Source: Clostridia bacterium (GTDB lineage Bacteria > Bacillota > Clostridia > Oscillospirales > CAG-272). From it: DNA of 64,000 nt. Below are positions 1-64,000 of this stretch, one piece after another. Below the pieces are notes generated by a model. That model searched no databases. It was not told where the DNA came from and saw only the letters and a list, made by a program, of their open reading frames with translations. A program made the translations under genes and the position numbers. Where the stretch lies: contig JAGASL010000020.1 of NCBI GenBank assembly GCA_017621755.1, positions 21,480-85,479 on the forward strand, read 5' to 3'. The stretch's first letter is position 1. The number at the start of each line of letters is the position of its first letter.

Positions 1-1204
<1,204 letters not shown>

Positions 1205-1214
1205 GTGCCTACCT

Positions 1215-2267
1215 CTACTTTCTTTGATTGCCGCCATCCTCATTCATGGCGCTGCCAATACCCTCGGCCAACTGGTTGAGGGTCTCGATCACCTTAGAAT
1301 AGTTCATGCGACAGGGGCCGATGATGCCAATGGCGCCGACCACGTGCCCATCCCGCTTGACCTGGCGGTATACCAGGGTGGAATTGTTCATCACATCCAC
1401 AGTATTCTCTTTGCCTATATAAATATGCACGTTGTCATCATCCGCGCCGGTGGCGATCAGATCAAGAAGCTCATCCTTCTTTTCAAACATCGTCAGCATA
1501 TCCTTCATACGGCCAACGTCGGCGTATTCGGGGTATTCCAGCAGGTGATTGACGCCCTGCACGCGCACGTCGCCACCGTCCATCTCGCTCATGGTCTCGT
1601 ACACCGCGCGCACGATGGGGGAAACGGCTGCCGCCGCAATGCCGGCCTGCTTTTCCAGCGCGCAGATCACGGAAATGGTAATCTCCTCTGAGGTCAGGCC
1701 GCACAGGCTGGCGTTTAGCAGGCGAACAAGGGCTGCCTGCTGCTCCTCGTTGAGGTCAAAATCAAGATGCAGATACTTGGTCTTGACCGCGCCACCATGA
1801 AAAAGCATGACCAGCACGAAGTTGCGCGTATCCACGTACATGCTTTCGTATCGCTCTACCCGCACAGTGGCCGGGCGGGGCTTGATGGCAATGGAGGTAT
1901 AGTTGGTAAGTGAGGAGGCCAGGCGCGAGGCGTTGGAAAGAATCTCATCCAGCTCGTGCAGCTTATCGCTTAGCGTGCGGTTGATCGCCTCGATCTCGCT
2001 GTTGGTCATGCGGTAGCGCTCAAGCAGGGCATCCACGTACAGGCGGTAGCCAAGCTCAGAGGGCACGCGGCCGGCCGAGGTGTGCGGCTGCTCTAAGTAG
2101 CCCAGCGCCTCTAGCTCTGCCATTTCGTTACGAATGGTAGCAGACGAGCAGGCCAACTGCTTATCCTGCGCCAGATATTTCGAGCCAACCGGCTCACCAT
2201 CGGCAATGTGGGCTTCAATGATCGCCTGCAGGATCTTGATTTTTCGGTCACTCAAGCCATGATCCAT
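1215..2267 (-). CDS. hrcA: Heat-inducible transcription repressor HrcA
   Basis: Represses class I heat-shock genes by binding CIRCE operators. It is 350 aa, normal for the family. A winged-helix DNA-binding domain lies at about residues 5-80 (RKIKILQAIIEAHI, then SSATIRNEMAELEALGYLEQ), followed by the GAF-like and dimerisation regions. It is the first gene of the heat-shock operon, and a perfect CIRCE lies 39 nt upstream of its start, between a sigma-A-type promoter and the gene. This indicates autoregulation of hrcA-grpE-dnaK. Confidence 0.96.
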   Translation of the reverse strand: MDHGLSDRKIKILQAIIEAHIADGEPVGSKYLAQDKQLACSSATIRNEMAELEALGYLEQPHTSAGRVPSELGYRLYVDALLERYRMTNSEIEAINRTLSDKLHELDEILSNASRLASSLTNYTSIAIKPRPATVRVERYESMYVDTRNFVLVMLFHGGAVKTKYLHLDFDLNEEQQAALVRLLNASLCGLTSEEITISVICALEKQAGIAAAAVSPIVRAVYETMSEMDGGDVRVQGVNHLLEYPEYADVGRMKDMLTMFEKKDELLDLIATGADDDNVHIYIGKENTVDVMNNSTLVYRQVKRDGHVVGAIGIIGPCRMNYSKVIETLNQLAEGIGSAMNEDGGNQRK

Positions 2268-2305
2268 GCGTTCTTGCTACCTCCATTCTCTTTTTTTGCT
2301 CCATT

Positions 2306-2332
2306 TTAGCACTCAAAAGGTGCGAGTGCTAA
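2306..2332 (-). promoter_or_regulatory. CIRCE operator (HrcA binding site)
   Basis: Perfect match to the CIRCE consensus: TTAGCACTC, a 9-nt spacer, GAGTGCTAA. It lies just downstream of the hrcA promoter, so HrcA binding would block transcription start or elongation. Confidence 0.97.
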
Positions 2333-2343
2333 AATCTGATAAT

Positions 2344-2372
2344 AGAATACCACCTCTCCCCCAAAAAGTCAA
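2344..2372 (-). promoter_or_regulatory. Sigma-A-type promoter of hrcA-grpE-dnaK
   Basis: On the minus strand TTGACT, 17-nt spacer, TATTCT. The predicted start falls within a few bases of the CIRCE element. Confidence 0.75.
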
Positions 2373-2456
2373 GGGGTATTGCAAAAAATCTTATGAATTT
2401 TTCGTGAACAGTTTGCATTTTTTCATGCAATGAATGGGGCTATAGCCAAAAAACAC

Positions 2457-2485
2457 TTGACAGATGGGAAGTTTTCATATATAAT
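2457..2485 (+). promoter_or_regulatory. Sigma-A-type promoter of rny
   Basis: Consensus TTGACA, 17-nt spacer, TATAAT on the plus strand. It leaves a leader of about 110 nt before the rny start. The leader contains a small hairpin (CCGTAT/ATACGG) near 2510-2527 but no riboswitch class I recognise. Confidence 0.85.
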
Positions 2486-2601
2486 AGAATTGTATAAGTA
2501 TTAAATCCTTCCGTATGGTTTATACGGTTATCCCTTTTAATATTTGTATTATTTTCGAAAAAACGTAAAAAGAAAAACCGAACAAGGAGGTGTACAACAA
2601 C

Positions 2602-4146
2602 ATGCCAGAAATTCTTTATGCTATTATCGGCGTCGCTGTCGGCGTGATCGTAGGCTTGATCATTGGTATTGCCTACCGCAAAAAGGTTGCAGAAAAGGCA
2701 ATCGGCTCTGCTGAAGAGCAGGCAAAGAAGATTGTCAACGATGCCATGCACGAGGCCGAAGCAAAGAAAAAGGAATCTCTGCTTGAGGCAAAGGAAGAGA
2801 TCCTGACCCTTAAGAACGAAACAGAGAATGAATTGAAGGAGCGCCGCAAGGAGGTCTCTCGCCAGGAGCGGCGTATTGCCCAGAAGGAAGAAAACATTGA
2901 TGCCAAGATGGAAGCCCTTGATCAGAAGGAGGCTGCGCTTGGTGACAAGCAGCTGAAGCTGGACGAGCTGAAGGGCGAGATCGAGGCGACCCTGCAAAAG
3001 CAGATCGTGACCTTAGAAAAGATCTCCGGTGTGACGAGCGAGGAAGCAAAGGACATGCTGCTTGCCCGTGCCGAAAGCGAGATCGCGCACGAAACGGCAC
3101 TCAAGCTCTCGGAATACGAGGCACGCTTTAAGGAGGAGGCTGACAGCAAGGCGAAGGACATTCTGTCGCTGGCCATTCAGCGCTGCGCGGCTGACCACGT
3201 AAGCGAGGTAGCGATCTCGGTCGTTCCGCTGCCGAACGAGGAGATGAAGGGCCGCATCATCGGCCGTGAGGGCCGTAACATTCGCACCATTGAGACCATG
3301 ACGGGTGTTGAGCTGATCATTGACGACACGCCCGAGGTCATTACCATCTCCGGCTTTGATCCCATTCGCCGTGAGGTGGCGCGCCTGGCGCTGGAGAAGC
3401 TGATCTCTGACGGCCGCATTCACCCCGCCCGCATTGAGGAGATGGTGGAGAAGGCACAGCGCGACGTAGAAAATTCCATCAAGCAGGCCGGTGAGAAGGC
3501 GATCTTTGAGACCGGTGTACACGGCATCAATCCCGAAATGATCAAGCTGCTTGGCCGCCTGAAGTACCGTACCAGCTACGGCCAGAACGTGCTACGCCAC
3601 TCGATCGAGGTTTCGCTGCTTAGCGGTATGCTGGCAGACGAGCTGGGCGTTGACAGCACGCTGGCAAAGCGCGCAGGTCTTTTGCACGATATCGGCAAGG
3701 CGCTGACGCAGGAGGCTGAGGGCTCGCACGTGCAGCTGGGCGTTGAGGTAGCGCAGAAGTACCACGAGAACAAGGACGTTATTCACGCGATCGAGGCGCA
3801 CCATGGCGACGTGGAGGCCAAGAGCGTGGTTGCCTTTATCGTTCAGGCAGCCGATGCGATCTCGGCAGCACGGCCGGGCGCACGGCGTGAGAACGTAGAA
3901 AATTACATCAAGCGTCTGCAGAAGCTGGAGGAGCTGGCCAACGAGTTTAACGGCGTAGACAAGTCCTTTGCGATCCAGGCGGGCCGTGAGATCCGCATCA
4001 TGGTCAAGCCCGAGATCATCAGCGACGATCAGATGAAGCTGCTGGCACACGATATCGCCCAAAAGATCGAGGGCGAGCTCGAGTACCCGGGTCAGATCAA
4101 GGTAAACCTGATCCGCGAGAGCCGCATTACCGATTACGCAAAATGA
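2602..4146 (+). CDS. rny: Ribonuclease Y
   Basis: Membrane-anchored endoribonuclease that starts mRNA decay in Gram-positive bacteria. It is 514 aa. A single N-terminal transmembrane segment spans about residues 4-24, then a long charged coiled coil to about 195, a KH RNA-binding domain ([15 protein letters not shown], about 215-265) and an HD phosphohydrolase domain with LLHDIGKA and the final basic region. An in-frame GTG at 2590 overlaps the AAGGAGG site, so the ATG at 2602 is the start. ymdB follows after a terminator, the same neighbourhood as in Bacillus. Confidence 0.97.
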
Positions 4147-4154
4147 TCCAAGCC

Positions 4155-4186
4155 GGGAGAGACGGCAGGCCGTCTCTCCCTTTATT
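4155..4186 (+). terminator. Rho-independent terminator after rny
   Basis: Perfect 11-bp stem GGGAGAGACGG/CCGTCTCTCCC with a CAGG loop, followed by TTTATTATAT. Confidence 0.85.
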
Positions 4187-4232
4187 ATATGTAGAAAACC
4201 GATAGATTCGGATAGAAACGAGAAAAAAGACC

Positions 4233-5003
4233 ATGAGAATTTTAGCCCTTGGCGATGTGACCGACCCACGCGCCGTAACCTATCTAAGCGAGCGCCTGTG
4301 GGCGTTTCGCCGCCAGCAGAGGATCGATTTTACCGTGCTGAATGCCGAAAACGCCGGCTTTATCGTTGGCCCGGCGCCGGAGGACGCCACGCGCCTGCTT
4401 GACGGTGGCGCCGACGTGCTGACCGGCGGCAACCACACGCTGCAAAAGAAAGCGCTGCACGCCATGCTGGATAGCGACGCACGCCTCTTGCGCCCGGCCA
4501 ACTACCCGCCCGAGGTGCCCGGCGTGGGCTATACCATTTTGCCGGCAAACGGCTACCGCATGCTGGTGATCAACGCCATTGGCCGCATAGAGATGGAGCC
4601 GATCGATTGCCCCTTCCGCGCGGTAGACCGGATCCTGACGCGTGAGGAGGGAAATTACGATTTCTCGATCCTTGATTTTCATGCCGAGGCCACCGGTGAA
4701 AAGGTGGCCATGGGACGGTATCTGGACGGCCGTGTAAATATCGTATTCGGTACGCACACGCACGTACCGACAGCCGACGAGCAGATCCTGCCGCACGGCA
4801 CCGGGTATATCACCGATATCGGCATGTGCGGCATCCGTGAGGGGGTGCTGGGCATATCGGCAGAAACGATCCTGCAGCGGTTTCTGACCCGCCTGCCAGA
4901 GCGGCACCAGCCAGCCGACGGCGAGGTGCTGGCCGAGGGCGCTGTCTTTACCTTAGACGAGGGCAGCGGCCGCGTAACAGCGGTAGAGAGAGTACGGTTT
5001 TAG
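4233..5003 (+). CDS. ymdB: YmdB family metallophosphoesterase (2',3'-cyclic-nucleotide phosphodiesterase)
   Basis: TIGR00282/YmdB family. In Bacillus the protein hydrolyses 2',3'-cyclic nucleotides and affects biofilm and motility decisions. It is 256 aa, full length. The expected di-metal residues are all present at the usual positions: D8, E39 and N40 (NAEN), N67 (GGNHT), H150 (DFHAEAT), H175 and H177 (GTHTH). The loop after D8 reads VTDPRA rather than the usual glycine-rich VVG. It lies 86 nt downstream of rny, consistent with the known rny-ymdB linkage and RNase Y interaction. Confidence 0.93.
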   Translation: MRILALGDVTDPRAVTYLSERLWAFRRQQRIDFTVLNAENAGFIVGPAPEDATRLLDGGADVLTGGNHTLQKKALHAMLDSDARLLRPANYPPEVPGVGYTILPANGYRMLVINAIGRIEMEPIDCPFRAVDRILTREEGNYDFSILDFHAEATGEKVAMGRYLDGRVNIVFGTHTHVPTADEQILPHGTGYITDIGMCGIREGVLGISAETILQRFLTRLPERHQPADGEVLAEGAVFTLDEGSGRVTAVERVRF

Positions 5004-5098
5004 CCATAAGCGCGCATAGCACACTTTTCCCCTTCCCCGCATATGATGATAGCAAAGCGGCTATCGCCGTATGCTAACACGGGAGGAATAAAAGGGTG

Positions 5099-5254
5099 AT
5101 GAGATCAAATCAGCTATGCAGGACGCTGGGGATCGCCGTGCTTGCCTTCGGCGTTGGGATCTTAGTCTCGTTCTTTTTGCCGGAGCAGGTTCTGGTGGTG
5201 ATCGAGGCCTTGACCATTATCGGCGTCGGATTTATTTACTTTTCCGGGAAGTAA
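5099..5254 (+). CDS. Small membrane protein (51 aa), unknown function
   Basis: Short ORF with a GGGAGGAA ribosome-binding site 12 nt upstream of the ATG. The sequence is basic at the N-terminus (MRSNQLCRTLG) followed by a hydrophobic stretch (IAVLAFGVGILVSFFLP) and a second one (VLVVIEALTIIGVGFIYF), so it looks like a two-pass membrane mini-protein ending FSGK. It precedes the SpoVM-like ORF by 26 nt and probably shares its transcript. The role is unknown; the pairing suggests, but does not show, a sporulation link. CATATGAT at 5040-5047 resembles the -10 of sporulation sigma factors, but no convincing -35 was seen. Confidence 0.7.
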   Translation: MRSNQLCRTLGIAVLAFGVGILVSFFLPEQVLVVIEALTIIGVGFIYFSGK

Positions 5255-5280
5255 GCGACCCTCTGCACGAGGTGCTACTT

Positions 5281-5364
5281 ATGAAAATCGTCGTTGTTCG
5301 TTCCCCGCGCTTTCTTGCGCCGCTTTTGCGCCGCCTCTTTCACATTGGCCGCAAGGAAGCGTAA
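5281..5364 (+). CDS. spoVM: Stage V sporulation protein M (27 aa)
   Basis: SpoVM is a 26-aa amphipathic peptide that marks the convex forespore membrane and recruits the SpoIVA coat base. This ORF gives 27 residues, beginning MKIVVVRSPRFLAP and ending FHIGRKEA. It shares the Bacillus SpoVM layout (MK, short beta-like start, basic-Pro-basic-Phe-Leu, amphipathic helix with Arg residues, basic C-terminus), and the Pro at position 9 matches the residue needed for curvature sensing. A GAGGTG site lies 6 nt upstream and a strong terminator follows immediately. Length, motif and clean gene boundaries make this likely. It is too short for routine gene callers. Confidence 0.8.
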   Translation: MKIVVVRSPRFLAPLLRRLFHIGRKEA

Positions 5365-5365
5365 C

Positions 5366-5403
5366 AAAAGGCAGCCGCTATCAAGCGGCTGCCTTTTGTT
5401 TTT
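5366..5403. terminator. Bidirectional terminator between spoVM and ileS
   Basis: 14-bp perfect stem AAAAGGCAGCCGCT/AGCGGCTGCCTTTT with a 4-nt loop; T-runs are on both strands. It serves the convergent spoVM (+) and ileS (-). Confidence 0.9.
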
Positions 5404-5407
5404 TGAA

Positions 5408-8400
5408 TTATACGCGGGTCACCGACAGGCTGACCTTTTCACCATTCAGGTTCCATTCCTTGGCGGTATCGGCCACGCTGCCGTAGGTAACGGCATTGGC
5501 CAGCACCTGGGTGGTAACGGCGGCCTCGTTACGGCGCAGGATGTCGGCTACCTTATCGTTGCCGGCGATGCCAAGCGTAATGCGGTCTGTCACCTCAAAG
5601 CCGCTATCCTTACGCATGTTCTGCACCTTGCTGACCAGCTCGTTGACCATGCCCTCCTCCAGCAGTGCCTCGGTGAGGTTGGTATCCAGCACCACGGTCA
5701 CGCCGTTTTCAGAAAGCGACTCATAGCCCGGCAGGCGGGTCATCTCGATCAGCAGATCCTCCTTCTCAAGCGGCAGCACCTCGTCCCCTACCGTCAGCAT
5801 CAGCTTGCCCGTCGCCTCGATCTCGTCCATGGCGGCGTTGCCGTCCAGCGCGGCAAGGGCGGTGCGAATGCCACCAAGGTACTTGCCGTACTTGGGGCCT
5901 ACCGTGCGCAGCTGCGGCTTAAAGGTGTAGGTGGTATAGGCGCGAACGCTATCAGAGAAGGATACGCGCTTGACGTTCAGCTCCTCCTCCACGATCTCTA
6001 AGAAGTATGCGGGCAGGTCGAAATCGGCCTTGACGAACATATCGCCGATCGGCTGGCGGGTCTTAACGGCGGCAGCGTTACGGCAGGCACGACCAAGCGC
6101 CACCACGCGAAGGACCTCCTCCATGCGTGCCTCCAGCGCCGGGTCGATCATGCTCTCATCCGCTACCGGGTAGGTGCAAAGATGCACGCTCTCGGGCGCG
6201 GTCTTATCGTTGGTACACACCAGATTCCCGTACAGCTGCTCTGCCATGAAGGGGATCATGGGGGCGGCTACCTTTGCCAGCTTGACAAGGCAGGTATAGA
6301 GCGTCATGTACGCGTTGATCTTATCCTGCGTCATCTCCTTGCCCCAGAAGCGCTCGCGCGAGCGGCGAACGTACCAGTTGCTCATCTCGTCTACAAAGGC
6401 ATCCAGCTTACGCGCAGCCTCCGGCACGCGGATCTCGGCCAGGTCTTCGTCTACCCCGCGCACCAGCGTTTCTAAGCGCGAGAGCATCCATTTATCCATC
6501 ACCGACAGGGTGTCGTACTTCAATTCATGCTTGGTAGCGTCAAAATTGTCGATGTTGGCGTACAGCACGAAGAAGGCGTAGGTATTCCACAACGTGCCCA
6601 TGAACTTGCGCTGGCCCTCCAGCACCGCCTCACGGAAGAAGCGGTTCGGCAGCCAGGGGGCAGAATTGGAATAGAAGTACCAGCGAATGGCATCGGCACC
6701 AAACTCATCCAGCGCCTCAAACGGATCGACCGCGTTGCCCTTGGATTTCGACATCTTCTGCCCATCCTTATCCAGCACGTGGCCAAGCACCAGCACGGAT
6801 TTGTAGGGTGCGCAATCAAAGAGGAGGGTGGAAATGGCCATCAGCGAATAGAACCAGCCACGCGTTTGGTCAACGCCCTCAGAAATGAAATCGGCCGGGA
6901 AGGTACGCTCAAACTTCTCTTTGTTCTCAAAGGGGTAGTGCCACTGGGCAAAGGGCATAGCGCCCGAATCGAACCAGCAGTCGATAACCTCGGGCACGCG
7001 CCTCATCTCGCCGCCACATTCCGAGCAGGGGAAGGTCACCTCATCGATGTACGGGCGGTGCAGCTCGATATCAGCGGGGCAGTTCTTTGACAGGCTGCGC
7101 AGCTCCTCGATCGAGCCGATGCAATGGCGGTGGCCACAGCCGCATTCCCAGATCGGCAGCGGCGTGCCCCAGTAACGGTTACGGCTAACGCCCCAGTCCT
7201 GAATGTTCTCCAGCCAGTCACCAAAGCGGCCCTTACCGATCGATTCGGGGATCCATTTGACGGTATTGTTGTTGCGGATCAGATTGTCGCGCACGGCGGT
7301 CATGCGGATGAACCAGGAATCGCGCGCGTAGTAGATCAGGGGGGTGTTACAGCGCCAGCAATGGGGGTACTCGTGCTCAAAGTTCGGCGCGTCAAACAGC
7401 TTGCCTTCCTTATCCAGGTCGACGAGCACCATGGGGTCTGCCTTTTTTACGAACACGCCGGCATAGGGGGTCTCGGCCGTCATGTTGCCGTGGCTATCGA
7501 CAAACTGCACAAAGGGCAGATCGTAGTTGCGGCCAACGCGCGAGTCATCTTCACCAAAGGCGGGGGCGATATGCACGATGCCGGTACCGTCTGAGGTGGT
7601 TACGTAACCGTCTACGGTGATGAAGTGGGCGCGCTTCTTCTGCTTAGCAGCGGCCTCGCCCGCACAGGCAAAGAGCGGCTCGTAGGCGCGGCCCTCTAAT
7701 TCCTTACCCGTATAGGTGGCAAGCACCTCATAGGCAGGGGTATCCTCCGTGCCCAGCTTGCCAAGCACCCGATCAGCCAGTGCCTCGGCCAGGTAATAGG
7801 TATAGCCGTCTGCGGCCTTGACCTTGATATAAGTCACATCCGGGTTCACGCAAAGCGCCACGTTGGAGGGCAGTGTCCAGGGCGTGGTCGTCCAGGCCAG
7901 GAAATAGGCATCCTCATCCGCCACGCGGAAGCGGGCGATGGCAGAGCGCTCCTTGACCGTTTTATAGCCCTGCGCCACCTCGTGTGAGGAAAGCGGCGTG
8001 CCGCAGCGCGGGCAATAGGGCACGATCTTAAAGCCCTTATAAAGCAGCCCCTTATCCCAAATGGTGCGCAGCGCCCACCACTCAGACTCAATGAAATCGT
8101 TATGGTAGGTAACGTAGGGGTCCTTCATATCCAGCCAGAAGCCAACGGTAGAGGAAAAATCCTCCCACATGCCCTTATACTTCCAAACGCTTTCCTTACA
8201 TTCGTCAATAAAGGGGGCAAGGCCATACTGCTCTACCTGCTCCTTACCGTCCAGCCCCAGCTTCTTTTCTACCTCCAGCTCAACGGGCAGACCGTGGGTA
8301 TCCCACCCCGCCTTACGCAGCACCTCGTAGCCCTTCATGGTACGGTAACGCGGGATCATATCCTTAATCACACGCGTCAACACGTGGCCGATGTGCGGCT

Positions 8401-8557
8401 TACCGTTGGCGGTAGGCGGCCCATCAAAGAAGGTATAGGTGGGCTGGCCGCGCCGTGCCTCTACCGTCTTTTCAAAGATCTTGTTTTCTTCCCAAAATTT
8501 GCGAACGCCCTTTTCGCGCTCGACAAAATTCATACTGCCGGGAACCTTTTCGTACAT
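5408..8557 (-). CDS. ileS: Isoleucine--tRNA ligase (IleRS2-like, 1049 aa)
   Basis: Class I aminoacyl-tRNA synthetase charging tRNA-Ile. The HIGH motif is at about residues 55-58 (GKPHIGHVLT), the editing CP1 domain is in the middle with TTPWTLPSN, and KMSKSKGN is in the second half, followed by the anticodon-binding region. The length of 1049 aa and the N-terminal sequence (NFVEREKGVRKFWEE) match the longer eukaryote-like IleRS2 type rather than the ~920-aa IleRS1. IleRS2 enzymes elsewhere tolerate mupirocin; that is family knowledge and untested here. Expression should be controlled by the upstream T-box. Confidence 0.96.
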   Translation of the reverse strand: MYEKVPGSMNFVEREKGVRKFWEENKIFEKTVEARRGQPTYTFFDGPPTANGKPHIGHVLTRVIKDMIPRYRTMKGYEVLRKAGWDTHGLPVELEVEKKLGLDGKEQVEQYGLAPFIDECKESVWKYKGMWEDFSSTVGFWLDMKDPYVTYHNDFIESEWWALRTIWDKGLLYKGFKIVPYCPRCGTPLSSHEVAQGYKTVKERSAIARFRVADEDAYFLAWTTTPWTLPSNVALCVNPDVTYIKVKAADGYTYYLAEALADRVLGKLGTEDTPAYEVLATYTGKELEGRAYEPLFACAGEAAAKQKKRAHFITVDGYVTTSDGTGIVHIAPAFGEDDSRVGRNYDLPFVQFVDSHGNMTAETPYAGVFVKKADPMVLVDLDKEGKLFDAPNFEHEYPHCWRCNTPLIYYARDSWFIRMTAVRDNLIRNNNTVKWIPESIGKGRFGDWLENIQDWGVSRNRYWGTPLPIWECGCGHRHCIGSIEELRSLSKNCPADIELHRPYIDEVTFPCSECGGEMRRVPEVIDCWFDSGAMPFAQWHYPFENKEKFERTFPADFISEGVDQTRGWFYSLMAISTLLFDCAPYKSVLVLGHVLDKDGQKMSKSKGNAVDPFEALDEFGADAIRWYFYSNSAPWLPNRFFREAVLEGQRKFMGTLWNTYAFFVLYANIDNFDATKHELKYDTLSVMDKWMLSRLETLVRGVDEDLAEIRVPEAARKLDAFVDEMSNWYVRRSRERFWGKEMTQDKINAYMTLYTCLVKLAKVAAPMIPFMAEQLYGNLVCTNDKTAPESVHLCTYPVADESMIDPALEARMEEVLRVVALGRACRNAAAVKTRQPIGDMFVKADFDLPAYFLEIVEEELNVKRVSFSDSVRAYTTYTFKPQLRTVGPKYGKYLGGIRTALAALDGNAAMDEIEATGKLMLTVGDEVLPLEKEDLLIEMTRLPGYESLSENGVTVVLDTNLTEALLEEGMVNELVSKVQNMRKDSGFEVTDRITLGIAGNDKVADILRRNEAAVTTQVLANAVTYGSVADTAKEWNLNGEKVSLSVTRV

Positions 8558-8593
8558 AATCGCTCTCCTTTTCTTTTTTTACCGGAAAGGGAC

Positions 8594-8845
8594 AAAAAAA
8601 CGCCTGCCCCGCGAAAAACAGGACAAGGCGCAAGCCTTGCTATACCACCCGTTACGCATACCGGCATATGCTTCTCTGATCACGGGGAGAGGCCGGCGGC
8701 ACCTAATCGGACATGCCTTTTAGCACCGCAGCTCGGGAGTGATCTTCACGCAGGGCTACCGGAGGTCGGCTCACACCGTACCCGACTCGCTTGCTCTTTC
8801 GCTTCTGCCTTACTGTCTCCGTCAATGCTTTTCTTGGTTTTTTAC
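8594..8845 (-). promoter_or_regulatory. T-box riboswitch, isoleucine specific, upstream of ileS
   Basis: The leader reads uncharged tRNA-Ile and antiterminates ileS. On the minus strand Stem I shows GGTGTGAGCCG and a specifier loop GTGAAGATCACTC with ATC (Ile) complementary to plus-strand 8741-8743. A T-box/antiterminator sequence (AACGGGTGGTATAGC, around 8641-8656, containing the TGG that pairs with the tRNA acceptor end) precedes a terminator: CGCCT(T)GTCC pairs with GGGCAGGCG, followed by seven T (8594-8630). All expected parts are in order between promoter and gene. Confidence 0.9.
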
Positions 8846-8851
8846 ATCTAT

Positions 8852-8880
8852 ATTATACAAACCAAGCGGGTCTTTGTCAA
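8852..8880 (-). promoter_or_regulatory. Sigma-A promoter of the ileS T-box transcript
   Basis: Consensus TTGACA, 17-nt spacer, TATAAT on the minus strand, placing the start at the beginning of the T-box leader. Confidence 0.9.
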
Positions 8881-8930
8881 GTCCTGCACAAAAAAAAGCA
8901 AAAAAATGACATTTTTGCGCAAATATATCG

Positions 8931-8959
8931 TAGACGAACACAATTTTTTATGCTATACT
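8931..8959 (+). promoter_or_regulatory. Possible promoter of the sugar isomerase operon
   Basis: Plus-strand TAGACG, 17-nt spacer, TATACT, about 35 nt before the start at 8995. The -35 is weak. It diverges from the ileS promoter. Confidence 0.5.
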
Positions 8960-8994
8960 GGTGTTACAAGTTCTAAAACTGGGAGGGGATCCTG

Positions 8995-9777
8995 ATGAGA
9001 CTGGGAAGAATTCAGAACAACTATACAACAGAGGGCTTTGATCTGGTCAAGAACACCGGGCTTGATTTTATTGAGATCTGCTGCAACAGCGCCGAGGATG
9101 CCGATCGCCTGATCGCGGCAAAGGACCGCGTGCGCGCCGAGATCGCCCGCACGGGGATTGACGTTTCCTGCGTTGGCCGCTGGTGCCACAGCCTGCAGGA
9201 GGGCGGAAGGATCAACGAGGAAAAGAAGCAAAACTACCTTGCCCTGCTGGATACCGCCGTGGCGCTGGGCGCGCGCACCTTTGTCTGCGGCTGTAACTAT
9301 GACGAGAGCATCAGCCTTTACCGCAACTACGAAAACGCCATCGGCTTCTTTTCAGAGCTGATCGAGCGGGCAAACGGCCGCCTTCGCGTAGCCGTGCAAA
9401 ACTGCGACTGGAATAACTTTATCGTATCCCCCAAGCATTGGGAGGTGGTGCTGGGCGAGCTGCCGGCCCTCTCCTTAAAGTTTGATGCCTCGCACGCCTA
9501 TAACCGGGGCGAGGACTATCTTGCCCAGCTTTCCGACTGGGGTGAGCGGGTAGCGCACGTGCACGTCAAGGGCACCACCCATGCGGGCAAGCGCGCCGTA
9601 GCCGACCCGCCCGCCGGCATGGACGATATCCGCTGGCGCTCGCTCTTCTCGGTCCTTTACGCGCGTGGCTACACGGGCGATTTGAGCATTGAGCCGCATT
9701 CCGGCGTTTGGATGGGCGAGCTTGGCGCGGCAGGCGTTGCCTTTACGCGCGATTTTATCCGTCAGTTTATTCTTTAA
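8995..9777 (+). CDS. Sugar phosphate isomerase/epimerase-like TIM-barrel protein
   Basis: Xylose-isomerase-like (AP endonuclease 2 fold) TIM barrel, 260 aa; such enzymes isomerise or epimerise free or oxidised sugars using one divalent metal. Strand-end residues D164 and H167 (KFDASHAYN), H188/H190 (HVHVKG) and E233 (SIEPHSG) fit the metal site, but the strand-4 position that is normally Glu reads Gln (AVQNCDW, Q135). The metal site may therefore be altered. The RBS is GGGAGGGG. It lies 28 nt before a Gfo/Idh/MocA dehydrogenase, a common pair in inositol and uronate or keto-sugar catabolism. The substrate cannot be read from sequence. Confidence 0.8.
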   Translation: MRLGRIQNNYTTEGFDLVKNTGLDFIEICCNSAEDADRLIAAKDRVRAEIARTGIDVSCVGRWCHSLQEGGRINEEKKQNYLALLDTAVALGARTFVCGCNYDESISLYRNYENAIGFFSELIERANGRLRVAVQNCDWNNFIVSPKHWEVVLGELPALSLKFDASHAYNRGEDYLAQLSDWGERVAHVHVKGTTHAGKRAVADPPAGMDDIRWRSLFSVLYARGYTGDLSIEPHSGVWMGELGAAGVAFTRDFIRQFIL

Positions 9778-9805
9778 TTTTTACATAAAAAAGGAGAACA
9801 ACATC

Positions 9806-10894
9806 ATGGTAGGAAACGTAGTTAAGGTTGGTATCATCGGCTGTGGTGGCATTGCCAACGGCAAGCATATGCCCAGCCTGAAGAAGGTTGCCGATTGTGA
9901 AATGGTCGCCTTCTGCGACATTATTCCCGAAAGAGCCGAGAAGGCAAAGGCCGATTTCGGCACGCCGGATGCCAAGGTGTACACCGATTACAAGGAGCTT
10001 CTCAAGGACGAGAGCATTGACGTGGTGCACGTTTGCACCCCGAACCGCGCGCACAGCTTTATCACGGTAGACGCGCTGCACGCCGGCAAGCACGTTATGT
10101 GCGAAAAGCCCATGGCCATCAACTCGGCCGAGGCAAAGAAGATGCTGGATGCCGCATGCGAAACCGGCAAGCTGCTTTCGATCGGCTACCAGAGCCGCTT
10201 CCGCCCGGATGCCATGTATATGAAGCAGGAGGCTGAGGCCGGCACCTTTGGCGACATCTACTACGCCAAGGCAACCGCCCTGCGCCGCCGTGCCGTTCCT
10301 ACCTGGGGCGTATTCCTCAACGAGTATGAGCAGGGTGGCGGCCCGCTGATCGACATTGGTACCCACGCGCTGGACCTGACGCTGTGGATGATGAACAACT
10401 ACAAGCCGAAGTACTGCGTAGGCACCACCTATCACAAGCTCAACAATGACAAGGACCAGGGCAACTCCTGGGGCAACTGGGATCCTGAGAAGTTCACGGT
10501 TGAGGACAGCGCCTTTGGTTTTGTGGTGATGGAAAACGGCGCGACCATCGTGCTGGAATCCTCTTGGGCGCTGAACATTCTTGACCCGCGCGAGGCTGTT
10601 ACCACCATTTGCGGCACCAAGGCCGGCGGCGATATGAACGACGGTCTGCGCATCAACGGTGTACGCAACGGCCGCCAGTACGTCTTTAAGCCTGATTTCA
10701 AGGCAGGCGGCGCCGCCTTCTTCAGCGGCCAGGGCAACGAGGAGCCGGCAGACCGTGAGGAGAGACTGTGGATCGAGGCCGTTCGCGGTGGCGCGGCACC
10801 GATCACGAAGCCGGAGCAGGCCTACTGCGTGACCCGTATTCTGGAGGGTATTTACGAATCTGCCAAGAGCGGCAAGCCCTATTACTTCGACTAA
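9806..10894 (+). CDS. Gfo/Idh/MocA family oxidoreductase
   Basis: NAD(P)-dependent sugar or polyol dehydrogenase, 362 aa. The N-terminal Rossmann fold begins KVGIIGCGGIANGKHMPSL; the family EKP motif (MCEKPMAINSAEA) and the C-terminal domain with GGGPLIDIGTHALDL are clear. The ATG at 9806 follows AAGGAGAA; an upstream in-frame extension overlaps the isomerase and is rejected. It is probably cotranscribed with the isomerase and possibly, through a weak terminator, with the beta-helix lipoprotein downstream. The substrate is unknown. Confidence 0.88.
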   Translation: MVGNVVKVGIIGCGGIANGKHMPSLKKVADCEMVAFCDIIPERAEKAKADFGTPDAKVYTDYKELLKDESIDVVHVCTPNRAHSFITVDALHAGKHVMCEKPMAINSAEAKKMLDAACETGKLLSIGYQSRFRPDAMYMKQEAEAGTFGDIYYAKATALRRRAVPTWGVFLNEYEQGGGPLIDIGTHALDLTLWMMNNYKPKYCVGTTYHKLNNDKDQGNSWGNWDPEKFTVEDSAFGFVVMENGATIVLESSWALNILDPREAVTTICGTKAGGDMNDGLRINGVRNGRQYVFKPDFKAGGAAFFSGQGNEEPADREERLWIEAVRGGAAPITKPEQAYCVTRILEGIYESAKSGKPYYFD

Positions 10895-10909
10895 CACCAT
10901 GCGTGGCAA

Positions 10910-10945
10910 GGGCCGGAGGCTTTTTGCCTCCGGCCCCTATTTTTG
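10910..10945 (+). terminator. Terminator or attenuator between dehydrogenase and lipoprotein 1
   Basis: Perfect 11-bp stem GGGCCGGAGGC/GCCTCCGGCCC with a T5 loop, followed by CTATTTTTG. Only 23 nt separate it from the next start codon, leaving no room for a promoter, so it probably acts as a partial terminator. Confidence 0.75.
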
Positions 10946-10968
10946 AAAAAAGAAAGGAAAAACGACCT

Positions 10969-13900
10969 ATGCGCCATTTACATTGGTTAAAAGTGCTGCT
11001 TTCCCTGTTGCTGGTGATATGCACCTCCTTCCTGCTTTGTGCCTGCCCCATGGCCACCGTGCCCGGCGGCAAGGATACCCCCGGTGGGGATGATAAGCCG
11101 AGCGGTGACGATACCCCCGGTGATGACGATACCCCCGGTGGCAACGATACCCCCGGTGGCGACGATACCCCCGGTGGTGACGATACCCCCACCGTAACGC
11201 CGGAGACCTACGGCAACGGCGCGCCCGTCAAGGGCGGCGGCGCCACGATCGCGGAGGGGGCCTTTGCCCTGACCGCCACGACCTATGACCCGGCCGCAGC
11301 GACCGAGGTCGCTGCCAACGCCTTCTTCCGCACGCATAACAAGCAGCCCGGGCAGGTCTTTCGCGTAAACGATGGCAAGACCGTGACCGTTAGCGGTGCC
11401 GCCAACCAGATCTATAACGGCGGCGGCGCGGTGCTGATCGCCCCGCAGGGCGTGGTGATCGAGGGCTGCGGCAAGGTGACCATCGAAAACGTGGTCATCA
11501 TTGGCTCTGTCACGGTCAAGGGCTGCGAGAGCCTGACCATGGAGCAGGTAGAGATCGTGAGCGAGGGCACCGCCCTGGCGGTGGATGCTGCTACCTCTGG
11601 CTTTCAGATGAACGATTGCCGCCTGAGCGGCAAGACCGCCCTTTCGCTTGATGCTGCCGACAGCGTTATTCTCTATTCCTACCTTTCCTTTACGGAAAAC
11701 GGCCTGGTAGATACTGCTGCCGCCGGCACCAGCCTGCACCACTGCGTGCTGGAGGGTAGCGGCACCGGTATTCAGAGCGTAGCGCGCGCCTGCGATATGC
11801 GTAACAATACCCTGCGCCTGACGCCGGAATCGGTCGGCTTCTCGCTTGGCGCGGGTGTGGTAAACGGCCTGCTGGCACTGAACGTGGTAGAGGGCGCGCA
11901 GACCTCGGTACAGCTGAACGGGGTGGATAACACCGCCGTGATCCTGAATTCCCTGGTATCTGTTGAGGCAAACGATAGCAAGCACCTCTACGTGTGTGAC
12001 AACAGCCTGGGCGGCCGCCTGACGGCGAACAATAACGATTACATCTTGGCCGATGGCAATACCTACCCGGCTGACGGCTTTGACCACGCCACCCTGCAGG
12101 AGGGCAACACCAACCACAATGGCGATGGGCTGACGGACGTCAATGCCCGCCTGGAGGTAGGCGCTGACGAGGCGCTGCTGCCGCACGTGGATAAGGAGCT
12201 GTTTGTGGGTGCGCCGCGTATGGAGGCGGTGAAGGACGTGCTGACCGGCACGGAAACGGCCGTGGCCGCCTACATCTTAGAGCGCAGCCAGACCGAGGAA
12301 TACGTGATCCTGGCCCCCGGCGCCTACAGCACCGGTGTGACAATGGATTTCAATTCTTCGCACAACAATACCAAGATCTACGGCTACGGTGCCTATATCG
12401 AGCGTGATACCGATCTGAGCCGGCAAATGGGCTTTTTCGGTGCCGAAAACATAGCGGTCAAGGGTCTGACGCTCGGCTTTAAGCAGCAATCCTGCGGCCA
12501 GGTCTACGTGCTGGAGAAGCTGGGCTATCAAAACGGCAAGCTGACTGTGCGTGTCATTACCGGTGCCGGCATGATGAACGAATTTGGTAACACCAACACC
12601 AAGTATTACAACACCACCGGCATAGGTACGCAGCGCGCAGGCGCCTTTTACGCCTATTGCGACGCCAACTTCAAGACCATTACCAAGAACAACGTAGCCG
12701 AGGCGCTGCCCACCATGGATATGGAGGTGGCCGACTGGCTGTACGGTATGCTGAAGGTTGGCGACGTGCTGACCAGCAAGGGCTGCAACGGCGGCACCAC
12801 CATGCTGATCACGAATGGCAGCCGCGGCATCAGCTTTACCGATTTCACCCTGTATGGCAACTCGGCCGGTATGGCTTTTGCCGAGACCGACACCCTTTCC
12901 GGCGTGGTCTATAACCGCGTATACGATACCACGCGCAATGGCGAGATCATTGACGAGGCAACCTATAACGCCTACCTGGCCATTGAAGAAAAGTACGGCG
13001 TGGATCTGGAGATCAGCATGGACGATCTCGGCCGCTTCCGCGGCTCGCCCTGCCACATCGGCTCGATCGACGCGACCCACACCACCCGCTGCGCCCAGGG
13101 CTCGCAGGCGACCTCTTGCCTGTTTGAGAACATGTGCGACTATGCCACCAACCAAAACGCCATGCACGCCCGCCTGGCTGAGGTAAAGGATAACGGTGAC
13201 GGCACCGCTACCCTGGTCTACAAGGCAAACCTGGCCGATTACCATTACGCCGTGTACGGTAAGCTGACCAACCCGGTCAACTTCTGCGCCGACTTCAAGG
13301 TAGGCGACCGCGTATTCATCTACACCGCTGCCGGCCAGCTGGTGTGCGACACCCCTGCACTGAGCGCCACCCAGTACCTAGGCTCTGAGAGCTTTTCGTG
13401 GGCTGACCACGGCTTCCCGGAGGCGGGTACCGGCACGGTAGAAAAGCGCTCGGTAACGGTGGATATGGCCTCTATCAACATGGCGGCCATCGCCGGCCTT
13501 GACCTGCGCGACAACCACCACCGTACCGATAACAAGGTGCTGGTGGATAACATGAGCCAGGCCTCTAACGGCTTTAAGTTTGATAACTGCAAGTTCCAGA
13601 ACATTCGCTCGCGCGGTCTCTTGATCAAGGCCTCGGGCGGTACCATTCAGAACTGCACCTTCCGCAACATTGGTATGTCCTGCGCCGCCATTCTGTACGA
13701 GATCTGGTGGGGTGAATCCGGCGTTACCGAGAACATGCTGGTTGACCGCAACCTGATCGACCACACCGGCTTCTTTGAAAACCGCGACAACTACTCGCCC
13801 ATCTCGATCGAGGGTCTTGGCCAGAGCGTGGATGAGGATTACCTGCTGTATAAGAACATTACCATCAGCAACAACAGGATTATCAACCGCACCACCAACT

Positions 13901-14184
13901 ACGCCGTGTATATCAACTCGGCCAAGGACGTAAAGATCATCAACAACTACTTTGGCGAGTTTGTTGGCAACGATTTCACCAATCATACCGAAGCACCGGA
14001 ATCGGCCTCTGCGCCCAAGCCCGTGATCCACATCAACGGCGCGATGAACGTAGAGATCAGCGGCAACCGCTACCCCCTGACCGGCAGCATCCAGGATCAG
14101 ATCGTGGCCGAGCGCAACAAGAACGTCTACGGCTCTGACGTAGAGCTGGACGGCATACCCCTGTTCCCGGATAGATTGAATTGA
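10969..14184 (+). CDS. Surface lipoprotein with right-handed beta-helix domains (paralogue 1, divergent)
   Basis: 1071 aa. The signal peptide ends in the lipobox LCAC (Cys26). A low-complexity stalk follows (about residues 30-70), built from 6-residue units of the TPGGDD type. Two long beta-helix regions come next (many N-x-x-[ILV] and NN turns), the second starting near EEYVILAPGAY. The C-terminal part (FDNCKFQNIRSRGLL, FRNIGMS, WWGESGVTENMLVDRN) recalls GH110-type beta-helix glycosidases, so an enzyme acting on polysaccharide is plausible but unproven. It differs from the other three copies: a 6-residue stalk unit instead of 5, and CDYATNQ (Y725) where the others have CDDATNQ. It lies downstream of the sugar isomerase/dehydrogenase pair. 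Confidence 0.85.
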   Translation: MRHLHWLKVLLSLLLVICTSFLLCACPMATVPGGKDTPGGDDKPSGDDTPGDDDTPGGNDTPGGDDTPGGDDTPTVTPETYGNGAPVKGGGATIAEGAFALTATTYDPAAATEVAANAFFRTHNKQPGQVFRVNDGKTVTVSGAANQIYNGGGAVLIAPQGVVIEGCGKVTIENVVIIGSVTVKGCESLTMEQVEIVSEGTALAVDAATSGFQMNDCRLSGKTALSLDAADSVILYSYLSFTENGLVDTAAAGTSLHHCVLEGSGTGIQSVARACDMRNNTLRLTPESVGFSLGAGVVNGLLALNVVEGAQTSVQLNGVDNTAVILNSLVSVEANDSKHLYVCDNSLGGRLTANNNDYILADGNTYPADGFDHATLQEGNTNHNGDGLTDVNARLEVGADEALLPHVDKELFVGAPRMEAVKDVLTGTETAVAAYILERSQTEEYVILAPGAYSTGVTMDFNSSHNNTKIYGYGAYIERDTDLSRQMGFFGAENIAVKGLTLGFKQQSCGQVYVLEKLGYQNGKLTVRVITGAGMMNEFGNTNTKYYNTTGIGTQRAGAFYAYCDANFKTITKNNVAEALPTMDMEVADWLYGMLKVGDVLTSKGCNGGTTMLITNGSRGISFTDFTLYGNSAGMAFAETDTLSGVVYNRVYDTTRNGEIIDEATYNAYLAIEEKYGVDLEISMDDLGRFRGSPCHIGSIDATHTTRCAQGSQATSCLFENMCDYATNQNAMHARLAEVKDNGDGTATLVYKANLADYHYAVYGKLTNPVNFCADFKVGDRVFIYTAAGQLVCDTPALSATQYLGSESFSWADHGFPEAGTGTVEKRSVTVDMASINMAAIAGLDLRDNHHRTDNKVLVDNMSQASNGFKFDNCKFQNIRSRGLLIKASGGTIQNCTFRNIGMSCAAILYEIWWGESGVTENMLVDRNLIDHTGFFENRDNYSPISIEGLGQSVDEDYLLYKNITISNNRIINRTTNYAVYINSAKDVKIINNYFGEFVGNDFTNHTEAPESASAPKPVIHINGAMNVEISGNRYPLTGSIQDQIVAERNKNVYGSDVELDGIPLFPDRLN

Positions 14185-14198
14185 TCCTTACCCATAAA

Positions 14199-14233
14199 AG
14201 AAGGCGTTTTGCCCGTAGGGCAAAACGCCTTCT
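14199..14233. terminator. Bidirectional terminator
   Basis: 16-bp perfect stem AGAAGGCGTTTTGCCC/GGGCAAAACGCCTTCT with a 3-nt loop between the convergent lipoprotein 1 (+) and SDR epimerase (-). T-tracts are weak. Confidence 0.7.
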
Positions 14234-14235
14234 GC

Positions 14236-15186
14236 TTATCTCTTGAAAAGTGCTACCTCGGTGCGGATCCCCTGCTCCACCGTGGCAAAATCAGCCGGGG
14301 TAAGACCGCTGACGCGCATGACCTTGCTGCTATCAAGATCGCGGTCGAAGGCGCGGTCATAGCGCCACATGATCTCCCGCTTGCTGCGCGCGGTCTCGCT
14401 GCTTGCAAAATAGGTCTCTTCATCCACCCACTCTACCTGCAGGCCGATGACCTTGCAGTAGGCCTCTGCCACCTCGCCCCAGGTCATGCCGTGGCCAGAG
14501 TAGATCGAGAAGGCCTCTCCGATCGCCGCCGGCTTAAAGAGCAGATTGGCGATCAGCTTGCCGGAATTGCCTGCCCAATCCAGCCCGGCGTGCAGCCCCT
14601 TGGCTGCCAGCGGCAAGGGCAAGGGCTTGCCACTCTCAGCATACCGAAGCACCTCGTCCCCGGAATGCAGCAAAAGATCCAGCCGGTATTGCGAAAAGGA
14701 GATGACCGGGCGCACGATCGTCCAGTGCTCGCCCACATGCTCGCGGAACAGAAAATCCTCGCATATCGCCTTGCTGACACCGTAGCGGTCATGCTCCATC
14801 AGCCAGGCGTTATCGGCATACACCTCGTGCAGGCGAGGCGCCTCCTCGGTCACGGGATGCATCTCGTTGGCGTACACGCGGTAGGAGGAAAGAAAGATCA
14901 GATGATCGGTGTTTTTGATCAAAAGGCCGTAGGCTTTCTTATACTCCTCCGGGTCTTGATAGTGCAAGAAGTTAACGATGCCATCGTAGTGGTTTTCCGC
15001 AAACAACGAAGAAAGCAGCTCTTCGGTTGCGTAGCCTTGCACAAAGCGCAGTCGCTCATGGTCAGCTACCTTTTCCTCAGGGCAGACCACATCCACGTAG
15101 CAGCCCAGCCGCAGCAGCTCGCGCCCCGTATAGGTGCCCAGCGTACCGCCGCCGGCGATCAGCAGGACTTTTTTACTTTCATACAT
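14236..15186 (-). CDS. NAD-dependent epimerase/dehydratase family protein (extended SDR)
   Basis: 316 aa. The N-terminal nucleotide-binding loop is VLLIAGGGTLGTYTGREL, a variant of the usual TGxxGxxG. SSYRVYAN and the catalytic-type YGVSK motif at mid-length place it among extended SDRs acting on nucleotide sugars or related substrates. GGGGGGAA precedes the ATG. It lies between beta-helix lipoproteins 1 and 2 and has its own promoter and shared terminators, so it is a monocistron. The atypical glycine loop (AGGGTLG) makes isoflavone-reductase-like or unconventional substrates possible. Confidence 0.8.
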   Translation of the reverse strand: MYESKKVLLIAGGGTLGTYTGRELLRLGCYVDVVCPEEKVADHERLRFVQGYATEELLSSLFAENHYDGIVNFLHYQDPEEYKKAYGLLIKNTDHLIFLSSYRVYANEMHPVTEEAPRLHEVYADNAWLMEHDRYGVSKAICEDFLFREHVGEHWTIVRPVISFSQYRLDLLLHSGDEVLRYAESGKPLPLPLAAKGLHAGLDWAGNSGKLIANLLFKPAAIGEAFSIYSGHGMTWGEVAEAYCKVIGLQVEWVDEETYFASSETARSKREIMWRYDRAFDRDLDSSKVMRVSGLTPADFATVEQGIRTEVALFKR

Positions 15187-15212
15187 ATAGCTTCCCCCCG
15201 TTTTTTATTTTC

Positions 15213-15241
15213 ATGATAGCATACTGACAGTGAGATGACCA
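15213..15241 (-). promoter_or_regulatory. Promoter of the SDR gene
   Basis: Minus-strand TGGTCA, 17-nt spacer, TATCAT with an extended TGC before the -10. The match is moderate. Confidence 0.5.
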
Positions 15242-15274
15242 TATAGAATTCTCTATAACACCGGGTAATATTCT

Positions 15275-15311
15275 GTAAAAAATACGGGCGATGGAAATCC
15301 ATCGCCCGTAT
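15275..15311 (-). terminator. Terminator after beta-helix lipoprotein 2
   Basis: 14-bp stem ATACGGGCGATGGA/TCCATCGCCCGTAT followed on the minus strand by a T-run. Confidence 0.85.
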
Positions 15312-15323
15312 GCTTTTGGTTGA

Positions 15324-18300
15324 TCAATCCTCGTTGTCGGGAACCAGGGGCTCTCCATTCTTCTCAACGTCCGCGCCGTAAACGTTCTTGTTCCGCTCGG
15401 CCACGATCTGCGTCTGAATGGTGCCGGTCTCGGGGAAGCGGTTCCCCGTGATCTTCACGTTCATGGCACCGTTGATATGGATCACCGGCTTCGGATTCTC
15501 CTTGCTTTCGGGTGCCTCGGTATGATTGGTGAAATTATTGCCCACAAACTCACCGAAATAGTTATTTTCAACGGTGATGTCCTTGGCCGAGTTGATATAG
15601 ATCGCATAATCGGTCGTACGATTGATGATCTTATTATTGGTAATGGCGATATTCTTATAAAGCAGGTAATCCTCTGCCACCGAGGAGCCAAGACCGTAGA
15701 TCGATACCGTTGCGTAAAGATCCTGGTTCTTGAAATAGCCGGTATGGTCAAAGAGGTTCCGATCGATCACCATGTTCTCGGTAATGCCCGATTCGCTGTA
15801 GCGCACCTCAAAAAGGATGGCGGCGCAGGCCATACCGATATTGCGGAAGGTGCAGTTCTGAATGGCGCCGTCAGATGCCTTGACAAGAAGCCCGCGCGAG
15901 CGAATGTTCTGGAACTTGCAGTTGTCAAAGGTAAAGCCGTTAGATGCCTGGCTCATATTGTCAATACGCACCTTATGGGTGTTTTCATGGCGGTTGTCAG
16001 CCAGATTAAAGCCCTCCAGCGCTGCAAAATTGATAGCCTCTGTCTTCACGGTCACCTTTTTCAGCGTGGTGGTCGACGTATCGTCAATAATCCCCTCCGC
16101 TGCCCAGTCGATCGCAAGCGTGCCGGCGCCGAGAGTCTTTGTAAGCGCCTCGGTATCGCAGATAAGCTGACCGGTGGGAGAATAGACGAACACACGGTCG
16201 CCTACTGCAAAGTCTGCGCAGTAATCGCTGGCTGCATAATAGTGATTATCATAGGAATAGGTAGAGAAGGTACCCTTATAGATCAGGGTAGTCGTTCCAT
16301 CCCTATTGTCAACGACCTCGTGTATACGGCTGTGGAAATGCCCCTGGTTGGTCGCATCGTCACACATGTTCTCAAACAGGCAGAAGGTCGCCTGCGAGCC
16401 CTGGGCGCAGCTGACCGTGTGCGTGGCATCGATCGAGCCGATATGGCAGGGCGAGCCGCGGAAGCGGCCAAGATCATCCATGCTGATCTCCAGATCTACG
16501 CCGTAATTCTCCTCCAGCGCCAGATAGGCGTTATAGGTCGACTCATCGATCACAAAGCCGTTTTGCGTGGTATCGCATACGCGGTAAAAGACCGTGCCGC
16601 CCTTGGTTTTCTCTTCAATGAAGGCGAAGCCGCCGGCATTCCCATACAGATTGAAATCATAGAACGCAATGCCACTGCTCCCTACGCCGACCGCCACCGT
16701 TCTGCCACCGTTGCTTGCGCGGCAGGTCAGCACGTCACCCTTGGCCAGCATCTCGTATACAGAGGGAAGAACCTCCATCAGCATGGTGGGAACAGCCGTG
16801 GTATCATCCTTGGTGATCTTCTCAAAGTTGGTATCGCAGTAGGCATAGAAGGTGCCCATTCTCTGCGCGCCCATGCCGGTGGTGTTGAAATACTTGGTGT
16901 TCGTATTGCCAAAATCATTCATCATGCCGGCACCGGTAACCACGCGTAGGGTATTATTCTCCAGCTTCTCCAGCACGTAGACCTGGCCGCAGGACTGCTG
17001 CTTAAAGCCCAGCGTCATGCCCTTGATCACAATGTTTTCGGCATCTTGATAATTCATCATCTGCCCAAGATCGACCTGCCGCTCCATATAAACGCCGTAA
17101 GCATACACGGTGGTGTTGCTATGCGCCGCACGGAAGGAGAGTGCCTTCTTGTTCATGTAGGCCCCGGGGGCAACGATGACGTAATCATCTGTCTGGCAAT
17201 GGGCCATGATATAGGCTTCCATGCTGGAGGGCTCTGTAGCCAGCACGTCCTTGACGTACTCCTTGCGCGCCATCCCCACGAACAGATCCTTATCGGGATG
17301 CGGCAAAAGCGACTCATCGGCACCCACCTCAGGGCGGGCATTCACGTCCATCAGGTTGTTGCCGTTGTGGTTTTGGTTGCCGGCCTGCACGGTTGCGTGG
17401 TCATATTCGTCATCCGGGTAGGTGTTACCGTCGGCAATGAAATAATTGTTGTTGTTTGCCGTCAGGCGACCGCCCAGGCTGTTATCCACAATATACAGAT
17501 GGCGGTTGCCCTCTGCCTCTACCGAAACGCCGCGGTTGAGCACAACAGATACGTTATTCACCCCACGCAGCGCGATCGAGCGCTGGGCACCGGTAATATC
17601 GTTCAGCGCAACCAGGCTGTTCAGCACGTCGCCCTCTAAGAGGATACCGGTGGAAGAAGCATCCAGCTTCATGGTGTTGCTGCGGTAGGCAGATTCAGAG
17701 GCCGAGGAGGTGATAGCGGTGCCACTTCCCTCAAACATACAGCTCTGCACCGTACTGCCCTGTGCGGCGGTATCAACGATGCCCTTCTCGGTGAAGGCAA
17801 AATAGGAATTGAGGATGGCACTTTCAGGCGCGGCCAGCTCGATCGCCGTTTTGCCGGTCAGGCGGCAATCGTTCATCTTCAGCTTGCTGGAGGCAGCATC
17901 GACGGCAAGGGCGGTGCCCTCGCTCACGATCTCGACCTGCTCTAAGGTCAGGCCAGTCACCCCGTTCACCGTTACCGAGCCGATCACGATCAGATTACGC
18001 AGGGTAATACCGCTGCCGCCCTTGATCTCAAGCCCCTTGGGGGCGATCAGGATCGCACCGCCGCCATCATAGGTCTGGTTTGCCGCGCCGCCAAGAGAGA
18101 CGGGCTTATCATCGCTGACGCGAAAGACCTTGCCGGGCAGCTTCACGGCCGAGCGGAAGAAGGAACCTGCCTTGGTCTCTTCGGCGCTTGCCGGGTCATA
18201 AGCGGTAGCGGTCAGGGCAAAGGCCCCCTCGGCAATGGTAGCACCGCCACCCTGGACGGCAGCGCCGTCTGCATAGGTGATCGGCGTAGGCGGCGCAGGC

Positions 18301-18566
18301 GTATCCTCACCACCGGGGGTCTCGCCACCGGGGGTCTCACCACCGGGCGTTTCACCGCCGGGGGTCTCACCGCCGGGGGTCTCGCCACCGGGGGTCTCAC
18401 CGCCGGGGGTTTCACCGCCGGGGGTCTCACCGCCGGGGGTTTCACCGCCGGGGGTCTCACCACCGGGCGTTTCGCCGGTGCCGCCACAGGCGCAAAGTGA
18501 CCATACCATACCAAGCGCCAGGCAAAGGCATAGCAGGGTACGTAACCATTGTTTGTTCTTCATCAT
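15324..18566 (-). CDS. Surface lipoprotein with right-handed beta-helix domains (paralogue 2)
   Basis: 1080 aa from the ATG at 18566 (MMKNKQWLRT), which has an AGGAG site; a longer frame to 18608 overlaps the promoter region. A lipoprotein signal ends in LCAC. The stalk has 11 consecutive 15-nt units encoding the pentapeptide TPGGE (about 18308-18473). Then come beta-helix domain 1, a middle domain starting near DDYVIVAPGAY, the conserved block FRGSPCHIGSIDATH with MCDDATNQ, and the C-terminal helix with FDNCKFQNIRSRGLL. It is expected on the outer face of the membrane as a polysaccharide-binding or -degrading protein; the GH110-like resemblance of the C-terminal half is from memory. Own promoter and terminator. 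Confidence 0.85.
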   Translation of the reverse strand: MMKNKQWLRTLLCLCLALGMVWSLCACGGTGETPGGETPGGETPGGETPGGETPGGETPGGETPGGETPGGETPGGETPGGETPGGEDTPAPPTPITYADGAAVQGGGATIAEGAFALTATAYDPASAEETKAGSFFRSAVKLPGKVFRVSDDKPVSLGGAANQTYDGGGAILIAPKGLEIKGGSGITLRNLIVIGSVTVNGVTGLTLEQVEIVSEGTALAVDAASSKLKMNDCRLTGKTAIELAAPESAILNSYFAFTEKGIVDTAAQGSTVQSCMFEGSGTAITSSASESAYRSNTMKLDASSTGILLEGDVLNSLVALNDITGAQRSIALRGVNNVSVVLNRGVSVEAEGNRHLYIVDNSLGGRLTANNNNYFIADGNTYPDDEYDHATVQAGNQNHNGNNLMDVNARPEVGADESLLPHPDKDLFVGMARKEYVKDVLATEPSSMEAYIMAHCQTDDYVIVAPGAYMNKKALSFRAAHSNTTVYAYGVYMERQVDLGQMMNYQDAENIVIKGMTLGFKQQSCGQVYVLEKLENNTLRVVTGAGMMNDFGNTNTKYFNTTGMGAQRMGTFYAYCDTNFEKITKDDTTAVPTMLMEVLPSVYEMLAKGDVLTCRASNGGRTVAVGVGSSGIAFYDFNLYGNAGGFAFIEEKTKGGTVFYRVCDTTQNGFVIDESTYNAYLALEENYGVDLEISMDDLGRFRGSPCHIGSIDATHTVSCAQGSQATFCLFENMCDDATNQGHFHSRIHEVVDNRDGTTTLIYKGTFSTYSYDNHYYAASDYCADFAVGDRVFVYSPTGQLICDTEALTKTLGAGTLAIDWAAEGIIDDTSTTTLKKVTVKTEAINFAALEGFNLADNRHENTHKVRIDNMSQASNGFTFDNCKFQNIRSRGLLVKASDGAIQNCTFRNIGMACAAILFEVRYSESGITENMVIDRNLFDHTGYFKNQDLYATVSIYGLGSSVAEDYLLYKNIAITNNKIINRTTDYAIYINSAKDITVENNYFGEFVGNNFTNHTEAPESKENPKPVIHINGAMNVKITGNRFPETGTIQTQIVAERNKNVYGADVEKNGEPLVPDNED
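18308..18473 (-). repeat. 15-nt minisatellite encoding (TPGGE)x11 stalk
   Basis: Eleven near-identical 15-nt units, varying mainly at third codon positions (ccaccgggggtctcg, ccgccgggcgtttca and similar on the plus strand). The unit length is a multiple of three, so copy-number change keeps the frame. Confidence 0.95.
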
Positions 18567-18621
18567 GTTGCTCCTTTTTGGCCAAGTCGTATACGCCTTT
18601 TCGGCCATGGTTCTTACCTAC

Positions 18622-18650
18622 ATTATACCATATATCCCCTCCTCTGGCAA
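18622..18650 (-). promoter_or_regulatory. Promoter of beta-helix lipoprotein 2
   Basis: Minus-strand TTGCCA, 17-nt spacer, TATAAT. The same arrangement in nearly the same sequence precedes paralogue 3. Confidence 0.8.
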
Positions 18651-18693
18651 GTTATCGAGGGTGAGAATTTTTTCTCTGTTTTTTGTTCAACAT

Positions 18694-18731
18694 GCACAAA
18701 AGGGCGCACCTGCCGTAGCAGGTGCGCCCTT
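18694..18731 (-). terminator. Terminator after beta-helix lipoprotein 3
   Basis: 12-bp stem GGGCGCACCTGC/GCAGGTGCGCCC with a 4-nt loop, then TTTTGTG on the minus strand. Duplicated almost exactly at 22053-22080. Confidence 0.85.
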
Positions 18732-18742
18732 GGGGTTATGCC

Positions 18743-21700
18743 TTAATCAATATCATCCGGGATCAGGGGCATACCGTCCATCTCTACGTCAGAGCCGTAG
18801 ACGTTCTTATTGCGCTCGGCATGCACGTAATCCTCTATGATCGGATCGGGCTGTGAATACTTGTTGCCCGAGATCTCGATGTTCATGGCACCGTTGATGT
18901 GAATGGCCGGCTTCGGATTATCGGGGGTCTCGGGGTCTTCGGGGTGGTTGGTGAAGTTGTTGCCCACGAAGCTGCCGAAATCGTTATTGAGGATCTTGAC
19001 GTCCTTGGCAGAGTTGACGTACACGGCGTAGTTGGTGGTGCGGTTTCTGATCACGTTGTTGGAGATCACGATGTTCTTATAGAGCAGGTAATCCTCTTCT
19101 ACAGACGAGCCAAGGCCGGTGATCGAAACGGTCGCATACAGATCCTGGTTTGCAAAATAGCCCGTGTGGTCAAAGAGGTTGCGGTCAACGAGCAGATCCT
19201 CTGTCACGCCCGATTCGCCCCAATAGATCTCATACAGAATGGCACCGCAGGACATACCAATGTTGCGGAAGGTGCAGTTCTGGATCACACCGCCCGAGGC
19301 CTTGATCAACAGGCCGCGCGAACGAATGTTCTGGAACTTGCAGTTATCAAACCGGAAGCCGTTAGAGGACATGTTCATATTATCAATAAGCACCTTGTTC
19401 GTGCTGCGGTGGTGGTTATCCTTCAGGTCAAAGCCCTGCAGCGCGTCAAAATTCACATCCTCAGTCTTAACGGTGACAGAGCGCTTCTCTACCTTGCCGT
19501 TGCCAAAGCCATTGCCATAGCCGTGGTCCTTCCAGGCAAAGGTCTCTGTGCCGAGCACCGCGGTAGCGGTTAGAGCCGTGGTATCACAAACCAGCTGCCC
19601 CTTGGAGGTGTATACGTACACACGGTCACCAACCTTGAAGTTGGAGCAGAAGCCGGTGGGATCGACAGGCTTTTTGTAATAACCGTACGAGTATTCGGAA
19701 AGGTTGCCCTTGTAAATAATGGTGGTGGTACCGTCACCGTTATCCTTCACCTCTGCCAAGCGGCCGTGCGTGGCGTTTTGGTTGGTAGCATCGTCGCACA
19801 TATTCTCAAACAGGCAGAAGGTAGCCTGCGAGCCCTCGGCACAGCGGGTGGTATGGGTCGCATCGATCGAGCCGATGTGCGCGGGCGAGCCGCGGAAGCG
19901 GCCGAGATCGTCAATGCTGATCTCCAGATCCACGCCGTACTGCTCCTCCAGCGCGAGATAAGCGTTGTAGGTCGCCTCGTCAATGATAACGCCGTTTTGC
20001 GTGGTATCGGCTACGCGGTAGTAGGTGGTGGCGCTCAGCGCACCTCCTTCGGTAAAGGCAAAGCCCGCGGCGTTGCCGTAAAGCGTTACGTCAATGAAGC
20101 TGACGTTTTTACATCTGGGGCCTACGGTCATGGTCGTCCAGCCGTTGGAGGCACGGCAGGTCAGAATATCACCCACGGCAATCATGTTGTATTGCGCCGG
20201 GCCGCACAGCATCTTCATCGTGGGCACGGGGGTGCTATCATCCTTATCGATCTTGCTGAAGCTGGTATCGCAATAGGCGTAGTAGGTGCCCATGCGCTGC
20301 GCACCCATACCGGTGGTATTGAAGCGGGTGACGTTCGTGTTACCAAAGTCGTTGATCATGCCCGCGCCGGTAACCACGCGCAGGGTATTCCCCCCCAGCT
20401 TTTCCAGCACGTAGACCTGGCCGCAGGATTGCTGCGCAAAGCCGAAGGTCACACCCTTAAAGGAGAGATTCTCTGCATCATAGAAGCCGTTGATGCCGTT
20501 CAGCCCGGCATACTGCTCGATATACGCGCCATAGCCGTAAACGGTGGTATTGCTATGCGCCTTCTCCATATTAAAGGTGGTATTCAGCTTATAAACACCG
20601 GGGGCTAAGATCACGTAATCCTCAGCCGCGGCTACGTTGCGCATGTATTTATCAATCAGGGCATCGCCTTCGTAAAGCACGTCCTTCACCGTCTCACGGC
20701 GCTCCATGCCCACGAACAGATCCTTATCCACGTGCGGGAGCAGCGCCTCGTCGGCACCGACCTCCGGTCGGGCATCCACGTCCATCAGGCTATTGCCGTT
20801 GATGTTCTGATTGCCGGACTGCACGGTGGTATGGTCGTACTCGTCATCCGGCGTTTCGTTGCCATCCGCCAAGAAATAATTGTTATTATTGGCCGTCAGA
20901 CGGCCGCCCAGGCTGTTATCGCAGATATACAGGTTACGGCTATCGTTTGCCTCGATCGAAACGGCGCTGTTAAGGATCACGGCGGTGTTATGCACACCGG
21001 TAACCGTGATCGAGCTTTGGGCGTTTTCGATCACGTTCAGCGCTACCAGGCCGTTTTTCACACCGGCGGCCAATACGATGCCGGTATCGGCCTCGTTCAT
21101 CGTCAGCGTGTTGCCGCGATATACGGCATCGGCGGCGGTGGTGGTAATGCCGGTGCCGCTACCCTCTAACACACAGTTGCGCAGGGTGGTGCCGGCCGTA
21201 GCGGTATCTACCAGGCCGTTTTCCGTAAAGGCGAGGTAGGAATGCAGGATGGCACTTTCAGGCGCGGCCAGCTCGATCGCCGTTTTGCCGGTCAGGCGGC
21301 AATCGTTCATCTTCAGCTCGCTGGAGGCGGCATCGACGGCAAGGGCGGTGCCCTCGCTCACGATCTCGACCCGCTCCAGCGTAACGGCAGAGCTGCCCTT
21401 GACCGTCACGGGGCCGATCACGATCAGATCGACCAGGGTAAGCTCGTGGCAACCTTCGATCACCAGGCCCTTGGGCGCGATCAGCACGGTCCCCTTGCCA
21501 TCGTAGGTCTGGCCCGAGGAGCCGCTGATCGTAACCGGCTTGTCGTCGCTGACGCGGTAGATCTTATCCGGCCCCTTGGTAGCCGAGCGGAAGAAGATAG
21601 CAGCCTTGACCTCCTCGGCGTTTGCCGGGTCATAGGTGGTAGCGGTCAGGGCAAAGGCGCCCTCGGCAATGGTGGCACCGCCACCCTTGACGGCAGCACC

Positions 21701-21940
21701 GTTGCCATAGCGTTCCGGCGTGGGCAGAGCGGGCGTATCCTCACCGCCGGGGGTCTCACCACCGGGGGTCTCACCACCGGGGGTCTCACCGCCGGGCGTT
21801 TCACCACCGGGGGTCTCACCGCCGGGGGTCTCGCCGCCGAGCGTTTCGCCGGTGCCGTCGCAAGCGCAAAGTGACCATACCATGCCAAGCGACAGGCAAA
21901 GGCACAGCAGGGTACGTAACCATTGTTTGTTCTTCATCAT
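18743..21940 (-). CDS. Surface lipoprotein with right-handed beta-helix domains (paralogue 3)
   Basis: 1065 aa. Signal peptide and LCAC lipobox as in paralogue 2, then a short stalk of 7 pentad units, the last with Leu for Pro (TLGGE). Beta-helix domain 1 (about residues 65-400) is nearly identical to paralogue 4. The sequence then diverges sharply after MERRETVKD and becomes near-identical again from about the FRGSPAHIGSIDATH block to the C-terminus (YSQPDPIIEDYVHAERN). The putative Asp-Asp site MCDDATNQ is intact. Own promoter at about 21973-22001 and terminator at 18694-18731. Likely extracellular carbohydrate-active or -binding protein; the activity is not established. Confidence 0.85.
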   Translation of the reverse strand: MMKNKQWLRTLLCLCLSLGMVWSLCACDGTGETLGGETPGGETPGGETPGGETPGGETPGGETPGGEDTPALPTPERYGNGAAVKGGGATIAEGAFALTATTYDPANAEEVKAAIFFRSATKGPDKIYRVSDDKPVTISGSSGQTYDGKGTVLIAPKGLVIEGCHELTLVDLIVIGPVTVKGSSAVTLERVEIVSEGTALAVDAASSELKMNDCRLTGKTAIELAAPESAILHSYLAFTENGLVDTATAGTTLRNCVLEGSGTGITTTAADAVYRGNTLTMNEADTGIVLAAGVKNGLVALNVIENAQSSITVTGVHNTAVILNSAVSIEANDSRNLYICDNSLGGRLTANNNNYFLADGNETPDDEYDHTTVQSGNQNINGNSLMDVDARPEVGADEALLPHVDKDLFVGMERRETVKDVLYEGDALIDKYMRNVAAAEDYVILAPGVYKLNTTFNMEKAHSNTTVYGYGAYIEQYAGLNGINGFYDAENLSFKGVTFGFAQQSCGQVYVLEKLGGNTLRVVTGAGMINDFGNTNVTRFNTTGMGAQRMGTYYAYCDTSFSKIDKDDSTPVPTMKMLCGPAQYNMIAVGDILTCRASNGWTTMTVGPRCKNVSFIDVTLYGNAAGFAFTEGGALSATTYYRVADTTQNGVIIDEATYNAYLALEEQYGVDLEISIDDLGRFRGSPAHIGSIDATHTTRCAEGSQATFCLFENMCDDATNQNATHGRLAEVKDNGDGTTTIIYKGNLSEYSYGYYKKPVDPTGFCSNFKVGDRVYVYTSKGQLVCDTTALTATAVLGTETFAWKDHGYGNGFGNGKVEKRSVTVKTEDVNFDALQGFDLKDNHHRSTNKVLIDNMNMSSNGFRFDNCKFQNIRSRGLLIKASGGVIQNCTFRNIGMSCGAILYEIYWGESGVTEDLLVDRNLFDHTGYFANQDLYATVSITGLGSSVEEDYLLYKNIVISNNVIRNRTTNYAVYVNSAKDVKILNNDFGSFVGNNFTNHPEDPETPDNPKPAIHINGAMNIEISGNKYSQPDPIIEDYVHAERNKNVYGSDVEMDGMPLIPDDID
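21740..21853 (-). repeat. 15-nt minisatellite encoding a 7-unit stalk
   Basis: Seven 15-nt units of the same family as at 18308-18473, encoding TPGGE pentads with one TLGGE. The copy number differs from the other paralogues (11 and 9). Confidence 0.93.
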
Positions 21941-21972
21941 GTTTCTCCTTTTTTGCCATGATTCTTGTATGC

Positions 21973-22001
21973 ATTATACCATAAAATCCCCCCTCTGGCA
22001 A
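21973..22001 (-). promoter_or_regulatory. Promoter of beta-helix lipoprotein 3
   Basis: Minus-strand TTGCCA, 17-nt spacer, TATAAT; a duplicated copy of the promoter at 18622-18650 with the same flanking sequence. Confidence 0.8.
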
Positions 22002-22044
22002 GTTATCGAGGGTGAAAATTTTTTCTCTGTTTTTTGTTCAACAT

Positions 22045-22081
22045 GCACAAAAGGGCGCACCTGCTGCAGCAGGTGCGCCCT
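22045..22081 (-). terminator. Terminator after beta-helix lipoprotein 4
   Basis: 12-bp stem GGGCGCACCTGC/GCAGGTGCGCCC with loop TGCA (a perfect palindrome), then TTTTGTG on the minus strand. Confidence 0.85.
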
Positions 22082-22093
22082 TGGGGTTATGCC

Positions 22094-25000
22094 TTAATCA
22101 ATATCATCCGGAATCAGGGGCATACCGTCCATCTCTACGTCAGAGCCGTAGACGTTCTTATTGCGCTCGGCATGCACGTAATCCTCTATGATCGGATCGG
22201 GCTGTGAATACTTGTTGCCCGAGATCTCTACGTTCATGGCGCCGTTGATGTGAATGGCCGGCTTTGGATTGTCCACCGATTCAGGCTCGTTCAGCGGAAC
22301 GCCGAAGTCGTTACCTACGTACTCGCCAAAGTGGTTGTTGATGATCTTGACGTCCTTGGCAGAGTTGACATACACGGCGTAGTTGGTGGTGCGGTTTCTG
22401 ATCACGTTGTTGGAGATCACGATGTTCTTATAGAGCAGGTAATCCTCTTCTACAGACGAGCCAAGGCCGGTAATCGAAACGCTGGCGTAGAGATCGTCGC
22501 GCATTGCGTTATGAAAGTAGCCCGTGTGGTCAAAGAGGTTACGGTCGATCAGCATATTCTCTGTCACGCCCGTTTCGCCCCAATAGATCTCGTACAGCAT
22601 AGCAGCGCAGGCCATACCAATGTTGCGGAAGGTGCAGTTCTGGATCACACCGCCCGCGGCACAAATCAGCAGACCGCGCGAGCGGATGTTCTGGAACTTG
22701 CAGTTATCAAACCGGAAGCCGCTAGAGGCCATGCTCATGTTGTCAATAAGCACCTTGTTATCTGCACGGTGGTGGTTATCCTTCAGGTCAAAGCCCTGCA
22801 GCGCGTCAAAATTCACATCCTCGGTCTTAACGGTGACAGAGCGCTTCTCTACCTTGCCGTTGCCAAAGCCGTCACCATAGCCGTGATCCTTCCAGGCAAA
22901 GGTCTCGGTGCCGAGCACCGCCGTAGCGGAGAGGGCCATGATATCACAAACCAGCTGCCCCTTGGAGGTGTATACGTACACACGGTCACCAACCTTGAAG
23001 TTGGAGCAGAAGCCGGAGGGATCGACAGGCTTTTTGTAATAGCCGTACGAAAATTCAGAAAGGTCGCCCTTGTAGATCATGGTGGTGGTACCGTCACCGT
23101 TATCCTTCACCTCATCCAAACGGGCGTGCTCAGTGTTTTGGTTGGTGGCATCGTCACACATATTCTCAAACAGGCAGAAGGTAGCCTGCGAGCCCTGGGC
23201 ACAGCGGGTAGTGTGGGTAGCATCTTGCGAGCCGATGTGCGCGGGCGAGCCGCGGAAGCGACCAAGCTCATCGATCTCTACCTCTAAATCAACACCGTAC
23301 TTCTCTTCCAGCGCGAGGTAGGCGTTGTAGAGCTCTTCGGAAATGATCTCGCCACTGCGGGTGGTATTGCATACGCGATAGTAGGTGGTAGCGCTCAGCG
23401 CATCCTGCTCTACGTAGGCAAAGCCGGAGGCGTTACCGTAGATATTGAAGTCGATAAACTTGACGTTCTTGGTGTTGGTATAGATGCCAATGGTGGTACC
23501 GCCGTTTACGGCACGGCAGGTGAAGATATCGCCCTTGCGATAGATCTCGTACCAGTACTTGGAAACCTCCATCCTCATAACCGGAACGCCCTCGTCCTCA
23601 GGCAGCTTCTGAATGCTGTTGAAGTCGGCATCGGCATAGGCGTAGAAGGTGCCCATTCTCTGTGCGCCTATACCGGTGGTATCGAAATACGTCGTATTGG
23701 TATTGCCAAACTCGTTCATCATGCCGGCACCGGTCACCACCAGCAGGTAGTACTTGCCACCCGTGGCGGGCAGCTTATCCAGCACGTAGACCTGACCGCA
23801 GGACTGCTGCTTGAAGCCGATGGTCATGCCCTTGATGGTCACGTTCTCTACCGCGTTATAGTTCATCAGCTGGCCAAGGCCGGACTGGCGCTCCATGTAT
23901 ACGCCGTAGGCGTAGATGGTGGAATTGCTATGCTCAGCACGAAGGGCCATGTTGGTATCGGTCTTGTAGGCACCGGGGGCGAGGATGACGTATTCATCGG
24001 TCTTACAGTGCTCAAGAATATAGCTGGCAATGCCAAGCTGCTCCTTGTCCATCAGATCCTTGACGGTCTCACGGCGCTCCATGCCCACGAACAGATCCTT
24101 ATCCACGTGCGGAAGCAGCGCCTCGTCGGCACCCACCTCGGGGCGGGCATCCACGTCCATCAGGTTGTTGCCGTTGTGGTTTTGGTTGCCGGTCTGCACG
24201 GTGGTATGGTCGTACTCGTCATCCGGCGTTTCGTTGCCATCCGCCAGAAAATAATTGTTATGATTGGCCGTCAGGCGGCCACCCAGGCTGTTATCGCAGA
24301 TATACAGGTTGCGGCTATCGTTTGCCTCGATCGAAACGGCGCTGTTGAGGATCACGGCGGTGTTATGCACACCGGTCACCGTGATCGAGCTTTGGGCGTT
24401 TTCGATCACGTTCAGCGCTACCAGGCCGTTTTTCACACCGGCGGCCAATACGATGCCGGTATCGGCCTCACGCATCGTCAGCGTGTTGCCGCGATATACG
24501 GCATCGGCGGCGGTGGTGGTAATACCGGTGCCGCTACCCTCTAACACGCAATTGCGCAGGGTGGTGCCGGCCGTAGCGGTATCTACCAGGCCGTTTTCCG
24601 TAAAGGCGAGGTAGGAATGCAGAATGGCACTTTCAGGCGCGGCCAGCTCGATCGCCGTTTTGCCGGTCAGGCGGCAATCGTTCATCTTCAGCTCGCTGGA
24701 GGCAGCATCGACGGCAAGGGCGGTGCCCTCGCTCACGATCTCGACCCGCTCCAGCGTAACGGCAGAGCTGCCCTTGACCGTCACGGGGCCAATCACGATC
24801 AGATCGACCAGGGTAAGCTCGTGGCAACCTTCGATCACCAGCCCCTTGGGCGCGATCAGCACGGTTCCCTTGCCATCGTAGGACTGGCCCGAGGAGCCGC
24901 TGATCGTAACAGGCTTATCGTCACTGACGCGGTAAATCTTATCCGGCCCCTTGGTAGCCGAGCGGAAGAAGGTCGATGCCTTTGTCTCCTCGGCGTTTGC

Positions 25001-25342
25001 CGGGTCATAGGTGGTAGCGGTCAGGGCAAAGGTCCCCTCGGCAATGGTGGCACCGCCACCCTTGACGGCAGCGCCGTTGCCATAGCGTTCCGGCGTTGGT
25101 AGAGCGGGCGTATCCTCACCACCGGGGGTCTCGCCACCGGGCGTTTCGCCACCGGGCGTTTCGCCACCAGGGGTCTCGCCGCCGGGCGTTTCACCACCGG
25201 GCGTTTCGCCACCAGGGGTCTCGCCACCAGGGGTCTCGCCACCGGGGGTCTCGCCTGTGCCGCCGCAGGCGCAAAGTGGCCATACCATACCAAACGCCAG
25301 GCAAAGGCATAGCAGAGAGCGCAGCCAGGTTCGATTGTTCAT
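22094..25342 (-). CDS. Surface lipoprotein with right-handed beta-helix domains (paralogue 4)
   Basis: 1082 aa from the ATG at 25342 (MNNRTWLRSLLC) after an AAGGAGA site; the longer frame to 25414 runs into hprK and is rejected. Lipobox LCAC, 9 pentad stalk units (about 25120-25255), then beta-helix domain 1 nearly identical to paralogue 3, a private central domain (about 24060 down to 23360) and a shared C-terminus. MCDDATNQ is intact. Only 37 nt separate it from the hprK stop and no terminator is visible there, so it may be cotranscribed with HPr kinase. Function as for the other copies: surface polysaccharide processing or binding, inferred only. Confidence 0.85.
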   Translation of the reverse strand: MNNRTWLRSLLCLCLAFGMVWPLCACGGTGETPGGETPGGETPGGETPGGETPGGETPGGETPGGETPGGETPGGEDTPALPTPERYGNGAAVKGGGATIAEGTFALTATTYDPANAEETKASTFFRSATKGPDKIYRVSDDKPVTISGSSGQSYDGKGTVLIAPKGLVIEGCHELTLVDLIVIGPVTVKGSSAVTLERVEIVSEGTALAVDAASSELKMNDCRLTGKTAIELAAPESAILHSYLAFTENGLVDTATAGTTLRNCVLEGSGTGITTTAADAVYRGNTLTMREADTGIVLAAGVKNGLVALNVIENAQSSITVTGVHNTAVILNSAVSIEANDSRNLYICDNSLGGRLTANHNNYFLADGNETPDDEYDHTTVQTGNQNHNGNNLMDVDARPEVGADEALLPHVDKDLFVGMERRETVKDLMDKEQLGIASYILEHCKTDEYVILAPGAYKTDTNMALRAEHSNSTIYAYGVYMERQSGLGQLMNYNAVENVTIKGMTIGFKQQSCGQVYVLDKLPATGGKYYLLVVTGAGMMNEFGNTNTTYFDTTGIGAQRMGTFYAYADADFNSIQKLPEDEGVPVMRMEVSKYWYEIYRKGDIFTCRAVNGGTTIGIYTNTKNVKFIDFNIYGNASGFAYVEQDALSATTYYRVCNTTRSGEIISEELYNAYLALEEKYGVDLEVEIDELGRFRGSPAHIGSQDATHTTRCAQGSQATFCLFENMCDDATNQNTEHARLDEVKDNGDGTTTMIYKGDLSEFSYGYYKKPVDPSGFCSNFKVGDRVYVYTSKGQLVCDIMALSATAVLGTETFAWKDHGYGDGFGNGKVEKRSVTVKTEDVNFDALQGFDLKDNHHRADNKVLIDNMSMASSGFRFDNCKFQNIRSRGLLICAAGGVIQNCTFRNIGMACAAMLYEIYWGETGVTENMLIDRNLFDHTGYFHNAMRDDLYASVSITGLGSSVEEDYLLYKNIVISNNVIRNRTTNYAVYVNSAKDVKIINNHFGEYVGNDFGVPLNEPESVDNPKPAIHINGAMNVEISGNKYSQPDPIIEDYVHAERNKNVYGSDVEMDGMPLIPDDID
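25120..25255 (-). repeat. 15-nt minisatellite encoding a 9-unit stalk
   Basis: Nine 15-nt units encoding TPGGE pentads. Synonymous patterns differ from the 11- and 7-unit copies, implying independent expansion or unequal exchange. Confidence 0.93.
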
Positions 25343-25379
25343 CACGTTCGTCTCCTTATGAGTATTATGTATATAGGAT

Positions 25380-26348
25380 TCACCCTTTGGCCGGTGCTGC
25401 CGCATCGATCTCATCCTGCGACATGCCCATCTGCGCCATCAGGCGGCGATTAAACTCCTCAGCCGTGTTATAGCCCATCATCTTTTGGCGGTGGTTCATA
25501 GCGGCGATCTCCAGCACCACGGCCATATTACGGCCGGGGCAGACCGGCAGCGTGATCGAGGGGATCTGCACGCCAAGAATATCGGTGGTCTCGCTGTCAA
25601 GGCCCAGGCGGTCATACATCTTGCCGTTTTCCCACGGCTCAAGATTGACGACCAGCTCGATCTTGGTGGTGTTTTCTACCGAGCCCATACCAAAAAGGCG
25701 GCAAACGTCTACAATGCCAATGCCGCGCAGCTCTACGTAGTGGCGAATGATCTCGGGGGCCGAGCCAACCAGGGTCTTAGAGGACACGCGCTTGATCTCT
25801 ACGGCATCGTCTGCGATCAGGCGGTGGCCGCGCTTGAGCAGCTCGATGGCCGTTTCGCTTTTACCAATGCCGCTTTCGCCCAGCAGCAAAAGCCCCTCGC
25901 CATACACGTTGACCAGCACGCCGTGGCGCGTGATGCGCGGTGCCAGCGCCACGTTCAGATAGGAGATCAGCGTGGCCATAAAGTCACTGGTGCCGCGCTT
26001 GGTGCGCAGCAGCGGAATATGGTATTTCTCTGCCAGCGTCTTCATCTCGGCAAAGACCTCAAGACCCGTGGTCACCACCACGCCGACCGGGCTGGCGGCG
26101 AAAAATTTGGCTATGCTTTCATAGCGCTGCTCATCCGGCAGCTGCTGTAGGTACAGGTATTCTACCTTACCAATGATCTCTAATCTTGCTTTTTCAAAAT
26201 GGTCAAAAAAGCCCACCAGCGGCAAGCCGGGGCGGTTGACCTGGGTCGAGCAGATCTGGATCTTTTCTGCCTCCATCGGCAGATAGATCGCCTCCAGCTT
26301 GTGCTCACGAATCACCTCAGACAGCGAAACGCTGTAAACGTCCTCCAT
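25380..26348 (-). CDS. hprK: HPr kinase/phosphorylase
   Basis: Phosphorylates and dephosphorylates HPr on Ser46, the sensor step of carbon catabolite repression. It is 322 aa from the ATG at 26348. The -10 of its promoter overlaps an upstream in-frame ATG at 26378, so the shorter start with its GGGAGGG site is chosen. Walker A GESGIGKSE is at about 157-165, the catalytic-type His at 142 (RHGVLV), Asp pair 180-181 (LIADDAVE), and the family signature LRGIGIVDV at about 208-216. No lgt or uvr genes follow as in Bacillus; a beta-helix lipoprotein gene follows directly. Confidence 0.95.
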   Translation of the reverse strand: MEDVYSVSLSEVIREHKLEAIYLPMEAEKIQICSTQVNRPGLPLVGFFDHFEKARLEIIGKVEYLYLQQLPDEQRYESIAKFFAASPVGVVVTTGLEVFAEMKTLAEKYHIPLLRTKRGTSDFMATLISYLNVALAPRITRHGVLVNVYGEGLLLLGESGIGKSETAIELLKRGHRLIADDAVEIKRVSSKTLVGSAPEIIRHYVELRGIGIVDVCRLFGMGSVENTTKIELVVNLEPWENGKMYDRLGLDSETTDILGVQIPSITLPVCPGRNMAVVLEIAAMNHRQKMMGYNTAEEFNRRLMAQMGMSQDEIDAAAPAKG

Positions 26349-26376
26349 AAGCCCTCCCATATTCGTTTTTTCTTTC

Positions 26377-26405
26377 ATTATAGCCGAAGTTTTCTAAAAA
26401 GTAAA
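26377..26405 (-). promoter_or_regulatory. Promoter of hprK
   Basis: Minus-strand TTTACT, 17-nt spacer, TATAAT; its predicted start excludes the farthest upstream ATG of the hprK frame. Confidence 0.65.
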
Positions 26406-26496
26406 GAGAAAAAGCCGAAAAAGCAGGGGCTCATTCACAAAAAAGTCACATTGTTCTGTTACAATATAGTGAAAACAAAAAACAGGAGCCGCTTGT

Positions 26497-27444
26497 ATGA
26501 AACAACGTATACTGACCCGCCTTTGCCTGCTGGCGCTGGTGCTTGCCATGCTGCTTGCCATGCCCGGCTGCTCGAAATACCGCATAGAGATGTCTAATAC
26601 CCGCCAAAGCGAGGTGATGCTGACGGTAGACGGCACCGAGGTAGCCTACGAGGTGGTCTATTTCTTCTACTGCACCTATCGCGATGCCTACCCGGAGGAG
26701 AGCTTTGAGCGACGCATGGCGCGCGTAAAGAGCAGCATTTGCGAGCTGTACGGCATTTTTACCCTGAGCCGTGAGTATGCGATTGACCCATACGGTGACG
26801 AGGTGAACGAGACGCTTGACGAGATGGTGGTGGAGATGATCGATTCCTTCCCCACGCGGCGTGATTATATTGCCCGCCTGAGCGACCAGCATATGACCGA
26901 TGCGGTCTCTCGCCTGCTACTGCGCTCGTACATCTGCCAGGAGCTGCTGCTTTCCGAAATGGAGGACGAGCTGGAGGACGAGGAGTTGCTGACCGCCTTT
27001 CTTGGGCGTGAGGACGTGATCCGCGTGCTGTCTATGACGCTGGATTTTGGTGACCAGACCGAGGCCATGCGCCGCCGCGCAGAGGAGATCATGCAGGCGC
27101 TTTCTGAGTGCGAGGATACCGACGAGGCCTTTTTAGAGATTGCCCGGCGCAAGGCCACCGCTGAAAACGCGCATAGCTATCTGACCACCGCGCAATGGCA
27201 CAGCCTGTGCGGTACCGAGGGGGGCACCCCCGCCATTGGCAGCATCAGCGAGCCACTCTATGAGGGCACTACCTGCCTGATCATGCGCGTTTCGGAAAAG
27301 GACCTGGCCTACGCGAAGGAAAACCCGGATGAGATCGGCATTAGCTATCTGGAATGTGCCATTCGTGATACCGCTGCTTCTCTTACTGCCACCTATACGC
27401 CAAACGAGGCCTACTTAACCCTCACGGAGGAAAGCTTTGCATGA
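26497..27444 (+). CDS. Lipoprotein with PrsA/SurA-like (parvulin-related) organisation
   Basis: 315 aa. The lipoprotein signal peptide ends LAMPGC (Cys25). VMLTVDGTEVAYEVVYFFY resembles the SurA/PrsA N-terminal chaperone strand that follows the lipid anchor. The middle is strongly acidic and helical, and a region from about 170 to 270 (EDVIRVLSMTLDF, FLEIARRKA, PAIGSISEPLY) follows the order of a parvulin peptidyl-prolyl isomerase domain without its usual catalytic residues. Likely an extracytoplasmic folding factor; catalytic activity is doubtful. It overlaps the next gene by 4 nt (ATGA). Confidence 0.6.
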   Translation: MKQRILTRLCLLALVLAMLLAMPGCSKYRIEMSNTRQSEVMLTVDGTEVAYEVVYFFYCTYRDAYPEESFERRMARVKSSICELYGIFTLSREYAIDPYGDEVNETLDEMVVEMIDSFPTRRDYIARLSDQHMTDAVSRLLLRSYICQELLLSEMEDELEDEELLTAFLGREDVIRVLSMTLDFGDQTEAMRRRAEEIMQALSECEDTDEAFLEIARRKATAENAHSYLTTAQWHSLCGTEGGTPAIGSISEPLYEGTTCLIMRVSEKDLAYAKENPDEIGISYLECAIRDTAASLTATYTPNEAYLTLTEESFA

Positions 27445-28244
27445 AATTTCGGCATCTTTTGAGCACGGATATCGGCCCGATCGCCTTTGCCATCTACCGC
27501 GATGGTCTGCTGATCCTGCGCAATCCGGCACACCGGGCACTCTTTTCACCTGAGGATATTCCCGCAATACCGGAAAACGACCAGCGCGCGTATTATTTTG
27601 AACATCCCACACCGCACCTGGCCGTGCGCAACACCATTGTGTTAGATAAAAAGATTTATTCTCTTTTCAGCATGCTGCCGCTGGAGGAGGACAGGAGTCA
27701 CCCGCCCATACAAGAGGAGGCCACAGACTTTATACCAATAAGAAGCCTGTTTTCGCTGCTTCTTGCGATAGCAGACGGCGCCTGTACTGCGCCTATCGCC
27801 CAGGCGGTCGCACCGCTGTTTGAGGATTGCTGCGCCGAGCTGCAAAAGCAGATCTCCACCTTGCTGCGGCAGCGCGTAAACGAGAACCTGCGCGCCACCG
27901 CCTTTACCCTGGTAGACCGCGAGGGGCTTGTTTTGTGCCTGAGCATCGCGATCTCCTGCCTGGCACTTGATGGGTGCGAGATCACTGCCTCTCTTGACCG
28001 CGAGGCAGACGGCGCGCATACCATGACCTTTCTTGCACAGCACGGCATTGAAAACGAGTTTCACCGCGCGTACCTGCAGACGGTTGCGGCCGCATGCGGC
28101 TTTTCACTCACCTTGCTTGAAAACGGCATCCGCTTTCACCTGCCCTATCATCAAATGCCCGTTTCCTACCCGCTGCATGCGCTTAGCGCCAGCGATGACC
28201 GCTTCTATATCGCGCTTGGCAAGCTGCTTGCCGGCACGCTATAA
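27441..28244 (+). CDS. Unrecognised protein (267 aa), translationally coupled to the PrsA-like lipoprotein
   Basis: The start overlaps the stop of the preceding gene and uses a GGAGG site inside it. There is no signal peptide and no transmembrane segment beyond moderately hydrophobic stretches, so it is probably cytoplasmic. The middle (LFEDCCAELQKQISTLLRQ) looks helical and the C-terminal third (TMTFLAQHGIENE, FSLTLLENGIRFHLPY) has alternating beta/helix character faintly like a histidine-kinase-type ATPase, but no N, G1 or G2 boxes are visible. I do not recognise the family. Confidence 0.6.
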   Translation: MKFRHLLSTDIGPIAFAIYRDGLLILRNPAHRALFSPEDIPAIPENDQRAYYFEHPTPHLAVRNTIVLDKKIYSLFSMLPLEEDRSHPPIQEEATDFIPIRSLFSLLLAIADGACTAPIAQAVAPLFEDCCAELQKQISTLLRQRVNENLRATAFTLVDREGLVLCLSIAISCLALDGCEITASLDREADGAHTMTFLAQHGIENEFHRAYLQTVAAACGFSLTLLENGIRFHLPYHQMPVSYPLHALSASDDRFYIALGKLLAGTL

Positions 28245-28250
28245 AAGCAA

Positions 28251-28291
28251 CAGGCACCTGCCACCAAACGGTGGCAGGTGCCTGTTTTTTT
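28251..28291. terminator. Bidirectional terminator
   Basis: 15-bp stem CAGGCACCTGCCACC/GGTGGCAGGTGCCTG followed by T7; serves the plus-strand pair and the convergent ygiQ. Confidence 0.9.
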
Positions 28292-30272
28292 ACTTTTTCT
28301 TCGTGCCGGTTTTTTTGCCAGGCCGGCCGCTTTTGGGGCGGGGCCTTTCCGGCTTTTCGGCACGGGGCGGCTTGGCGGCCGCCTTGCCGCTTGGACGGTG
28401 GCCGTTATACTGCACGCCGCTGCCCTGCCGCTTTGCCCCCCTTTGGGGCTTGGCGGGGGTGGCGCTTGGGCGTGCCTCACGCACTAGGCATTCCTTGCCC
28501 GTGCCGATCAGATCCTCGCGCCCGCAAAGGCGCAGCGCCTCACGCACCAGGTCGGCATTTTGCGGGCGGCTGTACTGCAACAGGGCCCGCTGCAGCTGCT
28601 TTTCATGGTAATCCTTGGCCACGTAGACCCTTTTGCCGGTCAGCGGATCAAGCCCGGTGGCATACATCACGGTAGAAACGGTGCCGGGGGTGGGGTAAAA
28701 ATCCTGCACCTGCTCGGGCATGTAGCCCTCCTTTTTTAAGAAGAGCGCCAGCTCTACCGCCTCGCGAAGGCCGGCACCCGGATGGCTGGACATCAGATAA
28801 GGCACCAGATACTGCTCAAGCCCTGCCTCACGCGAAAGACGGAAATATTCCTTCTTAAACGCCTCGTACACCGCAATCGAGGGCTTGCCCATGCAGGCGA
28901 GCGTGGCGGCGGCGCAATGCTCGGGCGCCACCTTCAGCTGGCCGCTGACGTGATGGGTCACCAGCTGGCGGAAGAAGGAGCGATCCGGGTCGGCCAAGAG
29001 ATAATCGTAGCGGATGCCGGAGCGGATAAAGACCTTCTTCACACGCGGAATTTCTTCGATTTTACGCAGCATACGGGCGTATTCCTTGTGATCAACGCGC
29101 AGATTGCGGCAGGGGGTGGGAAATAGGCATTTGCGGTTTAGGCATACGCCCTTTGTCAGCTGCTTTTCACAAGCCGGCTCGCGGAAGTTGGCCGTGGGGC
29201 CGCCCACGTCGTGAATATAGCCCTTAAAATCCGGCATGGCGGCAATCTCTCTTGCCTCACGCAGCACGCTTTCCTCGCTGCGCGCGCGCACGGCGCGCCC
29301 CTGGTTAAAGGTGATGGCACAGAAATTGCAGGAGCCAAAGCAGCCACGGTTGTGCGCGATAGAGAATCTGACCTCCTCGATCGCGGGCACGCCGCCCTCT
29401 GCCTCGTAATCCGGGTGGTAGGTGCGGGCGTACGGCAGGGCGTACACGGCATCCAGCTCCTCCTGCTCAAGCGGCGGCATGGGCGGGTTGGCCACCAGCA
29501 TCTTATCATCATAATATTCGATCAGGGCCTTGCCGGTAATGGCATCCTGGTTATTGTACTGCGTGGCAAAGGCCTGGGCATAGGCACGCCCGCCCTGCTT
29601 GATCTCGTTAAAATCGCCGCATTCGACCGCCTCAAAATGCACGCGCTCATCCCGCGCAGCCAAAAAGACGCAGCCGCGCACGTCGCGGATCTTGCGGATC
29701 GGTATGCCACGGTCAAGCAGCTCGGCCAGGCGGCGCAGAATATTTTCGCCCATGCCGTAGGTCAGAATATCGGCGCGCGAATCGACCAAAATGCTGCGGC
29801 GGATGCGATCCTCCCAGTAATCGTAATGCGCGAAGCGGCGCAAGGAGGCCTCCAGCCCGCCCAAAATGATGGGCACGTCGCCGTAGGCCTCGCGAATGCG
29901 GTTGCAATACACGATCACGGCACGGTCTGGCCGCTTGCCCATCTTGCCGCCGGGCGAATAGTAGTCGCTTGTGCGGCGGCGCTTGGCCACGGTGTAGTGC
30001 GCCACCATCGAATCAATGTTGCCGGCCGTGACCAAAAAACCAAGGCGCGGGCGGCCAAAGCGGCGAAAATCATCTGTGCTCTTGTAATCCGGCTGGGCCA
30101 GGATAGCCACGCGGAAGCCGGCTGCTTCTAAAACACGGGAGATGATGGCCACCCCAAAGGAGGGGTGGTCTACGTAGGCATCTCCCGTGACGTATACAAA
30201 ATCTACCCCATCCCAGCCGCGGGCGGCAACGTCATCGGCGGTGACGGGTAAAAATTTTTCTCTTTCCATCAT
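28290..30272 (-). CDS. YgiQ family radical SAM protein
   Basis: 660 aa, full length for the UPF0313/YgiQ family. The [4Fe-4S] cysteine motif is CFGSCNFCAITFNQG near residue 305-320, preceded by the N-terminal B12-like or lead region (DVPIILGGLEASLRRFAHYDYW). The C-terminus is a low-complexity basic Pro/Lys/Arg tail (PKSGRPGKKTGTKKK), typical of the family. The exact reaction is unknown. It overlaps the hisS stop by 4 nt and is the last gene of mrnC-hisS-ygiQ. Confidence 0.92.
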   Translation of the reverse strand: MMEREKFLPVTADDVAARGWDGVDFVYVTGDAYVDHPSFGVAIISRVLEAAGFRVAILAQPDYKSTDDFRRFGRPRLGFLVTAGNIDSMVAHYTVAKRRRTSDYYSPGGKMGKRPDRAVIVYCNRIREAYGDVPIILGGLEASLRRFAHYDYWEDRIRRSILVDSRADILTYGMGENILRRLAELLDRGIPIRKIRDVRGCVFLAARDERVHFEAVECGDFNEIKQGGRAYAQAFATQYNNQDAITGKALIEYYDDKMLVANPPMPPLEQEELDAVYALPYARTYHPDYEAEGGVPAIEEVRFSIAHNRGCFGSCNFCAITFNQGRAVRARSEESVLREAREIAAMPDFKGYIHDVGGPTANFREPACEKQLTKGVCLNRKCLFPTPCRNLRVDHKEYARMLRKIEEIPRVKKVFIRSGIRYDYLLADPDRSFFRQLVTHHVSGQLKVAPEHCAAATLACMGKPSIAVYEAFKKEYFRLSREAGLEQYLVPYLMSSHPGAGLREAVELALFLKKEGYMPEQVQDFYPTPGTVSTVMYATGLDPLTGKRVYVAKDYHEKQLQRALLQYSRPQNADLVREALRLCGREDLIGTGKECLVREARPSATPAKPQRGAKRQGSGVQYNGHRPSGKAAAKPPRAEKPERPRPKSGRPGKKTGTKKK

Positions 30273-31516
30273 AGCGGCAGGGTGAAATCGGCAAGCGTGA
30301 CCTCGGTCTGCGTGCCATCCTGCATGTTGCGCAGCTGGGCGCGGCCACTCTCTACCTCGCTATCACCTAAAATGAGCGTGTAGGCGGCGTTTAGCTTGTT
30401 GGCATACTTCATCTGCGCCTTCAGGCTGCGGCCAACCACGTCACACTCGACGTACAGCCCCTTGCCGCGCAGGCGCTCGGTAATGGCCATGGCCTCAATG
30501 CCGGCGGCCTCGCCCAGGGCGGCGATATACAGGCAGGGGCTGGGCGCTACGGGGATCTCTACGCCCTCAGCCTTCATGGCCAAGATCACGCGGGTAATGC
30601 CCATGCCAAAGCCGATGCCGGGCAGCTCGGGCCCGCCGATCGAGGAGACCAGACCGTCATAACGGCCACCGCCGCAAACGGTAGACTGGGCACCAATGCC
30701 CTCGGCCACGAACTCAAATACCGAGCGGGTATAGTAATCCAGCCCGCGCACGATCGAGGGGTCGACCACGTAGGGGATCTCCATCTTATCTAAGCAGGTG
30801 CACAGGGTCTTGAAGTGGGCCTCGCACGCCGGGCAAAGGTGGTCGATGGTGCGGGGCGCCTTTTTCGCGATCTCGGCACAATCGGGGTTCTTGCAATCAA
30901 GAAGGCGCAGCGGGTTCTTTTCCATACGGTCAAGGCAGGTATCACACAGCTTGTCCTTATGGGCGGAAAAGTGCGAAAGCAGCGCCGCGCGGTACTGCGG
31001 GCGGCATTCCTTACAGCCGATGGAATTGAGATGCAGGCGCACGCTCTTCAGGCCGATGCGGCGCAAAACCGAGGCGGCTACCGCAATGGCGGTGGCATCA
31101 GCCATCGGGCTCTCAGAGCCAAACATCTCGGTGCCGAACTGGAAGAACTCGCGCGAGCGGCCTGCCTGCGGCTTCTCGTGCCGGAAGCAGTTGATCAGGT
31201 AGTAGAACTTCTGCGGCATGGTATCGCCGCACTTGCCGCTTTCGATCAGCGCACGGGCAACCGAGGCGGTGCCCTCCGGCCGCAGGGTGATGGTCTTTTC
31301 CTCATCCCGGTCAGCGAAGGTGTACATTTCCTTTTGCACCACGTCGGTGGTGTCGCCCACGCCGCGCACGAACAGGTCTGTCCATTCAAAGGTGGGGGTG
31401 CGGATCTCGCCAAAGCCGTAATGCTCGGCCTCCTCGCGCATAATGCCCTCTAAATAGCGGAACAGGACTGCCTCCTCCGGGAAAATATCCATGGTGCCTT
31501 TAATCTTTTGAATCAT
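30269..31516 (-). CDS. hisS: Histidine--tRNA ligase
   Basis: Class II synthetase, 415 aa. Motif 1 region (IKGTMDIFPEEAVLFRYLE), motif 2 (RPEGTASVARALIE, then CFRHEKPQAGRSREFFQFG), the histidine-binding sequence VRGLDYYTRSVFEFV and motif 3 (GGGRYDGL, GIGFGMGITRVI) are all present. The C-terminal anticodon domain ends DFTLPL. It overlaps mrnC upstream and ygiQ downstream by 4 nt each, so translation is probably coupled. No T-box is seen in front of this operon. Confidence 0.96.
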   Translation of the reverse strand: MIQKIKGTMDIFPEEAVLFRYLEGIMREEAEHYGFGEIRTPTFEWTDLFVRGVGDTTDVVQKEMYTFADRDEEKTITLRPEGTASVARALIESGKCGDTMPQKFYYLINCFRHEKPQAGRSREFFQFGTEMFGSESPMADATAIAVAASVLRRIGLKSVRLHLNSIGCKECRPQYRAALLSHFSAHKDKLCDTCLDRMEKNPLRLLDCKNPDCAEIAKKAPRTIDHLCPACEAHFKTLCTCLDKMEIPYVVDPSIVRGLDYYTRSVFEFVAEGIGAQSTVCGGGRYDGLVSSIGGPELPGIGFGMGITRVILAMKAEGVEIPVAPSPCLYIAALGEAAGIEAMAITERLRGKGLYVECDVVGRSLKAQMKYANKLNAAYTLILGDSEVESGRAQLRNMQDGTQTEVTLADFTLPL

Positions 31517-31920
31517 GATCTCTCTATCTCCGTCTCTTTTTGTTCTTGTGGAATGGCCAGGCGCATCAATTCCTCTATGCGCGCTGCCTTTTCTTCATAG
31601 GCCAGCATGCCCAGCACGGCCTCAAGACCGGTGGCGGCACGGTAATCGGCGCCGCTGGCATGGCGTGGGCGATTCAGGTGGCCGGAATTGTAGGCGCGGC
31701 GGTAAACGTCATGCTCGCGCTCGTAAAGGTGCGGCAGCACGCGGGCTGCCTGCTCGGCCTGCCCCTCGGCAGAGACGAGGGCACGCGCCGCCTCGTTCAG
31801 CTCGCCGGAGCGGCCAAGGCCACGCCCGACCAGCATACGCCGCACGTATAGCCCGTGCACCGCATCGCCAAGAAAGGAAAGCGCCGCCACGCTTGGTAAT
31901 TCACTTGCCTTATAATCCAT
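31513..31920 (-). CDS. mrnC: Mini-ribonuclease III
   Basis: Processes the termini of 23S rRNA precursors in Gram-positive bacteria. It is 135 aa: a stand-alone RNase III catalytic domain without a dsRNA-binding domain. ALSFLGDAVHGLYVRRML carries the acidic catalytic Asp, and ATGLEAVLGMLAYE carries the second acidic signature near the C-terminus. First gene of its operon, with its own promoter. It overlaps hisS by 4 nt; elsewhere mrnC usually sits beside cysS. Confidence 0.93.
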   Translation of the reverse strand: MDYKASELPSVAALSFLGDAVHGLYVRRMLVGRGLGRSGELNEAARALVSAEGQAEQAARVLPHLYEREHDVYRRAYNSGHLNRPRHASGADYRAATGLEAVLGMLAYEEKAARIEELMRLAIPQEQKETEIERS

Positions 31921-31953
31921 GGCGCTACCCCCTTCTCTTCTTTACATTTTATT

Positions 31954-31983
31954 ATTATAGCATAAAGCCCGGCCGCCTGTCAA
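31954..31983 (-). promoter_or_regulatory. Promoter of mrnC-hisS-ygiQ
   Basis: Minus-strand TTGACA, 18-nt spacer, TATAAT. The -35 hexamer is exactly the 6-nt loop of a perfect 11-bp inverted repeat (31967-31994). Confidence 0.85.
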
Positions 31984-31994
31984 GGCGGCCGGGC
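31967..31994. repeat. 11-bp GC-only inverted repeat enclosing the -35 box
   Basis: GCCCGGCCGCC and GGCGGCCGGGC flank TGTCAA, the reverse complement of TTGACA. It may be an operator or a stem-loop in read-through RNA. Confidence 0.75.
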
Positions 31995-32080
31995 AGGGTG
32001 TGTGGGGTTTTTGGAGAGAGATTTCAAAAATTTTTTCAAAAAGAGGAAAAAGCACCGCAGCCACACCCACAACCGTAGGG

Positions 32081-32290
32081 GTCGGCGCCACGACGACCCG
32101 CACCAACCTTATTCAACCTGTCATCCTGAACGAGCAAAGCGAGTGAAGGATCTTTTCGCCGCCAGGCGAAACAGGTAATAACAGTATTAGGAGATTCCGC
32201 GTTCCGCGGAAGGATTCTTCGCTCGCTTCGCTCACTCAGAATGACAGCATGTGAAGATTGGTCGCTTCGCTCACTTAGGATGGCAGAAGC
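32081..32290. repeat. Non-coding intergenic region with dispersed-repeat-like inverted elements
   Basis: The ~390-nt gap before trkA holds a GTAGGGGTCGGCGCC-type element (32087 on) and a pair of opposed segments: TCATCCTGAACGAGC with GAAGGATCT, and TTCGCTCGCTTCGCTCACTC with AGAATGACA. These are the arms of a common bacterial intergenic hairpin repeat (CATCCTGAGCGAAGCGAAGGATC type). The 96-aa minus-strand frame across it looks like shadow translation. Confidence 0.7.
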
Positions 32291-32330
32291 ATGAGATTCG
32301 TGCCGGCTCGCACCTCTTTTTTTCACCCAC

Positions 32331-32359
32331 TTGCATTTTCAGAAAAAAAGGTGTATAAT
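32331..32359 (+). promoter_or_regulatory. Promoter of trkA-trkH
   Basis: TTGCAT, 17-nt spacer, TATAAT on plus, followed by a GAAAGGAG ribosome-binding site before the ATG at 32392. Confidence 0.85.
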
Positions 32360-32391
32360 ACCATCAAGGAACTCTCCTGAAAGGAGCTATT

Positions 32392-33750
32392 ATGAACATT
32401 GTCATGATTGGTGGCGGCTCTGTTGGTGCGGCGATCAGCGCGCAGCTGGCACGCGAGGGGCACGCCATTACGGTGGTGGATACGAACAGCGCGGCGCTTG
32501 TCGAGCTGGCCGGCTCGCACGACGTGAGCACGGTAGAGGGCAACGGTGCCTCTGTCTCCACCCTACACAAGGCAGGGGCAGACAAGGCCGACCTGCTGAT
32601 CGCCATGACGGCGGAGGACGAGATCAACATTCTGTGCTGCGCGGCTGCCAAAAAGCTGGGCACGCGGCACACCATTGCGCGCGTGCGCAACCCGGAATAT
32701 TCTGACCTGATGCAGCTGCTCCGCGAGGAGATGAGCCTTTCGCTGACCGTAAACCCGGAGCTGACGGCGGCGCGCGAGATCTACCGCACGCTGCGCTTTC
32801 CCGCGGCGGCCAAGATCGATACCTTTTGCCGCGGGCGGGTCGAGCTGGCGGAATTTACCGTAGCCCCCGATTCCCCTCTTTGCGGCACCACGCTTTACGA
32901 CCTGCGCGCCAAGCTGAGCCTGAAATTTCTGGTCTGCGGCGTGCTGCGTAACGGGCAGGCACACATCCCCTCTGGCCATTTTGTGATCGAAAGCGGCGAC
33001 GTGCTGTGCGTGACCGCGCCGGATGAGGAGATCACCCGCTTCTTTAAGGCCATTGGCCTTTACAAGCAGCCGGTGCGTGACGTGCTGATCGTGGGCGGGG
33101 GGCGCATTACCTACTACCTGCAGGCGCTCTTGCAGCGCGGCAAGATCCATTCCACCGTGATCGAGCGGGATAAGGCGCTTTGCCACGAGCTGGCTGAGCA
33201 ATACCGCTGCACCGTGCTATGTGATAACGGCACCAAGCAGGAGCTTTTGTTAGAGGAGGGTATTGAAAAGGCAGATGCCTTTTTGGCTCTTTCAGACGTG
33301 GATGAGGAAAACGCCATTGTCTCTATGTTTGCCAAGACCCAAGGGGTAAACAAGGTGGTGACCCTGATCAGCGCGATGCCCTATATTGATTTCTTTAAGG
33401 GCGTGGGGCTGGAGAGCATTGTTTCCCCCAAATCCTCGACCTCAGCCTTCATTCTACGCTACGTGCGCGCCATGGCCAATTCCTCACACGCCTCAGAGAT
33501 CGAGGCGCTGCACCGCCTGTTAGACGGGCAGGCAGAGGCGCTTGAATTCCACATCAAGGAGGAGATCAACGGCCTGACTGAGGTGCCGCTGAAGAGCTTG
33601 CGCTCGCGCCCCGGCGTGCTGGTGGCCTGCATCGTTCGCGGTGAGGCGATCATCATCCCCTCCGGTGACGATATGCTGAAGAAAGGCGACACCGTGATCA
33701 TGACGGCCATGGAAGGCCAGCTGCAATCTATAAAGGATATTTTGGAATAA
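32392..33750 (+). CDS. trkA: Trk-type potassium uptake regulatory subunit TrkA
   Basis: Cytoplasmic NAD(H)-binding gating ring of the TrkH channel. It is 452 aa with two RCK_N/RCK_C repeats. The first Rossmann fold starts at residue 2 (NIVMIGGGSVGAAISAQL), the first RCK_C region is about 145-220, the second Rossmann fold (DVLIVGGGRITYYLQALL) is near 230, and the second RCK_C is at the C-terminus (PSGDDMLKKGDTVIM). Its stop codon overlaps the trkH start by 1 nt. Confidence 0.94.
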   Translation: MNIVMIGGGSVGAAISAQLAREGHAITVVDTNSAALVELAGSHDVSTVEGNGASVSTLHKAGADKADLLIAMTAEDEINILCCAAAKKLGTRHTIARVRNPEYSDLMQLLREEMSLSLTVNPELTAAREIYRTLRFPAAAKIDTFCRGRVELAEFTVAPDSPLCGTTLYDLRAKLSLKFLVCGVLRNGQAHIPSGHFVIESGDVLCVTAPDEEITRFFKAIGLYKQPVRDVLIVGGGRITYYLQALLQRGKIHSTVIERDKALCHELAEQYRCTVLCDNGTKQELLLEEGIEKADAFLALSDVDEENAIVSMFAKTQGVNKVVTLISAMPYIDFFKGVGLESIVSPKSSTSAFILRYVRAMANSSHASEIEALHRLLDGQAEALEFHIKEEINGLTEVPLKSLRSRPGVLVACIVRGEAIIIPSGDDMLKKGDTVIMTAMEGQLQSIKDILE

Positions 33751-35189
33751 TGAACTATCGAATGCTTGGCTACCTGCTTGGCTTGATCCTCTCTACTGAG
33801 GCAGCGCTGCTGCTGGCGCCCTCGCTGGTCGCCTTGATCTATACCGAGCCGGTCTGGCCCTTTCTGATCACCATGGCCATTCTGCTACTGGTGGCGGTGC
33901 CGCTGGTGCTGCAGCGGCCAAAAAACACACGCATCTACGCCAAGGAGGGCTTTGTTTGCGTGGCGCTGGGCTGGATACTGCTTTCGGCCTTTGGTGCCCT
34001 GCCCTTTGTGCTAAGCGGTGCTATTCCCCACTACGTAGACGCGTTTTTTGAAACGGTCTCTGGCTTCACTACCACAGGCGCTTCGATACTGCAGGCGGTA
34101 GAGGGCCTTGGGCAGAGTGTACTCTTTTGGCGCTCGTTTACCCACTGGATCGGCGGCATGGGCGTTCTGGTCTTTGTGCTGGCGGTGCTGCCCTCTGCCG
34201 GCGACAATGCCATTCACCTGATGCGGGCCGAGGTGCCCGGCCCTACCAAGGGCAAGCTGGTGCCCCGCATGCGGCACACGGCATTGATCCTATACGGCAT
34301 TTACGTGATCCTGACCGCCATTGAGACCGTGGCGCTTTGCCTTTGCCGCATGCCGTTTTTTGACGCGCTGGTCAGCTCCTTTGCCACGGCCGGCACGGGC
34401 GGCTTTGCGCTGAAGAACCTCTCGATCGCGGGCTACGCCAACCCAGCCGCCGAATGGATCATTGCGATCTTTATGATCATCTTTGGTGTGAACTTTAACC
34501 TGTATTTCTTTTTACTGATCGGCCGTATGCGCGACCTGCTGAAGAGTGAGGAGCTGCGCGTTTACCTGGCGATCTGCGCGCTGGCGGTAGGCGCCGTTGC
34601 ACTAAATACCGCACACCTCTTTTCTTCCGCCGGGGAATGCCTGCGTGCCTCCTTCTTTCAAGTCTCCTCTATCATTTCCACCACGGGCTTTTCTACAGTA
34701 GACTACAATGCTTGGCCAGCTTTCTCTAAGGCGATCTTGGTCCTCTTGATGATCATTGGCTCCTGCGCCGGCTCTACGGCGGGGGGACTGAAGATCTCAC
34801 GCTGTATTATTCTATTCAAAAACGTGCTTCGCGAATTCCGACATATGCTGCACCCCCACTCAGTAAACGTAACGCGGCTGGATGGAGAGCCGCTATCTGA
34901 CGATACCTGCCGTGCAGCCGCCAATTACTTTACGCTATACATGGTGCTGGTGTTCTTCTTTTTCCTGATCGTCTCCTTTGGTGGCTATGGGCTGGAAAGT
35001 GATTTGACCGCCGTGCTCGCCTGCATCAACAACATAGGCCCCGGCCTTGGCGTGGTTGGCCCAGCCGGCAACTTTGGCGGCTATTCGCTCCTCTCTAAGC
35101 TCGCTCTTTCCTTCGCCATGCTGTTTGGCCGTTTGGAGATCATGCCCATGATCATCCTTTTCTCGCCCAGCACCTGGCGGCGCAGATGA
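33750..35189 (+). CDS. trkH: Trk-type potassium transporter membrane subunit TrkH
   Basis: Integral membrane K+ channel subunit with four pseudo-repeats of the M1-P-M2 type, 479 aa. Selectivity-filter-like turns are visible: SGFTTTGASIL, SSFATAGTGGFAL, SSIISTTGFSTVDY and NNIGPGLGVVGPAGNF. The third repeat carries the gating-loop-like GSCAGSTAGGLKISR. About ten hydrophobic helices. A plain TrkA-TrkH pair. A transposase ORF begins 4 nt after its stop. Confidence 0.95.
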   Translation: MNYRMLGYLLGLILSTEAALLLAPSLVALIYTEPVWPFLITMAILLLVAVPLVLQRPKNTRIYAKEGFVCVALGWILLSAFGALPFVLSGAIPHYVDAFFETVSGFTTTGASILQAVEGLGQSVLFWRSFTHWIGGMGVLVFVLAVLPSAGDNAIHLMRAEVPGPTKGKLVPRMRHTALILYGIYVILTAIETVALCLCRMPFFDALVSSFATAGTGGFALKNLSIAGYANPAAEWIIAIFMIIFGVNFNLYFFLLIGRMRDLLKSEELRVYLAICALAVGAVALNTAHLFSSAGECLRASFFQVSSIISTTGFSTVDYNAWPAFSKAILVLLMIIGSCAGSTAGGLKISRCIILFKNVLREFRHMLHPHSVNVTRLDGEPLSDDTCRAAANYFTLYMVLVFFFFLIVSFGGYGLESDLTAVLACINNIGPGLGVVGPAGNFGGYSLLSKLALSFAMLFGRLEIMPMIILFSPSTWRRR

Positions 35190-35193
35190 TACT

Positions 35194-35760
35194 ATGGATG
35201 AACTAAAAAATCGTAAAACTACACGCTTGAAGGGAGCGGACTATAATCGAAATCAAGCCGTTTTTTTAACGATATGTACAAAAGAAAGACAATGTCTCCT
35301 TTCGCGTATTGTAGGGACCGGCGTCCCCGACGGTCCGCAAATCGAATTGACGGAATATGGACAAATCGCGGATAAATATATTCATCAATTAAGTGATTTT
35401 TACGATGACCTATCGGTCGAAAGCTATGTAATCATGCCAAACCATATTCATATGATACTATGGGTAAAGGGCACGGAAAACGGACCGTCGAGGACGCCGG
35501 TCACAGACGGACCGTCGAGGACGCCGGTCACAGACGGACCGTCGAGGACGCCGGTCCCTACAGTGCAAAATTCCATTCCGTCACGGTTTTTGTCAACGTT
35601 CAAAAGATTTTGCAACAAGGAATGCGGAACAAATATTTGGCAATATCGCTCCAATGATCACATTATCCGTAACCATGAAGATTATGAGGAGCACTTGCGA
35701 TATATTGATGAAAATCCGTTGCGTTGGAAATTTGATCACCTATATGTAAAAGAGACATAA
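35194..35760 (+). CDS. REP-associated tyrosine transposase (RAYT, Y1 family) with internal repeats
   Basis: 188 aa, Y1_Tnp/RAYT family. It begins RLKGADYNRNQAVFLTICTK, with the HUH-type metal motif MPNHIHMILWV and the catalytic Tyr region YIDENPLRWKFDH near the C-terminus. It has an in-frame insertion between the HUH and Tyr motifs, with the nonapeptide GPSRTPVTD repeated almost three times (27-nt DNA units at 35482-35562). An inverted near-copy of the same 27 nt lies earlier in the same gene (35310-35336). The start is 4 nt after trkH with no clear ribosome site, suggesting insertion there or coupling. Possibly active; no pseudogene signs in the frame. Confidence 0.85.
   Translation: MDELKNRKTTRLKGADYNRNQAVFLTICTKERQCLLSRIVGTGVPDGPQIELTEYGQIADKYIHQLSDFYDDLSVESYVIMPNHIHMILWVKGTENGPSRTPVTDGPSRTPVTDGPSRTPVPTVQNSIPSRFLSTFKRFCNKECGTNIWQYRSNDHIIRNHEDYEEHLRYIDENPLRWKFDHLYVKET
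35310..35336 (+). repeat. REP-like 27-mer inside the transposase gene (arm 1)
   Basis: Starts TGTAGGGACCGGCGTCC and ends CGACGGTCC. Reverse complement of the third unit at 35536-35562 with 26 of 27 matches. Confidence 0.9.
35482..35562 (-). repeat. Three tandem 27-nt units inside the transposase gene (arm 2)
   Basis: Units at 35482-35508, 35509-35535 and 35536-35562 share GGACCGTCGAGGACGCCGG. The first two end TCACAGAC and the third TCCCTACA. They lie opposite in orientation to the 35310 copy. Confidence 0.93.
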
Positions 35761-35765
35761 AAAAC

Positions 35766-35800
35766 AAAAAAGGAACAGTTTCAACTGTTCCTTTTTTGTT
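35766..35800. terminator. Bidirectional terminator
   Basis: Stem AGGAACAGTT/AACTGTTCCT with a TC loop, A-run before and T-run after; separates the transposase (+) from the MBL hydrolase (-). Confidence 0.85.
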
Positions 35801-35804
35801 TTTA

Positions 35805-36632
35805 TTAAAACGTAACCGCCAACCCGTCGTAGGAAACGCCGTAGCCGTATGCGCCGGCCTTTTCAACCAGCTCCTCATGCGTGGCCTGACCGTTATGGCT
35901 GAAATGGTTGACGTAGAGCAGGGTGCGGTCATCTACCAAGGAAAGCGAGCGCAGCCGCTCCTCTACCTCGCGGTTGACCGTAAGACCCATGTGCCCGTGG
36001 CGGTAGTTATCCAGCAGCATGCCGGTGCAATCGAAGGATACCATATCAAAGCGGCGGCCGTATTTCTCAAGGTAAGCCCAGGTCTCCTCCGGGAAGTAGC
36101 CGGTATCGTTGGCGTAGAGCAGGGTCTTTTCCCCATGCTCGATGATGAAAAAGACCGCGCCGGCCGTTTGATCGTGGTCGGCCCGCAGGGGGATAAAGCG
36201 ATAGCCCTCTGCCTCAAAGGGGGTAAACGGCGTGATCTCGTTGATCACCACGCGATCGGGGTTGACGTTTCTTTCTACGTATTCGCGCGAGGAGGAAACG
36301 CCCGCCGCGGTCACGTAAACCTGCAAGGGGGTCTCCTCGATCTCGTTGCCGATGCCCTTGTTGCGGCACCAGAAATCCCGCTCGTAGAAGTGGTCCATAT
36401 GGTTGTGCGTGACGATGCAGGTATGAATATTTTTCAGATCTACACCGTGCTGCAGCATGTGCATATAGGTATCGGCCGGGATGTCGATCAGGATCTTATC
36501 GTCGATCAACGCCTGGCTTCTGGTCTTGATCTCCTTACCGCGCACGGCCAGCGCGTGCTGGCAGATGCGGCAATTGCAAAACAGGCCGGGAATGCCCTCG
36601 GCAGCGGCGGTGCCTAAATATTGCAGCTTCAC
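35805..36632 (-). CDS. MBL-fold metallohydrolase
   Basis: 275 aa, metallo-beta-lactamase fold. The metal motif is THNHMDHF with further ligands in RADHDQTAG, SFDCTGM and the C-terminal NHFSHNG. The N-terminus LQYLGTAAAEGIPGLFCNC with CxxC is typical of the PhnP/lipoyltransferase-associated group of phosphodiesterases. GTG start at 36632 after AAGGAGAG, 3 nt after the CotH gene stop, so cotranscribed. The substrate is unknown. Confidence 0.82.
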   Translation of the reverse strand: MKLQYLGTAAAEGIPGLFCNCRICQHALAVRGKEIKTRSQALIDDKILIDIPADTYMHMLQHGVDLKNIHTCIVTHNHMDHFYERDFWCRNKGIGNEIEETPLQVYVTAAGVSSSREYVERNVNPDRVVINEITPFTPFEAEGYRFIPLRADHDQTAGAVFFIIEHGEKTLLYANDTGYFPEETWAYLEKYGRRFDMVSFDCTGMLLDNYRHGHMGLTVNREVEERLRSLSLVDDRTLLYVNHFSHNGQATHEELVEKAGAYGYGVSYDGLAVTF

Positions 36633-36635
36633 GTC

Positions 36636-38198
36636 TTAGTCTCTCCTTACGTTTCTCATGGCTTCATCCATCGAGGCCATGTGGCGGCGGATGAAATAGC
36701 GGATCTGGTAGATATTATTGCTTTCACCGCTGGCGGCATCTACCGGGTTGGGCTGGCCCCAGCGTTGATCGTCGGCTACGTAATTTTCGTTGCCCACGCT
36801 ATCAATAAACTCTTCAAACGCGGCGATCTGGCTCTCATCGCTGAGCACGGTCTCGCGCAACTCCCAATACCGGTCGCAGAACTGGTCAAAGAACACGTAA
36901 AGCACGTGCGAAATCAGCAGGTTGTCGGTATAGGCGCGATTGTAGCTGATGGTGGTGGGCACGCAGCTGTCGATCGAATCATACGGCCAGAAGCTTTGGC
37001 CGTTCCAGTGCAGGCCGTAGGCACAGTCAGCATCGTAGAGCGAGGGCGCCCATTTTACGCCATCGTAGGTCACGTAGACGGCATTTTTATTCCAGTTATC
37101 GGGGCCGTACATGACAAAGCACATAATGGCGTAGTCGATCACGGCCTCTACGTCGATGTAGGTATCGGCCAGCAGCTCAAAGGCCCCCTCGTCGCTGTCC
37201 TTCACGAAGCTGATCAACTCGTTAAAGCTCTCGTTCAGCCAGGCGATATCGGTATCGGTGGAGCAATATTCCACGTCCCAATCCTCTGTATGATACAGGT
37301 CGGTATTGGCGCGGAAGCGGTTGGTGGAGCTATGCATCTGCGAGGTGAGAATGGCGGAATAGGGGTGCTTATTTTGATCAATGCCAAACATCCATTCATC
37401 CTTGGGGATGTTCATGGTATAGATGCCGAAGAAGGAGCCGTTATGCATCATACGGATGGGAAAGCCATCGGTACAGCCGCCGTTTGGCGCGGCCTGCAGC
37501 TCAGGGATGGTGTTTTTACGCGTGCGCACCATATCGCCAAAGATACGGCAGGAAACGATGTTGCGCGCGTGCGAGCAATCGATATAATTGGCCTTGATGG
37601 TGTATTTAGACTGCTCTCCCCAGCCGCCCCAGCCAAGGTCGACCTTTTGGCGGTTGAGCAGGGTATCATCGGTATACAGACGCACGTTGTAGTTCTTTTT
37701 GGGGAAGCCAGCGGCCGTGAAGCCCTGCACCTTCATCACCGCGGTGGTGGTAAAGGAGACCGCATAGGAATCGTAAGAGAGCGTGACGGTAGCGCCGGCC
37801 GCGGCCTGGCCAAGGTCACCCTCGATATAGACCACCGGCATCAAATTCAGGGGCGGCAGCTCTGTCAGCACGCAATCGCCGCAGCCGGTACAATAGGAGG
37901 CCTGCATGCCCACGGTGCTTTCCCCTGCCTCGCGCACCGTATAGGGGGCGGTGTAGGTATGCTCGGCGGTGGTGTAGCTATTCGTTTGCTGCTCGCCGCA
38001 CAGCGTGCAGGTATGCACGGTATAGCCCTCGCTATGGCAGGTGGGTGCCACCGTCTCGCTTTCAAAAAAGTGCACGTTGTTATAGATATAGCCGGCAAAC
38101 AGGAAGAAGGCTGCCACCAGGCAGACCACCAGTAAAATGACCCCCGGCAGATATTCCTGCCACGGCCGTTGCCAGACCTTTTGATGCTTTGCGTTCAT
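36636..38198 (-). CDS. CotH kinase family protein, membrane-anchored
   Basis: 520 aa from the ATG at 38198, which has a GGGAGGG site; the frame extends upstream without one. One N-terminal transmembrane segment (LPGVILLVVCLVAAFFLFAG), then a Cys-rich region with two CxxC pairs (CHSEGYTVHTCTLCGEQ, CTGCGDC), then the atypical-kinase CotH domain (KKNYNVRLYTDD, GIYTMNIPKDEW, APSLYDADCAYG). CotH kinases phosphorylate proteins, best known on spore coat proteins; secreted homologues of unknown target are common in Clostridia. In an operon with the downstream MBL hydrolase. Confidence 0.85.
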   Translation of the reverse strand: MNAKHQKVWQRPWQEYLPGVILLVVCLVAAFFLFAGYIYNNVHFFESETVAPTCHSEGYTVHTCTLCGEQQTNSYTTAEHTYTAPYTVREAGESTVGMQASYCTGCGDCVLTELPPLNLMPVVYIEGDLGQAAAGATVTLSYDSYAVSFTTTAVMKVQGFTAAGFPKKNYNVRLYTDDTLLNRQKVDLGWGGWGEQSKYTIKANYIDCSHARNIVSCRIFGDMVRTRKNTIPELQAAPNGGCTDGFPIRMMHNGSFFGIYTMNIPKDEWMFGIDQNKHPYSAILTSQMHSSTNRFRANTDLYHTEDWDVEYCSTDTDIAWLNESFNELISFVKDSDEGAFELLADTYIDVEAVIDYAIMCFVMYGPDNWNKNAVYVTYDGVKWAPSLYDADCAYGLHWNGQSFWPYDSIDSCVPTTISYNRAYTDNLLISHVLYVFFDQFCDRYWELRETVLSDESQIAAFEEFIDSVGNENYVADDQRWGQPNPVDAASGESNNIYQIRYFIRRHMASMDEAMRNVRRD

Positions 38199-38228
38199 AG
38201 GATGCCCTCCCGATATGTATACGTATCT

Positions 38229-38257
38229 ATTGTAGCACATCCTTTCCCCGCCGTCAA
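38229..38257 (-). promoter_or_regulatory. Promoter of the CotH-MBL operon
   Basis: Minus-strand TTGACG, 17-nt spacer, TACAAT. Confidence 0.75.
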
Positions 38258-38324
38258 GCCCCTTATGGTGCGTGACGTGTAGAAAAAAACCGCTGTTTTT
38301 TGTGTATTTTGCCCATCAAGCGCC

Positions 38325-38353
38325 TTGCAAAGCGCCCTTTCGTGTGCTATAAT
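38325..38353 (+). promoter_or_regulatory. Promoter of metY-metA
   Basis: Plus-strand TTGCAA, 17-nt spacer, TATAAT. The leader is only about 45 nt, too short for an S-box or T-box, so SAM control by a riboswitch is not seen here. Confidence 0.85.
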
Positions 38354-38402
38354 AAAAAGGATAAAAGAATTTTTCGCCCACGGGGCATGAAAGGATCATA
38401 TT

Positions 38403-39671
38403 ATGGCAAATAAGGAAACCCTTTGCGTACAGGCCGGCTACGAGCCGAAGAGCGGCGAGCCGCGCGTTGTGCCGATCGTACAAAGCACCACCTACGCCTA
38501 TGAAACGGCCGGCGAGCTGGCCGACCTCTTTGACCTGAAGGCAGACGGCTATTTCTATACCCGCCTGGCTAACCCCACCGTTTCCGCCATGGAAAACAAG
38601 CTCTGCGCGCTGGATGGCGGTACCTCGGCCATTGCTTGTGCCAGCGGCATGAGTGCCACCCTGCTGGCTGTTTTGAACGTGTGCGGCGCCGGTGACAACA
38701 TTGTTTCCTCCCGCGCGATCTACGGCGGCACCTACAACCTGTTTTCTATTACCCTGAAGAAGTACGGCATCGAATGCCGCTTCTTTGACCCGGATGACAC
38801 ACAGGAGAACATTGACCGTCTGGTGGATGACAAGACCCGCGTGATCTTTGCCGAAACGCTGGCCAACCCCACCATTGTGGTGCTGGATTTTGACAAGATC
38901 GCCGCTGTGGCCAAAAAGCACAAGGTGCTATTTATGGTAGACAACACGCTGGTGACCCCCGTGCTCTGCCGCCCGCTGGACTTTGGCGCCAACATCGTGC
39001 TCTATTCCTCCTCAAAGTATCTGGATGGCCACGCTGTAGCGCTTGGCGGTGTGATCGTAGACGGCGGCAACTTTGATTACAGCGCCACCGATCGCTACCC
39101 CGAGTTCCTTGTGCCGGATGAAAGCTATCACGGCCTGGTATACGCCTCGCTTGGCAAGAATGCCTTTGGCGTGAAGTGCCGCGTACAGATGATGCGCGAC
39201 CTGGGCGCCATTATGAGCCCGGAAAACGCGTTCTTGACCAACCTGGGCATGGAGACGCTGGCCCTGCGTATGGAGCGGCATAGCGAAAATGCCAAAAAGG
39301 TAGCCGCCTTCCTTGCCTGCCATGAAAAGGTGGAATGGGTGAAGCACCCCTCGCTTGCCAGCGACCCCTACCACGCGCTGGCCGACAAGTATATGCCAAA
39401 CGGTATGGGCGGCATGATGAGCTTTGGCGTGAAGGGTGGCAGCGAAAAGGCCGCCGCCTTTATGGAAAAGCTGCAGATGATCCGCATCGTGACCCACGTG
39501 GCTGACGTGCGCTCCTGCGTGCTGCACCCCGCCTCTACCACCCACCGCCAGCTTTCCTCGGCCGACCTGGCTGCCATCGGCATTGCCGACAACCTGATCC
39601 GCCTTTCGGTTGGCATTGAAAGTGCTGAGGACATTATTGCCGATATCGACGCGGCACTCAATTCGATTTAA
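38403..39671 (+). CDS. metY: O-acetylhomoserine sulfhydrylase (PLP-dependent)
   Basis: 422 aa, Cys/Met-metabolism PLP enzyme making homocysteine from O-acetylhomoserine and sulfide. N-terminal ETLCVQAGYEP and PIVQSTTYAYE, ACASGMSATLLAVLN, and the PLP lysine in YSSSKYLDGH are all present. The aminocarboxypropyltransferase type is favoured over a gamma-lyase because metA follows 11 nt downstream and would supply acetylated homoserine. Confidence 0.9.
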   Translation: MANKETLCVQAGYEPKSGEPRVVPIVQSTTYAYETAGELADLFDLKADGYFYTRLANPTVSAMENKLCALDGGTSAIACASGMSATLLAVLNVCGAGDNIVSSRAIYGGTYNLFSITLKKYGIECRFFDPDDTQENIDRLVDDKTRVIFAETLANPTIVVLDFDKIAAVAKKHKVLFMVDNTLVTPVLCRPLDFGANIVLYSSSKYLDGHAVALGGVIVDGGNFDYSATDRYPEFLVPDESYHGLVYASLGKNAFGVKCRVQMMRDLGAIMSPENAFLTNLGMETLALRMERHSENAKKVAAFLACHEKVEWVKHPSLASDPYHALADKYMPNGMGGMMSFGVKGGSEKAAAFMEKLQMIRIVTHVADVRSCVLHPASTTHRQLSSADLAAIGIADNLIRLSVGIESAEDIIADIDAALNSI

Positions 39672-39682
39672 GAGGTATTCCT

Positions 39683-40594
39683 ATGCCGATTATTATTCCA
39701 CAGGATATTCCCGCCTACACCACCCTGGCGGGGGAAAACATCTTCGTCATGCATGACGAGCGTGCTGCCACGCAGGACATACGCCCGATCGAGATCGCCA
39801 TTCTCAACCTCATGCCCACGAAGATCGAGACCGAGACACAGCTGATCCGCCTGCTTTCCAATTCCCCGCTGCAGGTTCGCGTTACGCTGATCGGTACCGA
39901 GAGCTATATTGGTAAAAACACCCCCCTGCAGCACCTGCAGCGCTTTTACAAGACCTTTCACGAGGTGAAGGATCAGCGCTTTGACGGCATGATCATCACC
40001 GGCGCGCCGGTAGAGCAGATGCCCTTTGAGGAGGTCAAGTACTGGCCCGAGCTGTGCGAGATCATGGATTTTGCCAAGACCAACGTGCAAAGCACCATCT
40101 TTATCTGCTGGGGCGCACAGGCTGCCCTGCACTACTACTACGGCTTAGAGAAGATCGGGCTGGATAAAAAGCTGTTCGGCGTGTTCCCGCACCGCAAGTT
40201 TACCCAGTTTGACCCGCTGCTGAAGGGAACGGACGAGGAATTTTTCATCCCCCATTCCCGCCACACCACCATCACGGATGAGGAGCTGGCCAAGGCCAAG
40301 GATCTCTTGATCCTGGCTGGGTCTGAGGAGATCGGTGCCTCGGTAGCCCGCTCGCGCGATGGGCGGCAGATCTACTTTATGGGCCATATGGAGTATGACC
40401 GCGACACCCTGAAGAACGAATACGAGCGCGACCTGAGCAAGGGTCTGCCGATCGAGCCGCCAAAGAACTACTTCCGTGATGCGGCAAAGACCCTGGTGCT
40501 GCCCAACTGGATGTCAACGGCGAACATGATCTATGCAAACTGACTGAACTATTACGTTTACCAGGTAACCCCCTATAACCGCGATGAGATCTAA
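39683..40594 (+). pseudogene. metA: Homoserine O-acetyltransferase MetA, interrupted by an in-frame TGA at 40541-40543
   Basis: Acylates homoserine for methionine synthesis. Catalytic C142 (FICWGAQA), H235 and E237 (GHMEYD) are intact. E111 (APVEQM) is the residue associated with acetyl-CoA use in the MetA family, matching the neighbouring MetY. The frame stops after 286 aa at TGA, but without the TGA it continues LNYYVYQVTPYNRDEI to a TAA at 40592-40594, restoring a 303-aa protein of normal length. The family consensus at the stop is Trp (NWLNYYVYQ), so TGG has become TGA. The core is complete, so the truncated protein may still function; a sequencing error, nonsense mutation or UGA read-through are all possible. 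Confidence 0.85.
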
Positions 40595-40598
40595 TAAC

Positions 40599-40631
40599 AA
40601 AAAAACAGGTGCGCCATGCACCTGTTTTTTG
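40599..40631. terminator. Bidirectional terminator
   Basis: Stem AAAAAACAGGTGC/GCACCTGTTTTTT with a 5-nt loop between metA (+) and the nuclease lipoprotein (-). Confidence 0.9.
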
Positions 40632-40637
40632 TTGTTC

Positions 40638-41693
40638 TTACGGCTTGCAGCGGCCGCAGGCCTCGTAGCCGCGGTTGATGACGGCCTCGCGCGTGCCGGT
40701 AAAATCCTCTCGGTTTGCCTCTGACATATCCTTGGCTGAGGAGCAATCCGGGTAGTGGAACTTTTTGGTGTTGGTATTCAGCACGTAATCGTGCACCTCG
40801 CCCGGGTCAATCGCCCCCTCCTCGGGCGGGATATCGGTGCCGGAGTCCTCTCCGGCGGGCGGCAGCGGCTCGCCTGCCAGGGCGCTAAGGCCGGTGGCGT
40901 AATCAATGGTAATGCCGGGCTGCACGTTGTAGGCGTAGATATGGAAGCAGATGCCATCGCCCTGATCCTCGACCGAGTAGGCCTCCATCTGCACGCCGCG
41001 GGCAAGCAGCTCGTCACCCACAAAAATGGGGGTCACACGGTAAAGCACGTGGTTGCCGGTTTCACGGATGTAGTCGGCCACCATATTCTCAAAATCCACC
41101 ATACCGTCAATGTTGAGATAGCGTGTGCCGGTGATCAGGTTGCTTTCATTCACATTTTCACCCGTGAGCTGATAGCCAATGAGATGGCAGCGGTTATAGA
41201 GATATTTACCGCTGACGATATCGTATTTGACCGTGTGCCAGCCGGAGGGCTTGACCATGCCAATGTTGCCGCGCTCCTCAGTGGGCATGATATCCGGGCC
41301 GATGCAGGCGACCGTATAGCCGCAGCGGCCAAGGCTATCCAGCGGGCTGTAATACTCAAACGAGGTGGTGACCATCTCCTCAGCGGTAAAGTAGGGCATA
41401 TTGCCATCAATGGCAATATACGGCTCGCCGCTGTAGGCAGGGTGCTCGGCCGGGTCGACCGGCTTGGGCGTAGCGCCCGGGTTGCGCAGCGTGACAGAGC
41501 CTGACGGGGCATCATCCCCACCGCCTGGCGTTTCCTCGCCACCACCGGGGGTTTCTTCTCCACCGGGGATCTGCTCGTTTATATCAGGGTCAAAGCCGGG
41601 CAGGTCGGGCAGCGCATCTAAGCAGCCGGCCGAAAACAGAACGGAAAGCACCAAAAGCAGCGAAAGCAGCGCATTGGATAGTCTTTTTTTCAT
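40638..41693 (-). CDS. DNA/RNA non-specific endonuclease lipoprotein with Cys-rich C-terminal domain
   Basis: 351 aa. Lipobox FSAGC (Cys24), then a Pro-Gly-Glu stalk (PGGEETPGGGEETPGGG) of the same style as the beta-helix lipoproteins. The endonuclease_NS_2 catalytic motif is LYNRCHLIGYQLTGEN with NLITGTRYLN following. A C-terminal extension (YVLNTNTKKFHYPDCSSA to RGYEACGRCKP) carries C, H, C, C residues like the Ada-type metal-binding module often appended to such nucleases. Predicted surface-anchored nuclease for nutrient or DNA uptake. Its start overlaps the upstream stop by 4 nt (ATGA). Confidence 0.87.
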   Translation of the reverse strand: MKKRLSNALLSLLLVLSVLFSAGCLDALPDLPGFDPDINEQIPGGEETPGGGEETPGGGDDAPSGSVTLRNPGATPKPVDPAEHPAYSGEPYIAIDGNMPYFTAEEMVTTSFEYYSPLDSLGRCGYTVACIGPDIMPTEERGNIGMVKPSGWHTVKYDIVSGKYLYNRCHLIGYQLTGENVNESNLITGTRYLNIDGMVDFENMVADYIRETGNHVLYRVTPIFVGDELLARGVQMEAYSVEDQGDGICFHIYAYNVQPGITIDYATGLSALAGEPLPPAGEDSGTDIPPEEGAIDPGEVHDYVLNTNTKKFHYPDCSSAKDMSEANREDFTGTREAVINRGYEACGRCKP

Positions 41694-42091
41694 CTTTCAT
41701 ACCTCTCTCTTGTGATCGTTTCGTGTGAATGGCCGGCAAGCTCGACCGTTTCGGTCAGGCGAAAATCGCCCGGCAGGGGCAGATCCAGCAGCACGTCGCG
41801 CGGGTAGGTGCGGTTCCATCGATACACGACCAGGGTGCTGATACGGCCGGCGTGCGGTGCCAGCGGCCTGTTTTCTACAAAGCAGAAGTCACCCTCTTCT
41901 GCCTTTTCTAAAAAGCCCTCGTCAAAGATAGGGCCGCCCTGCGGGAACAGGGTGGCGGAATAGGGGTCGCACAGCAGGCGGCCACCACCCACCAGGGCCA
42001 GCATATCGGCAATCTGCACCCGGTCGCGGCTTTGGCGCCGGTGGTTGAACAGCATGCCGCCGCGGTCATCAATACATACAAAAACCGTCAT
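41690..42091 (-). CDS. Conserved-looking hypothetical protein (133 aa)
   Basis: No signal peptide and no membrane segment. The N-terminus is VFVCIDDRGGMLFNHRRQSRD, and the protein is rich in charged residues with an Asp-Asp-Arg and several His. I do not recognise the family. It is the middle gene of the patatin-hypothetical-nuclease operon: its GGAGGGG site lies in the 3' end of the patatin gene, and it overlaps the nuclease gene by 4 nt, so it is certainly translated with them if they are expressed. Confidence 0.75.
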   Translation of the reverse strand: MTVFVCIDDRGGMLFNHRRQSRDRVQIADMLALVGGGRLLCDPYSATLFPQGGPIFDEGFLEKAEEGDFCFVENRPLAPHAGRISTLVVYRWNRTYPRDVLLDLPLPGDFRLTETVELAGHSHETITRERYER

Positions 42092-42092
42092 A

Positions 42093-42938
42093 TCACCCCT
42101 CCAAAAATTGCTTTACGTCAGCTAAGCGTTCCTTGCCCATGGCGCGGCCGGCCTCATACACGGCGCGCAGCTTATCCGGGTCACGCTCCATAGAGCCAAC
42201 TGCCAACGCCTCGCGCGGGCGAATGACCAGCGCAGCACCGGCCGCCTCACGCGCGGCAATATAGTCCAGCGTTTCGTTATACACCTCGTGCCGCCGCTCC
42301 ATAGCGGCATAGGCCCTTGGGTATTTTCGCAGCGCGTGGCGAAGCAGACGCTTGTGGCCTGTCGGCTCCTTGCGGTAGCCCTGCGGGCGGGTGAGGATGA
42401 CCACGTTTTTGTCATACCCGATCTGCTCAAAATAGCGGATGGGAACAGAATCAGACATGCCACCGTCCAGCATGGGTCTGCCATCGATCACCACCGGGCG
42501 CGAGACCAGCGGCAGCGATGAGGAGGCACGGATCCATTCAAAGAACTCGTCCCCTGCCTTATCGCACCGCCGGTAGACCGGCTCGCCGCTTTGTAAATCG
42601 GTGGTGACCACGTAAAAGGCCATGGGGTCCTTTTCATACGCCTCGCCATCAAAGATATCGTATTCGTTCGGCACGGTGTGATAACAAAATTGGGGAGAAT
42701 ACAGGCTGCCCGTCAGCAGCAGCGATCGCAGGCCGCAGTAGCGGCGGTCGCGGCAAAAGGCAGTATTATAGCGGATCACACGCCCGATCTGGCCGGATTT
42801 ATAGTTGCAGCCAAAGGCCGCGCCGGCCGAAACGCCAATGGCACCGTCATAACGGATGCCCGCCTCCATCATCACGTCGATCACGCCGGCGGTAAACATC
42901 CCGCGCATGGCGCCACCCTCTAATACAAGCCCGTTCAT
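42093..42938 (-). CDS. Patatin-like phospholipase/acyl hydrolase
   Basis: 281 aa, patatin fold with a Ser-Asp dyad. Glycine-rich oxyanion loop at the start (LVLEGGAMRGMFTAGVID), nucleophile elbow GVSAGAAFG, and the catalytic Asp motif LDGGMSDSVPIRYF. The YjjU/RssA-like C-terminal part includes the RPxGY region (LTRPQGYRKEP). Likely a cytosolic or membrane-associated lipid acyl hydrolase. First gene of a three-gene operon; a TACAAT -10 lies upstream near 42963 without a clear -35. Confidence 0.88.
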   Translation of the reverse strand: MNGLVLEGGAMRGMFTAGVIDVMMEAGIRYDGAIGVSAGAAFGCNYKSGQIGRVIRYNTAFCRDRRYCGLRSLLLTGSLYSPQFCYHTVPNEYDIFDGEAYEKDPMAFYVVTTDLQSGEPVYRRCDKAGDEFFEWIRASSSLPLVSRPVVIDGRPMLDGGMSDSVPIRYFEQIGYDKNVVILTRPQGYRKEPTGHKRLLRHALRKYPRAYAAMERRHEVYNETLDYIAAREAAGAALVIRPREALAVGSMERDPDKLRAVYEAGRAMGKERLADVKQFLEG

Positions 42939-43097
42939 CGCTTTTCCCCCTTCCTTTTATTATTGTAGCATAAAACGAGACAAGACGGGAGGGGGTTTTT
43001 GAAAACTTTTTGAAAAAAGTTTTTGCCATGCTCAAACTTGAAAAGAAGGAGCCGTCAATGGGTGCCTTCCAAAAAGCAGGTTTTACCCACCGCAACC

Positions 43098-43178
43098 TTG
43101 TAGGGCGGTGGCTTGCTGCCGCCGAAAATAAATCGTATAGAATAATAAAGCGGCGGGAGATGAACCCCCGCCCTACAA
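43098..43178. repeat. REP-like inverted repeat (TTGTAGGGCGG ... CCGCCCTACAA)
   Basis: 11-bp perfect arms enclosing about 59 nt that itself contains a GGCGG hairpin. It shares the TGTAGGG tip with the 27-mers inside the transposase gene at 35310 and 35536. Confidence 0.8.
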
Positions 43179-43285
43179 CAAAAGGCGTACGAACAAATTG
43201 TTCGTACGCCTTTCACACACCTTGCCTCGCAAGGTATCGTGTGTTATACCTTATAAGCGTAATGTTGGGCGGTAAGGATTTTTTA

Positions 43286-43425
43286 GTGATATGCCTCGCA
43301 CGGCTCGGCGTGATATTTTTGCTTTGCAAAAGTGATATTGCTCCCGATGGTCGCAGTGATATTCTATTCGCCTCTCAAGCTCGCGTAGTGAATATCACTC
43401 GGCGATAGCCGAATATCACTGCGAA
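43286..43425. repeat. GTGATAT hairpin-phased array
   Basis: Four GTGATAT units spaced about 22-25 nt, with short palindromic inserts (such as GCCTCGCACGGCTCGGC and TTGCTTTGCAAAA), then two ATATCAC units in the opposite sense. Not CRISPR: spacers are palindromic and units are too short. Confidence 0.8.
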
Positions 43426-43455
43426 GCAATAGAACTCGCCGCAGGCGAATAGAAC

Positions 43456-43485
43456 TGGCGCACCTGCTCTATCGCAGGTGCGCCA
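43456..43485 (-). terminator. Hairpin after the GH39-like gene
   Basis: 12-bp stem TGGCGCACCTGC/GCAGGTGCGCCA with a 6-nt loop. The following T-run on the minus strand is weak (GTTCTATT). Confidence 0.55.
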
Positions 43486-43503
43486 AACCGGCTCCCTTTT
43501 CGG

Positions 43504-44847
43504 TTACAGGCTGACTGCGCGCAGCAGCCAGGTAGAATGCAGGGGCATGTGGATATAGCAGGAAAATTCGTTGGCGGTAAAGATCTCCTCACGCACGAGG
43601 GCGGCATCATGCTCGGCATCCAGGCAGTAATATTCCAGCCGCACGCCGTTTTTATTTTCCACGTTTTGAAAGGTGACCTTTACGTCCTTGGCCGGGGCCT
43701 GATCGTCATCACTATAGTAGGCAAGCATGACGTTCTGCTCCTCTCCCTTGGCGCCCGCCGCCCACACACCGCCGCTATACCGCGTGACCTCAACGGCGTT
43801 TTTCTGCTGATACAGCTGGTTGAACATCCAGAACGGGTAATAGCCCTTAAGGCAATCGCACACCCAGTCGGTGGAGAACATGCCGTTCATGCCGCAGGGG
43901 CGGGCATCGTAATACATCAGGTGGTCAAGCGGCTCGCCCTGGCTCATCAGCATGGTAGCGGCAATAAAGGACGAGCCCTTGAGCGCCTTTTCCATACGCA
44001 GGGAATAGAGCCAGTCATCCCCCTCCCAGCCGCGCACGTAGTTCCATTCGTTTAAGATGCTTTCGGTCTCGGTCAGGCCGGCTTCATCCAGCAAGCGGCG
44101 CGCAACGCGAATGTGCTGCTGCACGTTCTCTACATCCTTGGCGTAGACGTGCCAGGAAAAGAAATCCGGCCGCAGGTCGCCAAGCGAGGCAAAAAAGTCG
44201 CGCAGCCACCATTCACGCAGGCCGGCCACCGCGGGGCCGCCGATCTTGAGATGGGGGAAGCAGGATTTTAAGTGGCGGAACGTGACGTTGAACAGCTCGT
44301 AAAACTGCTTTGCCGTGCCGCCCCAGCAGCGCTTGTGCTGTGAATCATCCGGGTCAAGATCCGGCTCGTTCCAGATCTCCCAGTACTCAATATTTCTATG
44401 CTTGCCGTTTGCCCACCCCTCGTTGCAATGGCGGATGATATGCTCGCACACCACCGCCCATTTATGAAAATCCTTAGGCGGCAGGGTATTATATTTTTTC
44501 TGCCAATGCTCGATCTTGGAGCCCAGGCGATAATAGGGCTTGGCGCCGCCGGCCTCGATCATATCCAGATACTCGTCGGTCAGGGTAAAATCATAGGCAT
44601 CGGGGTCCTCGGGATCGCGGTCAAAATCGGTAAAGATCATATTCACGTCTACGGTGTGCTCACCGCCGTAGGTGGCATAAAACGAGGCATCGTGCGTACG
44701 GGCCAGCGGAATGCCGGCGGCGCGATAGGGCTCGATATTGGTGATGCGCTGGTCGGTGGCAAATTTGTAGACCGGTGCATTGTTCACGCTGTGCATCGGC
44801 TTAACGGGGCCGGTGATGCTTTTGAAATCGGCAATAATGTGCTCCAT
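43504..44847 (-). CDS. Glycoside hydrolase family 39-like protein (beta-xylosidase type)
   Basis: 447 aa, TIM-barrel glycosidase with a small C-terminal beta domain. The acid/base Glu is E161 in WEIWNEPDL and the nucleophile Glu is E267 in SILNEWN, as in clan A/GH39 enzymes. There is no signal peptide, so it is cytoplasmic and likely acts on short oligosaccharides taken up by the cell. Beta-xylosidase is the commonest GH39 activity, but alpha-iduronidase-like and other specificities occur. Monocistronic; TATAAT at 44874-44879 on minus without a good -35. Divergent from a sugar isomerase, which may act on its product. Confidence 0.85.
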   Translation of the reverse strand: MEHIIADFKSITGPVKPMHSVNNAPVYKFATDQRITNIEPYRAAGIPLARTHDASFYATYGGEHTVDVNMIFTDFDRDPEDPDAYDFTLTDEYLDMIEAGGAKPYYRLGSKIEHWQKKYNTLPPKDFHKWAVVCEHIIRHCNEGWANGKHRNIEYWEIWNEPDLDPDDSQHKRCWGGTAKQFYELFNVTFRHLKSCFPHLKIGGPAVAGLREWWLRDFFASLGDLRPDFFSWHVYAKDVENVQQHIRVARRLLDEAGLTETESILNEWNYVRGWEGDDWLYSLRMEKALKGSSFIAATMLMSQGEPLDHLMYYDARPCGMNGMFSTDWVCDCLKGYYPFWMFNQLYQQKNAVEVTRYSGGVWAAGAKGEEQNVMLAYYSDDDQAPAKDVKVTFQNVENKNGVRLEYYCLDAEHDAALVREEIFTANEFSCYIHMPLHSTWLLRAVSL

Positions 44848-44962
44848 GGCAGATCCCCTTTCGGTTTTTCTTCATTATAGCATGAAAAAAAGAAAAGGGT
44901 ATATGTAAATTCATTCAAAAAACATGTAAATTTCGTCATTTTTTTCGTATCAGGAAAAGGGC

Positions 44963-44992
44963 TTGACTTTTCGGGTGGCGCTGTTTTATAAT
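44963..44992 (+). promoter_or_regulatory. Promoter of the second sugar isomerase
   Basis: TTGACT, 18-nt spacer, TATAAT on plus; then a GGGGGG site before the ATG at 45021. Confidence 0.8.
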
Positions 44993-45020
44993 AAGAAAAA
45001 ACGAGTTTTGGGGGGCAACC

Positions 45021-45830
45021 ATGAACGCACCACTTTCCGTATGGACGACCTATTATTATGACCTGACACCAGAGGACGCCGTATTAGAGCTGAAGAAAAA
45101 CGGCATTCTTGCTGCCGAGCTTTCAGACGAGCATGGCGCAGTCTTGCTCAAGCGCGGCGACCCCAAAACCGTGGGCGCGACATTTTGTCGGTTCCTCGAA
45201 AACGAGGGCTTTACCATGACACAGGGCCATTTGTGGCTTTCGATCAAGCTATGCAGCAACCCGGATGCCTATGAGCAGCTGCTGCCCTGGCTTGATCTGT
45301 ACGCCGCCATCGGCATCAAAAATGCCGTGCTGCATGCGGAAAGGTTTCTGAATGAGGAGATCACGGACGAGGAGCGCTTTGCGCGCAACTTAGCCGTGCT
45401 AAAGCGGTTAGAGACCTACGTAAAGGGCAAGGGGATCCGCATCTGCTTAGAGAACCTGAGCGGCTTTCTTGCCAACGTGGAGTGGCTTATGCGCTTTATG
45501 GCCGAGCTGGATCCGGATTGCTTTGGCATCTGCCTGGATACCGGCCATCTGCACCTGTGTGGGGATGGCGACCAGCGCCGCTTTATTTTGGCGGCGGGCG
45601 ACCGCCTGCACGCCCTGCACATTGCCGACAATGACGGCTCGCGCGACCAGCACCTGATCCCCTACGGGCTTGGCAGGGTCGATCTTGCCGCCGTGATCGG
45701 TGCCCTGCGCGAGGTGAATTACGAGGGGCTTTTCAACTACGAGATCCCCGGCGAGCGCCACGCGCCCATGCCGATCTTGGCCTATAAGCTGGAATACATC
45801 CGCAAGTGCTATACTTATCTGATGCAATAA
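45021..45830 (+). CDS. Sugar phosphate isomerase/epimerase (xylose-isomerase-like TIM barrel)
   Basis: 269 aa. The full metal-ligand set of this fold is present: Glu in ICLENLSGF, Asp/His in CLDTGHLHL, His in LHALHIADN and Glu in FNYEIPGE. Unlike the isomerase at 8995, the strand-4 Glu is intact. The substrate is not readable. It is divergent from the GH39-like gene, suggesting a role in handling the released sugar. Confidence 0.83.
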   Translation: MNAPLSVWTTYYYDLTPEDAVLELKKNGILAAELSDEHGAVLLKRGDPKTVGATFCRFLENEGFTMTQGHLWLSIKLCSNPDAYEQLLPWLDLYAAIGIKNAVLHAERFLNEEITDEERFARNLAVLKRLETYVKGKGIRICLENLSGFLANVEWLMRFMAELDPDCFGICLDTGHLHLCGDGDQRRFILAAGDRLHALHIADNDGSRDQHLIPYGLGRVDLAAVIGALREVNYEGLFNYEIPGERHAPMPILAYKLEYIRKCYTYLMQ

Positions 45831-45834
45831 AAAA

Positions 45835-45881
45835 GGGCTGCGGCGATCTGCTTTCTTGCAGATCGCCGCGGCTCTTTTTTA
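45835..45881. terminator. Bidirectional terminator, end of the polysaccharide operon
   Basis: 12-bp stem GCGGCGATCTGC/GCAGATCGCCGC flanked by A- and T-runs; ends both the isomerase (+) and the long minus-strand polysaccharide operon. Confidence 0.88.
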
Positions 45882-47063
45882 ATCTCTGAAGTACAGGTCG
45901 CGCGTGTAGACCTTATCGATCACGTCGGCAATATCGTCATGGTAGCGGTTGGCAAGGATAACGTCTGCCGTTTCCTTAAATTCAGCCAGGTCACGAATGA
46001 CGCGGCTGTTGAAGAAGTAATCATCCCGCATGGTGGGCTCGTAGATCACGACCTCGATGCCCTTGGCCTTGATGCGCTTCATCACACCCTGGATCGAGGA
46101 CTGGCGGAAATTATCGCTCCCCGCCTTCATGGTCAGACGGTAAACGCCCACGGTCTTGGGGGCCATGGCAATGATCTGGTCGGCAATGAAATCCTTACGC
46201 GTGCCGTTGGCCGCCACGATGGCAGAGATGATGTTCTGCGGCACGTCGTTATAGTTGGCCAGCAGCTGCTTGGTATCCTTTGGCAGGCAATAGCCGCCGT
46301 AGCCGAAGGAGGGGTTGTTATAATGGCTGCCGATACGGGGGTCAAGCCCTACCCCCTCGATGATCGAGCGGCTGTCTAACCCGCGCACGGCGGCATAGGT
46401 ATCCAGCTCGTTAAAGAAGGAGACGCGCAGGGCCAGATAGGTGTTGGCAAAGAGCTTGACCGCCTCTGCCTCAGTGGGGTTCATATACCGCACCGACACG
46501 TCCTTTGCTAACGCCCCCTCGACCAGCAGGCCGGCAAAGGTCTCGGCCGCCTTATGCAGGCGCGCGTTTTTCACCGGCACGCCCACGATGATGCGGCTGG
46601 GGTAAAGGTTATCGTACAGCGCCCTCCCTTCCCGTAAAAATTCCGGGCTGAAGAGAATATTATCGCAGGTATAGCGCTCACGCACCTGCTCGGTAAAGCC
46701 TACCGGCACGGTGGATTTGATGATCATCACCGCATCAGGATTGGCCTCGATCACCTGCTCGATGACCGATTCAACAGACGAGGTATCAAAATAGTTTTTG
46801 TGCGGGTCATAGTTGGTGGGGGTGGCGATGACCACAAAATCTGCCTCGCGATAGGCGGCAGCGCCATCCAGCGTGGCGTGAAGATCTAACTGCTCGTTTT
46901 GCAGGTATTCCTCGATCTCCTTATCAACGATGGGGGAGCGGCGGGAATTGATCATATCTACCTTAGCGGGGATGATATCCACCGCCTGCACCGTATGGTG
47001 GCGGGAAAGAAGAACCGCAAGGGAAAGCCCCACGTATCCGGTTCCTGCAATTGCTATTTTCAT
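45879..47063 (-). CDS. UDP-glucose 6-dehydrogenase
   Basis: 394 aa from the ATG at 47063 ([17 protein letters not shown]) with an AAGGAG site; the upstream extension of the frame is not coding-like. Oxidises UDP-glucose to UDP-glucuronate. Rossmann loop at the start, [20 protein letters not shown] in the middle, and catalytic C259 in [15 protein letters not shown], the pattern of short Ugd enzymes. Last gene of the polysaccharide operon and directly after a UDP-glucuronate epimerase, so the two together give UDP-galacturonate. Confidence 0.93.
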
Positions 47064-47186
47064 GTTTTTCTCCTTATAATGGCCGGCTTCCCTGCGCTTG
47101 AGGGCCTGCCGACGTGAAAATACAGCAACATTCTCGTCCCTATGGTGTATCCTATGGCAACGAAACATGCAAAAAAACGAAATATT

Positions 47187-48260
47187 TTATACGCCGTAAA
47201 ATTCCTTATACCATTCGGCAAATTTCCGCAGGCCGGTGGCAAGCGGGGTAGACGGCTTAAAGCCCAGATCACGCTCTAGGGCGGTGGTATCGGCATAGGT
47301 GACGGGCACGTCACCCTGCTGCATGGGCACCAGGCGCTTATGCGCCTCGAAATCATAGTCGGGCGGCAGCACGCCGGCACGCAGCAGCTCACGCTGGAGC
47401 GTATCGACAAAATCCAGCAGATTTTCCGGGCTGCTGTTGCCAATGTTGTAGACACGGTAGGGCGGCAGGGGCAGCCCATCCTCGCCCTGCTGCTTTTCGG
47501 GCGCGGTGGTCATCACGCGGCGAACACCCTCCACGATATCATCCACGTAGGTGAAATCACGCTGGCAGTTGCCGTAGTTAAAGATCTCGATGGTCTCGCC
47601 GCGGCGCAGCTTGTTGGTGAAGCCAAAGTAGGCCATATCCGGCCGACCGGCCGGGCCGTACACGGTGAAGAAGCGCAGGCCGGTAGAGGGAATGTTATAC
47701 AATTTGGAATAGGCGTGGGCCATCAGCTCGTTGCTCTTTTTGGTGGCGGCGTAGAGGCTGACGGGATTATCTACCTGATCCTCGGTCGAGTAGGGGATCT
47801 TTTTGTTCGAGCCGTAGACCGAGGAGGAGGAGGCGTACACCAGGTGCGCAACCGGGTGGGCGCGACAGCATTCGAGAATATTGTAAAAGCCAATGATATT
47901 GGACTCGATATACACGTCCGGGTTGGTGATGGAATAGCGCACGCCGGCCTGGGCAGCCAGATTGACCACCACGGCAAAGCCGTGCTGTGCAAACAGCGAA
48001 TCAAGCAGCGCGCGGTCAGCCAAGTTGCCGCGCACAAAGCTCCATTTTTCGCCCGGCCGAGAGGCGGCCAGGCGCTCGATCTCGCTAAGGCGGTATTCCT
48101 TGATCGAGACATCGTAGTAGTCGTTCAGGTTATCTAAGCCGACCACGTGAATGCCCGGCACGGTGCGCAGCAGCTCGGTGACCAGGTTGGCCCCGATAAA
48201 GCCGGCCGCCCCCGTAACCAGCACGGTCTTGCCGGTAAGATCAACGTTTGGTGCCAGCAT
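47187..48260 (-). CDS. UDP-glucuronate 4-epimerase-like NAD-dependent epimerase
   Basis: 357 aa, extended SDR. The nucleotide-binding loop is VLVTGAAGFIGANLV, with LAAQAGVRYSITNPDVYIESN (a CapI/GAE-type signature), SSSSVYGSNKK, the catalytic YAATKKS, and RFFTVYGPAGRPDMAYFGF. Converts UDP-glucuronate to UDP-galacturonate. Overlaps the upstream nucleotidyltransferase by 20 nt; the dehydrogenase start lies 124 nt downstream of its stop. Confidence 0.9.
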   Translation of the reverse strand: MLAPNVDLTGKTVLVTGAAGFIGANLVTELLRTVPGIHVVGLDNLNDYYDVSIKEYRLSEIERLAASRPGEKWSFVRGNLADRALLDSLFAQHGFAVVVNLAAQAGVRYSITNPDVYIESNIIGFYNILECCRAHPVAHLVYASSSSVYGSNKKIPYSTEDQVDNPVSLYAATKKSNELMAHAYSKLYNIPSTGLRFFTVYGPAGRPDMAYFGFTNKLRRGETIEIFNYGNCQRDFTYVDDIVEGVRRVMTTAPEKQQGEDGLPLPPYRVYNIGNSSPENLLDFVDTLQRELLRAGVLPPDYDFEAHKRLVPMQQGDVPVTYADTTALERDLGFKPSTPLATGLRKFAEWYKEFYGV

Positions 48261-48987
48261 AGCCGTTATACTCCTTTTTTACACGCTCATAGCTTTCTAG
48301 GTTGCCGATATCGTAACGGCGGCCGGGCATCTCCATTGCGTAGACCGGCACCTGACTGCAAAGCCAGGCGATATAGCTACCGGGCGCGTCTACCCCGCAG
48401 CCGGCGGCAATGCCGGCAGAGACCAGGCGTGTGTCATCCTTTTTATAATAATAGAAGGGCGGGCAGCACCAGTGGCTTTCCGGCTCCTCTGGCTTTTCTA
48501 CCATGTGCAGGATGCGATCGCCCTCGCCGATCGTTACCACGCCGCACTTGCGCAGGCGGGCGGTATCGGCCTCGTAGTAGCGCATGATGCAGGAGGCCTG
48601 CTTTTCCTTCGCGTAGCCAATAAAGGCCGTGAGGCTGAAATCCAGCAGGTTATCACCGGCGATAACCAGCATATCGTCATCAAGCGAGAGACGCTCGATG
48701 GCGAACTGAATATCGCGCACAGCGCCCAGGCGGGTCTCGTTTGACGAGGTGCCATCATCCACTACGGTGATCTTTTCACGCCTGCCCTTTGCCCACGCCT
48801 CAAAATGATGGGCAAACCTGTGGTTCGAGATCACCACGTACTCGTCTACCTCGCCTGCACGGTCGATATCCTCGATCAGCCAATCAAGAATGGTCTTTTC
48901 CCCCACCGTCAGCAGGGGCTTTGGGAAATTCTCGGTCAAGGGATAGAGCCGTGTGGCGTACCCCGCCGCTAAGATCAAGCATTTCAT
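48241..48987 (-). CDS. Sugar-phosphate nucleotidyltransferase
   Basis: 248 aa from the ATG at 48987 (MKCLILAAGYATRLYPLT), with an AGGTG site; an upstream GTG at 48996 is possible. NTP-transferase fold with LILAAGYATRLYPLTENFPKP as the nucleotide loop and VIAGDNLLDF for the metal-binding Asp. The second half includes VVTIGEGDRILHMVEKPEEP. It lies between the GHMP kinase and the UDP-uronate epimerase, so it may form UDP-galacturonate (or another NDP-sugar) from the kinase product. This is an inference from context. Confidence 0.85.
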   Translation of the reverse strand: MKCLILAAGYATRLYPLTENFPKPLLTVGEKTILDWLIEDIDRAGEVDEYVVISNHRFAHHFEAWAKGRREKITVVDDGTSSNETRLGAVRDIQFAIERLSLDDDMLVIAGDNLLDFSLTAFIGYAKEKQASCIMRYYEADTARLRKCGVVTIGEGDRILHMVEKPEEPESHWCCPPFYYYKKDDTRLVSAGIAAGCGVDAPGSYIAWLCSQVPVYAMEMPGRRYDIGNLESYERVKKEYNGYAGTKR

Positions 48988-49037
48988 CGTTTGCACCTAC
49001 ATGTATTTCTATAAAGTTCTTTGGCTCCGCCTTTCTT

Positions 49038-50213
49038 TCAAGAAAGGTGGACACCATCAGCGCTCTCGCAGATATGTACGGAATACTTCCCCGTCAAGGC
49101 CGGAAAGACCTTCAAATACTCTCTCGTCACCCGCTCACGAATGCTTTCCTCAAAGGCGGGGTCGATCAGGGCCATGCAGCAGCCCTTGAAGCCGGCGCCG
49201 GAGAAGCGGCCGCCGTAGATGCCGTCTGTCTTTCGCATGATCTCGTACAGCGTTTTCAGCTCGGGCGAGCCGGTCTCGTACTTCTCGATCGAGGAGAGGC
49301 CGCTTTCAAAGGAGAGACGGCCAAAGGTCTCAATGTCGCCGCGGCGCCATGCCTCTGCCCCCTGCTCTACCCGGTTAAATTCAGAATACCAGTGCTCTGC
49401 CCGCTTGCGCCAGTTGTCCGGCAGGCGGTGCTTATGCTCGTCAAACACCTTCTCGGGCACATCACGCAAGAAGGTCTCGGCAAATTTGCCGTATTCGATC
49501 CCGGCAAAGGCCTTAAGCGCGTAGGCCGCCGAGCGGCATTCATCCACGCGCATATTAAACTTAGAGCCGGCCAGCGTACGCTCGATACCGCTGAAGAAGA
49601 TGGCGATCTTATACGGCTTCATAGCCGGGTGGGTGGGGATCAGCTCGTAGCTGTCATCCTTGGTGTCTAAATACAGCAAATGGTCCTTGCGCGAATAGAC
49701 CTCGCAGGATTGATCCAGCTTGCCGCAGGAAACGCCTACGTACTTATTTTCCGCCGCGAGCGCAGTCATGATCATCTCCTGCCCCGAAAGGCTGAGACCG
49801 TTGACCCTGCAAAGGGCGGATAGAAACGAAATGATCACCGCCGCAGACGAGGAAAGGCCCCCAATCGGCAGGCTGCCCTCAATCACGCCGGAAAGGCCGA
49901 CCTTTAACGGGTGCTTTTGCGCAAGCATCAGCGTAGCACCGCGCAGATAGTCAGCCCAGTCGTTCTGCTTTTCCTCAGGCACCGAGGAAACGTGCCATTG
50001 CGCACGCTTATCAAATTGCAGTGAGGAAAGCTCTACCACGCCGTTTTGCTTGGGTGCATAGGCAATATGAATACCCTTGTCAATGGCAAGACCGGTGATC
50101 TTGCCGTACTGGTGGTCAGAATGTGCCCCCAGCGGGCAAATGCGATACGGGCAAAAGGCCACCCCCTCGGGCGGCTTTTTGTAGGTTTTTTCGAATATAT
50201 CTGCACAAATCAC
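49038..50213 (-). CDS. GHMP kinase, galacturonokinase-like
   Basis: 391 aa from the GTG at 50213 (MICADIFEKTYKK) with an AGAGGGGG site; a longer frame to 50282 overlaps the acyltransferase gene. The sugar-binding motif reads YRICPLGAHSDHQYGKITG, which from memory matches plant galacturonokinases (RICPLGAHxDHQ) rather than galactokinase (GRVNLIGEHTDY). The ATP loop is GSLPIGGLSSSAA and motif 3 is GGRFSGAGFKGCC. Predicted to phosphorylate galacturonate or a related sugar at C1. With the adjacent nucleotidyltransferase it would form a salvage route parallel to the Ugd/epimerase route. Confidence 0.75.
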   Translation of the reverse strand: MICADIFEKTYKKPPEGVAFCPYRICPLGAHSDHQYGKITGLAIDKGIHIAYAPKQNGVVELSSLQFDKRAQWHVSSVPEEKQNDWADYLRGATLMLAQKHPLKVGLSGVIEGSLPIGGLSSSAAVIISFLSALCRVNGLSLSGQEMIMTALAAENKYVGVSCGKLDQSCEVYSRKDHLLYLDTKDDSYELIPTHPAMKPYKIAIFFSGIERTLAGSKFNMRVDECRSAAYALKAFAGIEYGKFAETFLRDVPEKVFDEHKHRLPDNWRKRAEHWYSEFNRVEQGAEAWRRGDIETFGRLSFESGLSSIEKYETGSPELKTLYEIMRKTDGIYGGRFSGAGFKGCCMALIDPAFEESIRERVTREYLKVFPALTGKYSVHICESADGVHLS

Positions 50214-50233
50214 ACGAATTCCCCCTCTGGTTA

Positions 50234-51277
50234 TTACTTTTCTCCTATCAGAATCCTTGTCCATTTGAAGCGCATCATGCATACAGATAGCAACAACGAA
50301 ATCACCATGGCGCCAACAAAATTAACAACTACATGAACATATGGATTTAATACACCATTTAACAAAAGCAGGAAGACACAAACAATCTGCTGGTGAAACA
50401 GATAAACCGGCATAGAATACTTACCAAGGAGCAAAAATGCTTTGTTTTCCTGCCATTTTGTATGGTCGGCAATTTTTTGCAAGATTATAAATGCCATCAA
50501 GGCACCAATGATGTGCAAAACAAAATCCACTCCCAAGCGCAGCAATTCAAAAATCACCCCATCCATAGTGACGAGGAAACGCACCAACGCAAACAAAAGG
50601 ATGTGACCAAACAACCATAACCAAACAGGAACTTTTCTAAGCATGCAGCTCCCCAGTTGACGAATTTTGAACCCTAACCAAAAGAATGGTATATAAGAAC
50701 ATGTACGAAACACCTGAAATACGTCAGGCAGCAAGGATTGACCAATTATACCAACACCATAAAAGCCAGCGACCAAAAGCATGCCCGCGAGAAGATGCTT
50801 TTGAAAAAAGCTTGATAGTGGGTAAAAGACAACAAATACGCCAAAAAGCATTAAAAGAAACCACAACTGGCTGGGAGACGTGCCAAGCAGATACTTAAAA
50901 AAAACGGTGATGCCATCATAATGAAAAAACGCCACCGAAAAAGGAATCACCCATGCCGCAGCAATACATACATACGGTATCAGCAATCTCTTTGCCTTGT
51001 TAAGAATGAATGGCAAAAAGCTTTGATAAGCCTCTCTTTCATGCTTCAAATAATAAAAAAGATAGCCAGACACCAAAGCAAAGCTATAAACATGAAAGGA
51101 ATTCATCCACAGAGAGAGAAGTGCCAAAGCGCCCGAGGAATGTACAGGCGCTTCACTAAACCAGGTCCCGGTCCAAAAAACCATGCAGTGATACAAAACA
51201 ACGATCAGCATTAAGACCGTTTTTACAAAATTACAGTTCTTCAGTTCTGCTTGTCTATCTGTCACAGCCGCGTTCAT
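50234..51277 (-). CDS. Acyltransferase 3 family membrane protein
   Basis: 347 aa with about ten hydrophobic helices. The N-terminal LKNCNFVKTVLMLIVVLYHCMVFW is typical of the OafA/YrhL family that O-acetylates or succinylates surface polysaccharides, although the usual His of the RxxA...H start is in a LYHC context. Overlaps the flippase gene by 4 nt. Marks the left edge of the AT-rich part of the locus. Confidence 0.85.
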   Translation of the reverse strand: MNAAVTDRQAELKNCNFVKTVLMLIVVLYHCMVFWTGTWFSEAPVHSSGALALLSLWMNSFHVYSFALVSGYLFYYLKHEREAYQSFLPFILNKAKRLLIPYVCIAAAWVIPFSVAFFHYDGITVFFKYLLGTSPSQLWFLLMLFGVFVVFYPLSSFFQKHLLAGMLLVAGFYGVGIIGQSLLPDVFQVFRTCSYIPFFWLGFKIRQLGSCMLRKVPVWLWLFGHILLFALVRFLVTMDGVIFELLRLGVDFVLHIIGALMAFIILQKIADHTKWQENKAFLLLGKYSMPVYLFHQQIVCVFLLLLNGVLNPYVHVVVNFVGAMVISLLLSVCMMRFKWTRILIGEK

Positions 51278-52758
51278 TTTTCTCCCTTTCTCTTTACACC
51301 AATTCTCTCTTTATGCCGAATCAGATCCTTCGCGGAACGCAATTCTCTTCTTGTATCCGGAAATAACAAAAGCGCAATAACATAAGTAGCCGCACAGATC
51401 AAAATGGAAAAAAACTGCCACGCTATAGCGTTTTCGGCATGCTGGCAAAGAACACCTACCGCCGCCATCACCGCAACAGCTATTATCTGCGTATATGTGT
51501 TCTTTAATAAGCTTCTGAACGAAATACCAAAAAACACGCTTAGTGTAATAAAATCCAGCAAAACGGGAAAAAGCCGTACAAAGCATCCCGCATAGCACAA
51601 AACACGAAAGCCTGCTCGCGCCGACCAATAAACAACCGGAATATATATGATCAAATAGATCATTTGCAACACAAACGAGATTTTTGGCTTGCCCATGCTT
51701 CTATATACCTCGCAAGCCGTGTTGCTGAACGTAATGGTAAAGGCGCTTATCAGCGCCCACAAGCCCATAAAATCAGCAATCTCCCCCCACTGTGACCCAA
51801 GCAGAAGCAAAACAGCTAAATCTCTATATAAGAATATCCCCACGCCAAGAGGCAACACCAGCATGGACATGATTTTTTGGAATTTATAAAACGTATTCCG
51901 ATAGGTCTCCGTATCATTCTGCGCACGAGAAAGCGCCGAAAACAAAACGGGACTAATCGAGGCTGTAATGATCGACAAATATGAATTAATCGTTGCCATT
52001 CCCGTTTTGTACAGCCCTAAATAATAGGAATTTAAAACATTAGCAACAATAAAAATATTTGCCTGGCCGGCGAACCAGATAGATAGGGTTTCCATCAGGT
52101 TCCACAAACTGAAAAAAACCATATCTGAAAACATCTTCATATTTAACCGCAGGCGAGGCTTGTACGTAGAAAAAGCAACCGCCATAACCGCGATAAAAAG
52201 CTGCTGACACACAGAGCCGATCACAAGTGCCCAATAGTTTTTGAAGGCAAATGCCAAAGGAACTGTAACCAGCAACGGAACCAATGAGCTGCCTATCCTA
52301 ATATAAAAAATAGGCTTAAAATTCAAATTTTTCCGAAACCTTGCTATAGAGATGCTTGAAAACGAAGTGCACAAAATAGACAATGCTGCGACTACTAATC
52401 CATTATATGCCTCTGCGCATTGAACGGCGGCAGCCAGACTGCGCCGAAAACAAAAAACAATACTGAAAATCAGCACGGATAGCACAGCATTTGCAGTAAA
52501 AGCGACGTCTGAATATTTATTGAGCGAATCCACATCCTCAAACTCATGCTGTACAATAAACTTTTGAAATCCCGCATCCGTAAATATGTCAGCAAAGCTA
52601 GTAATAATGGTAATCGATGCCACAATGCCAAATTCATCCGGTACGAGCAAGCGTGCAAGAATAATATTGACAATAGGCGCTGCAAGCTTGGCCGCAATTT
52701 CTGCCATTACGGACCATTTTGTAGCCTTTAGCACCTCATTATGAAAACCGTTTTGCAT
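51274..52758 (-). CDS. Polysaccharide flippase, Wzx-like (MATE/MVF superfamily)
   Basis: 494 aa, 12-14 hydrophobic helices, PF13440/PF01943-like. The first helix pair reads TKWSVMAEIAAKLAAPIVNIILARLLVPDEFGIVA, a clear polysaccharide-export signature. Translocates undecaprenyl-linked repeat units across the membrane for polymerisation by the Wzy-type protein encoded three genes upstream. Confidence 0.9.
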   Translation of the reverse strand: MQNGFHNEVLKATKWSVMAEIAAKLAAPIVNIILARLLVPDEFGIVASITIITSFADIFTDAGFQKFIVQHEFEDVDSLNKYSDVAFTANAVLSVLIFSIVFCFRRSLAAAVQCAEAYNGLVVAALSILCTSFSSISIARFRKNLNFKPIFYIRIGSSLVPLLVTVPLAFAFKNYWALVIGSVCQQLFIAVMAVAFSTYKPRLRLNMKMFSDMVFFSLWNLMETLSIWFAGQANIFIVANVLNSYYLGLYKTGMATINSYLSIITASISPVLFSALSRAQNDTETYRNTFYKFQKIMSMLVLPLGVGIFLYRDLAVLLLLGSQWGEIADFMGLWALISAFTITFSNTACEVYRSMGKPKISFVLQMIYLIIYIPVVYWSARAGFRVLCYAGCFVRLFPVLLDFITLSVFFGISFRSLLKNTYTQIIAVAVMAAVGVLCQHAENAIAWQFFSILICAATYVIALLLFPDTRRELRSAKDLIRHKERIGVKRKGEK

Positions 52759-52806
52759 ACGCGCTCTCCGTCATATTTCTTTTTTAGGTCTCAAGAATCA
52801 TAAATG

Positions 52807-53730
52807 TTAATCGTTTTTAGTAATGAAATTCAAATCCAGTTTCGCCCCCAGATACAAATCTGTTTGCTCTGTAAAATCCGCATCGAAACCGGATTGAGGA
52901 TAGAAGGTCAGTTCGCCAAAATATATCTTATCTCGCTCACAATAAAGATCCACTCTAACATACGGAAAGGGCTTGGCCAGCAATTCTGCTATGCGAAACA
53001 TCTCATCCATCTGCGCGGGCTTGGGAACTGTATAATCAGCAGGCTTTTCTAAATCGACATGCTGGTATTTCAAATGCTTCCAGTCTTTATCGAAGTGATC
53101 GAATCGAGTTTTTCCGGTTTGTCGATCAGAACAAATCATCACATTATCCGCTATACCATTAAAGCACATAAATTTGTAATCAACAAGCCCCCCTGGAACC
53201 GTTGATTCAATATACTCCTCAGCAATGATGCGCGGCTTGACTTGCTTGTAAGGCCACTCCCTTCCATAATAGAAGGTCTGATTGCTCTTCTGCCATTTCA
53301 AAAGCCGCTTGACAGCGGCATCCTTATCTAATTCTTCCTTTTTTGTGCATATGATATTGGTATGTGAGCCGTCAACTGTTTTCAACACAAACTTGTCAGG
53401 AAGGGAGTTCCAATCAATCTCCAAAGGGGAATTCCATACCCCTATTAGCGGAACTAAATACTCCTCTCCAATCTGCTCGGCAACATAACTGCGCACAGCG
53501 TACTTATCAACCAAATTCGGGTACAGAGCGTTTCGATCATGCAATTTCAGCCATTGAATCTTTTCACTCAAATACCGAGGGTTGTCTAAATCCGGCCATC
53601 TCCTTAAAATGCACCTGTACTTAAATTTTATATAAGCCTTATCCGGAATAATTCGGCAAATTCTTCTACCAGACAACCAAAAACCAAATTCACAGGGGTT
53701 ACATAATATTTCTTTTATACGCGCTAACAT
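52807..53730 (-). CDS. ATP-grasp TupA-like protein
   Basis: 307 aa. NPRYLSEKIQWLKLHDRN, DKYAVRSYVAEQIGEEYLVP, VLKTVDGSHTNIICT and RVDLYCERDKIYFGELTFYP are the succession seen in ATPgrasp_TupA (PF14305), named for teichuronopeptide synthesis. Predicted to ligate an amino acid or similar group to the polysaccharide, often to a uronic acid carboxyl, which fits the uronate-supply genes at the end of this operon. The RBS is AGGAGAG. Substrate inferred. Confidence 0.82.
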   Translation of the reverse strand: MLARIKEILCNPCEFGFWLSGRRICRIIPDKAYIKFKYRCILRRWPDLDNPRYLSEKIQWLKLHDRNALYPNLVDKYAVRSYVAEQIGEEYLVPLIGVWNSPLEIDWNSLPDKFVLKTVDGSHTNIICTKKEELDKDAAVKRLLKWQKSNQTFYYGREWPYKQVKPRIIAEEYIESTVPGGLVDYKFMCFNGIADNVMICSDRQTGKTRFDHFDKDWKHLKYQHVDLEKPADYTVPKPAQMDEMFRIAELLAKPFPYVRVDLYCERDKIYFGELTFYPQSGFDADFTEQTDLYLGAKLDLNFITKND

Positions 53731-53758
53731 AATAGCCTCTCCTGGATAACGCTGTCTT

Positions 53759-54670
53759 TTATGCCCTATCCTTCAACTTAACCACAAGATATCCAATAGG
53801 GTAACACAGTGTAACAAGTATTTTTTTTGCCGGTGAATTTAATCGGCGCATAACCTGCGCGTATGGCTCCTCCGTCAAAATTGCTCTTCTTGATATATCA
53901 GCTACACAATATGCGATTGCTTTGCTGAAAAAAAAGTCATCAAAAAACTCATTTACATATATAATATCTCTATAAAAGGCCGATCGGTGCTTAGATGTTT
54001 GATGTGGGCTGTCTGTCATCAAGCTCCCCACGGAATCTGTATAATATTTACCGTATATATCATTAACACAATACTGGTCATATTGGCGGTTGATTTTTCC
54101 CCACACAACATTTTCAGTAATAAATTTCGTATCCGGGAAGGTCGGGAAGGGATACTGTATATGAATGGCTACCTTTCGACAGCAGTGCTTCTCGCCTGGG
54201 CATTTCATTATAACTCGCCGCTGCTTTTTTCCCTTAAGCCGATTAATCTCCGGCGGGTACGGCCTTCCGACCATTGTACCACTATCGGCATACATTTCGC
54301 GACCTGATATACACCAAAAACGATCGTACTCTTCTTCGGGAATGCTGCGCCACGTGTTCAACATGTTTTCAACGGCGTTGGGCAGAAGTTCATCATCGGA
54401 ATCCAGCGTAACTACATACTTCGTTTTCAAATACTGATACGAAAAATTGACAGCTGTATGTCTTCCTCCATTTTCCTTTTTGTGATATTCAACAGGAAAA
54501 GAGGCGATTTTTTTAATTTTTTCTATAATCTCTAATGTGTTATCAGTGGATCCATCATCAATGATTAGCCAAATAAATGTTTTATCCGTTTGAGCCTCCA
54601 AACTTTTGTAGGCTCGCTCTAAAGTAGTAGCCCTATTGTAAGTCGGCGTAAATACCGTCAGATCATACAC
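53759..54670 (-). CDS. Glycosyltransferase family 2
   Basis: 303 aa, GT-A fold. N-terminal TVFTPTYNRATTLERAYKSL, nucleotide Asp in IIDDGSTDNT, and DxD-like VTLDSDDELL. Adds a sugar to the growing repeat unit on the cytoplasmic face. Overlaps the polymerase gene by 13 nt. Confidence 0.9.
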   Translation of the reverse strand: MYDLTVFTPTYNRATTLERAYKSLEAQTDKTFIWLIIDDGSTDNTLEIIEKIKKIASFPVEYHKKENGGRHTAVNFSYQYLKTKYVVTLDSDDELLPNAVENMLNTWRSIPEEEYDRFWCISGREMYADSGTMVGRPYPPEINRLKGKKQRRVIMKCPGEKHCCRKVAIHIQYPFPTFPDTKFITENVVWGKINRQYDQYCVNDIYGKYYTDSVGSLMTDSPHQTSKHRSAFYRDIIYVNEFFDDFFFSKAIAYCVADISRRAILTEEPYAQVMRRLNSPAKKILVTLCYPIGYLVVKLKDRA

Positions 54671-55905
54671 TTTTTTGGCCCTCTTTTCAATTTTCTTCGC
54701 GCTTCGTTGTCATGATCTTTTTTGACAAAATCCAACTGCAGGAAAAAGCACATAAAATACAAATACTGCTGCTTGTCATAGTACGTTACCATACCATAAT
54801 CCATAATCAGCATAAGAACCATAAGAACTATACACAGATTGGTCACTTCTGAACGACATGCTCTGTTCTTCCAAAGTCCATATAACAATCTTGCGTAAAT
54901 GAAATAATAAATAAAAAATCCAACAATTCCTCCACACGCGAGCAGCTCTACAAAATTACAATGCAAATAGGTCCTTCTTTCGCCTACACTTGCAAGCAAT
55001 TCCAAAGAGTTGCCTATGCCTATCCCCAACACGGGTGTTTTTGAAAATTGCTGCATACCAATTCGCCGATAAATCGCTCGAACATCTTCACCGCGTGTGC
55101 CTTCGATAGATTCAAACAAGGTTTCAAAACGCTCGAAAACGCCGGAAAACATCTCCAATTGTAAAAGAATTTGAAGTAGCAGAATAGCTGTCGCAACACC
55201 AACAATAAAGCTAAAAAACTTTCTAAAGAAAGAAGAGCGAACATTGCCGTTCGTCATGATTAAAAACGCAACGCCCGCAATCAACATAATAAGTGCTTTT
55301 CGAGATTGAGAAATTGCCAGTATTACCAAGCAGGGAAGCATAAAAATAGAGAAAATCTGTTTTTTCTTTTTCAACAGATAGGAAAACTGAATGATACAGG
55401 ATGTGACCACGACAAGCCCCAACGCATTCGCATTAAGCAAATCATTTTCTACACGTATATTCCCGTCCAGCATCAATAAAATACCGCTCGGGCCGTAATA
55501 AGCAATCGCATATATAGCAACACCATAACCCGATAGCATAATGGCATCCAACAGTATATCAATACTCCCCTTATGATGAAACCAGGGATATACCAGTGAA
55601 AGGCTTACCAGAATGAGAAAAATCGTGGTTCCCTTTGACATGGCTAAAGACGAATTCCACGCCCACACAGAAGAAGCCATACAAAAAAATGCAAAAGCTG
55701 CCACATGAACATGAAAAGATTTTGTAAACACCAGTGGTATTCTAAAATTATTCTGCCATGCATAGAGCAGCATAATCAAAACAGAAATGACAAAAACTAC
55801 ATATTTCCCCCATGATGCCGTTTCAAATATATAAAAGGACATAATCATAAACGTGAGCAGCACGCATATTATTCCGTCCATCGTTTTATTTTCTGCTCTC
55901 ATCAA
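54658..55905 (-). CDS. O-antigen ligase/polymerase-like membrane protein (Wzy)
   Basis: 415 aa with about eleven hydrophobic helices and one large extracytoplasmic loop (about 235-300) containing FERFETLFESIEGTRGEDV and GIGIGNSLELLASVGERRTYLHCNFVELLACGG, the Wzy_C (PF04932)-type signature. It polymerises repeat units outside the membrane. A Gram-positive cell has no O-antigen, so a capsule or wall polysaccharide is meant. Confidence 0.85.
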   Translation of the reverse strand: MMRAENKTMDGIICVLLTFMIMSFYIFETASWGKYVVFVISVLIMLLYAWQNNFRIPLVFTKSFHVHVAAFAFFCMASSVWAWNSSLAMSKGTTIFLILVSLSLVYPWFHHKGSIDILLDAIMLSGYGVAIYAIAYYGPSGILLMLDGNIRVENDLLNANALGLVVVTSCIIQFSYLLKKKKQIFSIFMLPCLVILAISQSRKALIMLIAGVAFLIMTNGNVRSSFFRKFFSFIVGVATAILLLQILLQLEMFSGVFERFETLFESIEGTRGEDVRAIYRRIGMQQFSKTPVLGIGIGNSLELLASVGERRTYLHCNFVELLACGGIVGFFIYYFIYARLLYGLWKNRACRSEVTNLCIVLMVLMLIMDYGMVTYYDKQQYLYFMCFFLQLDFVKKDHDNEARRKLKRGPKKCMI

Positions 55906-55934
55906 GGCCTCCCTAATTCATCAATCTAATCTTA

Positions 55935-56453
55935 TTACTGCTCGCGCCGACGCACCACCCTCGCCGGTACGCCAACGGCTACGCTATACGGCGGTATATC
56001 CCGCGTTACGACTGCGCCGGCACCGATAATGCATCCATCGCCGATCGTAACACCGGGAAGAATGATCACCCGGCCGCCAATCCATACGTCATTGCCAATC
56101 GTAACAGGGCAAATTTCCTTCATTCCCTGCTCGCGCATGGGAATATCCGTTCTGTCATCACGGTGCCTTGTGGTATAAATAATGACCTCTTGCCCCATCA
56201 TAACGTCATTTCCGATAGTTACCGGACCGTTTATACACGATCGAACCCCGACACCGGAATTGTCTCCTATTTGCAGAGCGGGCGAAAAAGAGCTTTGTCT
56301 TTCAAAATTCACATTCCTTCCACAACTACTCACGATTCTTTTGCCCCAGAACGCCCGGCATTTTTGCGCGAGCTTAGAATGCGAGCTGAGCGGGAGCCAA
56401 GAGGCAAACAGCAAGTACAAAATATATAGTATTTTTTTCTTTTTCGTCCACAT
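55935..56453 (-). CDS. Hexapeptide-repeat acetyltransferase
   Basis: 172 aa. A hydrophobic/basic N-terminus is followed by left-handed beta-helix hexapeptides ([64 protein letters not shown]). Maltose/serine acetyltransferase-type fold that O-acetylates a sugar of the repeat unit. The His of YTTRH is at the usual catalytic position. Confidence 0.88.
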
Positions 56454-56462
56454 TGTGTTCTC

Positions 56463-57647
56463 CTACTGTTTTATACATTTGCCGACCAGCGCATATAACT
56501 GCTCTTTATAGGTATCCATATCATACTTTTTTGCCCCACAAAGCGCCTTGCCACGATAAGACTCCCGCAACGCGGGGTCGGATAGCACCAGCTGCATGGC
56601 ATGCGCCAGCAGGCGGTTCTGCTCGGTTATGTAATCAAAATCAAAATTTGGCTCGCGCGGAAATTGCTCGACCAATATTCCATAATCCGCCTGTTCAATC
56701 CCTTTTGTTATCACACGCAGATCCGGTTCTTCAAACAGAATCTCGCGCGGGCCGGAAGGACAATCGGTAGATATCACCGGCAGGCCAACCGCCAGTGCCT
56801 CGATCAACACATTGGGGATCCCCTCTGTCAGGGAGGGCAAAACAAACAGATCTGCCTTTTTCTCATACCGGAAGGGGTTGAGAGCCTTTCCCACAAAGAT
56901 TACCGCATCTGCAATGTCTGACTCGGCTACCATCTGGCGGATCCGCTGCTCCAGCTCGCCATCTGCTCCAATCAACAAAAGCACGGTGTCAGGCATTTCA
57001 CAATGTAGCAAACGGAAGCTCTTTATCAAATTCCAGTGGTTTTTGCTGGTTTTGAAGGAGGCGGTAAAGCAAATGACCTGCTTACCGCGGATCCTATCGA
57101 GAATAGCCTTCTCGGGCTCCTCCTTCAGCTTCGCACGGATAGCATCAACATCCAACGGGTTGGCAATGACGTGGATTTTGGGAGCATACCGCTCGCCCAC
57201 ATCAGCTAAAATATCGGCTTTTAATCGGTTTGTCTGTACGGCCAAGGCAGTTTTAGTGTGCTTTATCAAAAACCGATAAATCCGGCGATAGGAAAAATAC
57301 TCAGCATATAGCCGAATGGATGCAAGCCTGGGACAGCGCTGCAGCATGGCCGGAAAATTTGCCGTAGAGCAAAAACTGATCAACAGATCGATACCATCTC
57401 TTTTGATCTGCCTTCTCAGGCGCCAGTAGCGCTTGATCAGGGTCTGTATTTGCCCGATCTTTCCTTTTCTCTTGCTTGGCACATCCAGCACGGTCAGCTT
57501 TCCGCTATAGCAATACTCTGATTCAGATGCCCCATCAAACGTATATAGCGTGACACTGTGTCCCTCACTAAGCAGATCAGACCATTTACAAAGGACCCGT
57601 TCTGCCCCACCCGACCTCAGATCGTAAATCAGCAATCCAATATTCAT
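56463..57647 (-). CDS. Glycosyltransferase family 4
   Basis: 394 aa, GT-B fold. N-terminal LLIYDLRSGGAERVLCKW, and the donor-binding ExxE-type region FVLPSLTEGIPNVLIEALAVGLPVIS in the C-terminal domain. Overlaps the next upstream gene by 4 nt. Confidence 0.92.
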   Translation of the reverse strand: MNIGLLIYDLRSGGAERVLCKWSDLLSEGHSVTLYTFDGASESEYCYSGKLTVLDVPSKRKGKIGQIQTLIKRYWRLRRQIKRDGIDLLISFCSTANFPAMLQRCPRLASIRLYAEYFSYRRIYRFLIKHTKTALAVQTNRLKADILADVGERYAPKIHVIANPLDVDAIRAKLKEEPEKAILDRIRGKQVICFTASFKTSKNHWNLIKSFRLLHCEMPDTVLLLIGADGELEQRIRQMVAESDIADAVIFVGKALNPFRYEKKADLFVLPSLTEGIPNVLIEALAVGLPVISTDCPSGPREILFEEPDLRVITKGIEQADYGILVEQFPREPNFDFDYITEQNRLLAHAMQLVLSDPALRESYRGKALCGAKKYDMDTYKEQLYALVGKCIKQ

Positions 57648-58699
57648 TTAGTTTTTCCTTCAAGATATGTACCCATCTTTTTAATGATTTCTTCCGAGGT
57701 ATAATTCCTCGCCTCAAGCAGACAAGCCTCTTTCATACCATTGATCTTTACCGGGTTCTGCAGGGCATACAGCAGCGCCTCAACCAAGGCTTCGTCATGA
57801 CCAAAGGCATAGGTGATGCCTACGCGATCATTCATAATATCATAGCAGGATTCCCACTCTGCACTCAGCACGGGCACCCCGGCTGCAAATGCATCCAGCA
57901 ACGTGCCGGGGATACCCTCCGTATAATACCGGGTAGGAAAGACGACCATATAGTAATGCTTGAGCACGTCAACGCTTTTGTCAAAATCCACAACGCCGCA
58001 ATACCGTATATGCTCGCCGAACTCGTTCTTTAGCCTTTCAAAATCCTCTTCATATCGCTCCATTACCTTGCCGTATATGTCAAGCGTACATACGGTTCTA
58101 CCGCACAGCTCGTTCACCTTTTTCACCGCGCGAACGATATTCGGAATACCCTTCAGTTCTTCTACCCGGGAAAAGGTACATAACGGAAAGGGCTCTTGCT
58201 TGACGTACTGTAGTGCCTGTGGTGCCAGCACGTTCAAATTTTTGAAATTTTTTACCACCGTTACGTTGGTAAGACCGCGCTCCTCAAGCAGCTTTTTCTC
58301 GGTATTCGTCTCAGACCAATTACCGGCTAGGCTGTTGAAGCACTTAACGTATTTGGGATCCTCCTCCAGCGTTTGATGCGTGGTGCTACCGATTAACGAA
58401 TGGAAAATTTTTTTGCGGAAGATCTTATTGTATGCCACCAGAAGCGGTATAACAGTTTTTCTTCCGTTTTTTGAAACCAGAACGATCATATTCTTGCATC
58501 TGGCCAGGTTGAACAGAAGCTGCAGCGCCAGCAACACCCTATTTTTGCTGTGCAGATTAACCCGACAAACCTTCTTCGAGCCGTACGCCTTTACCAAGGA
58601 TTGGTACATTTCCAGCGTTTTGATGCCTTGACCATCTGTCAATATTTCCTTGTCTCCGTAATTGCCCACAACGCATACTAACATGTTTTCACCATTCAA
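57644..58699 (-). CDS. Glycosyltransferase family 4
   Basis: 351 aa, GT-B fold. LDIYGKVMERYEEDFERL and VVFPTRYYTEGIPGTLLDAFAAGVPVLSAEWES (donor site, ExxxxxLLDA). A second GT4 with a different acceptor side from the gene at 56463. Overlaps licD by 4 nt. Confidence 0.9.
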   Translation of the reverse strand: MNGENMLVCVVGNYGDKEILTDGQGIKTLEMYQSLVKAYGSKKVCRVNLHSKNRVLLALQLLFNLARCKNMIVLVSKNGRKTVIPLLVAYNKIFRKKIFHSLIGSTTHQTLEEDPKYVKCFNSLAGNWSETNTEKKLLEERGLTNVTVVKNFKNLNVLAPQALQYVKQEPFPLCTFSRVEELKGIPNIVRAVKKVNELCGRTVCTLDIYGKVMERYEEDFERLKNEFGEHIRYCGVVDFDKSVDVLKHYYMVVFPTRYYTEGIPGTLLDAFAAGVPVLSAEWESCYDIMNDRVGITYAFGHDEALVEALLYALQNPVKINGMKEACLLEARNYTSEEIIKKMGTYLEGKTK

Positions 58700-59550
58700 G
58701 AGACTGCGCTTGGCACAGTCTCTTCATTGATATATTCCGTATAATCTTTGTTAACATCGAAAATCATCGCGTGAACAGCCGCTCGCCGCGCCTCCTCGGA
58801 GGGGAGCTCCATATAATCGCCGTAGCGATATGCCAAGTAATCCTTGATCCGTTCCGACCCAAGCAACACGGTATCCTCAAACGCGACATCCACAGGGGAG
58901 GAGAAAAAGGATGGATCAAACAGGCCGCTTCTGAACCTTGCCGGAGTGATCCAATAGCTATACTGAAAGCCATCAATCATGTTGTCATATCGATAAATGC
59001 GTTTGTAACACCGTTTAGCTAACAGCTTACAGGGCAAAAAGCGCAACGCGCCCAGCAGCAGCGCCTGTGTTTTCGTCTTTGGCTTCCAGTTCCGCTGTGA
59101 CAAAGCGTAAAGCGTAACGAATTTTGATTCGTAATACACCAATTTTTGCACCAGTTTACTATTCGGCACCTTATGTAGAATCATGATATCCACGTAAATA
59201 CCTTGATGCAAATCCCGTCTGTCCAGAAAGGCCTCCTCGATAAAGGTTGTACCGTTCATTCGCACCTTCGCATATTCCAGGTATTGAGGTGTTGTACGCC
59301 ATTCCTGCAAAACGAAGCGTGCGCTGTTTTCCTCTTCAAATACACCCTTGAATTTTTCATATTCTGCGGGGGTCATAAAAATATCCAGATCGTCATCCCA
59401 CGGGATGAAGCCACCGTGGCGCACCGCCCCAAGGGCCGTGCCGCCCATAATATAATACACGATACCATGCCGGCGGCATAGCTGATCGATATATTTCATT
59501 ACCTCAAGAATTTTATCTTGTACTTTTCGCACATTTCTTTCTTCGCCCAT
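58696..59550 (-). CDS. LicD family phosphotransferase
   Basis: 284 aa. The LicD signature is clear: YYIMGGTALGAVRHGGFIPWDDDLDIFM, with the DDDLD metal cluster. LicD/FKTN nucleotidyltransferase-fold proteins move phosphocholine, phosphoglycerol or similar groups from a CDP donor onto glycans. The TagD-like cytidylyltransferase two genes upstream could make that donor. Confidence 0.9.
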   Translation of the reverse strand: MGEERNVRKVQDKILEVMKYIDQLCRRHGIVYYIMGGTALGAVRHGGFIPWDDDLDIFMTPAEYEKFKGVFEEENSARFVLQEWRTTPQYLEYAKVRMNGTTFIEEAFLDRRDLHQGIYVDIMILHKVPNSKLVQKLVYYESKFVTLYALSQRNWKPKTKTQALLLGALRFLPCKLLAKRCYKRIYRYDNMIDGFQYSYWITPARFRSGLFDPSFFSSPVDVAFEDTVLLGSERIKDYLAYRYGDYMELPSEEARRAAVHAMIFDVNKDYTEYINEETVPSAVS

Positions 59551-59560
59551 TTCAGTCCTC

Positions 59561-60385
59561 TTATAATTTCTTTGCCAGATAATAATACCGGCTCATAATC
59601 TTTTTCAGAAATGGTACCCTCGCGGCCAGCTTCGCCACGGCCTTGATCATCATGAAAATCTTTTCCTTGACCAGATACACAACGGCCGAGCCTGTCCATC
59701 GGTGGGGATGCGTACTGATAATCGCGTGTGTCGGAAGTGCCGCCAACAGGGCGCGTAGATCCTCATATGGCACGTTTTTCTCATCACTGCTCACAACATC
59801 GTTGTTGAGCGGATCAAAAATCATCTTGAATTGCCGCCCCGCATCAGAAAAATACGTGTACTCTACGCAATATTGCTCTTTATAATTCACCATAATATCC
59901 GCCATGCTAGGATAGAGCTCCCGCACCCGCCAGCTACGAAAAAAATCGCGGTTTGAGGTGTAACCCACGCGTTCTACGATAGGGTTGCCGTGTTGACAGA
60001 CCGTAACAAGGGGGAAGCCAAGTTCTTCAAATCGAGCACGATGCGCCTCAAATTCCCGAATTGCCCCATCCAGATCACCATGATTGCTATCCATAACGTC
60101 ATAATGATACGAGACCTCGTGTCCCAACGCCTGTATTTTACGGAGGATCTCTACATTTTTAGGATCTTCCAGCAAATAGGCCTGTGCATAATACGAGCAC
60201 CGATGGCCATATTTGCTTTCAATCTCGGCCAGCTTATAGGCCTTAGCCGGTGTGTTTTCTATATCGTGCTTCAGCACCAAAAGCGTATCACTGTTCCCGC
60301 TGACCTCTCGCGCTGGCAAGCTGAAGATGCCTTTTTCCTTCAAGGCGGCGCAAAATCGTTCCCACGCACTATAAACGAATATCAT
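59561..60385 (-). CDS. Polysaccharide deacetylase-like protein
   Basis: 274 aa, NodB/CE4-like barrel. LLVLKHDIENTPAKAYKLAEIE provides the first metal Asp, GHEVSYHYDVMD holds the His residues of the second motif, and IISTHPHRW near residue 220 is the later His. No signal peptide, so it probably works on cytoplasmic, lipid-linked glycan intermediates or a small sugar. Deacetylase activity is a family inference. Confidence 0.78.
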   Translation of the reverse strand: MIFVYSAWERFCAALKEKGIFSLPAREVSGNSDTLLVLKHDIENTPAKAYKLAEIESKYGHRCSYYAQAYLLEDPKNVEILRKIQALGHEVSYHYDVMDSNHGDLDGAIREFEAHRARFEELGFPLVTVCQHGNPIVERVGYTSNRDFFRSWRVRELYPSMADIMVNYKEQYCVEYTYFSDAGRQFKMIFDPLNNDVVSSDEKNVPYEDLRALLAALPTHAIISTHPHRWTGSAVVYLVKEKIFMMIKAVAKLAARVPFLKKIMSRYYYLAKKL

Positions 60386-60397
60386 CCTTCTTCTCCA

Positions 60398-60829
60398 TCA
60401 CAAGGCGTTTTCTCCGCTATTCAGCCGTTCTCGCAGAATCGTAGAGGAGATGCCCTCGGTATGGTCTAAATAAACCACCGTGCAGCCCGCTGCGGCAAAA
60501 TCCTGCTCGTACCGATTCCATTCCTCGGTGTTTTTCCAATCAGAGCCCACAAACACCACATCAACACGGTATTTCAAAACCGCCTCCAGCTTGTTCATGC
60601 TTTTTTGCTCGACAACCTGATCCACACAGCGCAATTCAGATACGATGGCCATTCTCTCTGCCTCGCATATGATCGGATATTTCTTTTTGCGTTCATAGCA
60701 CAAATTGTCAGTCGTAACGCCAACAATCAAAAAATCACATTGCTCCTTGGCCCGTTTGAGAATATTCAGATGTCCGATATGAAACATATCAAAAACACCA
60801 GTCGTATACCCAATTCGATATTTTTTCAT
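60398..60829 (-). CDS. TagD-like cytidylyltransferase (glycerol-3-phosphate or related)
   Basis: 143 aa from the ATG at 60829 (MKKYRIGYTTGVFDMFHIGH), with AGAAGG upstream; the frame also runs to 60847. GxFDxFHxGH and ISSTILRERL are the two cytidylyltransferase motifs, and the length suits the TagD/GCT family (~130 aa). Makes CDP-glycerol or another CDP-alcohol, probably the donor for LicD. The specificity cannot be read by eye. Confidence 0.88.
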   Translation of the reverse strand: MKKYRIGYTTGVFDMFHIGHLNILKRAKEQCDFLIVGVTTDNLCYERKKKYPIICEAERMAIVSELRCVDQVVEQKSMNKLEAVLKYRVDVVFVGSDWKNTEEWNRYEQDFAAAGCTVVYLDHTEGISSTILRERLNSGENAL

Positions 60830-60843
60830 ACTGCCTTCTTCCC

Positions 60844-61683
60844 TCATGATCTTGCAAACTTCTGAAAAACAATTCCTCTCAACTTGTTAGGCATCAGCAC
60901 CTGCAGCACCAGTCGCTGCGACACGTTCAGCACGTACCGCGGCAGGCCGATCATTCTATTTTTCAGCATAAACCCCTGCAATTTCACTTCACTTTTAAAA
61001 TATCTGGCACCACCACGGCGCTGATACATCTCCTCGCCCACACGAACATTCACCAAGTTTTCCTGCACATTGCCAAACTGCTTGCCTGCCAACGCCATTC
61101 GGATCCAAAGATAATAATCCTCCTCGCAGTACCAATCTATGTATCCACCAACGGCAGCAACGTCACTTTTTCGAAACATGACGGTAACCTGGTTCATCGG
61201 GCATCGTTTTTTCATGTAGCGCTTGATATCCGCATCCAGCGACGGCACCAGTCGCTTACCTACACAATTTGCCTCATCCCCGATAAATTCATGGATATAA
61301 CCACCAACCACAGAAATTCCTGGATTTTCCAAAAAATAATTTATCTGCTTTTCAAATCGCTCCGGCAGGGATAGATCATCTGCATCCATCAAGGCGATCA
61401 GATCGTAGGAGCAATGATCAAAGCAGATTCTTCTCGCTTCGCCATGCCCAACATTTTTTTCCAAGTATACCACATTGAAACGCACGCTAGAAGCGGCAAG
61501 CTGCTCTTTGTATTTCAAAACAACCTGCTCGATCGACCGTGGAATTGGGCCATCTACCGTCAACACCAACTCAGCCGGCTTCAACGTTTGATTTACCACA
61601 CTGTTGATCGCCGCATCAAAATTCTGCGCATCGTCTCCCCCATATACACACATGGAGACCGAAAACTGTGGATATCTCCTCAT
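60844..61683 (-). CDS. Glycosyltransferase family 2
   Basis: 279 aa from the ATG at 61683 (MRRYPQFSVSMCVYGGDD); the longer frame overlaps the sugar transferase 3' end. GT-A: SVSMCVYGG, LTVDGPIPRS, IALMDADDLSLPERF (DxD), and VGEEMYQRRGG region at the C-terminal end. AGGAAGTGACGGT ribosome site. Confidence 0.9.
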   Translation of the reverse strand: MRRYPQFSVSMCVYGGDDAQNFDAAINSVVNQTLKPAELVLTVDGPIPRSIEQVVLKYKEQLAASSVRFNVVYLEKNVGHGEARRICFDHCSYDLIALMDADDLSLPERFEKQINYFLENPGISVVGGYIHEFIGDEANCVGKRLVPSLDADIKRYMKKRCPMNQVTVMFRKSDVAAVGGYIDWYCEEDYYLWIRMALAGKQFGNVQENLVNVRVGEEMYQRRGGARYFKSEVKLQGFMLKNRMIGLPRYVLNVSQRLVLQVLMPNKLRGIVFQKFARS

Positions 61684-61687
61684 ACCG

Positions 61688-62449
61688 TCACTTCCTTCCG
61701 GCCAAAATCTCTTTTGCCTGCTCCTGCTTTTCAGCATATTCCTCTGCCGTGACCTTGCCTTTCTTCAGCAGCCAATCACCATAGTCATATGCTGTAACCA
61801 TATCACCACTGGTAATTCCCTCTTGCTTAACAAAGGCCTTGAATACCGTTTGAAAAATGATTTTGATATCACAAAAAAAGTTCACATGCTTAATGTAGTG
61901 CAAATCCCACGTCAACTTCTCCTCCCAGCTGATGCCATTGCGCCCATTGATCTGCGCAAGTCCGCTGAGACCCGGTCTGGCCGTATGCCGCATTCTCTGA
62001 TCCTCGGTCATAAACACCATATCTCGCACAAGCTGCGGACGGGGGCCGATGATGCTCATATCCCCCTTTAGAATGTTAAAGACCTCGGGCAGTTCATCAA
62101 GCGATGTTGCCCGCAGGACCTTGCCAAACCTACCAAGGCGTTCCTCGTCCGGCAGAAGCTCACCATCTTCATCCCTCTCGTTGGACATAGAGCGGAATTT
62201 GTACATGTAAAAAATTTTTTCATGTCCGGTTTTCGGGTCGATCATACCCGGGCGGGGCTGCTTGAAAAGCACCGGCCCACCCAGTTTTATACGAACCAAC
62301 ACCGCCACAATGATATAAAGCCAGCCAAATACGATAATCGCCGCCAGCGAGCAAACGACATCGATCAATCGTTTAATGCACCTTTCATAAAAACCGCGCT
62401 TTCTTTCTAATAGCACCCGCTTGCCTTCCTCTATATGCCTTTTCTGCAT
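61688..62449 (-). CDS. Initiating sugar-phosphate transferase (polyprenyl-phosphate, PglC/WbaP type)
   Basis: 253 aa, bacterial sugar transferase family PF02397. One N-terminal membrane segment (VVCSLAAIIVFGWLYIIVAVLV), KQPRPGMIDPKTGHEKIFYMYKFRSM, RATSLDELPEVFNILKGDMSIIGPRP (catalytic DE pair) and RPGLSGLAQINGRN. Loads the first sugar onto undecaprenyl phosphate. It follows the aminotransferase, hinting at an amino sugar as the first residue. Confidence 0.92.
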   Translation of the reverse strand: MQKRHIEEGKRVLLERKRGFYERCIKRLIDVVCSLAAIIVFGWLYIIVAVLVRIKLGGPVLFKQPRPGMIDPKTGHEKIFYMYKFRSMSNERDEDGELLPDEERLGRFGKVLRATSLDELPEVFNILKGDMSIIGPRPQLVRDMVFMTEDQRMRHTARPGLSGLAQINGRNGISWEEKLTWDLHYIKHVNFFCDIKIIFQTVFKAFVKQEGITSGDMVTAYDYGDWLLKKGKVTAEEYAEKQEQAKEILAGRK

Positions 62450-62461
62450 GCTTGTCCCCCA

Positions 62462-63748
62462 TTACAAAAAGCAGGCACGTATGACCTCTATAATGCGCGC
62501 CTGCTGCTCAGCCGTCATCTTATTATCGCTCGGCAAGCACAGGCCTCTTTCAAAAATATCCATTCCTACATCTGCACTTCCGCCTTCGATATACGCATTG
62601 GTTCTGGCTCTTCCATTCCCTTCGCGAACGATGAACGGATTCATGCGGTAAACAGGCTGCATGTGCATGGGCTTCCATATCGGGCGTCCCTCTGCATTTA
62701 CACTGGCAATAGCCTCTAAAATCTCGGTGGGGCAGCTTTTGCCGTGCTCGCCGACGAACAATGCTTCTTTTTCCCCAAGCACCTGCTTGCACATGGCATC
62801 CCGATCTACGATCAAGCAGCTCAGCCAAAAGTTTGGCTCACTATTTGCTTCATCATAGGGGTTCATCTGCACAGGCAACCCGCGCAACCCCTCTTTATAG
62901 CGCATATAAATGGCCTTTTTCTGGGCAATGTGCTGCTCTAAGTGAGGAATCTGACCGCGGACAACCCCGGCAATCACGTTGCTCATACGGTAATTGTAGC
63001 CCAGCTCCTCGTGCTGATACCAGGGTGCACGCTCTCTGGCCTGGGTAGACCATTTGCGTGCCTTGTCGGCCGCTTCCTTACTATCCGTCAGCAGCATGCC
63101 ACCCGAGGAGCCGGTGATGATCTTATTCCCGTTAAAGGAAATGGCGTTGTAGGCGCCAAAGGTGCCTGTTTCTGCCCCCTTGTAGGTAGCGCCCAAAGAC
63201 TCGGCAGCATCCTCAATGATCAAGGCGCCGTGCCGGCGGCAAACGTCTCGAATCTCATCAATCTTTCCGGGGGTACCGTACAAATGCACCAGCACTACGA
63301 TCTTGATCTCCGGATAGATGGCAAAGGCCTTTTCCAGTGCCACAGGATCCATGTTCCAGGTTTCATACTCTGTATCAATAAACACCGGGATCCCCCCCTC
63401 ATAAAGGATGGGATTGACCGTAGCACCAAAGGTCAGGTCGCTAACGGCCACGTGCTTCTGCCAAAGTGCCCCTGTGCCGGCAACAGGATGACCGTATACA
63501 GCCTCGCCTGCCAGCTTCATCGCCAGGTGCAGCGCGGCCGTTCCGGCAGAAAGCGCCACCGCGTACCGGCAGCCCAGCTTATCACAAAGCTGCTTTTCCA
63601 CCTCGTTGATGTTTTCGCCAATAGTAGACATCCAGTTGGTTTCATAAGCCTCCATCACATACCGCATGGAATCCGGGTACATCGTAGGCGAGGAGAGCCA
63701 GATCTTATTATCGAATTTGGGGAATTGCTGCTCTTGAAAATTAAACAC
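62462..63748 (-). CDS. DegT/DnrJ/EryC1 family aminotransferase
   Basis: 428 aa from the GTG at 63748 (MFNFQEQQFPKFDNK), which has an AAGGAG site at the right distance; an ATG frame from 63799 is less likely. PLP sugar aminotransferase: ALSAGTAALHLAMKL, VHLYGTPGKIDEI, IEDAAESLGATYKG and the Lys of ISFNGNKIITGSSGGML. Makes an amino sugar such as a bacillosamine-type intermediate, but no sugar dehydratase is in the window. First gene of the operon. Confidence 0.9.
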   Translation of the reverse strand: MFNFQEQQFPKFDNKIWLSSPTMYPDSMRYVMEAYETNWMSTIGENINEVEKQLCDKLGCRYAVALSAGTAALHLAMKLAGEAVYGHPVAGTGALWQKHVAVSDLTFGATVNPILYEGGIPVFIDTEYETWNMDPVALEKAFAIYPEIKIVVLVHLYGTPGKIDEIRDVCRRHGALIIEDAAESLGATYKGAETGTFGAYNAISFNGNKIITGSSGGMLLTDSKEAADKARKWSTQARERAPWYQHEELGYNYRMSNVIAGVVRGQIPHLEQHIAQKKAIYMRYKEGLRGLPVQMNPYDEANSEPNFWLSCLIVDRDAMCKQVLGEKEALFVGEHGKSCPTEILEAIASVNAEGRPIWKPMHMQPVYRMNPFIVREGNGRARTNAYIEGGSADVGMDIFERGLCLPSDNKMTAEQQARIIEVIRACFL

Positions 63749-63843
63749 GTTCTTACTCCTTTTGCCGAGCCGCTTGCTACGTGAGAGGCGGATCGTCATT
63801 TTCCGCTGCTATTCCAATTTATAAAAACAAAAACATTCATTAT

Positions 63844-63873
63844 ATTATAACACCAAGTACTTTGCTTTGTCAA
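63844..63873 (-). promoter_or_regulatory. Main promoter of the polysaccharide operon
   Basis: Minus-strand TTGACA, 18-nt spacer, TATAAT, about 95 nt before the GTG of the aminotransferase. No other convincing promoter is seen for the 18 downstream genes. Confidence 0.85.
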
Positions 63874-63879
63874 TATTGA

Positions 63880-64000
63880 TTGGGAAATTGGTGGGGTTTT
63901 CCGGTGGGTTTTGCTTGTTTTTTTGCTGTTTTTTCGTTACAGGGCGGTAAGGGCCGCGAAGGTGTGGGGCGGAACGGACGGGCGGGCGACCTGCGCGCGG
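63880..64000. other. No recognisable gene at the right edge
   Basis: About 120 nt of G/T-rich, then GC-rich sequence. No complete reading frame, RNA gene or repeat family is recognised; it may be the edge of a gene outside the window. Confidence 0.4.

Follow-up and report, generated by a model that had tools for sequence, protein, structure and literature searches.

The 64,000-nucleotide stretch of Clostridia bacterium DNA analysed here, hereafter the window, carries four paralogous genes, copies A to D. Sequence comparison and predicted structure suggest that they encode surface-anchored, mostly active inverting exo-alpha-galactosidases, probably diversified by duplication and recombination. 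Most copies of the family are likely to be such enzymes because they combine the predicted fold with nearly all of the GH110 catalytic residues.

Architecture of the four window genes

All four paralogues are intact open reading frames, A on the plus strand and B, C and D in tandem on the minus strand (Table 1). Identity to C is 83% for D, 68% for B and 65% for A, far above chance. By motif and by eye, each protein has the hydrophobic N-terminus and following lipobox cysteine that mark a bacterial lipoprotein, and each has a Pro-Gly-acidic stalk encoded by tandem units of 15 or 18 bases (TRF). The motifs GRFRGSP and QNIRSRG are present in all four. Thus the gene arrangement, the lipobox, the stalk and the two shared motifs of the original prediction are all borne out. 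Stalk-like matches precede other proteins in the genome too, and a predicted lipoprotein nuclease in the window (Endonuclea_NS_2; 40638-41693, minus strand) carries a similar, short Pro-Gly-acidic stalk. A perfect 27-base tandem repeat (2.9 copies) lies at 35480-35556.

Promoter-like sites precede B and C. The region contains 12 such sites, against 9.4 (sd 3.1) in shuffled sequence, so only the high match count of the B and C sites (11 of 12 positions) is notable. Upstream of both lies the palindrome TTGTGCA-N3-TGCACAA. Allowing up to two mismatches gives 24 places in the genome, where the reversed control gives 3. If no more than one mismatch is allowed, 11 places remain, 6 of them just before family copies, including one in front of a stalk-coding piece located where contig C52 ends and one before the inferred start of the copy at C64:1157-3685. 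Other places precede unrelated genes, for example an elongation-factor-G-like gene, and within the window alone the count (5 matches, 3.48 expected) is not above chance. We did not count the palindrome as evidence of a glycan regulon.

Table 1 Positions of the features in the window
Feature	Position	Strand	Basis or remark
DgpA-like Gfo/Idh/MocA oxidoreductase	9803-10894	+	74 bases before A
Copy A	10969-14184	+	1071 aa from ATG at 10969; mechanical ORF from 10768
Lipobox LCAC of A	11035-11046	+	motif and eye
Stalk repeat of A	11074-11190	+	TRF, 18-base unit
Copy B	15324-18608	-	1094 aa, or 1080 from inner Met
Stalk repeat of B	18306-18467	-	TRF, 15-base unit, 10.8 copies
Lipobox LCAC of B	18486-18497	-	motif and eye
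Promoter-like site before B	18622-18650	-	TTGCCA-N17-TATAAT, 11/12 matches
Palindrome TTGTGCA-N3-TGCACAA	18683-18699, 22034-22050		upstream of promoters
Copy C	18743-21940	-	1065 aa; modelled with AlphaFold2
GH110-like half of C, residues 411-1065	18746-20710	-	profile, profile-profile and fold searches
Catalytic block of C, Asp-693 to Asp-716/717	19790-19864	-	profile alignment, 74-row alignment
N-terminal beta-helix of C, residues 104-387	20780-21631	-	AlphaFold2, fold searches
Stalk repeat of C	21740-21847	-	TRF
Lipobox LCAC of C	21860-21871	-	motif and eye
Promoter-like site before C	21973-22001	-	TTGCCA-N17-TATAAT, 11/12 matches
Copy D	22094-25414	-	1106 aa, or 1082 from Met at 25342
D segment following contig C29 copy, C residues 418-679	23264-24064	-	window identity, permutation tests
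Stalk repeat of D	25115-25255	-	TRF, 15-base unit, 9.4 copies
Lipobox LCAC of D	25265-25276	-	motif and eye
HPr kinase	25380-26378	-	37 bases before D

The GH110-like half and its active site

The C-terminal half of the protein, about 650 residues, is GH110-like. A family profile search reaches the solved GH110 structures 9beh (E 6e-15), 7jw4 (3.8e-10), 8pvs (8.2e-10) and 9i4f (2.7e-7); single-sequence searches reach GH110 only marginally (E 0.0013 and 0.016), and Pfam and NCBIfam scans of single sequences gave nothing beyond generic Beta_helix, above cut-off for A and B only, or matches below cut-off. Structure prediction had been proposed as the check on the two beta-helix regions, and both appear in the AlphaFold2 model of C (pLDDT 95.1, pTM 0.93). 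Using this model, GH110 supplies all of the 15 best-ranked Foldseek chains. In a second fold search, 507-523 residues align to GH110 chains; several unrelated beta-helices give similar Z scores (up to 29.2) over about 270-340 residues. The predicted model contains the right-handed parallel beta-helix core of GH110; in GH110 enzymes this core is described as flanked by two small beta-barrel domains (excerpt of PMC12002104). On sequence, predicted fold and catalytic residues, the C-terminal half is filed with GH110, in keeping with the likeness seen originally. The lyase option raised at the same time found no support, as the sole lyase-like Pfam match, K1-lyase_N, scores 16.1 and 12.1 bits against a cut-off of 27.

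The N-terminal beta-helix, modelled alone, has a pLDDT of 94.2 and resembles many beta-helices in fold searches, with no clear family. The adhesin PfbA holds Foldseek ranks 1 and 2 (E 9.7e-6); phage tailspikes and alginate epimerases match at this value or worse, many unrelated families tie, and none of the three has a sequence match at E ≤1 in the profile search. Binding and spacing are both possible roles for this domain.

In PdGH110B, Asp-344 is the acid and Asp-321 and/or Asp-345 the base, and the sugars are surrounded by Asn-85, Arg-265, Asn-348, Arg-451, Arg-453, Glu-480, Trp-486 and Glu-488 (excerpt of PMC7939477); we counted all of these as the galactose pocket except Arg-451, which lies in the +1 subsite. 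Three catalytic aspartates are assumed for PpaGal (excerpt of PMC12002104). In the HMMER alignment to 7jw4, the spacing 321-344-345-348 corresponds to 693-716-717-720 in copy C. Across an alignment of 74 rows, Asp-321 and Asp-344 are retained in 74/74 and Asp-345 in 73/74, the sole exception being window copy A, which has Tyr (codon 13141-13143). In the same rows Asn-348 is found in 67 (Leu in the other 7), Arg-451 in 67, Arg-453 in 69 and Glu-488 in 73, and position 486 is Trp in 59 and Tyr in 15.

Among the 17 copies of the window genome, Asp-321, Asp-344, Asn-348, Arg-451, Arg-453 and Glu-488 are each present in 17/17 and Asp-345 in 16/17; Glu-480 appears as 12 Glu and 5 Asp, and Trp-486 as 15 Trp and 2 Tyr. 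The site matched to Arg-265, by alignment alone, holds Arg in 15 copies, Lys in A and Gln in one. Seven of the eight residues around the sugars can be aligned and are mostly retained; the Asn-85 equivalent was not located. Because most pocket residues are retained, galactose is the probable pocket sugar. The catalytic domains of these copies are 32-76% identical (median 38%, 136 pairs), and 6 of 10 active-site positions fall among the 57 invariant columns of 639 (P 6e-5). Near relatives from named genomes were scored too (25, L009-L033); 21 passed filtering, while L022, L029, L031 and L033 did not. The first five of the ten positions are retained in 21/21, and the other five show gaps in two rows and a change in three. 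Copy A has Tyr in place of Asp-345 and Lys at the position aligned with Arg-265, which makes it the strongest candidate for an inactive or altered enzyme; it could be a binding protein.

The family thus resembles the GH110 exo-alpha-1,3-galactosidases PdGH110B, AmGH110A, PpaGal and AgaBb in its predicted beta-helix fold, in three catalytic aspartates with identical spacing and in most of the galactose pocket. It differs in being just 12-19% identical to the solved chains, in being fused behind a second beta-helix, a stalk and a predicted lipid anchor, and in the 17 diverged copies, one of them mosaic, of the window genome; an excerpt of PMC12002104 names two GH110 enzymes for Bacteroides fragilis. 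A second GH110-like group in the same genome (L043:3562-8704), three tandem genes of about 570 aa, is alike in its profile match (E 5.6e-22) and in retaining the DD, RxR and WxE positions, but is half the length, without stalk or second beta-helix and with no signal peptide by eye.

Copies beyond the window and the mosaic gene D

The window genome (2.38 Mb, 68 contigs) contains at least 17 copies with a catalytic region: four lie in the window and 13 elsewhere, and four of these 13 are cut by contig ends. Contig ends lie inside copies on C52, C15, C55, C30 and C37, and N-terminal pieces stand at the ends of C37 and C52. We searched for the family more widely, scoring the top 11 or 2 candidates per genome. 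It is present in 4/69 genomes of the genus, own genome included (E ≤1e-20), and in 7/295 genomes of a family-level sample, four at 1.7e-297 or better and three as partial matches at about 1e-41 to 1e-43. The order-level sample gave 7/394, namely the own genome and six distant ones. Counting fragments, five other genomes have 11 (RGIG4068), 4 (RGIG4257), 22 (SIG650, 12 of them on a single contig), 8 (SIG688) and 7 (E19 bin191) matches; judging by identical match coordinates, three of the five probably belong to the genus and two to another genus of the same family. The predicted local expansion is therefore real and larger than claimed, with at least 17 copies here and several in each of five other genomes. 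As to conservation across related genomes, multiple copies recur but the distribution is patchy.

Some members are unusual in form. At L041:3463-15596, two tandem copies of 2,071 and 1,891 aa have a different N-terminus and extra C-terminal sequence, and one frame in a related genome runs to 3,271 aa. Other families of the order have distant relatives (L049, L058-L062, L064-L066; open frames about 750-940 aa long) whose similarity is confined to portions of the GH110-like half and of the region preceding it. Roe deer caecum and colon are named in two record titles.

At the sequence level, D is a mosaic: residues 418-679 or so (C numbering) resemble a copy on another contig, C29, and most of the rest is like the neighbouring copy C. 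In 50-residue windows, D and C share 91-99% of bases at residues 51-400, 59-79% at 401-700 and 85-98% at 701-1065, whereas D and the C29 copy share 89-95% at 451-650, 84% at 651-700 and 54-78% elsewhere. D has 954 informative sites, 653 C-like and 301 C29-like. Its best C29-like segment, residues 418-679, agrees with C29 at 230 of 259 sites and scores 217; in 2000 permutations the highest score was 49. In a test on third codon positions within the own genome, 9 of the 136 pairs exceeded every one of 300 permutations, and D-C29 ranked first (0.93 inside the segment, 0.53 outside). This C29-like segment begins close to the domain boundary (about 411), and the GRFRGSP block (680) follows directly after it. 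The same mosaic test on the 9 of 12 copies in the SIG650 tandem run that passed filtering gave 0/36 pairs, though the greater divergence of those copies may make the test less powerful. By these sequence tests, recombination is shown for the window genome only.

Neighbouring genes, alternatives and proposed function

The sugar-catabolic neighbours and HPr kinase noted originally are present, the kinase before D and an oxidoreductase and a sugar-isomerase-like gene before A. Specifically, 8102-10894 (plus strand) encodes a 297-aa protein that matched nothing, a TIM barrel resembling xylose isomerase and a DgpA-like oxidoreductase (9m3d E 1.3e-128, 7xr9 6.7e-123). DgpA oxidises glycosides at C3 (excerpts of PMC10539306 and PMC11239390), and the three genes resemble a pathway of glycoside C3-oxidation that may serve C-glycosides. 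Other matches in the genome are two to GH29, two to sulfatases and two galactokinase-like ones. In an excerpt of a yak study, GH110 is over-represented in faeces versus the rumen of cow and camel (PMC7547465), and an excerpt of a paper on carrageenan in ruminants has a single mention of GH110, in CarPULs (PMC13168452). Neighbours, other enzyme families and gut studies together leave the substrate unfixed. Elsewhere in the window, 43387-43457 (minus strand) matches Gut-1 RNA (RF01706) at 50.3 bits, barely over the gathering score of 50.

These neighbours bear on a reading that we consider unlikely, in which the proteins use the fold and machinery of GH110 as glycosidases of a sugar or linkage other than alpha-1,3-galactose, for example plant glycosides for the adjacent C3-oxidising enzymes. 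The low identity to solved GH110 chains is compatible with it, and C3-oxidation genes recur: besides the one before A, a DgpA-like gene lies near the C22 copy (E 6.2e-66) and a gene resembling glucuronide-3-dehydrogenase near the C29 copy (E 3.6e-94). Of the 21 PF01408 matches, five are no more than about 4 kb from a family copy, a limit chosen after looking, against a hand-estimated expectation of 0.55 (Poisson 3e-4, or 2e-3 for four places). Against this stand the galactose-holding Asn-348, Arg-451, Arg-453 and Glu-488, invariant in the own copies, with Glu-480 kept as Glu or Asp and Trp-486 as Trp or Tyr.

It is improbable that the proteins lack catalysis and serve as variable surface adhesins, glycan-binding proteins or decoys on a GH110 scaffold, recombining for antigenic variation. 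Predicted surface anchoring, many copies with one mosaic, the PfbA adhesin as top Foldseek match of the N-terminal beta-helix and the loss of a putative base from copy A would all suit such proteins, but the catalytic positions are far better retained than the domain as a whole. Nor were antigenic cassettes seen: among the 17 copies, all those uncut by contig ends are open reading frames, and no silent or broken copy was found. We give very little credence to copy number and the D mosaic being assembly artefacts of a metagenome-derived genome. The many contigs and the contig ends inside copies invite that suspicion; however, the shared tracts are not identical (89-95% for D and C29, 85-99% for D and C), and five other assemblies have 4 to 22 matches each. 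Moreover, protein P0002 shows no difference from D in the columns that align, and the longest contig of its cluster has 153,694 bases versus 85,479 for the contig of the window, so that this assembly alone probably did not create D.

Under the preferred reading of surface exo-alpha-galactosidases, export, lipidation and the stalk are predicted to hold the enzyme outside the cell and lift it through the wall, where a GH110-like pocket would take terminal alpha-galactose from external glycans. By analogy with PdGH110B, Asp-716 would protonate the leaving group and Asp-693/Asp-717 would activate water (C numbering). Duplication, divergence and recombination would then alter what is accepted beyond the terminal galactose; with a mosaic copy among at least 17 diverged ones, exchange likely widens the range of trimmable sugars. 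More tentatively, and with rather more doubt than confidence, we suggest a surface exo-glycosidase repertoire in Clostridia that a genome has in many copies or not at all, in which unlinked copies swap the GH110 domain's first half (its boundary to the block just before the catalytic aspartates), the catalytic block stays fixed, and glycan trimming becomes combinatorial. Antigenic repertoires follow the same logic, but the system proposed here would be catalytic.

The suggestion that the system may be undescribed holds for the searched open-licence PMC literature only. What the analysis adds is the size of the family, its patchy occurrence, the almost complete retention of its catalytic residues and the mosaic copy. 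A lineage with at least 17 diverged surface versions would have a ready library of specificities, and would provide a test case for how bacteria could widen glycan use via shuffled parts of a catalytic domain. Proteins annotated just as hypothetical or as 'right-handed parallel beta-helix' would thereby be shown able to form large enzyme families.
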